A stretch of DNA of 64,000 bases, from the NCBI GenBank assembly GCA_949775045.1, contig OX459104.1, positions 3,807,486-3,871,485 of the forward strand, given 5' to 3'. The position numbers were made by a program, and so were the translations under genes. This DNA comes from Metridium senile. Lineage: Eukaryota; Cnidaria; Anthozoa; Actiniaria; Metridiidae. Every line of letters starts with the position of its first letter. Within the stretch, counting starts at the first letter, position 1. The notes below the pieces were generated by a model that ran no database searches, was not told where the DNA came from, and saw nothing but the letters and a program-made list of their open reading frames with translations. Shown piece after piece: positions 1 to 64,000 of the stretch.

Positions 1-3000
1 TCGATTTTAACCCGTCATTTTTACTGAACGTTTCAGGTCGATTTTAACCCGTCATTTTTACTGAACGTTTCAGGTCGATTTTAACCCGTCATTGTGACTG
101 AACGTTTCAGGTCGATTTTATCCCGTCATTTTTACTGAACGTTTCAGGTCGATTTTAACCCGTCATTGTGACTGAACGTTTCAGGTCGATTTTATCCCGT
201 CATTTTTACTGAACGTTTCAGGTCGATTTTAACCCGTCATTGTGACTGAACGTTTCAGGTCGATTTTAACCCGTTATTGTGACTGAACGTTTCAGGTCGA
301 TTTTAACCCGTCATTTTTACTGAACGTTTCAGGTCGATTTTAACCCGTCATTTTTACTGAACGTTTCAGGTCGATTTTAACCCGTCATTGTGACTGAACG
401 TTTCAGGTCGATTTTATCCCGTCATTTTTACTGAACGTTTCAGGTCGATTTTAACCCGTCATTGTGACTGAACGTTTCAGGTCGATTTTATCCCGTCATT
501 TTTACTGAACGTTTCAGGTCGATTTTAACCCGTCATTGTGACTGAACGTTTCAGGTCGATTTTATCCCGTCATTTTTACTGAACGTTTCAGGTCGATTTT
601 AACCCGTCATTGTGACTGAACGTTTCAGGTCGATTTTATCCCGTCATTTTTACTGAACGTTTCAGGTCGATTTTAACCCGTCATTGTGACTGAACGTTTC
701 AGGTCGATTTTATCCCGTCATTTTTACTGAACGTTTCAGATCGATTTTATCCCGTCATTGTGACTGAACGTTTCAGGTCGATTTTATCCCGTCATTTTTA
801 CTGAACGTTTCAGGTCGATTTTAACCTGTCATTTTTACTGAACGTTTCAGGTCGATTTTAACCCGTCATTGTGACTGAACGTTTCAGGTCGATTTTATCC
901 CGTCATTTTTACTGAACGTTTCAGGTCGATTTTAACCCGTCATTGTGACTGAACGTTTCAGGTCGATTTTAACCCGTCATTTTTACTGAACGTTTCAGGT
1001 CGATTTTAACCCGTCATTTTTACTGAACGTTTCAGGTCGATTTTAACCCGTCATTGTGACTGAACGTTTCAGGTCGATTTTATCCCGTCATTTTTACTGA
1101 ACGTTTCAGGTCGATTTTAACCCGTCATTGTGACTGAACGTTTCAGGTCGATTTTAACCCGTTATTGTGACTGAACGTTTCAGGTCGATTTTAACCCGTC
1201 ATTGTGACTGAACGTTTCAGGTCGATTTTAACCCGTCATTTTTACTGAACGTTTCAGGTCGATTTTAACCCGTCATTGTGACTGAACGTTTCAGGTCGAT
1301 TTTATCCCGTCATTTTTACTGAACGTTTCAGGTCGATTTTAACCCGTCATTGTGACTGAACGTTTCAGGTCGATTTTATCCCGTCATTTTTACTGAACGT
1401 TTCAGGTCGATTTTAACCTGTCATTTTTACTGAACGTTTCAGGTCGATTTTAACCCGTCATTGTGACTGAACGTTTCAGGTCGATTTTATCCCGTCATTT
1501 TTACTGAACGTTTCAGGTCGATTTTAACCCGTCATTGTGACTGAACGTTTCAGGTCGATTTTAACCCGTCATTTTTACTGAACGTTTCAGGTCGATTTTA
1601 ACCCGTCATTTTTACTGAACGTTTCAGGTCGATTTTAACCCGTCATTGTGACTGAACGTTTCAGGTCGATTTTATCCCGTCATTTTTACTGAACGTTTCA
1701 GGTCGATTTTAACCCGTCATTGTGACTGAACGTTTCAGGTCGATTTTATCCCGTCATTTTTACTGAACGTTTCAGGTCGATTTTAACCCGTCATTGTGAC
1801 TGAACGTTTCAGGTCGATTTTAACCCGTTATTGTGACTGAACGTTTCAGGTCGATTTTAACCCGTCATTTTTACTGAACGTTTCAGGTCGATTTTAACCC
1901 GTCATTTTTACTGAACGTTTCAGGTCGATTTTAACCCGTCATTGTGACTGAACGTTTCAGGTCGATTTTATCCCGTCATTTTTACTGAACGTTTCAGGTC
2001 GATTTTAACCCGTCATTGTGACTGAACGTTTCAGGTCGATTTTATCCCGTCATTTTTACTGAACGTTTCAGGTCGATTTTAACCCGTCATTGTGACTGAA
2101 CGTTTCAGGTCGATTTTATCCAGTCATTTTTACTGAACGTTTCAGGTCGATTTTAACCCGTCATTGTGACTGAACGTTTCAGGTCGATTTTATCCCGTCA
2201 TTTTTACTGAACGTTTCAGGTCGATTTTAACCCGTCATTGTGACTGAACGTTTCAGGTCGATTTTATCCCGTCATTTTTACTGAACGTTTCAGGTCGATT
2301 TTAACCTGTCATTTTTACTGAACGTTTCAGGTCGATTTTAACCCGTCATTGTGACTGAACGTTTCAGGTCGATTTTATCCCGTCATTTTTACTGAACGTT
2401 TCAGGTCGATTTTAACCCGTCATTGTGACTGAACGTTTCAGGTCGATTTTAACCCGTCATTGTGACTGAACGTTTCAGGTCGATTTTAACCCGTCATTTT
2501 TACTGAACGTTTCAGGTCGATTTTAACCCGTCATTGTGACTGAACGTTTGAGGTCGATTTTATCCCGTCATTTTTACTGAACGTTTCAGGTCGATTTTAA
2601 CCCGTCATTGTGACTGAACGTTTCAGGTCGATTTTAACCCGTCATTTTTACTGAACGTTTCAGGTCGATTTTAACCCGTCATTTTTACTGAACGTTTCAG
2701 GTCGATTTTAACCCGTCATTGTGACTGAACGTTTCAGGTCGATTTTATCCCGTCATTTTTACTGAACGTTTCAGGTCGATTTTAACCCGTCATTGTGACT
2801 GAACGTTTCAGGTCGATTTTATCCCGTCATTTTTACTGAACGTTTCAGGTCGATTTTAACCCGTCATTGTGACTGAACGTTTCAGGTCGATTTTAACCCG
2901 TTATTGTGACTGAACGTTTCAGGTCGATTTTAACCCGTCATTTTTACTGAACGTTTCAGGTCGATTTTAACCCGTCATTTTTACTGAACGTTTCAGGTCG

Positions 3001-3199
3001 ATTTTAACCCGTCATTGTGACTGAACGTTTCAGGTCGATTTTATCCCGTCATTTTTACTGAACGTTTCAGGTCGATTTTAACCCGTCATTGTGACTGAAC
3101 GTTTCAGGTCGATTTTATCCCGTCATTTTTACTGAACGTTTCAGGTCGATTTTAACCCGTCATTGTGACTGAACGTTTCAGGTCGATTTTATCCAGTCA

Positions 3200-6100
3200 T
3201 TTTTACTGAACGTTTCAGGTCGATTTTAACCCGTCATTGTGACTGAACGTTTCAGGTCGATTTTATCCCGTCATTTTTACTGAACGTTTCAGGTCGATTT
3301 TAACCCGTCATTGTGACTGAACGTTTCAGGTCGATTTTATCCCGTCATTTTTACTGAACGTTTCAGGTCGATTTTAACCTGTCATTTTTACTGAACGTTT
3401 CAGGTCGATTTTAACCCGTCATTGTGACTGAACGTTTCAGGTCGATTTTATCCCGTCATTTTTACTGAACGTTTCAGGTCGATTTTAACCCGTCATTGTG
3501 ACTGAACGTTTCAGGTCGATTTTAACCCGTCATTTTTACTGAACGTTTCAGGTCGATTTTAACCCGTCATTTTTACTGAACGTTTCAGGTCGATTTTAAC
3601 CCGTCATTGTGACTGAACGTTTGAGGTCGATTTTATCCCGTCATTTTTACTGAACGTTTCAGGTCGATTTTAACCCGTCATTGTGACTGAACGTTTCAGG
3701 TCGATTTTATCCCGTCATTTTTACTGAACGTTTCAGGTCGATTTTAACCCGTCATTGTGACTGAACGTTTCAGGTCGATTTTAACCCGTTATTGTGACTG
3801 AACGTTTCAGGTCGATTTTAACCCGTCATTTTTACTGAACGTTTCAGGTCGATTTTAACCCGTCATTTTTACTGAACGTTTCAGGTCGATTTTAACCCGT
3901 CATTGTGACTGAACGTTTCAGGACGATTTTATCCCGTCATTTTTACTGAACATTTCAGGTCGATTTTAACCCGTCATTGTGACTGAACGTTTCAGGTCGA
4001 TTTTATCCAGTCATTTTTACTGAACGTTTCAGGTCGATTTTAACCCGTCATTGTGACTGAACGTTTCAGGTCGATTTTATCCCGTCATTTTTACTGAACG
4101 TTTCAGGTCGATTTTAACCCGTCATTGTGACTGAACGTTTCAGGTCGATTTTATCCCGTCATTTTTACTGAACGTTTCAGGTCGATTTTAACCGGTCATT
4201 TTTACTGAACGTTTCAGGTCGATTTTAACCCGTCATTGTGACTGAACGTTTCAGGTCGATTTTATCCCGTCATTTTTACTGAACGTTTCAGGTCGATTTT
4301 AACCCGTCATTGTGACTGAACGTTTCAGGTCGATTTTAACCCGTCATTTTTACTGAACGTTTCAGGTCGATTTTAACCCGTCATTTTTACTGAACGTTTC
4401 AGGTCGATTTTAACCCGTCATTGTGACTGAACGTTTGAGGTCGATTTTATCCCGTCATTTTTACTGAACGTTTCAGGTCGATTTTAACCCGTCATTGTGA
4501 CTGAACGTTTCAGGTCGATTTTATCCCGTCATTTTTACTGAACGTTTCAGGTCGATTTTAACCCGTCATTGTGACTGAACGTTTCAGGTCGATTTTAACC
4601 CGTTATTGTGACTGAACGTTTCAGGTCGATTTTAACCCGTCATTTTTACTGAACGTTTCAGGTCGATTTTAACCCGTCATTTTTACTGAACGTTTCAGGT
4701 CGATTTTAACCCGTCATTGTGACTGAACGTTTCAGGTCGATTTTATCCCGTCATTTTTACTGAACATTTCAGGTCGATTTTAACCCGTCATTGTGACTGA
4801 ACGTTTCAGGTCGATTTTATCCCGTCATTTTTACTGAACGTTTCAGGTCGATTTTAACCCGTCATTGTGACTGAACGTTTCAGGTCGATTTTATCCCGTC
4901 ATTTTTACTGAACGTTTCAGGTCGATTTTAACCCGTCATTGTGACTGAACGTTTCAGGTCGATTTTATCCCGTCATTTTTACTGAACGTTTCAGGTCGAT
5001 TTTAACCTGTCATTTTTACTGAACGTTTCAGGTCGATTTTAACCCGTCATTGTGACTGAACGTTTCAGGTCGATTTTATCCCGTCATTTTTACTGAACGT
5101 TTCAGGTCGATTTTAACCCGTCATTGTGACTGAACGTTTCAGGTCGATTTTAACCCGTCATTTTTACTGAACGTTTCAGGTCGATTTTAACCCGTCATTT
5201 TTACTGAACGTTTCAGGTCGATTTTAACCCGTCATTGTGACTGAACGTTTGAGGTCGATTTTATCCCGTCATTTTTACTGAACGTTTCAGGTCGATTTTA
5301 ACCCGTCATTGTGACTGAACGTTTCAGGTCGATTTTATCCCGTCATTTTTACTGAACGTTTCAGGTCGATTTTAACCCGTCATTGTGACTGAACGTTTCA
5401 GGTCGATTTTAACCCGTTATTGTGACTGAACGTTTCAGGTCGATTTTAACCCGTCATTTTTACTGAACGTTTCAGGTCGATTTTAACCCGTCATTTTTAC
5501 TGAACGTTTCAGGTCGATTTTAACCCGTCATTGTGACTGAACGTTTCAGGACGATTTTATCCCGTCATTTTTACTGAACATTTCAGGTCGATTTTAACCC
5601 GTCATTGTGACTGAACGTTTCAGGTCGATTTTATCCAGTCATTTTTACTGAACGTTTCAGGTCGATTTTAACCCGTCATTGTGACTGAACGTTTCAGGTC
5701 GATTTTATCCCGTCATTTTTACTGAACGTTTCAGGTCGATTTTAACCCGTCATTGTGACTGAACGTTTCAGGTCGATTTTATCCCGTCATTTTTACTGAA
5801 CGTTTCAGGTCGATTTTAACCGGTCATTTTTACTGAACGTTTCAGGTCGATTTTAACCCGTCATTGTGACTGAACGTTTCAGGTCGATTTTATCCCGTCA
5901 TTTTTACTGAACGTTTCAGGTCGATTTTAACCCGTCATTGTGACTGAACGTTTCAGGTCGATTTTAACCCGTCATTTTTACTGAACGTTTCAGGTCGATT
6001 TTAACCCGTCATTTTTACTGAACGTTTCAGGTCGATTTTAACCCGTCATTGTGACTGAACGTTTGAGGTCGATTTTATCCCGTCATTTTTACTGAACGTT

Positions 6101-6860
6101 TCAGGTCGATTTTAACCCGTCATTGTGACTGAACGTTTCAGGTCGATTTTATCCCGTCATTTTTACTGAACGTTTCAGGTCGATTTTAACCCGTCATTGT
6201 GACTGAACGTTTCAGGTCGATTTTAACCCGTTATTGTGACTGAACGTTTCAGGTCGATTTTAACCCGTCATTTTTACTGAACGTTTCAGGTCGATTTTAA
6301 CCCGTCATTTTTACTGAACGTTTCAGGTCGATTTTAACCCGTCATTGTGACTGAACGTTTCAGGTCGATTTTATCCCGTCATTTTTACTGAACATTTCAG
6401 GTCGATTTTAACCCGTCATTGTGACTGAACGTTTCAGGTCGATTTTATCCCGTCATTTTTACTGAACGTTTCAGGTCGATTTTAACCCGTCATTGTGACT
6501 GAACGTTTCAGGTCGATTTTATCCCCTCATTTTTACTGAACGTTTCAGGTCGATTTTAACCCGTCATTGTGACTGAACGTTTCAGGTCGATTTTATCCCG
6601 TCATTTTTACTGAACGTTTCAGGTCGATTTTAACCCGTCATTGTGACTGAACGTTTCAGGTCGATTTTATCCCGTCATTTTTACTGAACGTTTCAGGTCG
6701 ATTTTAACCTGTCATTTTTACTGAACGTTTCAGGTCGATTTTAACCCGTCATTGTGACTGAACGTTTCAGGTCGATTTTATCCCGTCATTTTTACTGAAC
6801 GTTTCAGGTCGATTTTAACCCGTCATTGTGACTGAACGTTTCAGGTCGATTTTAACCCGT
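3200..6860. repeat. 814-bp higher-order repeat within the satellite (22 units)
   Basis: The rare variant with G in place of C in TTTCAGG recurs at 3623, 4437, 5251 and 6065, exactly 814 bp (22 x 37) apart. The rare AACATTTCAG variants (near 3951, 4765, 5579, 6393) and the CCGTTATTGTG variants keep the same spacing. Neighbouring copies of the marker lie 1073 bp before (2550) and 1443 bp after (7508), which are 29 and 39 units, so period lengths change outside the block. Confidence 0.9.
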
Positions 6861-9800
6861 CATTTTTACTGAACGTTTCAGGTCGATTTTAACCCGTCAT
6901 TTTTACTGAACGTTTCAGGTCGATTTTAACCCGTCATTGTGACTGAACGTTTCAGGTCGATTTTATCCCGTCATTTTTACTGAACGTTTCAGGTCGATTT
7001 TAACCCGTCATTGTGACTGAACGTTTCAGGTCGATTTTATCCCGTCATTTTTACTGAACGTTTCAGGTCGATTTTAACCCGTCATTGTGACTGAACGTTT
7101 CAGGTCGATTTTATCCCGTCATTTTTACTGAACGTTTCAGGTCGATTTTAACCCGTCATTTTTACTGAACGTTTCAGGTCGATTTTAACCCGTCATTGTG
7201 ACTGAACGTTTCAGGTCGATTTTATCCCGTCATTTTTACTGAACGTTTCAGGTCGATTTTAACCTGTCATTTTTACTGAACGTTTCAGGTCGATTTTAAC
7301 CCGTCATTGTGACTGAACGTTTCAGGTCGATTTTATCCCGTCATTTTTACTGAACGTTTCAGGTCGATTTTAACCCGTCATTGTGACTGAACGTTTCAGG
7401 TCGATTTTAACCCGTCATTTTTACTGAACGTTTCAGGTCGATTTTAACCCGTTATTTTTACTGAACGTTTCAGGTCGATTTTAACCCGTCATTGTGACTG
7501 AACGTTTGAGGTCGATTTTATCCCGTCATTTTTACTGAACGTTTCAGGTCGATTTTAACCCGTCATTGTGACTGAACGTTTCAGGTCGATTTTATCCCGT
7601 CATTTTTACTGAACGTTTCAGGTCGATTTTAACCCGTCATTGTGACTGAACGTTTCAGGTCGATTTTAACCCGTTATTGTGACTGAACGTTTCAGGTCGA
7701 TTTTAACCCGTCATTTTTACTGAACGTTTCAGGTCGATTTTAACCCGTCATTTCTACTGAACGTTTCAGGTCGATTTTAACCCGTCATTGTGACTGAACG
7801 TTTCAGGTCGATTTTATCCCGTCATTTTTACTGAACATTTCAGGTCGATTTTAACCCGTCATTGTGACTGAACGTTTCAGGTCGATTTTATCCCGTCATT
7901 TTTACTGAACGTTTCAGGTCGATTTTAACCCGTCATTGTGACTGAACGTTTCAGGTCGATTTTATCCCATCATTTTTACTGAACGTTTCAGATCGATTTT
8001 AACCCGTCATTGTGACTGAACGTTTCAGGTCGATTTTATCCCGTCATTTTTACTGAACGTTTCAGGTCGATTTTAACCCGTCATTGTGACTGAACGTTTC
8101 AGGTCGATTTTATCCCGTCATTTTTACTGAACGTTTCAGGTCGATTTTAACCTGTCATTTTTACTGAACGTTTCAGGTCGATTTTAACCCGTCATTGTGA
8201 CTGAACGTTTCAGGTCGATTTTATCCCGTCATTTTTACTGAACGTTTCAGGTCGATTTTAACCCGTCATTGTGACTGAACGTTTCAGGTCGATTTTAACC
8301 CGTCATTTTTACTGAACGTTTCAGGTCGATTTTAACCCGTCATTTTTACTGAACGTTTCAGGTCGATTTTAACCCGTCATTGTGACTGAACGTTTCAGGT
8401 CGATTTTATCCCGTCATTTTTACTGAACGTTTCAGGTCGATTTTAACCCGTCATTGTGACTGAACGTTTCAGGTCGATTTTATCCCGTCATTTTTACTGA
8501 ACGTTTCAGGTCGATTTTAACCCGTCATTGTGACTGAACGTTTCAGGTCGATTTTATCCCGTCATTTTTACTGAACGTTTCAGGTCGATTTTAACCCGTC
8601 ATTGTGACTGAACGTTTCAGGTCGATTTTATCCCGTCATTTTTACTGAACGTTTCAGGTCGATTTTAACCCGTCATTGTGACTGAACGTTTCAGGTCGAT
8701 TTTATCCCGTCATTTTTACTGAACGTTTCAGGTCGATTTTAACCCGTCATTGTGACTGAACGTTTCAGGTCGATTTTATCCCGTCATTTTTACTGAACGT
8801 TTCAGGTCGATTTTAACCCGTTATTGTGACTGAACGTTTCAGGTCGATTTTATCCCGTCATTTTTACTGAACATTTCAGGTCGATTTTAACCCGTCATTG
8901 TGACTGAACGTTTCAGGTCGATTTTATCCCGTCATTTTTACTGAACGTTTCAGGTCGATTTTAACCCGTCATTGTGACTGAACGTTTCAGGTCGATTTTA
9001 TCCCATCATTTTTACTGAACGTTTCAGGTCGATTTTAACCCGTCATTGTGACTGAACGTTTCAGGTCGATTTTATCCCGTCATTTTTACTGAACGTTTCA
9101 GGTCGATTTTAACCCGTCATTGTGACTGAACGTTTCAGGTCGATTTTATCCCGTCATTTTTACTGAACGTTTCAGGTCGATTTTAACCTGTCATTTTTAC
9201 TGAACGTTTCAGGTCGATTTTAACCCGTCATTGTGACTGAACGTTTCAGGTCGATTTTATCCTGTCATTTTTACTGAACGTTTCAGGTCGATTTTAACCC
9301 GTCATTGTGACTGAACGTTTCAGGTCGATTTTAACCCGTCATTTTTACTGAACGTTTCAGGTCGATTTTAACCCGTCATTTTTACTGAACGTTTCCGGTC
9401 GATTTTAACCCGTCATTGTGACTGAACGTTTCAGGTCGATTTTATCCCGTCATTTTTACTGAACGTTTCAGGTCGATTTTAACCCGTCATTGTGACTGAA
9501 CGTTTCAGGTCGATTTTATCCCGTCATTTTTACTGAACGTTTCAGGTCGATTTTAACCCGTCATTGTGACTGAACGTTTCAGGTCGATTTTATCCCGTCA
9601 TTTTTACTGAACGTTTCAGGTCGATTTTAACCCGTCATTGTGACTGAACGTTTCAGGTCGATTTTATCCCGTCATTTTTACTGAACGTTTCAGGTCGATT
9701 TTAACCCGTCATTGTGACTGAACGTTTCAGGTCGATTTTATCCCGTCATTTTTACTGAACGTTTCAGGTCGATTTTAACCTGTCATTTTTACTGAACGTT

Positions 9801-10010
9801 TCAGGTCGATTTTAACCCGTCATTGTGACTGAACGTTTCAGGTCGATTTTATCCCGTCATTTTTACTGAACGTTTCAGGTCGATTTTAACCCGTCATTGT
9901 GACTGAACGTTTCAGGTCGATTTTAACCCGTCATTGTGACTGAACGTTTCAGGTCGATTTTATCCCGTCATTTTTACTGAACGTTTCAGGTCGATTTTAA
10001 CCGTCATTGT

Positions 10011-12550
10011 GACTGAACGTTTCAGGTCGATTTTATCCCGTCATTTTTACTGAACGTTTCAGGTCGATTTTAACCCGTCATTGTGACTGAACGTTTCAGG
10101 TCGATTTTATCCCGTCATTTTTACTGAACGTTTCAGGTCGATTTTAACCCGTCATTGTGACTGAACGTTTCAGGTCGATTTTATCCCGTCATTTTTACTG
10201 AACGTTTCAGGTCGATTTTAACTCGTCATTGTGACTGAACGTTTCAGGTCGATTTTATCCCGTCATTTTTACTGAACGTTTCAGGTCGATTTTAACCTGT
10301 CATTTTTACTGAACGTTTCAGGTCGATTTTAACCCGTCATTGTGACTGAACGTTTCAGGTCGATTTTATCCCGTCATTTTTACTGAACGTTTCAGGTCGA
10401 TTTTAACCCGTTATTGTGACTGAGCGTTTCAGGTCGATTTTAACCCGTTATTGTGACTGAACGTTTCAGGTCGATTTTAACCCGTCATTGTGACTGAACG
10501 TTTCAGGTCGATTTTATCCCGTCATTTTTACTGAACGTTTCAGGTCGATTTTAACCCGTCATTGTGACTGAACGTTTCAGGTCGATTTTATCCCGTCATT
10601 TTTACTGAACGTTTCAGGTCGATTTTAACCCGTTATTGTGACTGAACGTTTCAGGTCGATTTTAACCCGTTATTGTGACTGAACGTTTCAGGTCGATTTT
10701 AACCCGTCATTGTGACTGAACGTTTCAGGTCGATTTTATCCCGTCATTTTTACTGAACGTTTCAGGTCGATTTTAACCCGTCATTGTGACTGAACGTTTC
10801 AGGTCGATTTTATCCCGTCATTTTTACTGAACGTTTCAGGTCGATTTTAACCCGTCATTGTGACTGAACGTTTCAGGTCGATTTTAACCCGTCATTGTGA
10901 CTGAACGTTTCAGGTCGATTTTATCCCGTCATTTTTACTGAACGTTTCAGGTCGATTTTAACCCGTCATTGTGACTGAACGTTTCAGGTCGATTTTATCC
11001 CGTCATTTTTACTGAACGTTTCAGGTCGATTTTAACCCGTTATTGTGACTGAACGTTTCAGGTCGATTTTAACCCGTCATTGTGACTGAACGTTTCAGGT
11101 CGATTTTATCCCGTCATTTTTACTGAACGTTTCAGGTCGATTTTAACCCGTCATTGTGACTGAACGTTTCAGGTCGATTTTATCCCGTCATTTTTACTGA
11201 ACGTTTCAGGTCGATTTTAACCCGTTATTGTGACTGAACGTTTCAGGTCGATTTTAACCCGTTATTGTGACTGAACGTTTCAGGTCGATTTTAACCCGTC
11301 ATTTTTACTGAACGTTTCAGGTCGATTTTATCCCGTCATTGTGACTGAACGTTTCAGGTCGATTTTAACCCGTTATTGTGACTGAACGTTTCAGGTCGAT
11401 TTTATCCCGTCATTTTTACTGAACGTTTCAGGTCGATTTTAACCCGTCATTGTGACTGAACGTTTCAGGTCGATTTTAACCCGTCATTTTTACTGAACGT
11501 TTCAGGTCGATTTTAACCCGTCATTGTGACTGAACGTTTCAGGTCGATTTTATCCCGTCATTTTTACTGAACGTTTCAGGTTGATTTTAACCCGTCATTG
11601 TGACTGAACGTTTCAGGTCGATTTTATCCCGTCATTTTTACTGAACGTTTCAGGTCGATTTTAACCCGTCATTGCGACTGAACGTTTCAGGTCGATTTTA
11701 TCCCGTTATTGTGACTGAACGTTTCAGGTCGATTTTAACCCGTTATTGTGACTGAACGTTTCAGGTCGATTTTACCCGTCATTTTTACTGAACGTTTCAG
11801 ATCGATTTTATCCCGTCATTGTGACTGAACGTTTCAGGTCGATTTTATCCCGTCATTTTTACTGAACGTTTCAGGTCGATTTTAACCCGTCATTGTGACT
11901 GAACGTTTCAGGTCGATTTTATCCCGTCATTTGTACTGAACGTTTCAGGTCGATTTTAACCCGTCATTGTGACTGAACGTTTCAGGTCGATTTTATCCCG
12001 TCATTTTTACTGAACGTTTCAGGTCGATTTTAACCCGTTATTGTGACTGAACGTTTCAGGTCGATTTTATCCCGTCATTTGTACTGAACGTTTCAGGTCG
12101 ATTTTAACCCGTCATTGTGACTGAACGTTTCAGGTCGATTTTATCCCGTCATTTTTACTGAACGTTTCAGGTCGATTTTAACCCGTCATTGTGACTGAAC
12201 GTTTCAGGTCGATTTTATCCCGTCATTTTTACTGAACGTTTCAGGTCGATTTTAACCCGTCATTGTGACTGAACGTTTCAGGTCGATTTTATCCCGTCAT
12301 TTTTACTGAACGTTTCAGGTCGATTTTAACCCGTCATTGTGACTGAACGTTTCAGGTCGATTTTATCCCGTCATTTTTACTGAACGTTTCAGGTCGATTT
12401 TAACCCGTCATTGTGACTGAACGTTTCAGGTCGATTTTATCCCGTCATTTTTACTGAACGTTTCAGGTCGATTTTAACCTGTCATTTTTACTGAACGTTT
12501 CAGGTCGATTTTAACCCGTCATTGTGACTGAACGTTTCAGGTCGATTTTA
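10011..12550. repeat. Left copy of a 2.5-kb satellite block repeated 9060 bp downstream
   Basis: Lines of sequence from about 10011 to 12550 match 19071-21610 at a constant offset of 9060 bp, including all rare variants (AACTCGTC, TGAGCG, GGTTGATT, ATTGCGAC, ATTTGTAC and the 36-bp units). The one difference I noticed is G versus C at 19556. Homology ends abruptly at both ends. Confidence 0.85.
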
Positions 12551-14669
12551 ACCCGTTATTGGGACTGAACGTTTCAGGTCGATTTTAACCCGTCATTTTT
12601 ACTGAACGTTTCAGGTCGATTTTAACCCGTCATTGTGACTGAACGTTTCAGGTCGATTTTACCCGTCATTTTTACTGAACGTTTCAGATCGATTTTATCC
12701 CGTCATTGTGACTGAACGTTTCAGGTCGATTTTATCCCGTCATTTTTACTGAACGTTTCAGGTCGATTTTAAGCCGTTATTGTGACTGAACGTTTCAGGT
12801 CGATTTTATCCCGTCATTGTGACTGAACGTTTCAGGTCGATTTTAACCCGTTATTGTGACTGAACGTTTCAGGTCGATTTTAACCCGTCATTTTTACTGA
12901 ACGTTTCAGATCGATTTTATCCCGTCATTGTGACTGAACGTTTCAGGTCGATTTTATCCCGTCATTTTTACTGAACGTTTCAGGTCGATTTTAAGCCGTT
13001 ATTGTGACTGAACGTTTCAGGTCGATTTTATCCCGTCATTGTGACTGAACGTTTCAGGTCGATTTTAACCCGTTATTGTGACTGAACGTTTCAGGTCGAT
13101 TTTAACCCGTCATTTTTACTGAACGTTTCAGGTCGATTTTAACCCGTCATTGTGACTGAACGTTTCAGGTCGATTTTATCCCGTCATTTTTACTGAACGT
13201 TTCAGGTCGATTTTAACCTGTCATTTTTACTGAACGTTTCAGGTCGATTTTAACCCGTCATTGTGACTGAACGTTTCAGGTCGATTTTATCCCGTCATTT
13301 TTACTGAACGTTTCAGGTCGATTTTAACCCGTCATTGTGACTGAACGTTTCAGGTCGATTTTATCCCGTCATTTTTACTGAACGTTTCAGGTCGATTTTA
13401 ACCTGTCATTTTTACTGAACGTTTCAGGTCGATTTTAACCCGTCATTGTGACTGAACGTTTCAGGTCGATTTTAACCCGTTATTGGGACTGAACGTTTCA
13501 GGTCGATTTTAACCCGTCATTTTTACTGAACGTTTCAGGTCGATTTTAACCCGTCATTGTGACTGAACGTTTCAGGTCGATTTTACCCGTCATTTTTACT
13601 GAACGTTTCAGATCGATTTTATCCCGTCATTGTGACTGAACGTTTCAGGTCGATTTTATCCCGTCATTTTTACTGAACGTTTCAGGTCGATTTTAAGCCG
13701 TTATTGTGACTGAACGTTTCAGGTCGATTTTATCCCGTCATTGTGACTGAACGTTTCAGGTCGATTTTAACCCGTTATTGTGACTGAACGTTTCAGGTCG
13801 ATTTTAACCCGTCATTTTTACTGAACGTTTCAGATCGATTTTATCCCGTCATTGTGACTGAACGTTTCAGGTCGATTTTATCCCGTCATTTTTACTGAAC
13901 GTTTCAGGTCGATTTTAAGCCGTTATTGTGACTGAACGTTTCAGGTCGATTTTATCCCGTCATTGTGACTGAACGTTTCAGGTCGATTTTAACCCGTTAT
14001 TGTGACTGAACGTTTCAGGTCGATTTTAACCCGTCATTTTTACTGAACGTTTCAGGTCGATTTTATCCCGTCATTGTGACTGAACGTTTCAGGTCAATTT
14101 TAACCCGTCATTGTGACTGAACGTTTCAGGTCGATTTTATCCCGTCATTTTTACTGAACGTTTCAGGTCGATTTTAACCCGTCATTGTGACTGAACGTTT
14201 CAGGTCGATTTTATCCCGTCATTTTTACTGAACGTTTCAGGTCGATTTTAACCCGTCATTGTGACTGAACGTTTCAGGTCGATTTTATCCCGTCATTTTT
14301 ACTGAACGTTTCAGGTCGATTTTAACCCGTCATTGTGACTGAACGTTTCAGGTCGATTTTATCCCGTCATTTTTACTGAACGTTTCAGGTCGATTTTAAC
14401 CCGTCATTGTGACTGAACGTTTCAGGTCGATTTTATCCCGTCATTTTTACTGAACGTTTCAGGTCGATTTTAACCCGTCATTGTGACTGAACGTTTCAGG
14501 TCGATTTTATCCCGTCATTTTTACTGAACGTTTCAGGTCGATTTTAACCCGTCATTGTGACTGAACGTTTCAGGTCGATTTTATCCCGTCATTTTTACTG
14601 AACGTTTCAGGTCGATTTTAACCTGTCATTTTTACTGAACGTTTCAGGTCGATTTTAACCCGTCATTGT

Positions 14670-17600
14670 GACTGAACGTTTCAGGTCGATTTTATCCCGT
14701 CATTTTTACTGAACGTTTCAGGTCGATTTTAACCCGTTATTGTGACTGAACGTTTCAGGTCGATTTTAACCCGTTATTGTGACTGAACGTTTCAGGTCGA
14801 TTTTAACCCGTCATTGTGACTGAACGTTTCAGGTCGATTTTATCCCGTCATTTTTACTGAACGTTTCAGGTCGATTTTAACCCGTCATTGTGACTGAACG
14901 TTTCAGGTCGATTTTATCCCGTCATTTTTACTGAACGTTTCAGGTCGATTTTAACCCGTCATTGTGACTGAACGTTTCAGGTCGATTTTATCCCGTCATT
15001 TTTACTGAACGTTTCAGGTCGATTTTAACCCGTCATTGTGACTGAACGTTTCAGGTCGATTTTATCCCGTCATTTTTACTGAACGTTTCAGGTCGATTTT
15101 AACCCGTCATTGTGACTGAACGTTTCAGGTCGATTTTATCCCGTCATTTTTACTGAACGTTTCAGGTCGATTTTAACCCGTCATTGTGACTGAACGTTTC
15201 AGGTCGATTTTATCCCGTCATTTTTACTGAACGTTTCAGGTCGATTTTAACCCGTCATTGTGACTGAACGTTTCAGGTCGATTTTATCCCGTCATTTTTA
15301 CTGAACGTTTCAGGTCGATTTTAACCTGTCATTTTTACTGAACGTTTCAGGTCGATTTTAACCCGTCATTGTGACTGAACGTTTCAGGTCGATTTTAACC
15401 CGTTATTGTGACTGAACGTTTCAGGTCGATTTTAACCCGTCATTTTTACTGAACGTTTCAGGTCGATTTTAACCCGTCATTGTGACTGAACGTTTCAGGT
15501 CGATTTTACCCGTCATTTTTACTGAACGTTTCAGATCGATTTTATCCCGTCATTGTGACTGAACGTTTCAGGTCGATTTTATCCCGTCATTTTTACTGAA
15601 CGTTTCAGGTCGATTTTAAGCCGTTATTGTGACTGAACGTTTCAGGTCGATTTTATCCCGTCATTGTGACTGAACGTTTCAGGTCGATTTTAACCCGTTA
15701 TTGTGACTGAACGTTTCAGGTCGATTTTAACCCGTCATTTTTACTGAACGTTTCAGATCGATTTTATCCCGTCATTGTGACTGAACGTTTCAGGTCGATT
15801 TTAACCCGTCATTGTGACTGAACGTTTCAGGTCGATTTTATCCCGTCATTTTTACTGAACGTTTCAGGTCGATTTTAACCCGTCATTGTGACTGAACGTT
15901 TCAGGTCGATTTTATCCCGTCATTTTTACTGAACGTTTCAGGTCGATTTTAACCCGTTATTGTGACTGAACGTTTCAGGTCGATTTTAACCCGTTATTGT
16001 GACTGAACGTTTCAGGTCGATTTTATCCCGTCATTTTTACTGAACGTTTCAGGTCGATTTTAACCCGTCATTGTGACTGAACGTTTCAGGTCGATTTTAT
16101 CCCGTCATTTTTACTGAACGTTTCAGGTCGATTTTAACCCGTCATTGTGACTGAACGTTTCAGGTCGATTTTATCCCGTCATTTTTACTGAACGTTTCAG
16201 GTCGATTTTAACCCGTCATTGTGACTGAACGTTTCAGGTCGATTTTATCCCGTCATTTTTACTGAACGTTTCAGGTCGATTTTAACTCGTCATTGTGACT
16301 GAACGTTTCAGGTCGATTTTATCCCGTCATTTTTACTGAACGTTTCAGGTCGATTTTAACCTGTCATTTTTACTGAACGTTTCAGGTCGATTTTAACCCG
16401 TCATTGTGACTGAACGTTTCAGGTCGATTTTATCCCGTCATTTTTACTGAACGTTTCAGGTCGATTTTAACCCGTTATTGTGACTGAGCGTTTCAGGTCG
16501 ATTTTAACCCGTTATTGTGACTGAACGTTTCAGGTCGATTTTAACCCGTCATTGTGACTGAACGTTTCAGGTCGATTTTATCCCGTCATTTTTACTGAAC
16601 GTTTCAGGTCGATTTTAACCCGTCATTGTGACTGAACGTTTCAGGTCGATTTTATCCCGTCATTTTTACTGAACGTTTCAGGTCGATTTTAACCCGTTAT
16701 TGTGACTGAACGTTTCAGGTCGATTTTAACCCGTTATTGTGACTGAACGTTTCAGGTCGATTTTAACCCGTCATTGTGACTGAACGTTTCAGGTCGATTT
16801 TATCCCGTCATTTTTACTGAACGTTTCAGGTCGATTTTAACCCGTCATTGTGACTGAACGTTTCAGGTCGATTTTATCCCGTCATTTTTACTGAACGTTT
16901 CAGGTCGATTTTAACCCGTCATTGTGACTGAACGTTTCAGGTCGATTTTAACCCGTCATTGTGACTGAACGTTTCAGGTCGATTTTATCCCGTCATTTTT
17001 ACTGAACGTTTCAGGTCGATTTTAACCCGTCATTGTGACTGAACGTTTCAGGTCGATTTTATCCCGTCATTTTTACTGAACGTTTCAGGTCGATTTTAAC
17101 CCGTTATTGTGACTGAACGTTTCAGGTCGATTTTAACCCGTCATTGTGACTGAACGTTTCAGGTCGATTTTATCCCGTCATTTTTACTGAACGTTTCAGG
17201 TCGATTTTAACCCGTCATTGTGACTGAACGTTTCAGGTCGATTTTATCCCGTCATTTTTACTGAACGTTTCAGGTCGATTTTAACCCGTTATTGTGACTG
17301 AACGTTTCAGGTCGATTTTAACCCGTTATTGTGACTGAACGTTTCAGGTCGATTTTAACCCGTCATTTTTACTGAACGTTTCAGGTCGATTTTATCCCGT
17401 CATTGTGACTGAACGTTTCAGGTCGATTTTAACCCGTTATTGTGACTGAACGTTTCAGGTCGATTTTATCCCGTCATTTTTACTGAACGTTTCAGGTCGA
17501 TTTTAACCCGTCATTGTGACTGAACGTTTCAGGTCGATTTTAACCCGTCATTTTTACTGAACGTTTCAGGTCGATTTTAACCCGTCATTGTGACTGAACG

Positions 17601-20600
17601 TTTCAGGTCGATTTTATCCCGTCATTTTTACTGAACGTTTCAGGTTGATTTTAACCCGTCATTGTGACTGAACGTTTCAGGTCGATTTTATCCCGTCATT
17701 TTTACTGAACGTTTCAGGTCGATTTTAACCCGTCATTGTGACTGAACGTTTCAGGTCGATTTTATCCCGTCATTTTTACTGAACGTTTCAGGTCGATTTT
17801 AACCCGTTATTGTGACTGAACGTTTCAGGTCGATTTTAACCCGTTATTGTGACTGAACGTTTCAGGTCGATTTTAACCCGTCATTGTGACTGAACGTTTC
17901 AGGTCGATTTTATCCCGTCATTTTTACTGAACGTTTCAGGTCGATTTTAACCCGTCATTGTGACTGAACGTTTCAGGTCGATTTTATCCCGTCATTTTTA
18001 CTGAACGTTTCAGGTCGATTTTAACCCGTCATTGTGACTGAACGTTTCAGGTCGATTTTATCCCGTCATTTTTACTGAACGTTTCAGGTCGATTTTAACC
18101 CGTCATTGTGACTGAACGTTTCAGGTCGATTTTATCCCGTCATTTTTACTGAACGTTTCAGGTCGATTTTAACCCGTCATTGTGACTGAACGTTTCAGGT
18201 CGATTTTATCCCGTCATTTTTACTGAACGTTTCAGGTCGATTTTAACCCGTCATTGTGACTGAACGTTTCAGGTCGATTTTATCCCGTCATTTTTACTGA
18301 ACGTTTCAGGTCGATTTTAACCCGTCATTGTGACTGAACGTTTCAGGTCGATTTTATCCCGTCATTTTTACTGAACGTTTCAGGTCGATTTTAACCTGTC
18401 ATTTTTACTGAACGTTTCAGGTCGATTTTAACCCGTCATTGTGACTGAACGTTTCAGGTCGATTTTAACCCGTTATTGTGACTGAACGTTTCAGGTCGAT
18501 TTTAACCCGTCATTTTTACTGAACGTTTCAGGTCGATTTTAACCCGTCATTGTGACTGAACGTTTCAGGTCGATTTTACCCGTCATTTTTACTGAACGTT
18601 TCAGATCGATTTTATCCCGTCATTGTGACTGAACGTTTCAGGTCGATTTTATCCCGTCATTTTTACTGAACGTTTCAGGTCGATTTTAAGCCGTTATTGT
18701 GACTGAACGTTTCAGGTCGATTTTATCCCGTCATTGTGACTGAACGTTTCAGGTCGATTTTAACCCGTTATTGTGACTGAACGTTTCAGGTCGATTTTAA
18801 CCCGTCATTTTTACTGAACGTTTCAGATCGATTTTATCCCGTCATTGTGACTGAACGTTTCAGGTCGATTTTAACCCGTCATTGTGACTGAACGTTTCAG
18901 GTCGATTTTATCCCGTCATTTTTACTGAACGTTTCAGGTCGATTTTAACCCGTCATTGTGACTGAACGTTTCAGGTCGATTTTATCCCGTCATTTTTACT
19001 GAACGTTTCAGGTCGATTTTAACCCGTTATTGTGACTGAACGTTTCAGGTCGATTTTAACCCGTTATTGTGACTGAACGTTTCAGGTCGATTTTATCCCG
19101 TCATTTTTACTGAACGTTTCAGGTCGATTTTAACCCGTCATTGTGACTGAACGTTTCAGGTCGATTTTATCCCGTCATTTTTACTGAACGTTTCAGGTCG
19201 ATTTTAACCCGTCATTGTGACTGAACGTTTCAGGTCGATTTTATCCCGTCATTTTTACTGAACGTTTCAGGTCGATTTTAACTCGTCATTGTGACTGAAC
19301 GTTTCAGGTCGATTTTATCCCGTCATTTTTACTGAACGTTTCAGGTCGATTTTAACCTGTCATTTTTACTGAACGTTTCAGGTCGATTTTAACCCGTCAT
19401 TGTGACTGAACGTTTCAGGTCGATTTTATCCCGTCATTTTTACTGAACGTTTCAGGTCGATTTTAACCCGTTATTGTGACTGAGCGTTTCAGGTCGATTT
19501 TAACCCGTTATTGTGACTGAACGTTTCAGGTCGATTTTAACCCGTCATTGTGACTCAACGTTTCAGGTCGATTTTATCCCGTCATTTTTACTGAACGTTT
19601 CAGGTCGATTTTAACCCGTCATTGTGACTGAACGTTTCAGGTCGATTTTATCCCGTCATTTTTACTGAACGTTTCAGGTCGATTTTAACCCGTTATTGTG
19701 ACTGAACGTTTCAGGTCGATTTTAACCCGTTATTGTGACTGAACGTTTCAGGTCGATTTTAACCCGTCATTGTGACTGAACGTTTCAGGTCGATTTTATC
19801 CCGTCATTTTTACTGAACGTTTCAGGTCGATTTTAACCCGTCATTGTGACTGAACGTTTCAGGTCGATTTTATCCCGTCATTTTTACTGAACGTTTCAGG
19901 TCGATTTTAACCCGTCATTGTGACTGAACGTTTCAGGTCGATTTTAACCCGTCATTGTGACTGAACGTTTCAGGTCGATTTTATCCCGTCATTTTTACTG
20001 AACGTTTCAGGTCGATTTTAACCCGTCATTGTGACTGAACGTTTCAGGTCGATTTTATCCCGTCATTTTTACTGAACGTTTCAGGTCGATTTTAACCCGT
20101 TATTGTGACTGAACGTTTCAGGTCGATTTTAACCCGTCATTGTGACTGAACGTTTCAGGTCGATTTTATCCCGTCATTTTTACTGAACGTTTCAGGTCGA
20201 TTTTAACCCGTCATTGTGACTGAACGTTTCAGGTCGATTTTATCCCGTCATTTTTACTGAACGTTTCAGGTCGATTTTAACCCGTTATTGTGACTGAACG
20301 TTTCAGGTCGATTTTAACCCGTTATTGTGACTGAACGTTTCAGGTCGATTTTAACCCGTCATTTTTACTGAACGTTTCAGGTCGATTTTATCCCGTCATT
20401 GTGACTGAACGTTTCAGGTCGATTTTAACCCGTTATTGTGACTGAACGTTTCAGGTCGATTTTATCCCGTCATTTTTACTGAACGTTTCAGGTCGATTTT
20501 AACCCGTCATTGTGACTGAACGTTTCAGGTCGATTTTAACCCGTCATTTTTACTGAACGTTTCAGGTCGATTTTAACCCGTCATTGTGACTGAACGTTTC

Positions 20601-20750
20601 AGGTCGATTTTATCCCGTCATTTTTACTGAACGTTTCAGGTTGATTTTAACCCGTCATTGTGACTGAACGTTTCAGGTCGATTTTATCCCGTCATTTTTA
20701 CTGAACGTTTCAGGTCGATTTTAACCCGTCATTGCGACTGAACGTTTCAG
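14670..20750. repeat. Two tandem copies of a block of about 3.0 kb inside the satellite
   Basis: Ordered rare-variant markers in about 14670-17740 recur in about 17740-20750. Offsets are 3070 bp up to about 16150 (for example TTTTAAGCC at 15618 and 18688). They then drop to 2996 bp (for example TGAGCG near 16487 and 19483; GGTTGATT near 17645 and 20641). The change is 74 bp, one dimer. This is large-scale unequal exchange on top of the 37-bp unit. Confidence 0.8.
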
Positions 20751-21610
20751 GTCGATTTTATCCCGTTATTGTGACTGAACGTTTCAGGTCGATTTTAACC
20801 CGTTATTGTGACTGAACGTTTCAGGTCGATTTTACCCGTCATTTTTACTGAACGTTTCAGATCGATTTTATCCCGTCATTGTGACTGAACGTTTCAGGTC
20901 GATTTTATCCCGTCATTTTTACTGAACGTTTCAGGTCGATTTTAACCCGTCATTGTGACTGAACGTTTCAGGTCGATTTTATCCCGTCATTTGTACTGAA
21001 CGTTTCAGGTCGATTTTAACCCGTCATTGTGACTGAACGTTTCAGGTCGATTTTATCCCGTCATTTTTACTGAACGTTTCAGGTCGATTTTAACCCGTTA
21101 TTGTGACTGAACGTTTCAGGTCGATTTTATCCCGTCATTTGTACTGAACGTTTCAGGTCGATTTTAACCCGTCATTGTGACTGAACGTTTCAGGTCGATT
21201 TTATCCCGTCATTTTTACTGAACGTTTCAGGTCGATTTTAACCCGTCATTGTGACTGAACGTTTCAGGTCGATTTTATCCCGTCATTTTTACTGAACGTT
21301 TCAGGTCGATTTTAACCCGTCATTGTGACTGAACGTTTCAGGTCGATTTTATCCCGTCATTTTTACTGAACGTTTCAGGTCGATTTTAACCCGTCATTGT
21401 GACTGAACGTTTCAGGTCGATTTTATCCCGTCATTTTTACTGAACGTTTCAGGTCGATTTTAACCCGTCATTGTGACTGAACGTTTCAGGTCGATTTTAT
21501 CCCGTCATTTTTACTGAACGTTTCAGGTCGATTTTAACCTGTCATTTTTACTGAACGTTTCAGGTCGATTTTAACCCGTCATTGTGACTGAACGTTTCAG
21601 GTCGATTTTA
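19071..21610. repeat. Right copy of the 2.5-kb satellite block
   Basis: This is the partner of the block at 10011-12550, offset 9060 bp. Its first part is also the second copy of the 3-kb tandem duplication, so the same ancestral block is present three times (about 10.0, 16.1 and 19.1 kb). Confidence 0.85.
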
Positions 21611-22178
21611 TCCCGTCATTTTTACTGAACGTTTCAGGTCGATTTTAACCCGTCATTGTGACTGAACGTTTCAGGTCGATTTTATCCCGTCATTTTTACT
21701 GAACGTTTCAGGTCGATTTTATCCCGTCATTGTGACTGAACGTTTCAGGTCGATTTTAACCCGTTATTGTGACTGAACGTTTCAGGTCGATTTTATCCCG
21801 TCATTTTTACTGAACGTTTCAGGTCGATTTTAACCCGTCATTGTGACTGAACGTTTCAGGTCGATTTTAACCCGTCATTTTTACTGAACGTTTCAGGTCG
21901 ATTTTAACCCGTCATTGTGACTGAACGTTTCAGGTCGATTTTATCCCGTCATTTTTACTGAACGTTTCAGGTTGATTTTAACCCGTCATTGTGACTGAAC
22001 GTTTCAGGTCGATTTTATCCCGTCATTTTTACTGAACGTTTCAGGTCGATTTTAACCCGTCATTGCGACTGAACGTTTCAGGTCGATTTTATCCCGTTAT
22101 TTTTACTGAACGTTTCAGGTCGATTTTAACCCGTTATTGTGACTGAACGTTTCACATCGATTTTAACCCGTCATTGTT

Positions 22179-22600
22179 ACATGCAAAATGGTCAAAATGA
22201 CGTTTTGCAATGTAATATAGCCCAGGAGATGCATGCGTTTATGTTTACGTTATTACAATGGTTTCTTTGAGATCAATAAAAACAACCCATTTTAACACAT
22301 TGCGGTATTTTATTGTGATTCATGACTTACTGCTCAATACATTGATTGAATTAACGTTTGTTATATATTATCTCTTCCCATAATTCTGTATATTCTCCTT
22401 TACTAGGAGATCTGTTATTTAAGAAATTCACTTCAAGAGAAAGATTATTGTTGATAATCTTTTAGGATTAAGGGTATATTTTAATGTTGGTGATTCTGAA
22501 ACATTATCAAAAGCATTTAGTAGCGCTGTGTTCGTGCGCTGTGTTCGTGCGTGCGTCCGTGAATAAAACTCAAAAATTGATGAACATGTTAACAAACGTA
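22179..22600. other. Satellite edge and AT-rich single-copy flank
   Basis: The satellite decays over its last unit and passes into AT-rich sequence with no coding potential I can see. A short GTGCGTGCGTCC-type stretch lies near 22525-22560. No gene, RNA or transposon end was recognised. Confidence 0.6.
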
Positions 22601-23170
22601 ACCGAAATGAATTAAAGTTAAAAACAAAATATATAAACGAAACAAAATGACTAATAAAACAAAAGAAATTGTTAAAAATAGAGTAAATTCAAAGAAATTT
22701 AAAATCAGACAATTGAAGAAAAATAATAGTAGGTTTGCTAACTATTAAATGCAACGAAACGAATAATGTAGACGAAATTAAGTAAAACCAATGGAAACAT
22801 AACGAAACAAAATGAAACTGAAAACAAAATGAAATTATAATCGAAATAAGAACAACCAAATGAAAAAAGAAGCGAAATAGACTGAAATGAAACGAAATGA
22901 GAAAAATAATAAAAAAGCGAAACAAATTGGTTCATGCAAAATGAAAAGAAAAAGAAAACAGCGAAATAAAATATTTGCGAAATGAAATAAAGCGAAATGA
23001 AAAGCATGAAAACAAAACAAACCGGTTCATGCAAAATTCAAAGTAAACGAAAACAGCAAAATAACACATTTGCAAAATAAAATGAAATGAAGCGAAATGC
23101 AAAATTTCGTGCAAAAATGAACGAAATGAATGAAAACTAAGGAAAGCGCAAAACGGAACGCAACGAAACA
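22600..23170. repeat. Degenerate A-rich (GAAAC/GAAAT) simple repeat downstream of the gene
   Basis: The plus strand is a drifting purine-rich repeat of motifs such as AACGAAATG and GAAATGAAACG over some 550 bp. The open frames here on the minus strand are strings of Phe, Ile and Ser that simply translate this repeat. It lies beyond the stop codon of the minus-strand gene, so it is 3' flank or 3' UTR. Confidence 0.75.
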
Positions 23171-23269
23171 GCTACTCACCGGAATCTTTTGACAATGTTT
23201 CAGTATTTTTAACGTAGATCTTTTTTAAATTCTTTCTGAAGACTTGTATTTAATATTATGTAAACTAAT

Positions 23270-23422
23270 TTAAGCCAGACAGTAGAGACCGATTCTCTTA
23301 CATCTCGTGAATAATCTGTCAAAGGATTTAGCGCCCTTACAGTTGGTACCATCCCACAGGTCAACGTGTCCTTCGGGGAAACTATAGCCGCAATCCTGGA
23401 ACAGGATGATTCCTTTACGCTT
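23270..23422 (-). CDS. Amidase exon 3 (C-terminal, catalytic-His exon, contains stop)
   Basis: A good acceptor (pyrimidine-rich tract then CAACAG) precedes position 23422. The frame then runs 50 codons to TAA at 23272-23270. It opens with KRKGIILF, and the block G-H-V-D-L-W-D-G follows at residues 18-25 of the exon. The His codon is at 23368-23366 and matches the conserved catalytic histidine of the Tae4 family. The exon has four Cys (residues 11, 28, 41, 48). The longer open frame on the same strand over 23209-23553 is another frame and lacks these motifs. An ATTAAA-type polyadenylation hexamer lies at 23254-23249, rather close to the stop, so the real poly(A) site is uncertain. Confidence 0.8.
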   Translation of the reverse strand, partial: KRKGIILFQDCGYSFPEGHVDLWDGTNCKGAKSFDRLFTRCKRIGLYCLA

Positions 23423-26400
23423 CTGTTGAGAAGAAAGAGTTTTTTATTTTGTGTTTGAACGTCAATCTGTTTGATGTTGATTATGATGATATTGATGATG
23501 ATGTTGATGAAGGTAATAATGATTGTAAAGATGGTGTTAATGTTGATGATCATGTTGATTATGATGTTGATGATGATGATATTGATGAAGGTAATGAGGA
23601 TGGTAGTAATGGTAGTAATGATGATGGTAGTAATGGTAGTATTGCTGGTAGCAATGGTAGTAATGATGATGGTAGTAATGATGATGCCTAATGATGATTG
23701 TAGTAATGATGATGGTGATGATGGTAGTAATGGTGATGTTGTTCATGATGATGTTATTGATGATGATGATAATGTTGATGAAGGATGATGTTGATAATGA
23801 AGTTGATGAGGATGCTGATGGTAATGATGATGGTAATAATCATCGTAATGATGATGATGATGTTGAGGGTGATTTTGATATTGTGATGGTAATGATAATG
23901 ATGGTAATGACAAAAATCATGATAATGATGAAAAATGATAAAAGTCATGATAATGACGATGTCAATACCTTGTAGTCGCTGGATTTAGATGACACCAGAT
24001 CAGGTTTACCAAGTAGTTTTTCAAGGTAGCAGGCCATTGTATTTACACGTAAAATGTATTTCTTGTTCGCATCACCCACAGTTCCACACCAACCACACTC
24101 TTTATTCCTTAATTGGATGGAAAATCCTACACAAAAGACATGACAGTATTAGAGCGAATTCGTATAACCCATTTTTAAAATGCAAATGAGAATATGTGTA
24201 AAATAATATGTTAATTAGGTGTGCGTGTTATAATAAATGCTTCAGTGAGTTGCGCTCTCGGCTTCAAGTAATCAAAATAAAACATGATTGACAACGAAAA
24301 CGTTTAAAGAATTACTCGAAACCACTTTTATCAATGTTTTCCACAGTGGCTTGTGGCTCAAAGAAAAAAATGAAAGAAAATAGCTACACGCACACCTCAT
24401 TAGCATGTTAGTTCAAACATATTCTCATTTGCATTTTAAAAGTGGGTTATACGAATACGCTCTATTATAGCGTAAAGGCATGCAACATAAACAGTACTAG
24501 AAATAGTGATATTTTATGCTAATTCTATTGTTTAATTTGTTTAACACTAGCTCTTTACTCCTTAATTGGATGGAAAATCCTACACAAAACATGACAGCAT
24601 TAGCACTACTTTTTTCACGGGTAACGTATACACCTATTTCAATTAACGTTGTCCATCTGGAATGGTTGATCTGAGACCGATAGGAATTGTGGGAGCTCGT
24701 TAAACTGCAAATGCACTATTATAATAACGCTCGAATATTAATGTTTACTTCTGAAATACTGTTATCTGTAATTCAGCACCATTCAAGTGTGATTAAAACA
24801 ATGCATTTGCAGTTTAACGAGCTCCCACAATTCCTATCGGTCTCAGATCAACCATTCCAGATGGACAACGTTAATTGAAATAGGTGTACACTTATTACAA
24901 AAATGGTTGACGAAGTGAATTACTGAATGTAATGGAGACTCAAGAGCGGATACAGAAATTTGTCAGGGGGTGTCCCAATTGCAAATGAAGGGCTCTTAAG
25001 GTGTTTATAGGGGGTGTCCCGTCCCTAAATGACTTAAATAAAATAGGGGTAATAGCTGTTATTACAGTTATATGCAAATGATTTCAAACAATGGATTCAA
25101 ATCGAGGCTTTCGGGCAAACCTATTGTTTTCGCCCGAAAGCCTCGACTTCAACCCATTGCTCAAAATCATTTGCATATAACTGTAATAACAGCTATTGCA
25201 GCACTAGATATCTTAATGGTTGAGCGCTGAAATATAATAACTTTGAACTGAAGAATATTAAGAGGTTATTAACCAAGCGCGAGGTCTGTATGGAAAATAT
25301 CAGACCGAGGTTTTGACAGTAAGGAACGAGCGCAGCGAGGTCCGTACAAAAAAGACTGAGGTCTGATATTTTTCCGGACAGACCGAACAAGCGAGGTTAA
25401 TAAATTGTTTATTATATGGCTTTTTTTCTTAGCGATGTACGAAATCGCAAATATTTTATCGCTGAATCTCTCATTATTGAATGAATAAAAATACATTAAA
25501 CACACACTAAACTGGCTAAAAAGCACTTTGCAGGTATGAAAAGGCAAAACTTTAACAAAATATTTATTGCAATACTTTACAAGTTGTTTTTAATTTCCCT
25601 GGTTAAAAAAAATACGAAAATTGGACCGTTGTCGTGGTAACGGTCTGATATGGGAAAATATCAGATCGGAAATCATCCAATCAGAGCGCGCGTACTATCG
25701 TAGCCATATAATAAAGCTTTTGATAACAAAATATTTCCAATGCTGTTGTAGAGTAACATTATAGCGTTAAAGTGCGGCGCTTATTCGAGGTCGGCGCTTA
25801 TTCGAGGTCGGCGCTTATATACATTTGTTCCATACCTGATTTACAAAGAGCAAAAGACAGTCTTACAGCGCTAGATTTCTCTTTAGCGACGTTAGCCAAG
25901 GCTGTGTTCTTTTGAAGCCATTTAGAATCACAGTCGAGGTAGCTTGGATAGTTCTTGAACAGTCTGCTGAATGATGGCATTCCTGTGGATAATGACAGTA
26001 TTTAGTATTGATGATGATGATGATGATGATAATTGATGATGATGATAATTGATGATGATGATGATGATAATTGATGATGATGATGATGATGATAATTGAT
26101 GATGATGATGATGATGATGATAATTGATGATGATGATAATTGATGATGATGATGATGATAATTGATGATGATGATAATTGATGATGATGATGATGATAAT
26201 TGATGATGATGATGATGATGATAATTGATGATGATGATGATGATGATAATTGATGATGATGATGATAATGATAATTGATGATGATGATGATAATTGATGA
26301 TGATGATGATGATAATTGATGATGATGATAATTGATGATGATGATGATGATAATTGATGATGATGATGATGATGATAATTGATGATGATGATAATTGATG

Positions 26401-26575
26401 ATGATGATGATAATTGATGATGATGATGATAATTGATGATGATAATTGATGATGATGATGATGATGATAATTGATGATGATGATGATGATGATAATTGAT
26501 GATGATGATGATGATGATAATTGATGATGATGATGATGATAATTGATGATGATGATAATTGATGATGATGATAAT

Positions 26576-26606
<31 letters not shown>

Positions 26607-29094
26607 AATTGATGATGATGATGATGATGATAATTGATGATGATGATGATGATGATAATTGATGATGATGATGATGATGATAATTGATGATGATGATAAT
26701 TGATGATGATGATAATGATAATTGATGATGATGATAATTGATGATGATGATGATGATGATAATTGATGATGATGATAATTGATGATGATGATGATGATAA
26801 TTGATGATGATGATGATGATGATAATTGATGATGATGATGATGATGATAATTGATGATGATGATGATGATGATAATTGATGATGATGATGATGATGATAA
26901 TTGATGATGATGATGATAATAGAAAATAATGATAATAATTGATGATGATTAAAATGAATATGACAATTATTTATGACGATTATCATGATAAAGATGATAA
27001 TGATGAAAATGGTGATAAATAATATGATAACTAGTTGGATAATAATGATGATTATTGTGATGTATGATGGGGTTGATGATAATGATATAATAATTGTGAT
27101 GATCATGATGCTAATAATGATAATGATGCTGATTGCGATGATGAAAACGATTGTTTTGATAATAATATACTATTGATGGTAATTACGGTCAGGATGACAA
27201 GGTCATCTATAATGTGGATATTGATTCACAAGATATTCTAGTATTTATCAAACTATACCTTTGTATTTGTGTGACAACATGCGGTTTCTATTACACGTGT
27301 GTCGTTCGATAGCTGGAAATGAATTACATTTTGGAGTTAGTTGAGTACACCTATTTCAAAAGGCAACATATTCATTTATCCATTCATTCATCCATCCATC
27401 CATCCATCTATCCATCCATCCATCCATTCATCCATCCATCCATCCATCCATTTGTAAAATTAACCCATCCATCCTTCCATCCATTTATTCATTCATTTAT
27501 ACACTTGTTAACCCATCCATTCATTAATCCGTCCACTCATTTATCTACCTTCCATTCAAATATCAATTCATCACATTGACACTTTTTTCATCCAACTAAA
27601 TTCATTCATTCAATCACCCATCAAATTATCCATTCATTCATTCAACAATTCATTCATTCATTCATTCACTAATCTATCAATTTATTTATTTGTTGAACCA
27701 TCCATTTATTCATTCAATCGTCCGTAAATTCAATCATCAATCCATTCATTCATTTATCCAAGTTGCCATCCATTCATTCATTCAACAATCCATCTATTTA
27801 TTTGAACATCCATTCATCCATCTATTCAATTATCCATGTTGTCATCCATCCATCCATTCATCCATCCATTTATCCATCCAATCATTCAATCATCCATCCA
27901 TTCATCCAATCATTCAATTTTCCAAGTTTTCATCCATCTATTCATATATAATATTTCTTAGATATCCACTGACCAATTTGACAGCGTTTCCCTTCATAGC
28001 CCCTGGCACAGTAGCATCGATAACCACGTTTTTCTCGTGGATCCTCGCAGCAGCTGCCTCCATTCCTGCATGGCTTGTAGGCACACTTACTGGCCACTCC
28101 TGAAATATCATCAACCAAATAGATTAATTGTCATTTTATCAAGCTCCGGTCTGTTGAAAATCTTGAGAAACTTTTGGGTGCACTTAAATTGAAGCGTGAC
28201 TCTGTTGTGTTTTCTTACATCATGGTCTATATATTTTTTTTTTGGTGGACGTTATTAGTAAGTAAAGGCTATAATAAAAGTACCTTAAATTTAACTGTAA
28301 ACATACATGTCCTTTTTTGTTGCTTTATTACATTGTAATACTTTTCTGTAAAAGAGTAAAAATCTTTCCTTTTCTGAGACAAATGATTCAAAAAAGGAAC
28401 ACTAGTCTTTACCGGTATAGCGAAAACGTATAGTAAACTTAAAGTCAAAATAGCCGAAAACCGTTAAAGTGTCTCACTAGTTTTGCACAGATTATAGGTT
28501 TTAGTAATCTGATTGGCTGGTTAAATATACAATATAATAAAAAAAAAATACAATGTTTTAGGAGTATTATCTAAAGCTCAATGCTCTTACATAAATCAGC
28601 AATACAGTTATTGGAAAAGAAAAGTTTTGAGGTTGGATTTAAATGATCTTAATATTTGGTATTCAGATTTTACTAGCCAACCTTTTTGGAAATAGCTGTA
28701 AATTTGTCAAGATTGTATAGGTTTTAGTGATCTGATTGGCTGATTTAGTATACACTATTCGGTATTCAGATTTTACCAGCCAACCTTTCTGGAAATAGCT
28801 GTAAATGTCTTACCATTTTGACATCGATCTCCTGAGTATCCGCGTCTACATCTACAGAACCAGACATTGTATCTCCTTGGTACATAGCAACGTCCATGGT
28901 TCATACAGGTACCACGCTTACAGTAGTTACATTCTACAAGATCATGATGACAAGATTAAAGATGGGTCAAAAAAGGCCTGCGTCACATCTGGACCTTTCC
29001 TCGGTTATGATGATGGTGATGGTGATGATGATGGTGATGATGATGGTGATGGTGATGATGATGGTGATGATGATGATGATGGTGATGATGATGG

Positions 29095-29125
<31 letters not shown>

Positions 29126-32100
29126 GATGGTGATGCTGACGGTAATGATGATAATGATGGAAATTGTGATAGTGATGATGATTGTGATAACAATAATGAT
29201 GATGAAATTGATGATGATGATAATGACATTGATGGTGAAAATGATGATGATGATGACGACAATGATGATGATTACGATATCGGTGACAATGATGATGATG
29301 ATGATAAAGATGATGAAAATTATGATGGTAAAATTGATGATGATGATGACGACGACAATGATGATGAAAATGATGATGATAATGATCATGATGGTAATGA
29401 CATTGATGATGATGATGATGACGACAATGATGACGCACAATATACCTAAAGATTATGTCACTTACTGCTTTCACATTGATCCCCTTCATATCCTGTTGGA
29501 CATTTACATTCATAGCGATCGATTCTATCATAGCAAGTACCGAAGTTCTTACATGGGTTACTGTCACATAGATTGATGTCTGAAACAAAAACACAACATC
29601 AATAGGTGTGCGTAGTGTTTACAAGTGTTGGTATTGTGATGCTAATTTGCCGACAATTTTAACAATAGATTTTATAACTTTCTTTGTTCTGATAACAATG
29701 GTTGGTTGGCGAAACCATAACAAAATACAAAGACGGACGAAAGTGTTACCGAATGTTGCATGATGGCCGCAAATTCGTGCCAAAAGGGTTAGTTGTATTT
29801 ATTCATAAATATTTACACATAACATTTATCTGTAGGTTATTAAACGTTTGTCTCAAGAAATGTTTGGCAATCCATTCGGTTTTTACTATAAAAAATGACT
29901 ATTTTGCTCGAATTGTTCGTATTGCGCGCAAGCGATTTTTGACAAAAAAAAGACTGCACTTTGAGATTATCTCACTCCTAAACGAGTCTGGTGATTTTTT
30001 ATTTGCTCATTAAACTTGTATGATGACCGTTCTTTACCATGCCAAGTTTGAAGAAAAATCTATGGTTAACTTATTTGCCCGCGAACGTCCTTAAGAGAGC
30101 TCAGAGAACGACTTAAATGACATTTTACACAAATAGATTTGAAAGTTCTAGGATTTTCAGGATTATAGATATGCTTAGTTAAGTCTAGATGGGGTTGATA
30201 ATAATAATGTATGATGAACCAGCTTACGTTTTTCGCAGTTGCTACCAGACCAGCCACGGACACAGGCGCATGCGTATGAGTTAACAGCATCGATGCACGT
30301 CCCTCCATTCCTACAGACACCTGGCTTGCAGTCTTGGATATCTACACGATAACAACAGAGAAGAAAGGTTGAATAACAAGCGTTTAAAATTTAATCTTTG
30401 ACAACAGTGTTGGCACGAATGTGATTAAGTCATTTTAGCACTACTTAAATTCTACTTCTTCTCATGGCAATGTTACTACTACTTGAGGAGGGAGTCATTG
30501 TTTGGTGCTTATGTGTTTGGCCATCGTTTTTTATAGAGTCCGTGTGAATGTCAGATTTGTGTGCTGGATCACTTTACATGTTTTTCGCGCATGCGTTGTC
30601 GTCAGTTGACCGCTGTGCACGATAAGTGTCGATCGCTGTACTTACTTGTTCCACAGTGTGATCCAGTGTATCCTGCTGCACATGTACATCTGTAAGCATT
30701 GACCTTGTCATGACACCGAGCGCCATTCAAACATGGGCTGCTGGCACACTCGTCAATGTCTGGAAAACAATGGCACCATTAGATATAGTGAGGTGTGCAT
30801 GATGATGGTGATGATGATGATGGTGATGATGATTATTGTGATGATGATAATGATGATGGCAATAATGCTGGTATGATGATAATGAGAATAGTGATGATGA
30901 AGATGATGATTATTATGACGATGACAATGGTGATGACAATGGTAATGGCGACAACGACAGCGATGATGATGATGGTGTTGATGATGATGATGATGAAGGT
31001 AATAACGATGATGTTGAATTTGATGATGATATGTTGATTATGATAAAGATGATCATGACATGTTGATAGTAATGATTAATGTGAAAATAATAGTGGTGGC
31101 GACGTTGATGATGATGATGATTATGATGATGATGATAATGTTGATCGATAATAATGCTGGTAATAATGATGATGGCGATGATGATGATGATGATAATAAT
31201 GTTGGTCGATAATATTGCTGGTAATAATGATGATGGTCTCGATGATATTGATGATGATAATGATAATGATACTGATGATTAAGCAACATTATGTCCTAGA
31301 ACTGCAACGAAGATGCTAATGATCTGATAGTGTGTTATCTTAATTAATATGTCGATAATAATGTTGGTAAAAATGATGATGGTAATGACATTGATTATGA
31401 TGATGATGATATTGATGATGATGATGATATTGCTGATGATATTGATGATGGTGATGCTGTGGCCACTTCTTCTAATGATAATTATACTGATGACAATTAA
31501 GCAACATTATGTCCTAGAACTGTAATGAAGATGCTAATGATCAGTAGTGTGTTATCTTACCGGTTTGACAGTTATTTCCTGCATATCCAGGCCTACATGC
31601 ACAACTGTAGCTATTTACCCCATCGGTACAGGTTCCTCCATTCAGACATGGCTGCGACGAACATTCATCAATATCTACAAACAACAATTACTGGTTTAAG
31701 ATTGTTCATGATATCGATAAAATGCATTGGAATTATTCTATTTAGATCGTATTCATATTTGAATATCTTATATATTATATTCAAACAATTCTATCAAAAA
31801 AAATTATCCGTTTTTGTTCACACAGAAAACCATAAAGATAAAGAACAAACAAGTCAATGAACGTCAATCAAAGTTATAAAGTTGCCGCGTGACTTCAGAA
31901 TCTATAAAGATTGACATGGTTTGAGGTGACTGCGTGACAAGATTATTGCGTGATAAGATTATTGCGTGACAAGAGAGATTGTGTGACAAGAGATATTGCG
32001 TGACTTCAAGGATTGTGTTATTCGAGTGTATACGTACCAGTTTCACAGTTATTTCCCGCATATCCTTGTTTGCAGTAACATTTGTAGATCCCGTCAGGCA

Positions 32101-34874
32101 TGTTGATACACACAGCGCCATTTTTACATGGGCCACTGGAACACTCATCAATATCTACGAAATAAGAAAAATAGTCGCTAAATAAGCACATGTGGAAATT
32201 GTAGTGCAATAAAATGAACAAATTATTAACATGCACATGTTTCCAGATGATTTCACTCGCGCACTTCCGGTTAGTATAAGCCAATCAGAAGCATTCCTGT
32301 CGCATCACCAACAGTTCCAAGATGGCGTCGTTCGAAAGAGTTGTTTCCCGTGTTAACTCTCGATAAATACATCCTTAAAATAACTTTACATTAAAAAGTT
32401 CTATGTTACTTGGACAATAAAAGTTCACTGCTGCTCGATCAGGGATAAAAAAGAATAAAAACAAAAACGCAAATGCCTAAAAGTAACCGAAATTGTTTTT
32501 GTCTCGAGGCGCCATTTTGGAACTATTCGTTTTGACAAACAATCATTTGCGCACTTTTGCAGATCACCTGGTTTTACATGTTGTAAACATTAAAATAATT
32601 AAACAACACTGAAACGTTGTTTGGATTAACTACATACCTCTTGAGCAATCGTGCCCAGTCCATCCCGGTCGACACGAGCACTTGTAACTGTCGGGCAGAT
32701 TTGAGCAAGTTGCACCGTTTTTACATGGACGGTTGACACAGTAATTGACATCTTGAATAGAAGAAAGCCACAATTAGTCAGTAAGTCAACCAATCAATTT
32801 ATCAGTCAACCAATCAATCTATCAGTCAGTCAGTCAATCTATAAGTCAGTCAATCAATCTATCAGTCAGTCGATCATTCAAGCAGTCAGCGAGTTAATCA
32901 GTTAATCAATCAATTAATCAAGAATTCAAACAATCAGTCAGCTGATCGATCAGTCAATCAATCAATCAATTAATCAATCAAGCAGTCAATCAATCAATCA
33001 ATTAATCAATCAAGCAGTCAAGCAGTCAGTCAATCAATCTATAAGTCAGTCAATCAATCTATCAGTCAGTCGATCAATCTATCAGCCAGTCGATCAATCT
33101 ATCAGTCAGTCGATCATTCAAGCAGTCAGTGAGTTAATCAGTTAATCAATCAATTAATCAAGAAGTCAAACAATCAGTCAGTTGATCGATCAGTCAATCA
33201 ATAAATCAATTACTCAATCAATCTATCAGTCAGTCAATCAATCTATCAGTCAGTCGATCATTCAAGCAGTCAGTGAGTTAATAAGTTAACCAATCAATTA
33301 ATCAAGAAGTCAAACAATTAGTCAGTCGATCGATCTTTAAATCAATCAATCAAATAATCAATTTAGTCAGTCATGCAGTCAATTAGTCAGTCAGTCAATC
33401 AAGCTACTAGGCTTCTTACTTTGTTCGCAGTTTCTTCCCTTTGTTCCAGTGCGGCAGTCACAAGTGTAAGAGTTAACACCGTCAACACAAGTTCCTCCAT
33501 TTCGACAAGGAAGAGATGCACATTCGTTGATGTCTGTAGACAAGAACAGAAATAAATGAATGAATGAAAGAAAGAATGAATAATAATAAATAATACATAA
33601 TAAAAACCTTTATTTAATCACGGTAACTCTATCAATATAAGTTAAATACAAATACTTAAATTGGTCTACCTAGAGGCCGTACATGTAGTTAAAATTAAAC
33701 TAAAGCTATTAATTTATAAGACAAGCAAATTATGTTGTGTAAGAGTTGAATACCGAGAATGGAGGCAATAAGCCACATAAAGCTGGAGGGACGTAGGCCC
33801 CGAGGGCTTTATTGGCATATTGCCGACATAACTGACTTAATCCACAAATAAAACGAATAACAAAGAAAACCGAGTCAAGTGTGGATTAACAAAGAATGGA
33901 TTGATGAATGGATGAATGAAAGAATGAATGGCAAAAATGACAAAAAATGACTTACTTATCTCGCATCGTTTTAGTCATGTACCCCTCCCCCTCAGTCTTG
34001 TCTGTACTTACTTATCTCGCATCGTTTTAGTCATGTACCCCTCCCCCTCAGTCTTGTCTGTACTTACTTATCTCGCATCGTTTTAGTCATGTCCCCCTCC
34101 CCCTCAGTCTTGTCTGTACTTACTTATCTCGCACCGTTTTAGTCATGTCCCCTCCCCCTCAGTCTTGTCTGTACTTACTTATCTCGCATTGTTTTAGTCA
34201 TGTCCCCCTCCCCCTTAGTCGTGTCTGTACTTACTTATCTCGCATTGTTTTAGTCATGTCCCCCTCCCCCTTAGTCGTGTCTGTACTTACTTATCTCGCA
34301 TTGTTTTAGTCATGTCCCCCTCCCCCTTAGTCGTGTCTGTACTTACTTATCTCGCATTGTTTAGTCATGTCCCCCTCCCCCTCAGTCTTGTCTGTACTTA
34401 CTTAACTAGCATTGTTTAGTCATGTCCCCCTCCCCCTCCCCCTCAGTCTTGTCTGTACTTACTTATCTCGCATTGTTTTAGTCATGTCCCCCTCCCCCTC
34501 AGTCTTCTCTGTACTTACTTATCTCGCATTGTGTTCCTGTATAACCAGCATCGCATGCACAGGTGAATTTATTGACAAGATCAGTGCATTTGCCGTGCTG
34601 ACATGGATTTGGTGCACAATCGTTGATGTCTTAAAGATAAAAGAATTCATGTCAAGATAAATGGATTATGTGGAGAATATCTAGGGAAAATAGCCGAGAT
34701 AAAGTCGATATTCCTCGAGCCTGAGGAGAGTTATTGTTTTAGCATTAAATACATGGGATAAACAGATAAACAAACATATAAATAAATAAATAAATAAATA
34801 GATATATAAATGAATAGTTATATAAATAACTAGATAAATAAATAAATGAACGAATAAATAAACAAATGCTTGAA

Positions 34875-34925
<51 letters not shown>

Positions 34926-37900
34926 ATAGATATATAAATAAATAGATAAATAAAAAAATAAATGTATATATAAATAGATATATGAACGAATAAATAAATA
35001 AATGAATGAATAAACAAATGTTTGAATAAATATATAGATAAATAAATAAATAAATAAATAAATATATAAATAAATAAATAAATGAATAAATAAATAAATA
35101 AATAAAAACATAAATGAATATATGAATATAAATAAATATTAAAAAAAAATATTTATATAAATAAGTATTCTTTGTTAGCTTCGTTCAGTCTTTTGTTGTT
35201 ATATATATTCCAGTTTCGTGTTATATGGCACCGCTGTACTGTTTGTACAAAAGGCGCCTTTAATTGTGCAGGGATAATCTCGATTAAGCGAAAATTGTGA
35301 TTTCTATTGTTAAGAATAGCATTGTTTCGTGGTGTGCTCCGAATTTGTGAATATTTTTACAACAATTGGAGGTTTAGCCTGTGCAAATGCACATTTTGTC
35401 AAATAGAACAGCGGTACTAGATAACATGAAACTGGAGTATTGAGATTATCCCTGTGCAAATGCACCTTTTGTTAAATAGTACAGCGGTACTAGATAACAT
35501 GAAACTGGAGTATTGAGATTATCCCTGTGTATATGCACCTTTTGTCAAATAGAACAGCGGTACTAGATAACATGAAACTGGAGTATTGAGGCTATCCCTG
35601 CGCAAATGCACCTTTTGTCAAATAGAACAGCGGTGCTAGATAACATGAAACTGGAGTATTGAGGCTATCCCTGCGCAAATGCACCTTTTGTCAAATAGAA
35701 CAGCGGTACTAGATAACATGAAACTAGAGTATTGAGGCTATTCCGGATAAGGAGTCAAATTATCAATCTCTCAGTTCTTACTAGTTTCGCAGTGAATTCC
35801 TGCATATCCTCTCTCACAGTAACACGTGTAGGAGTTGATTCTATCTTCACATGTTGATCCGTGCAGACATGGGTTCGAAGCACATTCATTGATGTCTGCA
35901 AATAATAAATAGACTTAGTAAGACTTAGTAAGAACGGAGGAAGAACGGAAAGCAAAAATAAGGAAAGCAAAGGACAGGAAGGAAGGAAGGAAGGAAGGAA
36001 GGAAGGAAGGAAGGAAGGAAGGAAGGAAGGAACGAAAGAAAACAGCAAGGAAAGACGAGAGTGAGTGAGGAGGAAAGCCTAGCAAGAAAGAAAGAATGAC
36101 GTAGGGAAGAGAGAAAAGAAAGAAGTAATTAAGTGTAATAGACTTAGTAAGACTTAGTAAGAACGGAGAAAGAACGGAAAGCAAAAATAAGGAAAGCAAA
36201 GGACAGGAAGGAAGGAAGGATGGAAGGGAAGGATGGAAGGGAAGGAAGGAAGGAAGGAAGGAAGGAAGGAAGGAAGGAAGGAAGGAAGGAAGGAAGGAAG
36301 GAAGGAAGGAAGGAAGGAAGGAAGGAAGGAAGGAACGAAAGAAAACAGCAAGGAAAGACGAGAGTGAGTGAGGAGGAAAGCCTAGCAAGAAAGAAAGAAT
36401 GACGGAGGGAAGGGAGAAAAGAAAGAAGTAACTAAGTGTAGCTCTATGTTGCTTTAAAATACTAACTTTGGGAGCATGTATATCCTGTGAAACCCGCTGC
36501 ACAGGTACAACTATAACGGTTAACAAGGTCATTACATGTTCCACCATTTTGACAAGGCTTGCCCGCACATTCATTGCGATCTGTCAAGCAAAACAAACAA
36601 ACACATCAAAATAGAATAAAAATGTTGAACTTGCAGCCAGGATTCATATTAAAATACAAATTGGTTTGACTCTGGCCTGATTTTGGTTAAATTTATTCAG
36701 ACGTTTCGATCTATACTTAGACCTTCATCAGTGATCGTTACAACTGAGTGATTCGTTATAATGTATCACGCGCAGGTTTAAATATTGTTTAAGTGCGCAC
36801 TGTCCTAGAACTTACAATGATTATATATATTTTAGGTAAAGCAATATGATCATTTCCTGAATTTTTATCAAGTTCAGAGTGCCATGTCTCTAGAAATAAT
36901 CTCTTGTGCCAGTTTCCTTCCCTATCTACAATTTTAGTAGCATTAAGTTTAAACTCGTGGCAAGTTTTGAGGATGGTTGGTCGTTAACTATTACCGTCTT
37001 GTGTTATTGGACTCTGGTTTTTAGAGCTCTTTCTGTTTGGCCATATTACACGTAGTGACAAAATCAGGCCAGAGTCAAACCAATTTGTATTTCAAAATAG
37101 AACACTTAAATAACTTTAATGACAAAATTTCATACATAGCAGCCAAAGGCTGATTTGGGTATGATTGTGAAATATAGATATGTACATAACGTTACTGCTT
37201 CTTATTTTTTCTTATTTCTTTTTCTTCTTAATTCAACCATGCTTCGTGAAGAAAGGGTTTTGACAAAGCTACCATCCAAACAGTGTTTTAACTAAAGAAC
37301 GTACCATGTTCACAGTTGGGCCCATAGTATCCAGGGAAACAATGGCACTGGTATTCATTGATGCCGTCAACACATGTTCCTCCGTGCTTACATGGAGACG
37401 AGGAGCATTCGTCTATATCTGAAACACAACACAAACAAAAAGGATTGAATTTTCTTATTTCACAAGTATTTGTCTGTCCGTCCGTCCGTCCGTCCGTCCG
37501 TCTGTCTGATTGTCTCTCTGTCCGATGTTTTGTCTGTCTGTTCGTCGGCCCTTCGTTTTTCTGCCTGCCTGCCTGTTTTCTCTCCGCTGGTATCTGTCTG
37601 GTATCTGTCTGTCTGTCTGTCTGGTGTCTGCTATCTGTCTGTCTGTCTGTCTGTCTGCTTGTCTGTCTGTCCGTCTGCTTGTCTGTCTGCTTGTCTGTCT
37701 GTCTGTCTGCTTGTCTGTCTGCTTGTCTGTCTGCTTGTCTGTCTGTCTTTCTGTCTGTCTGTCCGTCTGTCTGTCTCTCTGTCTGTCTGATTGTCTCTCT
37801 GTCCGAGGTTTTGTCTGTCTGTTCGTCGGCCCTTCGTTTTTCTGCCTGCCTGCCTGTTTTCTCTCCACTGGTATCTGTCTGTCTGTCTGTCTGTCTTTCT

Positions 37901-40900
37901 GTCAATGTTTACAATCATTCTTACTTGTTTCACAGTTGACTCCCTTAAAGCCTTGTGCGCATGTGCATTGATAGCCATTCACTTGGTCTGTACAGGCTCC
38001 ATTGTGCTTGCATGGGTTTGGATTACAGTCATCGACATCTACAAAACAAAATCATTTAAGCCTGGTTCACACTAGCGGCATAAGCATATAATCATAAGTT
38101 TATCTCCATATGTCATATTCACTATAAATTTAATTTAAATGAAATAATTTTATCTATTTAAGTAATATTTATATATTCGTGTTTATATTTTCTATATGTA
38201 TAGTTCAATATATTTATAATATAATTGTCATACGTTTTTTACATGAGCCTCTCAAACGGCTATGATAGTTGATGATAGTTTAAGGCGTCTCAACTATCAT
38301 TAACTATCATCAACTATCCTGTACGCGCGGTCAAACGGCAAAAACTATCATCGACTATCATGTAAAAATTTGAGCATGTTCAAACTCTATGATAGTCGAT
38401 GATAGTGCATGATAGTTGGTGGTCAAACGCACATGATAGTTGGAACTATCATCAACTATCATCAACTATCATTGCCGTATTTATAATATCATTATACCAA
38501 TTAACTTTTAATTTTTTTTAAAATTAACAATTGATTTTATATATATATATATAATTAATCATCTTCATTCCTTACAATATTTTATATACCTATACTATCA
38601 TAGATCTCTATCATCGAAATTATTGTACATATTGTTATATTATATCTATTATATTAATATATTATACTTCCAATGTATTTTAGACTTATAGTCTACCATG
38701 TTGGATAATAAAGTTATTATTATGTTTGACTGAGGCTTAAAGATGTCTATTGGACAATATGTTTGGCTGAAAAGTTCATGAATTATTTAAGAGTTTGACA
38801 ATGATATAGAACAAACTACATTTCCTACCGTTTTTACAGGTTAAGCCAGTGTAGCCTTTAGCGCACGTGCACGCAAAGCCATCGACACGATCGTGACACG
38901 TGGCACCGTTATAGCATGGATTGGAGTCACACTCGTTGATATCTGATAAGAAATAAAGATATGAACAAGAGCGTTAGTAACTGATATATGATAATAACAG
39001 TGATGATGATGCTGATTGCAATGTTGATGATTAACATACCTTCACTACAGTCTTTTCCTCTGTATCCTGGTTTACATTGACAGCGGAAATCGTTTGGTTT
39101 GTCTGTGCAGACGCCTCTATTCTTACATGGCGAACTTGCACAGTTATCATCGTCTGTAGATCAGACATTATATTAAGCAAACCAATAAAAGAAAACAACC
39201 AACAAAGGACAAACGGACAAATAAACAAACAAACGGACAGACAAACAAACAAACACACAGACAAATAAACAACCAAACAGACAAAGAAACACACAAATAA
39301 ACAAACACACAAATAAACAGACAGACAAACAAACACACGAACAAACGGAGAGACAAATAAACACACAAACAAACGGAGAGACAAATAAACACACAAACAG
39401 ACAAGGAAGATAAACAAGCAACAAAATACACAGACAGACGGACAGACAGATAGACAAACAGACAAACAAACAAACAAACAAACAGAGGGAAAAACAAACA
39501 GACAAACAATTTTTCGCAAAGTTTTAAATAAAACCTCAATAAACCGGAACCCCCGCAAAGCTGGACATTCTACCTGGTCCCGCGGCGTTATCCGGTATGG
39601 AGCGGTTTTCTTTTCTAATTAGAATACTTACCAATCTCACATTTGGATCCACTATATCCAGGCTTGCAGGTACATACGAAACCATTAAGCTTGTCAGTAC
39701 ACTTGACTTCGTTTTGACATTGGTTGGGGTTACAGTCATCAATATCTACAAAGGCAACAATACATCTCAATTATCATTTGATAACCCTTTCGTCTGATAT
39801 AGACATCTTTACCTTCCTTGTTTGTTGTCCCATTTCAGATCACGTGATGCTACCCTTGGGAATTGTTTCTGAATTGTTTCGGAATTCCAGGAATCCAGAA
39901 ACTATGACAAAACTGAATTGGGAATCAGGGATCCAGCATCATTCCGGATTCCATAACGATAGCTTTATAAAATGTAGCCTGAGACGATCTTTTGGAGTTT
40001 TGTGGAAAAGTCGGATTTTGGGGTTACTCAGTAGGCCCCATGTTTCTCGCGGGTATCAAGACAACACAGGAACCCCAAAATCCGTTAGTTTCCCCAAAAC
40101 CCAAAAGAACGCCTGGTTTGCAGGATTCATGATATGAAGTTTGTTGTTATTGTTTTGTGTAAGTTATTATTTTCTATACCTTTATCACAGTTCTTGCCAT
40201 TCCAACCCGCTTCACATTTACAGAAGTAATCGTTAGTAAGATCGGTGCATGAGCCATGAACACACGGTTGAGAAGCACAGTCATCGATGTCTGGAAAAAA
40301 AAACAATCAGGTTTTATTTTATAAACTTATAGTATACTTACAAACGATAGGTAATAAAATGACAGTTGTAACAACGTAAAAAATGTTGACTTTAGTGACG
40401 TTTCTTTTTTTTTACGGTGTTACATCACCTATCACCTATAAGTCGTAAATGGTACTCTGCAGAGTACTAATTCACTTTTTCAGTACAATCCATGTAACAT
40501 TTATTTGTCAACTTACTTATCTCGCAGTCCTTGCCCTTGTAACCATTTTTACACTCGCATCTGTAGTTATTGACAAGGTCTGTACATTTAATGGCATTCT
40601 GACATGGTTTGGGGTCGCATTCGTTCTTATCTAATAAACGGAGAAAAAAAACCGCACTTAAACTTTGATAGTGATGGACGTTAGTTAGGATTCAAAGTGA
40701 TTCTTACTAGTTTCACAATTGTTTCCCTCGTATCCTGCTAGACAGCGACACGTGTATTCGTCTACACCGTCAACACATGAACCGCCATTAAGACACGGGC
40801 TGTTCTTGCAGTCATCGATATCTACAAACAAACAATATACACATATTAGATGTACATAAAAGTAAGGCAGGAATGATAATAGCATAATCATTTCAATGCT

Positions 40901-43900
40901 ACACCACAAGGACCAACCACGCTGGATACACTGCCGGACAGTGTAGTATAGGGCAGGGCGATATGGGATTCCCAGGCGAACACCATAAATGGAAACACAG
41001 AAATGAAGTCAATAATGAATTGAAATGCGTTCGGTGTATAAGTGAAATAGCCTATGGGAGTTAAGCTAATGACAATGATGAAAATCATGATAATGATGAT
41101 GATGCTCATAATGTCCATAATGATTATGTTGTTGTTGTTGTTGATGGTGATGATAACGATGACAAAGATGACGATTATAATGATAATAAAAATGAAGCTC
41201 ATGATAATGATGATGATATTGATGCTGATACTTCTGCTGGTGTTGATGATAATGATGATCGTGATAATGATAATAATAGTGATGATGATGATAATAATAG
41301 TGATGATGATGATAATAATAGTGATGATGATGATGATAATAATAGTGATGATGATGATGATAATGATAGTGATGATGATTATAGTGATGATGAAGATGAT
41401 AATAATAGCGATGATGATGATTATAATGATCGTGATAATAATAATAATAATAACAGTGATGATGATTATAGTGATGATGAATATGATAATATCTATGATA
41501 CTTACTCTTTGAGCAAGTTGGTCCTTCATATCCACGAGCGCATGTGCATTGGAACGAGTTGATACCGTCCACGCAAGTACCGCCATAGCGACAGGGGTTA
41601 GGCGAGCAGTCATCGCGATCTATCAAACATAAAATAATAAACGGGTTTATTTTAGCCAATGATAAATGGGTTTATTTTAGCCAATGATATACCGGTTTAC
41701 TTTAGCCAATGATATGCCGGTTTACTTTAGCCAATGATATGCCGGTTAACTTTAGCCAATGATAAACCGGTTTGCTTTAGCCAATGATATACCGGTTTAC
41801 TTTAGCCAATGATATGCCGGTTCACTTTAGCCAATGATATGCCGGTTAACTTTAGCCAATGATAAACTGGTTTGCTTTAGCCAATGATATACCGGTTTAC
41901 TTTAGCCAATGATATACCGGTTTACTTTAGCCAATGATATGCCGGTTTACTTTAGCCAATGGTAAACAGGTTTACTTTAGCCAATGATATACGGCTTTAC
42001 TTTAGCCAATGGTAAACAAGTTTACTTTAGCCAGTGATATACCGGTTTACTTTAGCCAATGATAAACCGGTTTATTTAAGCCAATGATATACCGGTTTAC
42101 TTAATTTAGCCAATGATAAACAGGTTTACCGTAGCCAATGATAAACAGGTTTACAACAGCCAATGATAAACCGGGTAACTTTTGCCAATGATAAACCGGT
42201 TTACTTTAATAAAAAAAAAACTTACTTAAGCCAATTAAAAACAGCTATTCCTTAGCCAATGATAAACCGGTTTACTTTAGCCAATGATAAACCGTTTTAC
42301 TTTAGCCAATAATAAACCAACAAGTTTCGTTATCAAACGATAAACTAGTCTAAGAATGGTACTTACTCTTGCTGCAGTCACCTCCTTCAAAGCCTTCTCT
42401 GCATGTGCACTTGTAACCATTCACCAGATCGACACAACTAGCTCCGTTCATGCATTTATTGTTCTTGCAATCATTGGTATCTAGAAGAAACAACACGATA
42501 AACTATAGTTAATAGAGAGGAATGGTTAGGAAACGTGGCAAACTTCAAACAACTATCTCTTTGTTCAACTATTTTGAAGTCACTCGACATTGACCGTGCA
42601 CATCAAGTCTCAAAATGGCGAATAGTTGCGGTAAATGTGTTTGAGTTTTGACTTTTATCGACAAAAATCGGTGGTTTGTGGGTCAAATATTGCTTCAGTT
42701 CCGTTGAAATGCATAATTGATATATTTTGCGTTGCTTTATATTTTCGAAAACAAACAGCAAGCACTTATTTAGCTAAAACTAAAATCAAAGGAGATATTT
42801 TAAGAGATACTTCAACTCTTAGCGCTGGGCATATATCTATTAAAGATAATTTGTGAACGTTCCCGAATACACTGCACCGGCGTTATTTTAAGCCGAAAAA
42901 TAATGAAAGTCAGACTCATTAATCGGTTTTCCGAGGATGTAGCATTTACTGTAGACTGATGACCCTCGATATAGTTTGTTTTTAATCTAGAAAAGAGATA
43001 AACGCTAAAGATTCTATTCTATTCTATATTATTCTATTCTATTCTATTCTATTCTATTCTATTCTATTCTATTCTATTCTATTCTATTCTATTCTATTCA
43101 AATCTATTCTATTCCATTCCATTCTATAGTGTCACGTGAAAGTACGGTTCAACACCAACACCGAAACAATAGGCCGGTCCTTTGAAGTTTGCCGGGTTTC
43201 TTAACCATTCCCCTCTATTAACTTCGATGTTAAACAGATAAGTACAACATAACCAAGACAACACCCACAGAGCAATTACATATGTTTGCAATATTTGCTG
43301 CCGTGCGAACGAGCAAGCATGCATTAAACAAGCATGCGCATGCATTCAAGTTATAAATTGTGAAGCTTACACTTTCGTTTTGTTAACACGGTGCTTGTTT
43401 CGTTGATGCATAAAATGCCTGTACAATGGTAAAAATAACATTGTAAAGTATCTTAGATAAAGTCAACGCACTACCTACTACAGCTATTCGCATTATTTAT
43501 TTAATTTCCTATGTAAGTTGGCAATTTGTTACAAAAAGTAAATAAACACTTTATTTATGTATTCGAAAAGTTGTAATTTCTTGTTTTTCCGGTCCTCTAT
43601 ATAATGTTGTGATAGTTAGCTAAAAAGGGAAATGTTCAGGGTTTTTAGCCCATTCTTACAGCAGGGTCTGAATGGGGTTAACAGTTAACTGAGAAACGGC
43701 TAAAAAATTAACTGTTAACTGAGAATTCCGTGTCTTTTTAGGATAACTGTTAGCTGATATTTCTTTGTTTTTAATTAATAAATTTATTAAACTATACTTA
43801 AACACTCCTGCTCGTTTATTAAACTATACATAATGTATTTTAAGGCACCTTCATTTAAAGAATATATATTTTTGTTCCTATTCCAGTTTTATACCACGTA

Positions 43901-46900
43901 ATGTTTACAGTGCGTTGTTCAACGAACAATAAACGATTTCTAAAATATTTCTGGGTGCCCACGGTTTTTTGATTCGCACTGTAATTGGTGATTTATCTAT
44001 TTTATATAGTCATGATTCTATAGATAATGTAAGCACATTCAAATATATTCTGGATAACAACTGACACAAATTTAATTATTTCATAATTAACTTTCAAAAT
44101 AACAAGTTGTTCATCCTTATACATTTTTCTTCATTGACCAATTTATACAGTTTTGTTACTGTTCCAGTTTTTATACCATGTTATGTTGAATTCTTGATTT
44201 ATCTATTTTATATATTCATGATTCCATTGATTATTGTGAAGTTAATAAATTATATTCTTCACTAAATAGTCCTCAAACTCTTACAAATTAAATCATTTTG
44301 TAATATTTTCATGAAACAGTACCACATACACCTACTTGCAGTAAGGTTGTCATACAAAATAGAACATTTGTCACAAAGAAAATAGAACATTTGTGATTTA
44401 GTGCGAAAGGAATTAATTAAAAGACAAAAGAGAGAGTTCAGCTTGAGTGGTCTTCTTTTGTCTTTTAATTAATTCCTATCGTACTAAATCACAAATGTTC
44501 TATTTTCTTTATAACAAATGTATATTTTTGTATGACAACCTTACTGCAAGTAGGTGTAAATAGTCATTGGTTAAGTATGCTCACTCTGTTTTCCACTCTA
44601 CCCGAAATTTAAAAAATGCTTATCTCAAAAATCTCCTCGCCCTATAACTTCCATTCATCTTCATTTAATGATTATCAACAAACTACAAAATCAATATTCC
44701 GACAATTCGCCATTCTATATTTACAATGTACTTGTTGCATGCGTTATGAGGCAGCATGGTGCTATATAGCTACCTATTAGGTACGCTAGTTAAAGCAATA
44801 GTTCAAGCACAAGAAAGAGTGTTTCCATTGAAAACCGAGGCGCAGCTGAGTGTTTGGATAGAAGAGGTAACACTCTTTCAAGTGCTTGATCTGGCTTCTC
44901 AAACCATTAATAATTTTTGAGAAAATTCAAAAGTTGTCCAGATTTTAAATAGCTGATCTTGTAATCTTAGATTTAACATGATTAAGACTTGAAATAAAAG
45001 TCTAAATAATGTTGAAAAATTCTCGTTTTTTTTTCATCCAAAACTTGGATCTAAACAATGTTTTCCCTTCTCGGACTCTTCTTTTTTATGATGTAGTGAT
45101 TTCAATTCCTTTGTTTTGTCCTCATCAATTATAAATGAGTTTGAGAGATATGTTTTCCATTTATATATACAGAGCCGAGAATATTGTCATAATGCATAAA
45201 GAAACTCGGTCCTGTTTGAAAAACTCAAAAGAAGATATTACAGGATGGGGAAGAGGGGGTATCCATCACGAATCACGCGCCGTTTTTCATGATTTCACGG
45301 ATCACGGAGTTACGTAAAGCCTTTTCACGAATCAAAGTTTTAGAACTCGCGATGTTAATTCTGATGTTTCTACCAGGCAACGTGTTGCGCTCAGTGTTAG
45401 ACGTATAATCAATATTAACTGGACCTAACAGATAACCAAAGAATAACACGGATAGCAATAAACGTCTCATTTTACACAACCGTTTATATGAAAAGCTGTC
45501 ACGTTTTCACGGATCACCGATGCTGTAATCACGAGTCACGACAGTGAAAATCTGTAGATCAAGGGTAACGGGCGAAGATGATTTCACGGATCACTGCTTA
45601 AAGGTTTTGCTTTTCACGAATCACAGGCCAAATTTAGAGTGAAACACGGATCACAGAAAACCTCTTCCCCAACCTGATATTATATAGAGACCTTGGTTGA
45701 AGTTATTTCGACTAAGAGTTTGGTCTTAAAAGAGTACTCAAAGAAACTTTCGCTCAAAGTTCACAGTTCCCTGCGCCATCTTGCAAGGTAGCCGGGCCTT
45801 TACATCGAAGCGATATGAACGTTGAGCTTGCAATGACAGAGAGCTTTCAACACCCTGAAGGACAATTATTCATGTGTTTCTATCATTGCAAGCTCAACGT
45901 TCGTCTCGCTGGCGATGCAAAGGCCCGGTTACTATTCTTCTGTCTTCCCTTGAGCCTTTGCGCATACATTCTTGTACGAACGTGAGAGAGGACTGAGGAC
46001 GAGTCAGTTACTTACTTTTGTCGCATTTGTTTCCTTCAAATCCTTCTACACACTGGCACTGGAAGCCATTGACTTTGTCGATACACTTGGCACCATTGGC
46101 ACATGAATTAGGACCACAGTCATCAATGTCTGGAAAAGAAAAGGAAGATAAATTATAAAATAACTATTGAAACTCACACATTTTGACACAGGGAACCAGG
46201 CTTTTGGTTGCTTTGCTTAAAAAAATCGCTTTTGCATATACGCGTACGCGTAGATTTTTCGGGATTCCTGTGGTGCCTAGGATACCTTTGTAAACAGTTT
46301 ACGTAATCTCTGAAATCCGACCTCTGTGAGTGGGACAGTCGTTGGCTTGTAATCAGATCCGGTGGTAATGAACTTACCAACGGATCTGATTACACACCAG
46401 CGACTGTCACGATATGTAGCGCAAATCTCCTAGGCACCACAGGAATCCCGAAAAAGCTATGCTATTGCAAAGCAACCAAAAGCCGGGTTCCCTGTGATTT
46501 TGATTGGATGAGGCGTGTGTTTTATGAGATAGATATGTAGATAGATATGAAAACATTGCAATTCACTGAAAATACGATGCGAATACTTTTGTAATAAAAT
46601 ACCATTATTATTATAATGCGGTTCATACCTGTTTCACAGTTCTTGCCAGTATATCCAACAAGACAGGAGCAGCGATAGCCATTCACCTCGTCGATACATG
46701 TTGCTTGATTCTGACATGGATTGGAGCCACACTCATCGAAGTCTTGGAAAGATTGGGGTAGAGTTAATCGTGATTGGCGTAAAACATAGACGAATTTCAT
46801 AAATGGCCGCCACTAATTATCATAATTTTTAAAATTGATGTTTTAAGAAAAAGAAAGCTATCATATGATCAAATTTGCAAGAAGATATAAGAGTTTGAAA

Positions 46901-47364
46901 AATCAGAAAAACACCAAAACGAGGCATCAATGGCCTCAGCAGAAAATTACATACACATCTCTACTGTTTTATTGAGCATAACTTCTTTGGTATTTTAGCC
47001 AGAGCATCAAAACCTTCCCAACATATTATTTCAGGAAAAATCATTTTCCGGTACATATTATGGTATTTATGAAAGTGGTCTTTGGATTGATTCGAACTCA
47101 TTCTTGTATTGGGCAACAACTCAACAATAAAGATGTTTGATAACAGTGAAATCGTAAACTGACATAACCACAACTGACGAAACATTATTCTTATTAAACT
47201 CTGCTGTTATTAAATAAACATTGGTATCATTTATCGCCATCATTATCATTATTATCGTCACCATCGTCATCAGAATCTTTCTTTGTCATTATTATCATCA
47301 GTTAAGATATCATCATCAATATTAAGATCACCATCATGTTTATAACGATTATCATCGTCGTGGA

Positions 47365-47409
<45 letters not shown>

Positions 47410-49532
47410 CGTTATCATCATAATCACAATCCTCATTATCTTAATCTTCATCGTCCATATCATCATCATCTTCGTTATCATCATCATCTCCGTTATCATC
47501 ATCATCTCCGTTATCATCATCATCTCCGTTATCATCATCATCTCCGTTATCATCATCATCTCCGTTATCATCATCATCTTCGTTATCATCATCATCTCCG
47601 TTATCATCATCATCTTCGTTATCATCATCATCTCCGTTATCATCATCATCTCCGTTATCATCATCATCATCATCTCCGTTATCATCATCATCTCCGTTAT
47701 CATCATCATCTTCGTTATCATCATCATCTCCGTTATCATCATCATCTCCGTTATCATCATCATCTTCGTTATCATCATCATCTCCGTTATCATCATCATC
47801 TCCGTTATCATCATCATCTCCGTTATCATCATCATCTCCGTTATCATCATCATCTCCGTTATTATCATCATCTCCGTTATCATCATCATCTTCGTTATCA
47901 TCATCATCTTCGTTATCATCATCATCTTCGTTATCATCATCATCTCCGTTATCATCATCATCTCCGTTATCATCATCATCTTCGTTATCATCATCATCTT
48001 CGTTATCATCATCATCTCCGTTATCATCATCATCTTCGTTATCATCATCATCTCTGTTATCATCATCATCTCCGTTATCATCATCATCTCTGTTATCATC
48101 ATCATCTTCGTTATCATCATCATCTCCGTTATCATCATCATCTTCGTTATCATCATCATCTCCGTTATCATCATCATCTCCGTTATCATCATCATCATCA
48201 TCTCCGTTATCATCATCATCTCCGTTATCATCATCATCTTCGTTATCATCATCATCTCCGTTATCATCATCATCTCCGTTATCATCATCATCTTCGTTAT
48301 CATCATCATCTCCGTTATCATCATCATCTCCGTTATCATCATCATCTCCGTTATCATCATCATCTCCGTTATCATCATCATCTCCGTTATTATCATCATC
48401 TCCGTTATCATCATCATCTTCGTTATCATCATCATCTTCGTTATCATCATCATCTTCGTTATCATCATCATCTCCGTTATCATCATCATCTCCGTTATCA
48501 TCATCATCTTCGTTATCATCATCATCTTCGTTATCATCATCATCTCCGTTATCATCATCATCTTCGTTATCATCATCATCTCTGTTATCATCATCATCTC
48601 CGTTATCATCATCATCTCTGTTATCATCATCATCTTCGTTATCATCATCATCTCCGTTATCATCATCATCTTCGTTATCATCATCATCTCTGTTATCATC
48701 ATCATCTCCGTTATCATCATCATCTTCGTTATCATCATCATCTTCGTTATCATCATCATCTCCGTTATCATCATCATCTTCGTTATCATCATTATCTTCG
48801 TTATCATCATTATCTTCGTTATCATCATCATCTCCGTTATCATCATCATCTTCGTTATCATCATTATCTCCGTTATCATCATTATCTTCGTTATCATCAT
48901 TATCTTCGTTATCATCATCATCTTCGTTATCATCATCATCTCTGTTATCATCATCATCTTCGTTATCATCATCATCATAATCTGTAACTTACTTGTCTGG
49001 CAGTTAGTACCAACATAGCCAGCAGCGCATGAACAATCGTATCCATTGACCTTGTCTGTACAGCTTCCACCATGTAGACATGGATTTGACGCACACTCGT
49101 TGATGTCTGCAAACAAAAATATCAGCATTATCATCATTATCATCATCCTCATTATTATTATCATTATTTTACAAAAACACAAAATATAGGTTGGAGTTTT
49201 TTTAAGCCGTTCAATAAACTCGTTTATCGTGTTTTATCAGGTCTAAAACTATGTGGCTTCGCCGCGTGGTTTAAATCCTGATAACACACTCCTGCTCGTC
49301 TACTAAACTATATTTAAAACATGGTACAAAAGAAAAAAAAAAAAACACAACAATTTACACAACAACTGAGCCACGAATGTCCTAGTTGTACTAACCTTGA
49401 TCGCAGTTCTTTCCAGTCCATCCGGGTTGACACGTACAGTGGTAAGCGTAGATTTTGTCTGTACAGGAACCATGTACACATGGTTTGGGAGCACATTCGT
49501 TGATATCTACAATATAAAGTATCAACCGTTTA

Positions 49533-49571
<39 letters not shown>

Positions 49572-52500
49572 CAATCAGCCAATCGATCAATCAATCGATC
49601 AGTCAATAAATCTATCAATCTATCAATCAATCAATCAGCCAATCGATCAGTCAACCAATCGATCGATCAATCGATCAATCAGCCAATCGATCAGTCAGTC
49701 AATCAATCAATCAGCAAATCGATCAGCCAATCGATCAGCCAATCAATCGATTAAACAACAAACTAGACAGACAATAAACAAGTCAGTCAGCAATCAAAAA
49801 ATTTATCAATAATCAATCAATCAGTCATGATCAGTCACTGAAATTGTCAGCCAGTCAGTCATTTAGTCAATCAGCCAACCAATGAATGATTCAATGAATT
49901 TCTCCCTACTTTCCTTTCCTTTCCTTCCTTCCTTCCCTCCTCCCTTCCTTCTTTCCTCCCTGTCTGCTTTCTCTCTTTTCCTCTTTATTTGATTTCCTTC
50001 CTTTCTTCTCTCCGTCATTTTCTCTTTATTTATATATCCATGCTTCACTTAATAAATCTTTATGTAACTGACAATGGTCGTCTTTGTACGTCTATAAAAG
50101 TAGCCTGGGTAGCAAGCGTTTGTTTTGGGGGGAACGAGAGAAACTTGTTTTTTTTTGTACTCGTTTCGCGCGGCCATATCGTTAACACAGCTATCCCAAA
50201 ACAACTAAAAAACAACTTTCTCCCGTCCCCCCAAAAGAAACGCTTGCTACGCGGGCTACTGTAAAAGCAAGGTCCATACTTACTTATTTCACAGTGTGTG
50301 CCCTCGTATCCATGTTTACAGTCACACGTGTAGCCATTGACAAGGTCATTACACGTTCCTCCATTAACGCATGGGTTGACAGCACATTCATCGATGTCTG
50401 AGAATCAAACAAATAAAGTTAAGAATATTAAAGTTGTCCTTCAGTAGCATTGTGTGTAATTATAGGAGTAGATTTAAGACTATATACTACTTTTTTATAT
50501 TCAAATCTTTAGCTTTCTCGGACACCGAAATCATCAGAAGATCGAGTGAATGTTGTCGGTGCCTGACGAAAGCTAAAGATTTGAATATAAAAACAGTAGT
50601 ATACATCCTCGGGAACCCAGGGGTATTCTTCTGTCGCTCGTTTCTCACTTCCACAAGATATACCCCTGGGATCGTAGTCTGTTGGAGCTTGTTCCGGAAG
50701 TCAAAATTCAGCTCTTTCCTGATTGGTCGACCTTATTAGGTCGACCAATGAAAATCAAGATAACCATTCAAAGAAAGTCGTTAAATAAGTTTGAATTTTG
50801 ACTTCCGGAACAAGCTCCAACAGACTACGTTCCCAGGGGTATATGTTGTGGAAGCGAGAAACGAACGACAGAAGAATACCCATGGGTTCCCGAGGATGAG
50901 TATTATATGGCCTTAAATCTACTCCTATAATAAAGTCACCATTAATGAAATAGAAAACGCGCATGCGTGCTGTGCGAATATAAAATGCACGCGGGAGAAG
51001 TGTTAATAGATGAGCGACGCAAAGCTGAGTAAATCTCAAATCCTCTCGAGTGCTTTGACAACTCAGATTTATATTCATAACAAGCACAAAACCAGCATTC
51101 ATTTCGGTCTTGGCTTGATGGTTGTTGCTTAAGCCGCGACAACGATTTCGGCAAAAAAGTGCGCATTCCAAGATGAACAATTTTGTCATTTACAATAGAT
51201 CTTTTCACTGGTCACGTTCACAACCTTAGCCTCGATAGCGTTTAATATATTCTTAACAATTTATAAATATATATAAATATTTGACAACCATCACTCCCCG
51301 TCGGGGCTCTTCCGTGAGATTCACTCACACTTACTCACACTACATTCAATATTTACAACACACAACTCGGATAACCAGGAGAAAAAAACCTCGTGTCATT
51401 AGAGAGAGAGAACAACACATCAAACACTGTCAAACTCTATTCACCTGTCGTCCGAGCCGGGAATCGAACCCATGCTACAGTGGTGAAAGTAAAATATCAA
51501 GCAGAAACAAAACAGCATAAAATCTCCACCCCTCCCCATCAAATATCAAATGGTCAGTTAAATCATTTTAAGATGACGTCATACCTCGAGTACAGTTCTT
51601 TCCATTATATCCTGGCTTACAAGTACATCTGTAATCATTGACGTCATCGGTACACATTACACTGTTCTTACAGGGGTTGGGACTACAGTCATCGATATCT
51701 ATGGATAACAAAACAAATGGATGAATGGATGAGAAAATGTGTGGATAAATGAATGAATGGATGGATAAATGAATGAATGGATGGATAAATGAATGAATGG
51801 ATGGATAAATGAAAACAATGGATGAATGGATGAGAAAATGAATGAATGGATAAGAAATTGGGTGGATAAATGGATGAATGGATTAATAAATGAAAGCAAA
51901 AATAGATGAATGGATGAAAACAAAAATGGATGAATGCAAGAATAAATGAATGAATGGATGCGAAAATGGGTGGATAAATGAAAGAAGCAATGAATGGATG
52001 AGAAAATGGATAAACGTACGAAAGCAATACTGAATGAATTGATAAATAAACGTTAACGATTGAAAGCATTTTGTTGAGAATTTTGTTGACCTCCTACCAA
52101 CATATGTGGCTTCCTAGGTCAGTTGGTAGAGCATTGCACCGGTTCTGCAAAGGTCATGATTATGGGTTCAAATCCCGTTGAAGTCCCGAAATTTTTTTCT
52201 GGCTTCTATAATTGCAATTACATTAATTGCTTTATATTTCGCGACGATCATACCCATACACAATTTAATAACCGCTGATCAGACCAACATAAATGCACTC
52301 TAAGTTTTTGGTCAAACTTGTTTCCAGTATTTCTTCATCAGGCGATGGATCTATTAATAACTAAGTGGATTGAATGATTCTAAACGGAAACATTTGACTT
52401 ACTTTTCTCACAGTTCTTTCCATAATATCCTGGTTTACACTTGCAGTTATAATCGTTGACTTTATCTTCGCAAGTCCCTTGTCCAGGTATGCAAGGGTTG

Positions 52501-53843
52501 GGGTTACAGTCGTTCTTATCTGAAGAAATAGAAATAAACATCAGCCTTATAGAGTATCATAATAGCAAATAGTTTGAAAAGAGAAAAGTTTGAACGCCAA
52601 ACTAACTTATACACAACTTTAATTGGGTGGCCACGGTAAGGCGCGTTATGCTGTAAATTGGTGAAAACAAAGAATCACGTGTCACGTGTTGTAGTGTTAA
52701 TCTCTACTTTACGTGGACAATGTGGACAATGGTTGTATAATAAACACCAAAACATCACGCAAACTACATCAATATAATTGGCAATTAACTTGCATTTTAC
52801 TATTCACACGCGCACATTGTAATTTGAAAATGGTCAAAACTCAAGTGGAACCACGAGCGCAGCGAGAAAAGACACTTCGATTTGTTAAATTGACCAAGTT
52901 TCAGAACGTTTGGCAAAATAGAAAAAAAAATATGAGCATCCAAACTCTGCAAAAATTACAGAGAAATGTATGGTGTCCTTCCAAAACGTCCTTCCAAACC
53001 ATACATTCTTTGTATTTTCTTAAAAAAAAAAAAAAAAAAAATACCATAATTTCGTTGCAATCTGCACAAACTTGTTCAAACTTTCAATTCTTATTAATTT
53101 GTATTTGTTCTTTCACGTGAAGGGGTTTATTTTTGAATTAAATTAATTTTGAGAAAATCGATTCCAGTCCCTTGCTCGATATGAAAAAAGGCTAATTATG
53201 AATCATAACATAAGTTAAATCAAATATGACGTCACTCGTGGTAATATATATAGATGTCATGATTGGCTTACTTGTTTCACAGTTCTTTCCCGAGTATCCT
53301 GTCACGCATGTGCAGTCGTAGCCATTAACTCTGTCATGACAAATACCATCGTGTTGACACCTGCTGGGATCACAGTCATTGATGTCTAAACGAACAACAA
53401 GAAACACAGAATGGATAAATTTTATCGGTGAACCGTCGTCACTCGCCTTTTTGAGGTTCACTCCATAAACACAACCACGAAGGACAAAAATAAGTAGGTA
53501 AGTAGGTAAGTATTTATCAGTTAGTAAGTATGTAAATTAGAAATTAAGTAGGCATATAGGTAAGTAAGTAAGTAAGTAGGTAGGTAAGTATGTGTGTAAG
53601 ACTAACTTACCAGTCTTGCATGGTAAGTCTGTCAGTAAGTAATTATAAGTAAGTAAACAAGTAACTAATTGATTAAGTAAGTAAGTAAGTAAGTATGTAT
53701 GTATGACTAACTTACCAGTCTCGCATGGTAAGTATGTCAGTAAGTACACAAGTAAATAATTAAGCCGGTAAGGAAGTAAGTAAGTAAGCAAGCAAGTAAA
53801 CAATTAAGCCGGTAAGTAAGTACACAAGTAAATAGTTAAGCCG

Positions 53844-53890
<47 letters not shown>

Positions 53891-53983
53891 CACAAGTAAA
53901 TAATTAAGCCGGTAAGTAAGTAAGTACACAAGTAAATAATTAAGCCGGTAAGTAAGTAAGTACACAAGTAAATAATTAAGCCG

Positions 53984-54060
<77 letters not shown>

Positions 54061-57000
54061 ACCACCTTACCAGTCTGGCATCTCTTTCCAGTATATCCTG
54101 GTTTACATGTACAGTGATAGCCGAACACTTTGTCAGTACACGAGGCACCGTTGCTGCATGGATTAGGGCTGCAATCATTGATGTCTGAAGGATACGAACA
54201 TTTGGGTCATTATAAGTCATGCTAGTTTGTACTTTTGTTACAATACGCTGTGCTATGTATTATATATAATAACCAATAGGTTGCACAATACACCATTAGT
54301 AAAGTGAAGATAGTCATTGGTCATTACAATCATCATCATCATCATCATTATTATCATCATCACCATTATTATCATCATTTTCATCATTAGCATCATTACT
54401 ATTATCATTAGCATCATTATTATCATCATTTTGATCATTATTATCATCATCATTATTATCATCATCATCATTATTATAATCATCATTATCACCATTATTA
54501 TCATCATTTTCATCATTAGCATCATTACTATTATCATTATTATCATCATTTTGATCATTATTATCATCATCATTATTATCATCATCATCATCATCATTAT
54601 CATCATCATCATCATCATCATCATTATTATAATCATCATTATCACCATTATTATCATCATTTTCATCATTAGCATCATTGCTATTATCATTATCATCATT
54701 ATTATCATCATTTTGATCATTATTATCATCATCATTATTATCATCATCATCATTATCATCATTATTATAATCATCATTATTATTATCATTTTCATCATTA
54801 GCGTCATTACTATCATCGTTATCATCATTACCTATTTCGCAGTTCTTGCCACTGTAACCATTTTTGCAAACACATTTGTAACCGTTCACTAAATCTTCAC
54901 ATCTTTTAGCGTTTTGACATGGGTTTGGCATACAATCATCTTCATCTGAAAGACAACAAGCAAAGAGTTATACAACTACATGTATTTCAATTAATTTACT
55001 GATTGGAAAGTCCCCCCTCCCCCGGGAAGGATTGCTGATTTTCTTTAATTCCCTGTATTTACTGATTTGACAGTCCCCCCCTCCCCTCCCCAGGGAAGGA
55101 TTGCTAATTTTCTTTAATTGTCTGTACTTACCGATTTGACTGTCCCCCCTCCCCTGGGAAGGATTGCTAATTTTCTTTATTTACCTGTATTTACTGATTT
55201 GACTGTCCCCCCTCCCCTCCCCAGGGAAGGATTGCTAATTTTCTTTAATTCGCTGTACTTACCGATTTGACAGCCCCCCTCCCCCGGGAAGGATTGCTAA
55301 TTTTCTTTAATTGTCTGTATTTACCGATTTGACAGCCCCCCTCCCCTGGTAAGAATAGCTAATTTTCTTTTATTCCCTGTACTTACTGATTTCACAGTGT
55401 GTGCCAATATATCCAAGAGCACATTTGCATGTATAGCTGTTGATACCATCAACGCAGTTACCACCATTCTTACATGGGTCACTCTCACACTCGTTGATAT
55501 CTAAACACGATAGTAAACAATGGATGAACGTATGAAAGTTTAAGATATACACCTACTTGCAGTAAGGTTGTCATACAAAATAGAACATTTGTTATAAAGA
55601 AAATAGAACATTTGTGATTTAGTACGATAGGAATTAATTAAAAGACATAGGAAGATCACTCAAGCTGAACTCTCTCTTTTGTCTTTTAATTAATTCCTTT
55701 CGCACTAAATCTCAAATGTTCTATTTTCTTTATAACAAATGTATATTTTTGTATGACAACCTTACTGCAAGTAGGTGTATGTATACGCATGTCTTAACCA
55801 CTGAATGGAAAAGTTAATGGATATATGAATAAATGGATGGATAGATGGATGGATGGATGAATGAATCTGACAGTCGTTGATATCTAAACACGATACTAAA
55901 CAATCGATGAACGTATGAAAGATTAAGATGTTTGGATGGTTGACTTAACCACTGAATGGAAAAAATGAATGCATGAATGAATGCATGAATGAATATGTGG
56001 GTGGGTGGATGAATGGATGAATGAATGAATGGATCGGTTAATGGATGAAGGAAAAGCTAAATGAGTAAAATATTCCTTATTATATTTATCAATCTCATTC
56101 ATCCAGCCATCTATTCATGCATTCATTTATTCATCTATTCATTTATCCATCCATCCACTAATTCGTTTATCAATACAATCATAGTTTACTTATGGTACTT
56201 ACTGATATCACAGTTCTTTCCGGTGAACCCTGTCACGCATGCGCATGTGTAGTCATTCAAACCATCCGTACATACCGCGCCATTTTTACATGGAGCAGAA
56301 GCACAGTCGTCTGGGTCTGTATTGAGATAAACAATCTAATTAATATTGGGGTTTGAATAATCGTCAGGAAAAACAGGGGTTAGAACAATGAGCATGCAAA
56401 TTAGATACAATCACTAGTGACTTGTATCTGAAATGTAAATTAGATACAACCGGCGCTAGTGACTTGTATCTGAAATGTAAATAAGATACAACCGCTAGTG
56501 ACTTGTATCTGAAATGTAAATAAGATACAACCACTAGTGACTTGTATCTGAAATGTAAATTAGATACAGCCACTATTGACTTGTATCTGAAATGTAAATT
56601 AGATACAACCGCTAGTGACTTGTATCTGAAATGTAAATTAGATACAACCACTAGTGACTTGTATCTGAAATGTAAATTAGATACAACCACTAGTGACTTG
56701 TATCTGAAATGTAAATTAGATACAACCACTAGTGACTTGTATCTGAAATGTAAATTAGATACAACCACTAGTGACTTGTATCTGAAATGTAAATTAGATG
56801 CAACCACTAGTGACTTGTATCTGAAATGTAAATTAGATACAACCACTAGTGACTTGTATCTGAAATGTAAATTAGATACAACCACTAGTGACTTGTATCT
56901 GAAATGTAAATTAGATACAACCACTAGTGACTTGTATCGGAAATTAGAACATTATATCTAATGTGTCAATAGTCCACTTCACAGTTCCCTGCGCCATCTT

Positions 57001-60000
57001 GAAAGGTAGCAGGGCCTTTGCATCGAAGCGAGACGAACGTTGAGCTTGCAATTAAAGAGACCTTTTAAAACCTCGCGGGACAATTATTCACGTGTCTCTA
57101 TCATTGCACGCTCAACGTTCGTCTCGCCTCGATGAAAAGGCCCGGCTACCTTTCAATATGGCGCAGGGAACTGTGAAGGGAATTATTGGAAAAGAGTTTT
57201 TGTGTAGGTTTGCTGCGTATCTGTAGACTGAGAAAAACAAAAACAACATGTTTCCTTACTGTTGTTACAATTTTTGCCGCTGTACCCTGATGGGCATGCG
57301 CAGCGGTAATCATTGACATGATCAGTACAGAAACCTCCGTGCTGGCAGGGGTTAGGCTCGCAGTCATTGTGATCTGGAATAGAATAAGAAGAACATTTGA
57401 TCATTATAATGGAACACCTGATCGACATAATGGAATTCTCGATCAATATGATAAGACACTTGATCAACGTATTGGAACATTTGATTATTATAATAACATA
57501 AACTTCATAAACGCAACAAGCATTTGATCATTAAAATGGAACACTTGATCAGCGTAATGGAATATCTGATCATCTGATCATTATAATGGAACACTTGATC
57601 AACGTAATGGAACATTTGATCATTATAATAGAATACTTTATCAACGTAATGAAACATTTGATTATTATAATAGAAAACTTGATTAACGCAATGGAGCATT
57701 TGATCATTATAATAGAACACTTGATCGACGTAATATATCACTCTATCTATAGAACACTACATTAAAAACATAGAACATTGATAAACGTAATGGAATTCTT
57801 GATAACATAATAAAACTCTTGATCGTGATAATCGAACACTGGATCATAATACCCAAACATTTGATCAATATGATAACATAAATACAGGCTGATCATTATA
57901 ATGCAAAAGCTTTATAATGGAACAATTGATCATCGTGATCGAACACTTGATCATAACAATACTTACTTAGCTTTATAATGGAACAATTGATTATCGTGAT
58001 CGAACACTTGATCATAACAATACTTACTGGTCTCGCAGTTTCGTCCTTGGAATCCAGGTATACAGGAACACCTGTAGTTGTTGATGCCATCAGTACATGT
58101 TGCACCGTTACGACAGGGTTCTTTCTTACACTCGTCGATATCTATACACAAATAAGCGATTAATTATCAATACAAATGAATGATCCCAAGAGGATAATTC
58201 CATGTTAATGTAATATTAAAATTTTATCGAATAAACCTCACTTGAAAATGGTGTCAGCGAAATTGAAACGTCGTGAAATAAGTGTTTTGTCTTTTTCTAT
58301 CAAAATTTGTTCAAAAGCCACTCTTTTTATCAATACAAACTATGTAAAAAAGCAATTCCTTACTTAATCAGTATTAGAATACACCATTGCTTTTATTAGA
58401 AAGAGCACATCCAAATTAGTGATATTTCAAAATTTCAATGTACTAACATAAACTGATCAACATTTTAAATACTGACTCTGGAGTGATACAATATATGATA
58501 ACAGAACTCTACAAAATTACAAATTTAGACATGCTCTTTCTTGTGAGGGAAAAATATTCTTGAAATATTTTATTGTTCATAGTGTTTCGTGTTGCTCGTT
58601 CCCAGTCCCTTGCTCTTTTTGCATAGGGCGTACGTATATCATGATCAATGTTGGATATTATCGACTGTTGAACACGCGCGCGTGATTGAAAATGGCGCAC
58701 GCGTGTTTCATGAGCTTGTATCACAACAATCAGTGTAGTTTTAAAGGTTTTGAAACATGAAAACCGTATCAAAGATATGCCTATTGCTCTGTTGCAATCT
58801 CAACCTGTTAAAAAAAGAAAAAAATCTCGCGCGCTTATCAAAGTCTTTTGTTACTTCTCACCTACAATACCATATATATGGTAATGGCATTGTTTTCGAG
58901 ATTGCATATGGTATCTTTGATACGAAAATCATGTTGAATATTTTTGAATGTTGTTCAAGTGTTCAACATTGCACTGTCTGCACTATTTATAAAACTTTCA
59001 TGACAAATTAAAGGAGACGTCTCAACCAAGATGCATTGCGCGCCGTGTCGGCCATTTCCGTTGCCATCGAAAATACCCCTTTCTATGATAAAGTTTTAAA
59101 ATCCACTTGAATATTGAGCATCCTAAAACTTGCAATCAAAAATTTAATTTTCAAAAAAACATGTCTATGACAAGTTCTGTAAATCTTACAAAGATTCCGT
59201 TCTGATTTTGAAGTTTCAACTTGAATTTTCTCGGCCAGATGTACTTGAAGAAATACAGAAAACTAACGTTGGACTATAAAATATACAATTCATTACTTAC
59301 TGATTTCACATAGTGTTCCATTGAATCCTGGTGCACATGTGCAAGTGAAACTGTCAATGCCATCATTACAAGTGCCACTATTCTGACATTGGTTAGGAAC
59401 ACAGTCATCGATATCTAGAAACATACATTGGTTACAGTGGAACCCCGTTAATACGGCCACTGAAAGGACAGCCAAAAGTGGCTGTATTAACGGGGTGACC
59501 GTATTAAGCGGGTATCTTTTATAGAAAATGTTTTTTTTTTTTTTTATGCCAGTGGGGGACAGATTCATAATAACCTGAATACGAGAATGCACAATAAAAT
59601 TGCATTTGCAAGACGGAGAGGAAAGAAATGACAACAAAATGCCATAAATATGAAAGTATAAACATAGACACATAACATACATAAAAACTAGATAATATGA
59701 AGCTCAATTTTCAAAAAGTTCCACTGTACCTTTTTTTTCGCGCATGCGTGGTCGTTTGACCGCTGTGTTGTTAGAATGTACTTACTTGTCTCACATCTCG
59801 ACCCAGACCATCCAGCCGGGCAGGAGCAAGAATAAGCGTTGACCTGATCGGTACACGTGCCACCATGTAGACATGGATTGGATGCACACTCGTTGATGTC
59901 TGTAAAAAACAGTATATTATCATTACGATGATGATTATCATTATTGTTATCGTTATGATTATGATTATCGTTATGATTATCGTTATCATTATTGCAATCT

Positions 60001-60216
60001 TCTTATATCGTTAAATACAGTTTCATGGTCGTTATCGTTATAATTAAAATTTTCATTATCCTTACTATTATCATTATACTTATCCTTATCATTATCGTTA
60101 TTATTATCGTTATCGTTATTGTTATCGTTATGATTATCGTTATCACTATTGTAATCTTCTTATATCGTTATATACAGTTATAGTTTTCACGGTCGTTATC
60201 GTTATCAGTAATATTT

Positions 60217-60247
<31 letters not shown>

Positions 60248-63200
60248 CGTTATCATTATCGTTATAATTATAATTAAGATTATGATTATCGTTATCGTTA
60301 TCATTATCGTCATCATTATCATTATCGTTATCGTCATCATTATCATTATCGTTATCGTTATCATTATCGTTATCATTATCGTTATCATTATAATTAAAAT
60401 TATCATTATCGTTATCATTATCGTCATCATTATCGTTATCGTTATCGTTATCATTGTAGTTATCATTATCGTTATCGTTATAGCTATCGTGGTCGTTAAT
60501 GCTATCGTACTTACTGGTTTCACAGCTCTTTCCATTAAATCCTGCTTTACAATAGCATTGGTAGTCGTTGAACAAGTCTTTGCATGTACCGCCGTTTTGA
60601 CATGGTCCACTCTTGCACTCATCGACCTCTGAATAAATGAATGAATGAGAGGCAATGAATAGGGTTTTCCGATTTACCGGCACAAAGGCAGATTTGGCAC
60701 TAATAGTATCGAGGTATCCGTAATAGTGGGGTATCCGTAAGGCGAGAGTGAGTTGACTAAATACTTACCTCGTTCACAGCGGGCTCCTTCCCATCCAGAT
60801 GTACAATTACAATAGTATCCATTTACTTTATCGGTACATGTACCATGGTTTTGGCAAGGACTTGATTTACATTCGTCATAATCTGGATTAAATAAAGAAC
60901 ACAATTATGGTTAAACCAGACCGTTCTATGTTTCATAAAGCTTGTAATGTTAGCCATCCTCTACACAGTTACCTAAAGTCAAGGAGTCCTCTCTAAGACT
61001 TAGAAATAATAGCAGTTTCCTATAGCTACCTAGAGTTAATACGGAGCGTTTCAAAGCATCCTTTATGTAATGTTAGCCATCCTCTACACAGTTTTTTACC
61101 TAAAGTCAAGGAGTCCTCTCTAAGACTTAGAAATAATAGCAGTCTCTTACCTAGAGTTAATACGGAGCGTTTCAAAGCATCCTTTATAAATAGGCTATGT
61201 TTTAGATATAATTTATTCGCTAAATAGTATAATTGTATATAATTTTTATCACATGATATTGATTGTAAATAATTATTATGTTATCTAGATATATTTATTG
61301 TAAATAATTAGTATGTATATTTTTACTAGTTAATAAAGACATTATTATTATTAAACGATAATAGGCGATGTGTACGATCTCCGTTTTGTAGAACAATGCA
61401 TGATGGGTAATTCAGCCATTTCATGCTTGATAAGACATATCCCAAACTAATTTGTTTAAATTTTTTTAGCTGTTGATAAAATGGCTGCAGTTCATAAAAA
61501 GAAAACAGAAAAAGAATTGATGTCACTTTTTTTGGCTGGTATATAAACGAAATTGTTTGTTGATTAAACTTTTCACCTAAAAAGGGTTTTGGTTTGAGTT
61601 AAATTGTAATTTCGATGCCTGAACCTTTGTCCGCCATGTTTGTGTACACAAGCTGTACACAATCACGGCGGCTCCATACATTCTTACCCCCCAAAATAGT
61701 ATATGAAATTGTTCATTTCTTGGCAGCAAAAACTCGGTTTCACTCGAATATTTTACAAAAGTACATAGTTTTGCTCACTCATCTTTCACTTGAAAGTACT
61801 TTTATTATATCGAGGTCTCTGAAACGACCTGAAATATTTTTGGTGGCGTCAATGAAAACCGAGAATATCTATATCACTTTTGAGGTATAGTTGTATAATA
61901 TAACACAGCGGTCATACGACTACGCATGCGTGGCAAAATTTTCACAGCGGTAAATTTGCCATTGTAAACATTAGGAGTTTCGTACTACAGTGTTTGAAGT
62001 CGATTTATAAGAAATTCCCTGAATATATAAGCTTGCAGTTTCGTGTACATAACCTTTGTTATATTTTAAAGCTACCATGAGTCTATACTTTTGTATTTTT
62101 GTTTCTATTTTGAGAAAAAAGCGATGAAAGTCATACACTCCATCGTTTTTTATTGAGTCCGTACGAATGTCAGATTTGTGTGCTGGATCATTTTGTTTTT
62201 TCGCGCATGCGTAGTCGTTTGACCGCTGTGTTGTATAATATATTTACCTTTTTCACAGTTCTTTCCAAACCATCCTGGTGGACATGTACATTGGTAATCA
62301 TGAACCTTATCAGCACAGATACCTCCATTCTTACAGGGCTTACCCTCACAATCGTCGATATCTAGAAATGGAATGGATTGCGTCACACTTTGCGTCACAC
62401 TTTGTGACTATCATTATTGGTACCTTTTACTCTGTCTTAGAATTGTAATGTTATTGGCACCTTTTTTATAAACAAATTAGACGCTCTATGAGCGTGAAGT
62501 CGGACTAGTCATAAAATCAACACAGGAGGCTAAACAATTCTACTTTGGGATTCCTGTGTTCGTTCCCAAAGCATCATGGGGGACTATACGCGACATAAAA
62601 GATACATACATACATAGATTGACTAAAAGGTAAACCTAGAGTCTGGCCCTCTAGCCCGACTAATTATCTACGGAATGGTCCAACATAGATGTAAAAACAT
62701 ACGGAAGTTTAAGGTGTATAGTTTTTTAGGTATAAGTTTTTTCGTCAGAAAATTCCCCTCCAAAGTTTCCAAACAGTACAGATTCTTCTGTAATACTGCT
62801 GATGGTCAACACAACAATGTATCTGAACATAACAGCTAAAGACACTGATGGAGACTCTATCTGATGTGATGTTTCAGGATTACTTGGAGTTTTTAATTCA
62901 ATTCGTTCAGCGAAACCTTCGAGACACCCATCTTAGGTCATTGCTCAACGGTGGAGGCATTGTTTGGGTACATTTGGAATGGAATAAGAAGAAATTGGTA
63001 TTACCGACAGTCCCTGTCGGTCGTGCAATCGCCAATCGCCGTTCTATTCGCCCCGTCAACCCTTTTTGGTGTATAAAAATGAAAAATGTTTAAACGATGG
63101 GTGACAATAGTATTGTCAGGTACATTCCTGCGCGCCACATTCCTTGCGTGACTTTAGGTAACTTACTTGTTTCACAAACGTCACCAGTGTATCCTTGTGC

Positions 63201-64000
63201 GCATGTGCACTTGTAGGCATTCAACTTGTCTGTACAGACGCCTTCGTTTTGACACGGGTTAGGAATGCAATCGTCCACATCTGTTAAAGAAAATCAGAAA
63301 AAAAGATATTTTAAAATATAAAAAAAAGATTTATTTCTATGATGGATAGCAAAATGTCGTTCAAGGAAACTTATTCACCGTCTACACAAGGGCATATTGT
63401 CAAGAAAAGAAAAAAACTTGTCAAGGAAAAATTATTCATCGTATTCACGAGCAAGGAAATTTCGTCCAGAAAATATATGAAAAACACGTACACCAACAAA
63501 TCAATAAAACGCTGTGAAATATTGTTATTTATTTATTTATTTTTAAAAACTATCATCGAAGAAGCGCCGTTTTGGATTTAAATAACAGGAACCGTTAAAA
63601 TATTTTGAATGAATTATAAAACAGTTATTGAACTCGACTTGATATTGAATGATATGAAAATTATGCAAACCTGGGCGAGCGTTATCCGCACCCTCCTTGG
63701 TTTGCATAGTTTTTTTCAAATCATACTCAACCTCATCCAATAATTGCTTAATTTGATATTTAAGGAATAAATGGATAATTTGTGTGGTTGGTGAGGGATA
63801 GGTATGAAAATATGTCAGTTTTTAAGGGTCAGGGATGTAAATTGTGTGAAAATATATATTGGGATATGCAACCACGCAAAAACATTCCTTGTCAAAAAAC
63901 CTTGTAATGTAACAATGAATACAATATGTTTCTAGTTCACGGTGGAGGGGTCGGGCTTATAGTCAATTAGTTTTACTTTGACCAGTGTATCCTTCAACAC
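23270..64000 (-). CDS. Multi-EGF protein with a C-terminal Tae4/Dae4-like amidase domain (5' end outside window)
   Basis: This is a single minus-strand gene built from 46 exons in the window: a truncated EGF exon at the right edge, 42 complete one-module EGF exons and three exons of a Tae4-type amidase domain ending in TAA at 23272-23270. Every EGF exon begins with two bases and ends with one base of a split codon (phase 1-1), so all join in frame. EGF-1 also ends in phase 1, which matches the two-base start of the first amidase exon. Most EGF modules have the calcium-binding pattern (D-I-D/N-E/D-C plus C-x-D/N-x4-Y/F-x-C), and many carry C-x-S-x-P-C (O-glucose) and C-x4-S/T-C (O-fucose) sites, so the protein is expected to be extracellular. 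The family of the C-terminal domain cleaves peptide stems of bacterial peptidoglycan; a role in antibacterial defence or microbe binding is inferred. No signal peptide, membrane segment or promoter is visible because the 5' part is missing. The alternative is two genes, EGF array and amidase, with no visible boundary between them. Confidence 0.7.
23423..23968. repeat. GAT/GTAAT-rich microsatellite filling the last intron
   Basis: The intron between amidase exons 2 and 3 is almost wholly degenerate GATGAT / GGTAGTAATG repeat on the plus strand, from about 23465 to 23960. The Asp-, Met- or His-rich open frames on both strands are translations of this repeat. Confidence 0.9.
23969..24126 (-). 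CDS. Amidase exon 2 (central part of the Tae4-like domain)
   Basis: The 158-nt exon has an acceptor TTTTGTGTAG directly before 24126 and a donor AAG|GTATTG after 23969. The two leading bases GA complete the split Gly codon from exon 1. The exon reads F-S-I at its start, then the block [14 protein letters not shown] at about residues 18-31 and LGKPDLV at about residues 37-43. These agree in order and spacing with the middle of Tae4-family proteins. It has three Cys. It ends in phase 0 and joins the K-R-K-G-I-I start of exon 3. Other AG acceptors nearby would break the phase, which is why this start was chosen. Confidence 0.8.
24150..24464. mobile_element. Palindromic MITE-like element
   Basis: Terminal arms of roughly 45 bp starting TAGAGCG and ending CGCTCTA are inverted repeats of each other (around 24150-24196 and 24418-24464), and the inner parts also pair. 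No transposase frame is present, so it is non-autonomous. Confidence 0.75.
24551..24602 (-). pseudogene. Broken partial copy of amidase exon 2 with its acceptor
   Basis: About 50 bp repeats 24098-24147. It covers the first 29 nt of amidase exon 2 plus the adjoining intron acceptor, with a T/C change and a one-base deletion in the intron part. It lies upstream of the true exon in transcript order, with the 24150-24464 element between the copies. If this acceptor were used, the frame would meet a stop soon after. It looks like a duplication relic tied to the element insertion. Confidence 0.7.
24629..24888. mobile_element. Palindromic MITE-like element with TACACCTA ends
   Basis: Arms of about 80 bp (24629-24712 and 24803-24888) are near-perfect inverted repeats. 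The ends read TACACCTA and TAGGTGTA, the same terminal octamer as the elements at 44327 and 55548, suggesting a related TA-targeting family. Confidence 0.8.
25051..25198. mobile_element. Short palindromic element
   Basis: Arms of about 34 bp (25051-25084 and 25165-25198) containing TATGCAAATGATTT are inverted repeats. A second inner palindrome (CGAGGCTTTCGGGC / GCCCGAAAGCCTCG) fills the centre. It is non-coding. Confidence 0.75.
25408..25714. mobile_element. Element bounded by TTTATTATATGGCT inverted ends
   Basis: Short terminal inverted repeats (TTTATTATATGGCT at 25408 and AGCCATATAATAAA ending at 25714/25715) flank a 300-bp non-coding body that holds a further GTCTGATAT / ATATCAGAT inverted pair. 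It is probably a non-autonomous DNA transposon. Confidence 0.6.
25836..25982 (-). CDS. Amidase exon 1 (start of Tae4-like domain; Ser at the nucleophile position)
   Basis: The 147-nt exon has an acceptor TATCCACAG before 25982 and a donor CAG|GTATGG after 25836. Two leading bases (GA) complete a Gly codon after EGF-1, then 48 codons follow beginning M-P-S-F-S, a typical opening of the Tae4 fold. The helix that normally carries the catalytic Cys reads S-A-V-R-L-S-F-A-L at residues 37-45. The family Cys position is Ser 37, codon AGC at 25872-25870. Two other Cys are at residues 17 and 46. The ATG at 25980-25978 could in principle start a separate short gene, but a strong acceptor two bases upstream and the matching phase argue for an internal exon. 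Confidence 0.75.
26010..26940. repeat. (GATGAT)n-AATT compound minisatellite
   Basis: Runs of 3-8 GAT triplets are punctuated by AATT roughly every 15-30 bp for more than 900 bp. The 392-residue open frame on the minus strand (Ile, His, Ser and NYHHH motifs) is only the translation of this repeat. Degenerate GAT repeat continues to about 27180. Confidence 0.95.
27368..27950. repeat. CATC/CATT tetranucleotide repeat
   Basis: Plus-strand CCATCCATTCATTCAT-type repeat of nearly 600 bp ends close to the donor of EGF-1. The His/Pro/Ser-rich plus-strand frames are artefacts of it. Confidence 0.95.
27974..28099 (-). CDS. EGF-1 exon (last EGF before the amidase; atypical, seven Cys)
   Basis: The 126-nt exon is longer than the usual 114. 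It begins G-V-A-S-K-C, so it lacks the calcium-binding start. It has an extra Cys directly after the third (G-G-S-C-C) and a longer C3-C4 loop ([10 protein letters not shown]). The O-fucose consensus C-RNGGS-C is kept. Donor G|GTCAGT is phase 1 and joins amidase exon 1 as Gly. Confidence 0.85.
28100..28813. other. Intron with a local duplication
   Basis: A segment around 28655-28705 (GGTATTCAGATTTTAC.. to GGAAATAGCTGTAAAT) recurs at 28757-28808, directly against the donor of EGF-2. The motif TAGGTTTTAGT.ATCTGATTGGCTG also occurs twice (28495 and 28718). Nothing else was recognised. Confidence 0.6.
28814..28933 (-). CDS. EGF-2 exon (atypical, seven Cys)
   Basis: The 120-nt exon starts with C-N-Y-C, so one Cys is extra at the N side. 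The C3-C4 loop is long ([10 protein letters not shown]). There is no calcium-binding start and no O-fucose site (Arg before C3). It ends in R-C-Q-N with donor G|GTAAGA. Confidence 0.8.
28990..29445. repeat. GAT-rich microsatellite
   Basis: GATGATGGT, then GATGATGAC/AAT degenerate repeat in the intron between EGF-3 and EGF-2. The Asp-rich (plus) and Ile/His/Ser-rich (minus) open frames are repeat translations. Confidence 0.95.
29466..29579 (-). CDS. EGF-3 exon
   Basis: 114 nt. Starts D-I-N-L-C and has C-Y-D-x4-Y for calcium. It carries both the O-glucose (CDSNPC) and O-fucose (KNFGTC) consensus. Donor A|GTAAGT. Confidence 0.92.
29580..30227. other. Intron without recognised features
   Basis: AT-rich sequence with no repeat array, palindrome or exon seen. 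A weak 103-codon plus-strand frame (29702-30013) has no recognisable domain. Confidence 0.5.
30228..30341 (-). CDS. EGF-4 exon
   Basis: 114 nt. D-I-Q-D-C start, O-fucose consensus C-RNGGT-C, no O-glucose site (CKPGVC), W in place of Y in the G-W-S-G turn. Donor C|GTAAGC. Confidence 0.92.
30516..30640. mobile_element. Copy of a dispersed element shared by three introns
   Basis: The stretch from CCATCGTTTTTTATAGAGTC through TGTGTGCTGGATCA and CGCGCATGCG to GACCGCTGTG closely matches 62140-62236. Its last part also matches 59735-59772. In all three cases it ends only a few to some tens of bases from a 5' splice site (EGF-5, EGF-38, EGF-41). Confidence 0.75.
30646..30759 (-). CDS. EGF-5 exon
   Basis: 114 nt. 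D-I-D-E-C calcium-binding start, O-glucose consensus CASSPC. Arg before C3 removes the O-fucose site. Donor A|GTAAGT. Confidence 0.93.
30800..31490. repeat. GAT-rich microsatellite with a duplicated donor-side segment
   Basis: Degenerate GATGAT/AATGAT repeat. The segment TTAAGCAACATTATGTCCTAG.. to GTGTGTTATCTTA occurs near 31279-31342 and again at 31497-31560, where the second copy abuts the EGF-6 donor. Confidence 0.85.
31561..31674 (-). CDS. EGF-6 exon
   Basis: 114 nt. D-I-D-E-C start, O-glucose (CSSQPC) and O-fucose (LNGGTC) consensus, C-T-D-x4-Y. Donor G|GTAAGA. Confidence 0.94.
31920..32010. repeat. Short GCGTGACAAGA-type repeat
   Basis: Four to five degenerate copies of an about 17-bp motif (TTGCGTGACAAGA / GATTGTGTGACAAGAG) lie just upstream of the EGF-7 donor on the plus strand. 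Confidence 0.7.
32038..32154 (-). CDS. EGF-7 exon
   Basis: 117 nt, one residue longer between C3 and C4 (INMPDGIYK). D-I-D-E-C start, O-glucose consensus CSSGPC, no O-fucose site (KNGAVC). Donor G|GTACGT. Confidence 0.92.
32155..32637. other. Intron without recognised features
   Basis: No repeat array or exon seen. A GGCGCCATTTTGGAAC-like motif and a matching CAAGATGGCGTCG stretch are present but not interpretable. Confidence 0.45.
32638..32751 (-). CDS. EGF-8 exon
   Basis: 114 nt. D-V-N-Y-C start (weaker calcium pattern), O-fucose consensus KNGATC, no O-glucose site, W in G-W-T-G, ends D-C-S-R. Donor G|GTATGT. Confidence 0.92.
32770..33400. repeat. AATC/AGTC tetranucleotide repeat
   Basis: TCAATCAATC and CAGTCAGTC repeat with internal block duplications, such as CAGTCAGTCGATCATTCAAGCAGTCAG-type segments near 32860, 33100 and 33250. 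It runs to within about 20 bp of the EGF-9 donor. Confidence 0.95.
33420..33533 (-). CDS. EGF-9 exon
   Basis: 114 nt. D-I-N-E-C, O-glucose CASLPC and O-fucose RNGGTC. The usual G-Y/F-x-G turn is G-T-K-G. Donor A|GTAAGA. Confidence 0.92.
33950..34518. repeat. Minisatellite (about 57-59 bp) that includes the EGF-10 exon end and 5' splice site
   Basis: About ten copies of a unit carry GTACTTACTTATCTCGCATTG followed by TTTTAGTCATGTCCCCCTCCCCCTCAGTCTTGTCT. On the minus strand each unit reads as the last bases of EGF-10 (CAATGCGAGATAA) followed by its donor GTAAGTAC, so the intron holds a ladder of copies of the true exon-intron border. Confidence 0.9.
34519..34629 (-). CDS. EGF-10 exon
   Basis: 111 nt, one residue shorter between C2 and C3 (QHGK). 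D-I-N-D-C start; CAPNPC has no O-glucose Ser. Its last dozen coding bases and donor A|GTAAGT are amplified as the adjoining minisatellite. Confidence 0.92.
   Translation of the reverse strand, partial: TSTIVHQIHVSTANALILSINSPVHAMLVIQEHNAR
34770..35150. repeat. (AAAT)n microsatellite
   Basis: Nearly pure AAATAAAT with drift to ATATAAATAG. The Phe/Ile/Tyr-rich minus frames are artefacts. Confidence 0.97.
35205..35278. repeat. Inverted, diverged copy of the 73-bp unit
   Basis: This stretch (CCAGTTTCGTGTTAT.. to GTGCAGGGATAATCTCG) is the reverse complement, with mismatches, of the 73-bp unit repeated at 35381-35745, so the pair looks like the two arms of an old palindromic element. Confidence 0.7.
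35381..35745. repeat. 73-bp tandem repeat, five copies
   Basis: Units begin GTGCAAATGCAC at 35381, 35454 and 35527 and about every 73 bp after that; each runs to GAGATTATCCCT or GAGGCTATCCCT. Only one arm of the older palindrome was amplified. Confidence 0.9.
35782..35895 (-). CDS. EGF-11 exon
   Basis: 114 nt. D-I-N-E-C, O-glucose CASNPC, O-fucose LHGSTC, C-E-D-x4-Y. Donor A|GTAAGA. Confidence 0.94.
35909..36440. repeat. Tandem duplication of about 235-300 bp containing (GGAA)n
   Basis: The segment AGACTTAGTAAGACTTAG.. (GGAA)n ..GAAAGAAGTAA occurs at about 35909-36140 and again at about 36143-36440. The copies differ mainly in the length of the GGAA run (35975-36032 versus 36205-36335). Confidence 0.9.
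36467..36580 (-). CDS. EGF-12 exon
   Basis: 114 nt. D-R-N-E-C start, O-fucose QNGGTC, no O-glucose Ser (CAGKPC), ends T-C-S-Q. Donor A|GTTAGT, a less usual form. Confidence 0.92.
36652..37092. mobile_element. Element with 32-bp terminal inverted repeats
   Basis: The arm AAATACAAATTGGTTTGACTC.. (36652-36684) is inverted at 37061-37092. The body has no coding frame. On the minus strand it contains CTGATGA (36731-36725), a 6-bp stem (36723-36708) and GAAA (36707-36704), resembling a hammerhead ribozyme core with one extra A. Confidence 0.75.
37305..37418 (-). CDS. EGF-13 exon
   Basis: 114 nt and close to the array consensus: D-I-D-E-C, O-glucose CSSSPC, O-fucose KHGGTC, C-V-D-x4-Y. Donor G|GTACGT. 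Confidence 0.95.
37465..37905. repeat. (CTGT)n microsatellite with an internal duplication
   Basis: CTGTCTGTCCGTC repeat in which a block of about 80 bp (TCTCTCTGTCCGA.. to TGTTTTCTCTCC) appears twice, near 37511 and 37793. The Thr/Arg/Gln/Asp-rich frames are artefacts. Confidence 0.95.
37925..38038 (-). CDS. EGF-14 exon
   Basis: 114 nt. D-V-D-D-C, no O-glucose (CNPNPC) or O-fucose (KHNGAC) site, calcium pattern kept. Donor A|GTAAGA. Confidence 0.94.
38235..38490. repeat. Cluster of GATAGTTGATGATAGT palindromes
   Basis: The motif (ACTATCATC / GATGATAGT) occurs many times in both orientations over about 250 bp, with CTCAAACGGC / GGTCAAACG repeats. It is the centre of a strongly self-complementary region, probably a nested MITE. 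The flank 38500-38720 is very AT-rich. Confidence 0.8.
38829..38942 (-). CDS. EGF-15 exon
   Basis: 114 nt. D-I-N-E-C, O-glucose CDSNPC, O-fucose YNGATC. Donor G|GTAGGA. Only 97 bp of intron separate it from EGF-16. Confidence 0.93.
39040..39153 (-). CDS. EGF-16 exon
   Basis: 114 nt. D-D-D-N-C start, O-glucose CASSPC, no O-fucose site (KNRGVC), ends D-C-S-E. Donor G|GTATGT. Confidence 0.92.
39180..39515. repeat. ACAA/ACAG tetranucleotide repeat
   Basis: AAACAAACAGACAGAC-type repeat in the intron before EGF-16. The Cys/Leu/Phe/Val-rich minus frames are artefacts. Confidence 0.95.
39632..39745 (-). CDS. EGF-17 exon
   Basis: 114 nt. D-I-D-D-C, CNPNQC and QNEVKC lack both sugar sites, C-T-D-x4-F. 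Donor G|GTAAGT. Confidence 0.93.
39746..40179. other. Intron without recognised features
   Basis: Single-copy-looking sequence. A GATTTTGGGGTTAC / AACCCCAAAATCC pair near 40013 and 40069 is a weak inverted repeat. No coding exon seen on either strand. Confidence 0.5.
40180..40290 (-). CDS. EGF-18 exon
   Basis: 111 nt with a short C2-C3 loop (VHGS). D-I-D-D-C, O-glucose CASQPC, W in G-W-N-G. Donor G|GTATAG, a weak site. Confidence 0.92.
40517..40630 (-). CDS. EGF-19 exon
   Basis: 114 nt. D-K-N-E-C start, no sugar-site consensus ([12 protein letters not shown]), C-T-D-x4-Y. Donor A|GTAAGT. Separated from EGF-20 by only 77 bp. Confidence 0.93.
40708..40821 (-). CDS. EGF-20 exon
   Basis: 114 nt. 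D-I-D-D-C, O-fucose LNGGSC, no O-glucose (CKNSPC), C-V-D-x4-Y. Donor A|GTAAGA. Confidence 0.94.
41050..41500. repeat. GAT-rich microsatellite
   Basis: GATGATGATAATAATAGT-type repeat running up to the EGF-21 donor. Long Ile/Met or His/Tyr frames on both strands come from it. Confidence 0.95.
41506..41619 (-). CDS. EGF-21 exon
   Basis: 114 nt. D-R-D-D-C, O-fucose RYGGTC, C-V-D-x4-F, ends T-C-S-K. Donor A|GTAAGT. Confidence 0.94.
41636..42325. repeat. 25-bp minisatellite (TTTAGCCAATGATATACCGG-type)
   Basis: About 26 copies of a 25-bp unit with the core TTTAGCCAATGATA and a variable tail (ACCGGTTTAC, GCCGGTTAAC, AACAGGTTTAC). The CCAAT core is the most constant part. Confidence 0.93.
42367..42480 (-). 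CDS. EGF-22 exon
   Basis: 114 nt. D-T-N-D-C start, O-fucose MNGASC, K in place of P before C2 (CKNNKC). Donor A|GTAAGT. Confidence 0.92.
43010..43115. repeat. (ATTCT)n pentanucleotide repeat
   Basis: Nearly perfect TCTATTCTAT / ATTCT repeat of about 100 bp. Confidence 0.97.
44327..44558. mobile_element. Palindromic MITE, family A copy 1
   Basis: The 232-bp palindrome has TACACCTACTTGCAGTAAGG ends inverted at CCTTACTGCAAGTAGGTGTA. It is the same family as 55548-55779; the two copies are nearly identical, with the short asymmetric centre in opposite orientation. TA at both ends suggests a TA target duplication (Tc1/mariner style). Confidence 0.9.
45264..45660. repeat. Dispersed TTTCACGGATCAC motifs
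   Basis: At least six variants of CACGGATCAC / CACGAATCAC occur within 400 bp with no fixed spacing, between otherwise unrelated sequence. Nature unknown. Confidence 0.6.
45760..45935. mobile_element. Palindromic MITE, family B copy 1
   Basis: The arms share GGTAGCCGGGCCTTT.CATCG and CGAACGTTGAGCTTGCAAT with their inverses. It matches the element at 56977-57178 over nearly its whole length; the right end is diverged. Confidence 0.85.
46016..46129 (-). CDS. EGF-23 exon
   Basis: 114 nt. D-I-D-D-C, no sugar-site consensus ([12 protein letters not shown]), C-I-D-x4-F. Donor A|GTAAGT. Confidence 0.94.
46187..46497. mobile_element. Palindromic MITE-like element
   Basis: CACAGGGAACCAGGCTTTTGG at the left is inverted at the right end (CCAAAAGCCGGGTTCCCTGTG). 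Inner arms GGGATTCCTGTGGTGCC and CGGATCTGATTAC also pair. Confidence 0.85.
46629..46742 (-). CDS. EGF-24 exon
   Basis: 114 nt. D-F-D-E-C, O-glucose CGSNPC, O-fucose QNQATC, C-I-D-x4-Y. Donor G|GTATGA. Confidence 0.94.
46743..47225. other. Intron part without recognised features
   Basis: AT-rich sequence between EGF-24 and the ATC minisatellite; no exon or element end seen. Confidence 0.5.
47230..48985. repeat. 18-bp ATC minisatellite with a 528-bp higher-order period
   Basis: From about 47450 the unit is TCCGTTATCATCATCATC (18 bp), with TTCGTT and TCTGTT variants. Rare landmarks (the longer ATC run near 47664 and 48192; GTTATTATC at 47858 and 48386) recur 528 bp apart, so about half the array is a block duplication. 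The unit is a multiple of three, so long artefactual frames exist: 626 codons on minus continuous with EGF-25, and 560 codons on plus. Confidence 0.95.
48993..49106 (-). CDS. EGF-25 exon
   Basis: 114 nt. D-I-N-E-C, O-glucose CASNPC, O-fucose LHGGSC, C-T-D-x4-Y. Donor A|GTAAGT lies only about 20 bp from the ATC repeat, so the exon frame appears to read on into the repeat; splicing is the sensible model. Confidence 0.94.
49396..49506 (-). CDS. EGF-26 exon
   Basis: 111 nt, short C2-C3 loop (VHGS). D-I-N-E-C; no O-glucose Ser (CAPKPC). W in G-W-T-G. Donor G|GTTAGT. Confidence 0.92.
49535..49870. repeat. AATC tetranucleotide repeat
   Basis: CAATCAATC/CGATCAGTC repeat in the intron before EGF-26, followed by a CCTT-rich stretch at 49905-50010. 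Confidence 0.95.
50099..50260. mobile_element. Palindromic MITE-like element
   Basis: AGTAGCCTGGGTAGCAAGCG at the left and CGCTTGCTACGCGGGCTACT at the right are inverted repeats; the adjoining TTTTGGGGGG / CCCCCCAAAA also pairs. Confidence 0.85.
50284..50397 (-). CDS. EGF-27 exon
   Basis: 114 nt. D-I-D-E-C, O-fucose VNGGTC, C-N-D-x4-Y, no O-glucose Ser (CAVNPC). Donor A|GTAAGT. Confidence 0.94.
50461..50929. mobile_element. Nested palindromic elements
   Basis: Outer ends TATAGGAGTAGATTTAAG and CTTAAATCTACTCCTATA are inverted. Inside are two further palindromes: ATTCAAATCTTTAGCTTTC / GAAAGCTAAAGATTTGAAT (50499-50588) and the long arms around 50605-50715 and 50790-50905 (CGGGAACCCAGGGGTATTC.., GGAGCTTGTTCCGGAAGTC). 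This looks like one element inserted into another. Confidence 0.8.
50930..51584. other. Intron part without recognised gene
   Basis: Contains weak open frames on both strands with no recognisable domain and an AGGAGAAAAAAACC / GAGAGAGAGAAC purine stretch near 51380. The plus-strand stretch CCGTCGGGGCTCTTCCGTGAG.. may be repeat-derived. Confidence 0.45.
51585..51698 (-). CDS. EGF-28 exon
   Basis: 114 nt. D-I-D-D-C, no sugar-site consensus ([12 protein letters not shown]), ends N-C-T-R. Donor G|GTATGA. Confidence 0.93.
51715..52060. repeat. GAATGGAT/AAATG tetranucleotide repeat
   Basis: ATGGATGAATGGATAAATGAATG-type repeat in the intron before EGF-28. Confidence 0.95.
52108..52360 (+). mobile_element. 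tRNA-like head of a probable SINE
   Basis: 52108-52185 has a pol III A box (TAGGTCAGTTGGTAGAGC) and B box (GGGTTCAAATCCC). A perfect 5-bp anticodon stem TTGCA/TGCAA flanks a loop with GGT in the anticodon place (Thr-like). The acceptor pairs GGCTTC/GAAGTC, but the D stem is imperfect and the variable region is too long (about 11 nt), so it is not a clean functional tRNA. The following 170 bp, including CTTCATCAGGCGATGG, may be the SINE body. Confidence 0.6.
52403..52519 (-). CDS. EGF-29 exon
   Basis: 117 nt, one residue longer between C2 and C3 (IPGQGT). D-K-N-D-C start, C-E-D-x4-Y. Donor A|GTAAGT. Confidence 0.93.
52520..53271. other. Intron without recognised features
   Basis: AT-rich, with a poly(A) run at about 53023-53041. 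A 135-codon plus frame (52713-53120) has no recognisable domain and spans the homopolymer, so I do not call it a gene. Confidence 0.5.
53272..53385 (-). CDS. EGF-30 exon
   Basis: 114 nt. D-I-N-D-C, no sugar-site consensus ([12 protein letters not shown]), C-H-D-x4-Y. Donor A|GTAAGC. Confidence 0.94.
53490..54070. repeat. (GTAA)n repeat with embedded copies of the EGF-31 exon end and donor
   Basis: GTAAGTAAG repeat fills the intron. Two extra copies of ACTAACTTACCAGTCT.GCATGG (about 53600-53625 and 53705-53730) match the exon end plus donor of EGF-31 (CTTACCAGTCTGGCAT at 54066). Blocks with CACAAGTAAATAATTAAGCCG are also repeated about five times. Confidence 0.9.
54071..54184 (-). CDS. EGF-31 exon
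   Basis: 114 nt. D-I-N-D-C, O-fucose SNGASC, C-T-D-x4-Y, ends R-C-Q-T. Donor G|GTAAGG merges into the GTAA repeat. Confidence 0.94.
54320..54831. repeat. ATC/ATT microsatellite with three block copies
   Basis: Degenerate ATCATTATT repeat. A block with TCATTTTCATCATTAGCATCATTACTATTATC and TTTTGATCATTATTATC recurs about three times. It runs directly to the EGF-32 donor. Confidence 0.93.
54832..54945 (-). CDS. EGF-32 exon
   Basis: 114 nt. D-E-D-D-C, no sugar-site consensus ([12 protein letters not shown]), C-E-D-x4-Y. Donor G|GTAATG continues directly into the GAT repeat. Confidence 0.93.
54985..55386. repeat. Minisatellite (about 60-68 bp) that includes the EGF-33 exon end and donor
   Basis: Six or so units carry CTGTA[T/C]TTAC[T/C]GATTTGACAG, then CCCCCCTCCCC(AGG)GAAGGATTGCTAATTTTCTTTAATT. 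The true border at 55381 reads ACTTACTGATTTCACAG. On the minus strand each unit therefore mimics the last codons of EGF-33 and its GTAAGT/GTAAAT donor. Confidence 0.9.
55387..55500 (-). CDS. EGF-33 exon
   Basis: 114 nt. D-I-N-E-C, O-glucose CESDPC, no O-fucose (KNGGNC), C-V-D-x4-Y. Donor A|GTAAGT, amplified in the adjoining minisatellite. Confidence 0.94.
55548..55779. mobile_element. Palindromic MITE, family A copy 2
   Basis: Same 232-bp length, ends and arms as the element at 44327-44558. The asymmetric centre (GAGTTCAGCTTGAGTG versus CACTCAAGCTGAACTC) is inverted relative to copy 1. Confidence 0.9.
55800..56160. repeat. GGAT/GAAT and CATC tetranucleotide repeat
   Basis: ATGGATGGATGAATGAAT repeat changing to CATCCATTCATC near 56095. 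A segment CGTTGATATCTAAACACGATA.TAAACAAT.GATGAACGTATGAAAG from the EGF-33 acceptor side (55491-55540) is duplicated at about 55873-55922. Confidence 0.85.
56203..56316 (-). CDS. EGF-34 exon
   Basis: 114 nt. D-P-D-D-C, O-glucose CASAPC, C-T-D-x4-Y, no O-fucose (KNGAVC). Donor A|GTAAGT. Confidence 0.94.
56400..56950. repeat. 39-bp minisatellite, about 14 copies, with a hairpin in each unit
   Basis: The unit CTTGTATCTGAAATGTAAAT + TAGATACAACCACTAGTGA is 39 bp, a multiple of three, so it stays open in both orientations (13-residue peptide repeats on plus and minus). TTGTATCT and AGATACAA within each unit can pair as an 8-bp stem. No splice or start context supports coding. Confidence 0.93.
56977..57178. 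mobile_element. Palindromic MITE, family B copy 2
   Basis: CTTCACAGTTCCCTGCGCC at the left is inverted at the right end (GGCGCAGGGAACTGTGAAG). The arms match 45760-45935, for example CGAACGTTGAGCTTGCAAT. Confidence 0.9.
57260..57373 (-). CDS. EGF-35 exon
   Basis: 114 nt. D-H-N-D-C start, no sugar-site consensus ([12 protein letters not shown]), C-T-D-x4-Y, ends N-C-N-N. Donor A|GTAAGG. Confidence 0.93.
57390..58020. repeat. GATCATTATAATGGAACACTT minisatellite with a copied splice-donor region
   Basis: A degenerate unit of about 20 bp (GATCA.TATAATGGAACA.TT / GATCAACGTAATGGAACA) is repeated throughout. Near the exon, a block of about 58 bp (AAAGCTTTATAATGGAACAATTG.. to CAATACTTAC) is present at about 57905-57966 and 57967-58027, so the donor sequence GTAAGTATTG of EGF-36 occurs twice. 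Confidence 0.88.
58028..58141 (-). CDS. EGF-36 exon
   Basis: 114 nt. D-I-D-E-C, O-fucose RNGATC, C-T-D-x4-Y, no O-glucose (CKKEPC). Donor A|GTAAGT. Confidence 0.94.
58142..59300. other. Intron without recognised features (1.2 kb)
   Basis: AT-rich, non-repetitive as far as I can see. CGCGCG-containing stretches at 58670-58710 and 59036-59075 stand out in base composition. Weak plus and minus frames have no recognisable domain. Confidence 0.5.
59301..59414 (-). CDS. EGF-37 exon
   Basis: 114 nt. D-I-D-D-C, O-fucose QNSGTC, C-N-D-x4-F, ends L-C-E-I. Donor A|GTAAGT. Confidence 0.94.
59435..59726. mobile_element. Non-autonomous DNA transposon with CAGTGGAAC ends
   Basis: Ends CAGTGGAACCCC and GTTCCACTG are inverted, and TA lies on both sides. 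The left end contains a GGAACCCCGTTAATACGG / CCGTATTAAGCGGG pairing. This end style is known from pogo/Tigger-type Tc1-mariner elements. There is no transposase, and an A/T run sits in the body. Confidence 0.75.
59735..59775. mobile_element. Fragment of the CGCATGCG-GACCGCTGTG element
   Basis: TTTTTTCGCGCATGCGTGGTCGTTTGACCGCTGTGTTGT matches the right end of 61894-62240 and part of 30516-30640. It lies just before the EGF-38 donor. Confidence 0.75.
59786..59899 (-). CDS. EGF-38 exon
   Basis: 114 nt. D-I-N-E-C, O-glucose CASNPC, O-fucose LHGGTC, C-T-D-x4-Y, W in G-W-S-G. Donor A|GTAAGT. Confidence 0.95.
59920..60510. repeat. ATTATCGTT hexa/nonanucleotide repeat
   Basis: TTATCGTTATCATTATCG-type repeat fills the intron before EGF-38. 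A segment CTATTGTAATCTTCTTATATCGTTA.ATACAGTT recurs (59990-60022 and 60146-60180). The Asn/Asp and Ile/Thr frames are artefacts. Confidence 0.95.
60515..60628 (-). CDS. EGF-39 exon
   Basis: 114 nt. Starts E-V-D-E-C (the split codon becomes Glu after EGF-40), O-glucose CKSGPC, O-fucose QNGGTC, C-K-D-x4-Y. Donor A|GTAAGT. Confidence 0.94.
60769..60882 (-). CDS. EGF-40 exon
   Basis: 114 nt. D-Y-D-E-C, O-glucose CKSSPC, O-fucose QNHGTC, C-T-D-x4-Y, ends R-C-E-R. Donor G|GTAAGT. Confidence 0.94.
60883..61893. other. Intron part with a tandem duplication
   Basis: A block of about 120 bp (ATGTTAGCCATCCTCTACAC.. to AAAGCATCCTTTAT) occurs at about 60948-61070 and 61071-61188, with small indels. The rest is AT-rich. 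A 91-codon plus frame at 61615 has no recognisable domain. Confidence 0.6.
61894..62240. mobile_element. Element with TATAATA-ACACAGCGGTCA inverted ends
   Basis: ATAACACAGCGGTCATACGACTACGCATGCG at the left is inverted as CGCATGCGTAGTCGTTTGACCGCTGTGTTGTATAATA at the right. The right end sits seven bases from the EGF-41 donor. Fragments of the same family lie beside the donors of EGF-5 and EGF-38. Confidence 0.8.
62248..62361 (-). CDS. EGF-41 exon
   Basis: 114 nt. D-I-D-D-C, no sugar-site consensus ([12 protein letters not shown]), C-A-D-x4-Y, W in G-W-F-G. Donor A|GTAAAT, slightly weak. Confidence 0.93.
62362..63166. other. Intron without recognised features
   Basis: No repeat array. An 81-codon plus frame (62848-63093) has no recognisable domain or splice support. 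Confidence 0.5.
63167..63280 (-). CDS. EGF-42 exon (most N-terminal complete module)
   Basis: 114 nt. D-V-D-D-C, no sugar-site consensus ([12 protein letters not shown]), C-T-D-x4-Y. Donor A|GTAAGT. Confidence 0.94.
63281..63976. other. Intron without recognised features
   Basis: AT-rich; short plus and minus frames have no recognisable domain. No repeat array seen. Confidence 0.5.
63977..64000 (-). CDS. Truncated EGF exon at the window edge
   Basis: Minus-strand bases read C-V-E-G-Y-T-G-Q up to a phase-1 donor-like A|GTAAAA. The C-x-x-G-Y-x-G end of an EGF module is clear, but the sixth Cys that normally follows G-Y-T-G-x-x is absent before the donor, and the frame beyond reaches a stop. 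It is either an unusual module or a decayed exon; most of it lies outside. Confidence 0.5.

What the first reader, a model, noticed from the sequence alone, without database searches (positions are those of the whole stretch)
23270..28099. EGF-repeat array fused in frame to a Tae4/Dae4-type peptidoglycan amidase domain
Three short exons, hidden in a frame not covered by the longest open frames, encode in order the landmarks of the Tae4 amidase family: an M-P-S-F start, the helix with A-V-R-L-S-F at the nucleophile, G-F-S-I across an exon border, YILRVN, GKPDLV, K-G-I-I and G-H-V-D-L-W-D-G. EGF-1 ends in phase 1, and amidase exon 1 starts with two bases that complete its codon. Tae4 proteins are bacterial type VI effectors, and transferred relatives (Dae) are known in animals as antibacterial proteins. 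A large extracellular EGF scaffold carrying such a domain would be a new architecture as far as I know, perhaps tethering an antibacterial or microbe-sensing module to a surface or matrix.
Basis: partly seen in the sequence, partly recalled or inferred. Interest (0 to 1): 0.95.

Follow-up and report, generated by a model that had tools for sequence, protein, structure and literature searches.

The report
EGF-repeat protein with bacterial amidase-like end
An animal-type gene for a very long chain of EGF modules appears to end in a domain derived from a bacterial cell-wall-cutting weapon, but the residue that does the cutting has been replaced, so the domain may now hold or sense bacteria rather than cut them.

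Summary
Three minus-strand exons (25982-25836, 24126-23969, 23422-23270) splice into a 151-aa domain matching Pfam Tae4 (PF14113, E 4.7e-17) and solved bacterial Tae4 chains. A profile of 120 bacterial relatives finds two of the three exons in a six-frame scan of the window (E 1.3e-6, 1.9e-6; reversed control best 0.52). Upstream lie 42 EGF exons; joined in phase they give one 1752-aa open frame. No signal-peptide-like start exon was found in the introns searched. A fusion is therefore likely, but no transcript was available.

It is Cys in 119 of 120 bacterial relatives (one gapped). The catalytic His is kept, and an Asp sits in the H-x-D position used by some Tae4 enzymes. The domain has 9 cysteines against 2-6 in those relatives.

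Best reading: a horizontally acquired Tae4 domain turned into a probably non-catalytic, disulfide-rich, bacterial-wall-binding tip on an EGF stalk. The function is inferred. The organism was not identified and its genome could not be searched.

The parts
29466..63280 (-). 40 EGF exons (63280-63167 the first seen, 29579-29466 the 40th), 111-117 bp, acidic, 240 Cys in 40 repeats; the array may go on beyond the window
   Evidence: pattern scan and exon borders; Pfam EGF and EGF_CA on the first seven repeats; charge and Cys count
28814..28933 (-). EGF exon 41, 120 bp, basic (net +9), 7 Cys
27974..28099 (-). EGF exon 42, 126 bp, basic (net +6), 7 Cys; ends in phase 1
27259..27312 (-). possible 54-bp microexon, phase 1-1, open, one Cys; unproven
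   Evidence: splice scores within the EGF range but low (7 of 41 and 2 of 41 as low); Pfam Tae4 match kept when it is included
25836..25982 (-). Tae4-like exon T1: N-terminus and nucleophile helix
   Evidence: weak alone
25870..25872 (-). codon of Ser37, at the nucleophile Cys column of Tae4
23969..24126 (-). Tae4-like exon T2 (YILRVN, GKPDLV)
   Evidence: bacterial profile E 1.9e-6 in the whole-window scan
23270..23422 (-). Tae4-like exon T3 (KGII, GHVDLWDG) with stop TAA
   Evidence: bacterial profile E 1.3e-6 in the whole-window scan
23366..23368 (-). codon of His120, at the catalytic His column
23360..23362 (-). codon of Asp122, H-x-D position of the second Tae4 triad layout
23249..23254 (-). 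ATTAAA, possible poly(A) signal shortly after the stop
   Evidence: pattern match only

Best explanation
The gene encodes an extracellular protein of at least 42 EGF repeats ending in a Tae4-derived domain of bacterial origin. The domain keeps the family's sequence signature, the catalytic His and an H-x-D Asp, but has lost the nucleophile Cys and gained cysteines fit for disulfides outside the cell. Most likely it no longer cuts peptidoglycan; together with the two basic EGFs before it, it binds the bacterial wall or its peptides as a recognition or tethering tip on an EGF stalk, as non-catalytic peptidoglycan recognition proteins do beside their amidase cousins. Shown: domain, exons, phase-compatible single open frame, residue states, composition. 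Inferred: one transcript, secretion, loss of activity, peptidoglycan binding, direction of transfer.
For: Domain. One frame of 1752 aa over 45 exons without an internal stop. Nucleophile: Ser where 119 of 120 relatives have Cys and one is gapped, and where 65 of 71 bacterial loci have Cys and 6 are gapped; Lys where 119 of 120 have Asn two places before. Removing the Cys abolished toxicity in Salmonella Tae4 and Serratia Ssp1/Ssp2, and in Ssp1 left the structure essentially unchanged (passages), so a domain without it can keep its fold. Extracellular signs: 9 Cys against 2-6, median 3, in 120 relatives. Basic last two EGFs beside 40 acidic ones. No leader exon in the introns searched.
Against: No transcript, expression, structure or binding data. 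T1, which carries the Ser, is the weakest of the three exons and its acceptor is weak. The basic charge of the domain is not new: bacterial relatives have a median pI of 9.3 against 9.4. His and an Asp are kept, which a pure binder would not need. No relative carrying both parts was found, though those databases returned bacterial names only. Single-sequence error or a rare allele at Ser37 cannot be excluded.
Confidence: 0.45

Rival explanations
1. The fusion is real, but the domain is a structural relic: a decaying or merely cysteine-rich C-terminal cap with no bacterial ligand.
For: Nucleophile lost and the residues around it changed; many new cysteines; no orthologue available to show constraint.
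Against: All three exons are open with usable splice sites; the His and the H-x-D Asp stay, and the match is strong over residues 38-130.
Confidence: 0.22
2. Two genes: the EGF array ends earlier, and the Tae4-like exons, alone or with the two basic EGFs, form a separate Dae4-like gene.
For: T1 has an ATG two bases after its acceptor. The last two EGFs differ from the other 40 in charge and Cys number. The intron before T1 is about 2 kb and filled with repeats and holds two TATA-like words.
Against: Phase match across EGF 42/T1. Only 7 open codons lie upstream of T1's ATG before an in-frame stop. In the four introns scanned, ATG exons with a phase-1 donor were three short, non-hydrophobic ones. 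A cysteine-rich domain argues for secretion, hence for a leader.
Confidence: 0.15
3. An active enzyme with Ser as nucleophile: a Ser37-His120-Asp122 triad that still cuts peptidoglycan peptides.
For: His is kept and Asp lies two residues after it, as in the Serratia and Agrobacterium triads (passages).
Against: None of the 119 alignable relatives has Ser there; the neighbouring Asn is Lys. A Ser is usually a poor stand-in in a thiolate enzyme (general knowledge).
Confidence: 0.13

Closest known systems
Tae4, bacterial type VI amidase effector (PF14113; PDB 4j30, 4jur, 4hff, 4hfk, 4bi3, 6ijf)
   Same: Profile match over residues 38-130; catalytic His; H-x-D Asp as in Serratia Ssp1 and Agrobacterium Tae4
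   Different: Nucleophile Cys replaced by Ser; 9 Cys; introns; EGF array upstream; no T6SS setting. Overall sequence scores nearer the first-layout group, while the Asp layout is that of the second
Dae proteins of animals (Dae2 of ticks; Dae4 recalled)
   Same: Tae-derived domain in an intron-bearing eukaryotic gene
   Different: Dae2 acts as an antibacterial effector (passages); here the nucleophile is missing and the domain follows a long EGF array. No Dae4 sequence was available for comparison
HGT-chimeras of arthropods, e.g. the Penaeus amidase / growth-factor-receptor protein (PMC13389597)
   Same: A bacterial-derived amidase-type domain in one open frame with an animal extracellular module (section 9 read)
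   Different: There the catalytic residues are intact and transcripts were confirmed for many; here the nucleophile is lost, the partner is an EGF array, and no transcript is known. Whether that amidase is related to Tae4 was not seen
Peptidoglycan recognition proteins (PGRPs)
   Same: Working analogy: amidase and non-catalytic forms of one fold, the latter binding peptidoglycan (PMC8124813, abstract start and passages)
   Different: Zinc-dependent and a different fold; analogy only, no kinship

Membership tests
Tae4 domain (PF14113), by sequence | Match above the curated cut-off | tested here: met
   62.7 bits against 27
Tae4 / Dae4 amidase, as an enzyme | Nucleophile Cys | tested here: not met
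   Ser37; Cys in 119 of 120 relatives, one gapped
Tae4 / Dae4 amidase, as an enzyme | Catalytic His | tested here: met
   His120; His in 120 of 120
Tae4 / Dae4 amidase, as an enzyme | Third residue Asp, 11 or 2 residues after His | tested here: met
   Asp122 at +2 (second layout); Gly at the first-layout column, where 119 of 120 have Asp
Tae4 / Dae4 amidase, as an enzyme | Cleaves peptidoglycan peptides | not testable with these tools
   needs a bench assay
Tae4 / Dae4 amidase, as an enzyme | Papain-like NlpC/P60 fold | not tested
   no structure predicted: a spliced protein falls outside the stated rule of structure prediction
Dae proteins of animals | Secreted (signal peptide) | tested here: inconclusive
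   no leader exon near T1; the N-terminus of the EGF gene lies outside the window
EGF-repeat protein | Tandem EGF domains | tested here: met
   Pfam on the first seven repeats and on the last three
HGT-chimera | Animal and transferred parts in one open frame | tested here: met
   1752 aa without an internal stop, by spliced translation
HGT-chimera | One chimeric transcript | not testable with these tools
   no RNA data
HGT-chimera | Transferred part nested in a bacterial clade | not tested
   no tree built; no animal Tae4 sequences were obtained

The most novel reading that the evidence does not exclude
An animal has turned a bacterial interbacterial weapon into a non-cutting peptidoglycan receptor by losing its nucleophile, adding a disulfide set, and mounting it through two basic EGFs on an acidic EGF stalk of 40 or more repeats: a recognition-type branch of the Tae4 fold, convergent with non-catalytic PGRPs.
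Probability: 0.35. Interest if true: 0.82.

Novelty: new variant of a known kind. Interest (0 to 1): 0.62.

Why it matters
Transferred Tae domains in animals are known as antibacterial effectors (tick Dae2; passages). A copy without its nucleophile, built into a long EGF protein, would show a second fate: from weapon to receptor or anchor. It can be tested directly with one recombinant domain and purified peptidoglycan, and the paired features (lost nucleophile, new cysteines, EGF neighbours) give a search signature for more cases.

Tried and rejected
Chance match: rejected by the six-frame scan with a reversed control. Bacterial contamination: rejected, because the domain is split by introns rich in the same kinds of microsatellite as the rest of the gene. 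Start exon for a separate secreted gene: looked for in four introns (donor score above -1, 19-300 bases, phase 1), none with a hydrophobic stretch.

Relatives: none for the domain alone (5 candidates, 0 passed) or within long proteins (64 candidates, 0 passed); none in genome contigs by the window protein alone (76 stretches, 0). The names shown are bacterial and the genome collection is bacterial and archaeal, so these blanks say little about animals. Bacterial relatives came only through an alignment with one bacterial Tae4 (288 proteins, the best 120 listed and used; 69 loci of 108 stretches, found by patterns typical of the first triad layout), so the residue counts are one-sided.

Papers: ten searches ran. 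None of the listings showed an EGF-Tae4 protein by title or abstract start; several were capped (20 of 812, 20 of 231, 5 of 5,179, 12 of 144). PMC10435454, which holds both 'Tae4' and 'EGF', was not opened. PMC13342648 and PMC4241558 hold none of the Tae or amidase terms asked for in their main texts. The original Dae paper is not held.

Own genome: the genome search did not complete. A first extraction from bacterial loci lost 30 of 71 to a poor pattern and was redone with a profile. One search was a mistake: a wrong-frame peptide was searched; it found nothing and is not used. The Rfam search of 22178-64000 gave one tRNA-like match.
Full report
What is there. On the minus strand three exons, T1 (25982-25836), T2 (24126-23969) and T3 (23422-23270), splice into 151 residues and a stop. 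The product matches Pfam Tae4 with E 4.7e-17 and the solved Tae4 chains 4j30, 4jur and 4hff with E near 6e-15. NCBIfam gave nothing at 1e-3. As a test against picking exons to fit, a profile of 120 bacterial relatives was run over all six frames of the window: it reported only T3 (1.3e-6) and T2 (1.9e-6), while the reversed sequence gave 0.52 at best. Those relatives had been gathered with an alignment that included the window protein, and the window row was removed before the profile was built, so the test is not wholly blind. T1 is too short and divergent to stand alone. Scored in register with its donor it was first of 1060 on the minus strand, but the reversed controls came close (20.7 and 18.6 against 21.7). 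T1 is tied in by its place, by the nucleophile-helix motif, and by its junction with T2, which makes the Gly found in 119 of 120 relatives; any T1 ending in G would give that Gly.

The scaffold. Upstream on the same strand lie 42 EGF exons from 63280 to 27974, 111 to 126 bp long and each a multiple of three. The script looked only for borders in phase 1, so the shared phase is partly by construction; what speaks for it is that all 41 repeats it was run on gave such borders, most with a donor close to GTAAGT, and that the whole joins without a stop. One acceptor was first misplaced (59459) and set to 59414. The array may continue beyond the window. Joined, EGFs and T1-T3 form one frame of 1752 residues. 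The first seven repeats match Pfam EGF and EGF_CA; the last three EGFs plus the domain match EGF and Tae4 together. With an intron-only splice model the junction sites lie within the EGF range, T1's acceptor and T2's donor being weak. With exon bases included, T1's and the last EGF's acceptors fell below that range.

One gene or two. Four introns (30227-29580, 29465-28934, 28813-28100, 27973-25983) were scanned for ATG exons with a phase-1 donor; three short ones turned up, none hydrophobic. Only 7 open codons precede T1's ATG. With the phase match this favours one gene. Against it, the last two EGFs are basic (+9, +6) with 7 cysteines each, while the other 40 carry net -70 and 240 cysteines in all. 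I read the two basic EGFs and the Tae4-like domain as a C-terminal module, perhaps once a gene of its own. Only transcripts can decide.

The catalytic residues. Bacterial Tae4 enzymes use Cys, His and Asp (passages of PMC3695027, PMC3759425, PMC6277958, PMC3852654). Two layouts exist: Asp 11 residues after His (Salmonella, Enterobacter) or 2 after His (Serratia Ssp1, Agrobacterium). The window has His120 and Asp122, the second layout, and Gly at the first-layout column; the 6ijf chain printed shows the same H-x-D. Yet the window protein alone finds first-layout chains and not 4bi3 or 6ijf at E up to 1, so its overall likeness and its Asp layout point different ways. The Cys column holds Ser37. 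Of 120 bacterial relatives 119 have Cys and one is gapped; of 71 bacterial loci 65 have Cys and 6 are gapped. Asn two places before, present in 119 of 120, is Lys. Cys-to-Ala abolished toxicity in Salmonella Tae4 and in Serratia Ssp1 and Ssp2, and in Ssp1 it left the structure essentially unchanged. In the 120 relatives the column at Asp122 is Thr in 120 of 120, so they are first-layout proteins and the sample is one-sided.

Signs of life outside the cell. The domain has 9 cysteines without the catalytic one; the 120 relatives have 2 to 6, median 3. It is basic (net +13, pI 9.4, 152 residues with the junction Gly), but so are the relatives (pI 5.9 to 10.1, median 9.3): the charge is inherited. 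A 54-bp microexon at 27312-27259 is possible and would add one cysteine; Pfam Tae4 still matches with it (6.1e-17).

Mechanism. My best reading is that the domain binds peptidoglycan or its fragments without cutting and is shown at the C-terminal tip of a long EGF stalk. Shown: domain, exons, single frame, residues, composition. Inferred: one message, secretion (the N-terminus lies outside the window), loss of activity, binding, bacterial origin by transfer (no tree was built). The parallel with PGRPs, which come in amidase and non-catalytic peptidoglycan-binding forms (PMC8124813, abstract start and passages), is an analogy. Rivals: a relic, a separate short gene, a Ser-based enzyme.

Known or new. 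For tick Dae2 I saw passages; Dae4 in animals is recalled, the original paper not being held. Fusions of animal genes with transferred bacterial domains were catalogued in arthropods, among them a shrimp protein joining an amidase with intact catalytic residues to a growth-factor-receptor-like part (PMC13389597: passages; section 9). The sequence collections used gave bacterial relatives only, so absence elsewhere in animals is not shown. I call it a new variant of a known kind. By sequence it carries a Tae4 domain; it should not be filed as a Tae4 or Dae4 amidase, since the nucleophile test failed.

Limits. The organism was not identified; 'animal' rests on the EGF array and spliced introns (general knowledge). 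The window's genome could not be searched. No structure was predicted and no selection test was possible.

Noticed in passing
1-22177: A 37-bp satellite, about 600 copies (TRF unit of 74 bp, 299.8 copies, 96% matches), ending about 1.1 kb past the stop of the Tae4-like exon T3.
   Followed up: no
24551-24589 and 24098-24136: A 39-nt stretch holding the T2 acceptor and the first bases of T2 is repeated 453 bp upstream at 97% identity, on the far side of an inverted-repeat element (arms 24147-24228 and 24386-24467); a possible decoy acceptor.
   Followed up: partly
24626-24891: Long inverted repeat, 111-nt arms, 94% complementary, 44 nt apart, in the T1-T2 intron; looks like a small mobile element.
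   Followed up: no
27974-28933: The last two EGFs are basic with 7 cysteines each, unlike the 40 acidic ones upstream.
   Followed up: partly
52108-52186: tRNA-like match to Rfam RF00005 on the + strand, 32.5 bits against a cut-off of 29, E 0.0043; may be a tRNA-derived repeat.
   Followed up: no
29466-63280: 39 matches in the array fit an Asn-hydroxylation-type EGF motif and 37 a calcium-binding start (patterns recalled, counted).
   Followed up: no
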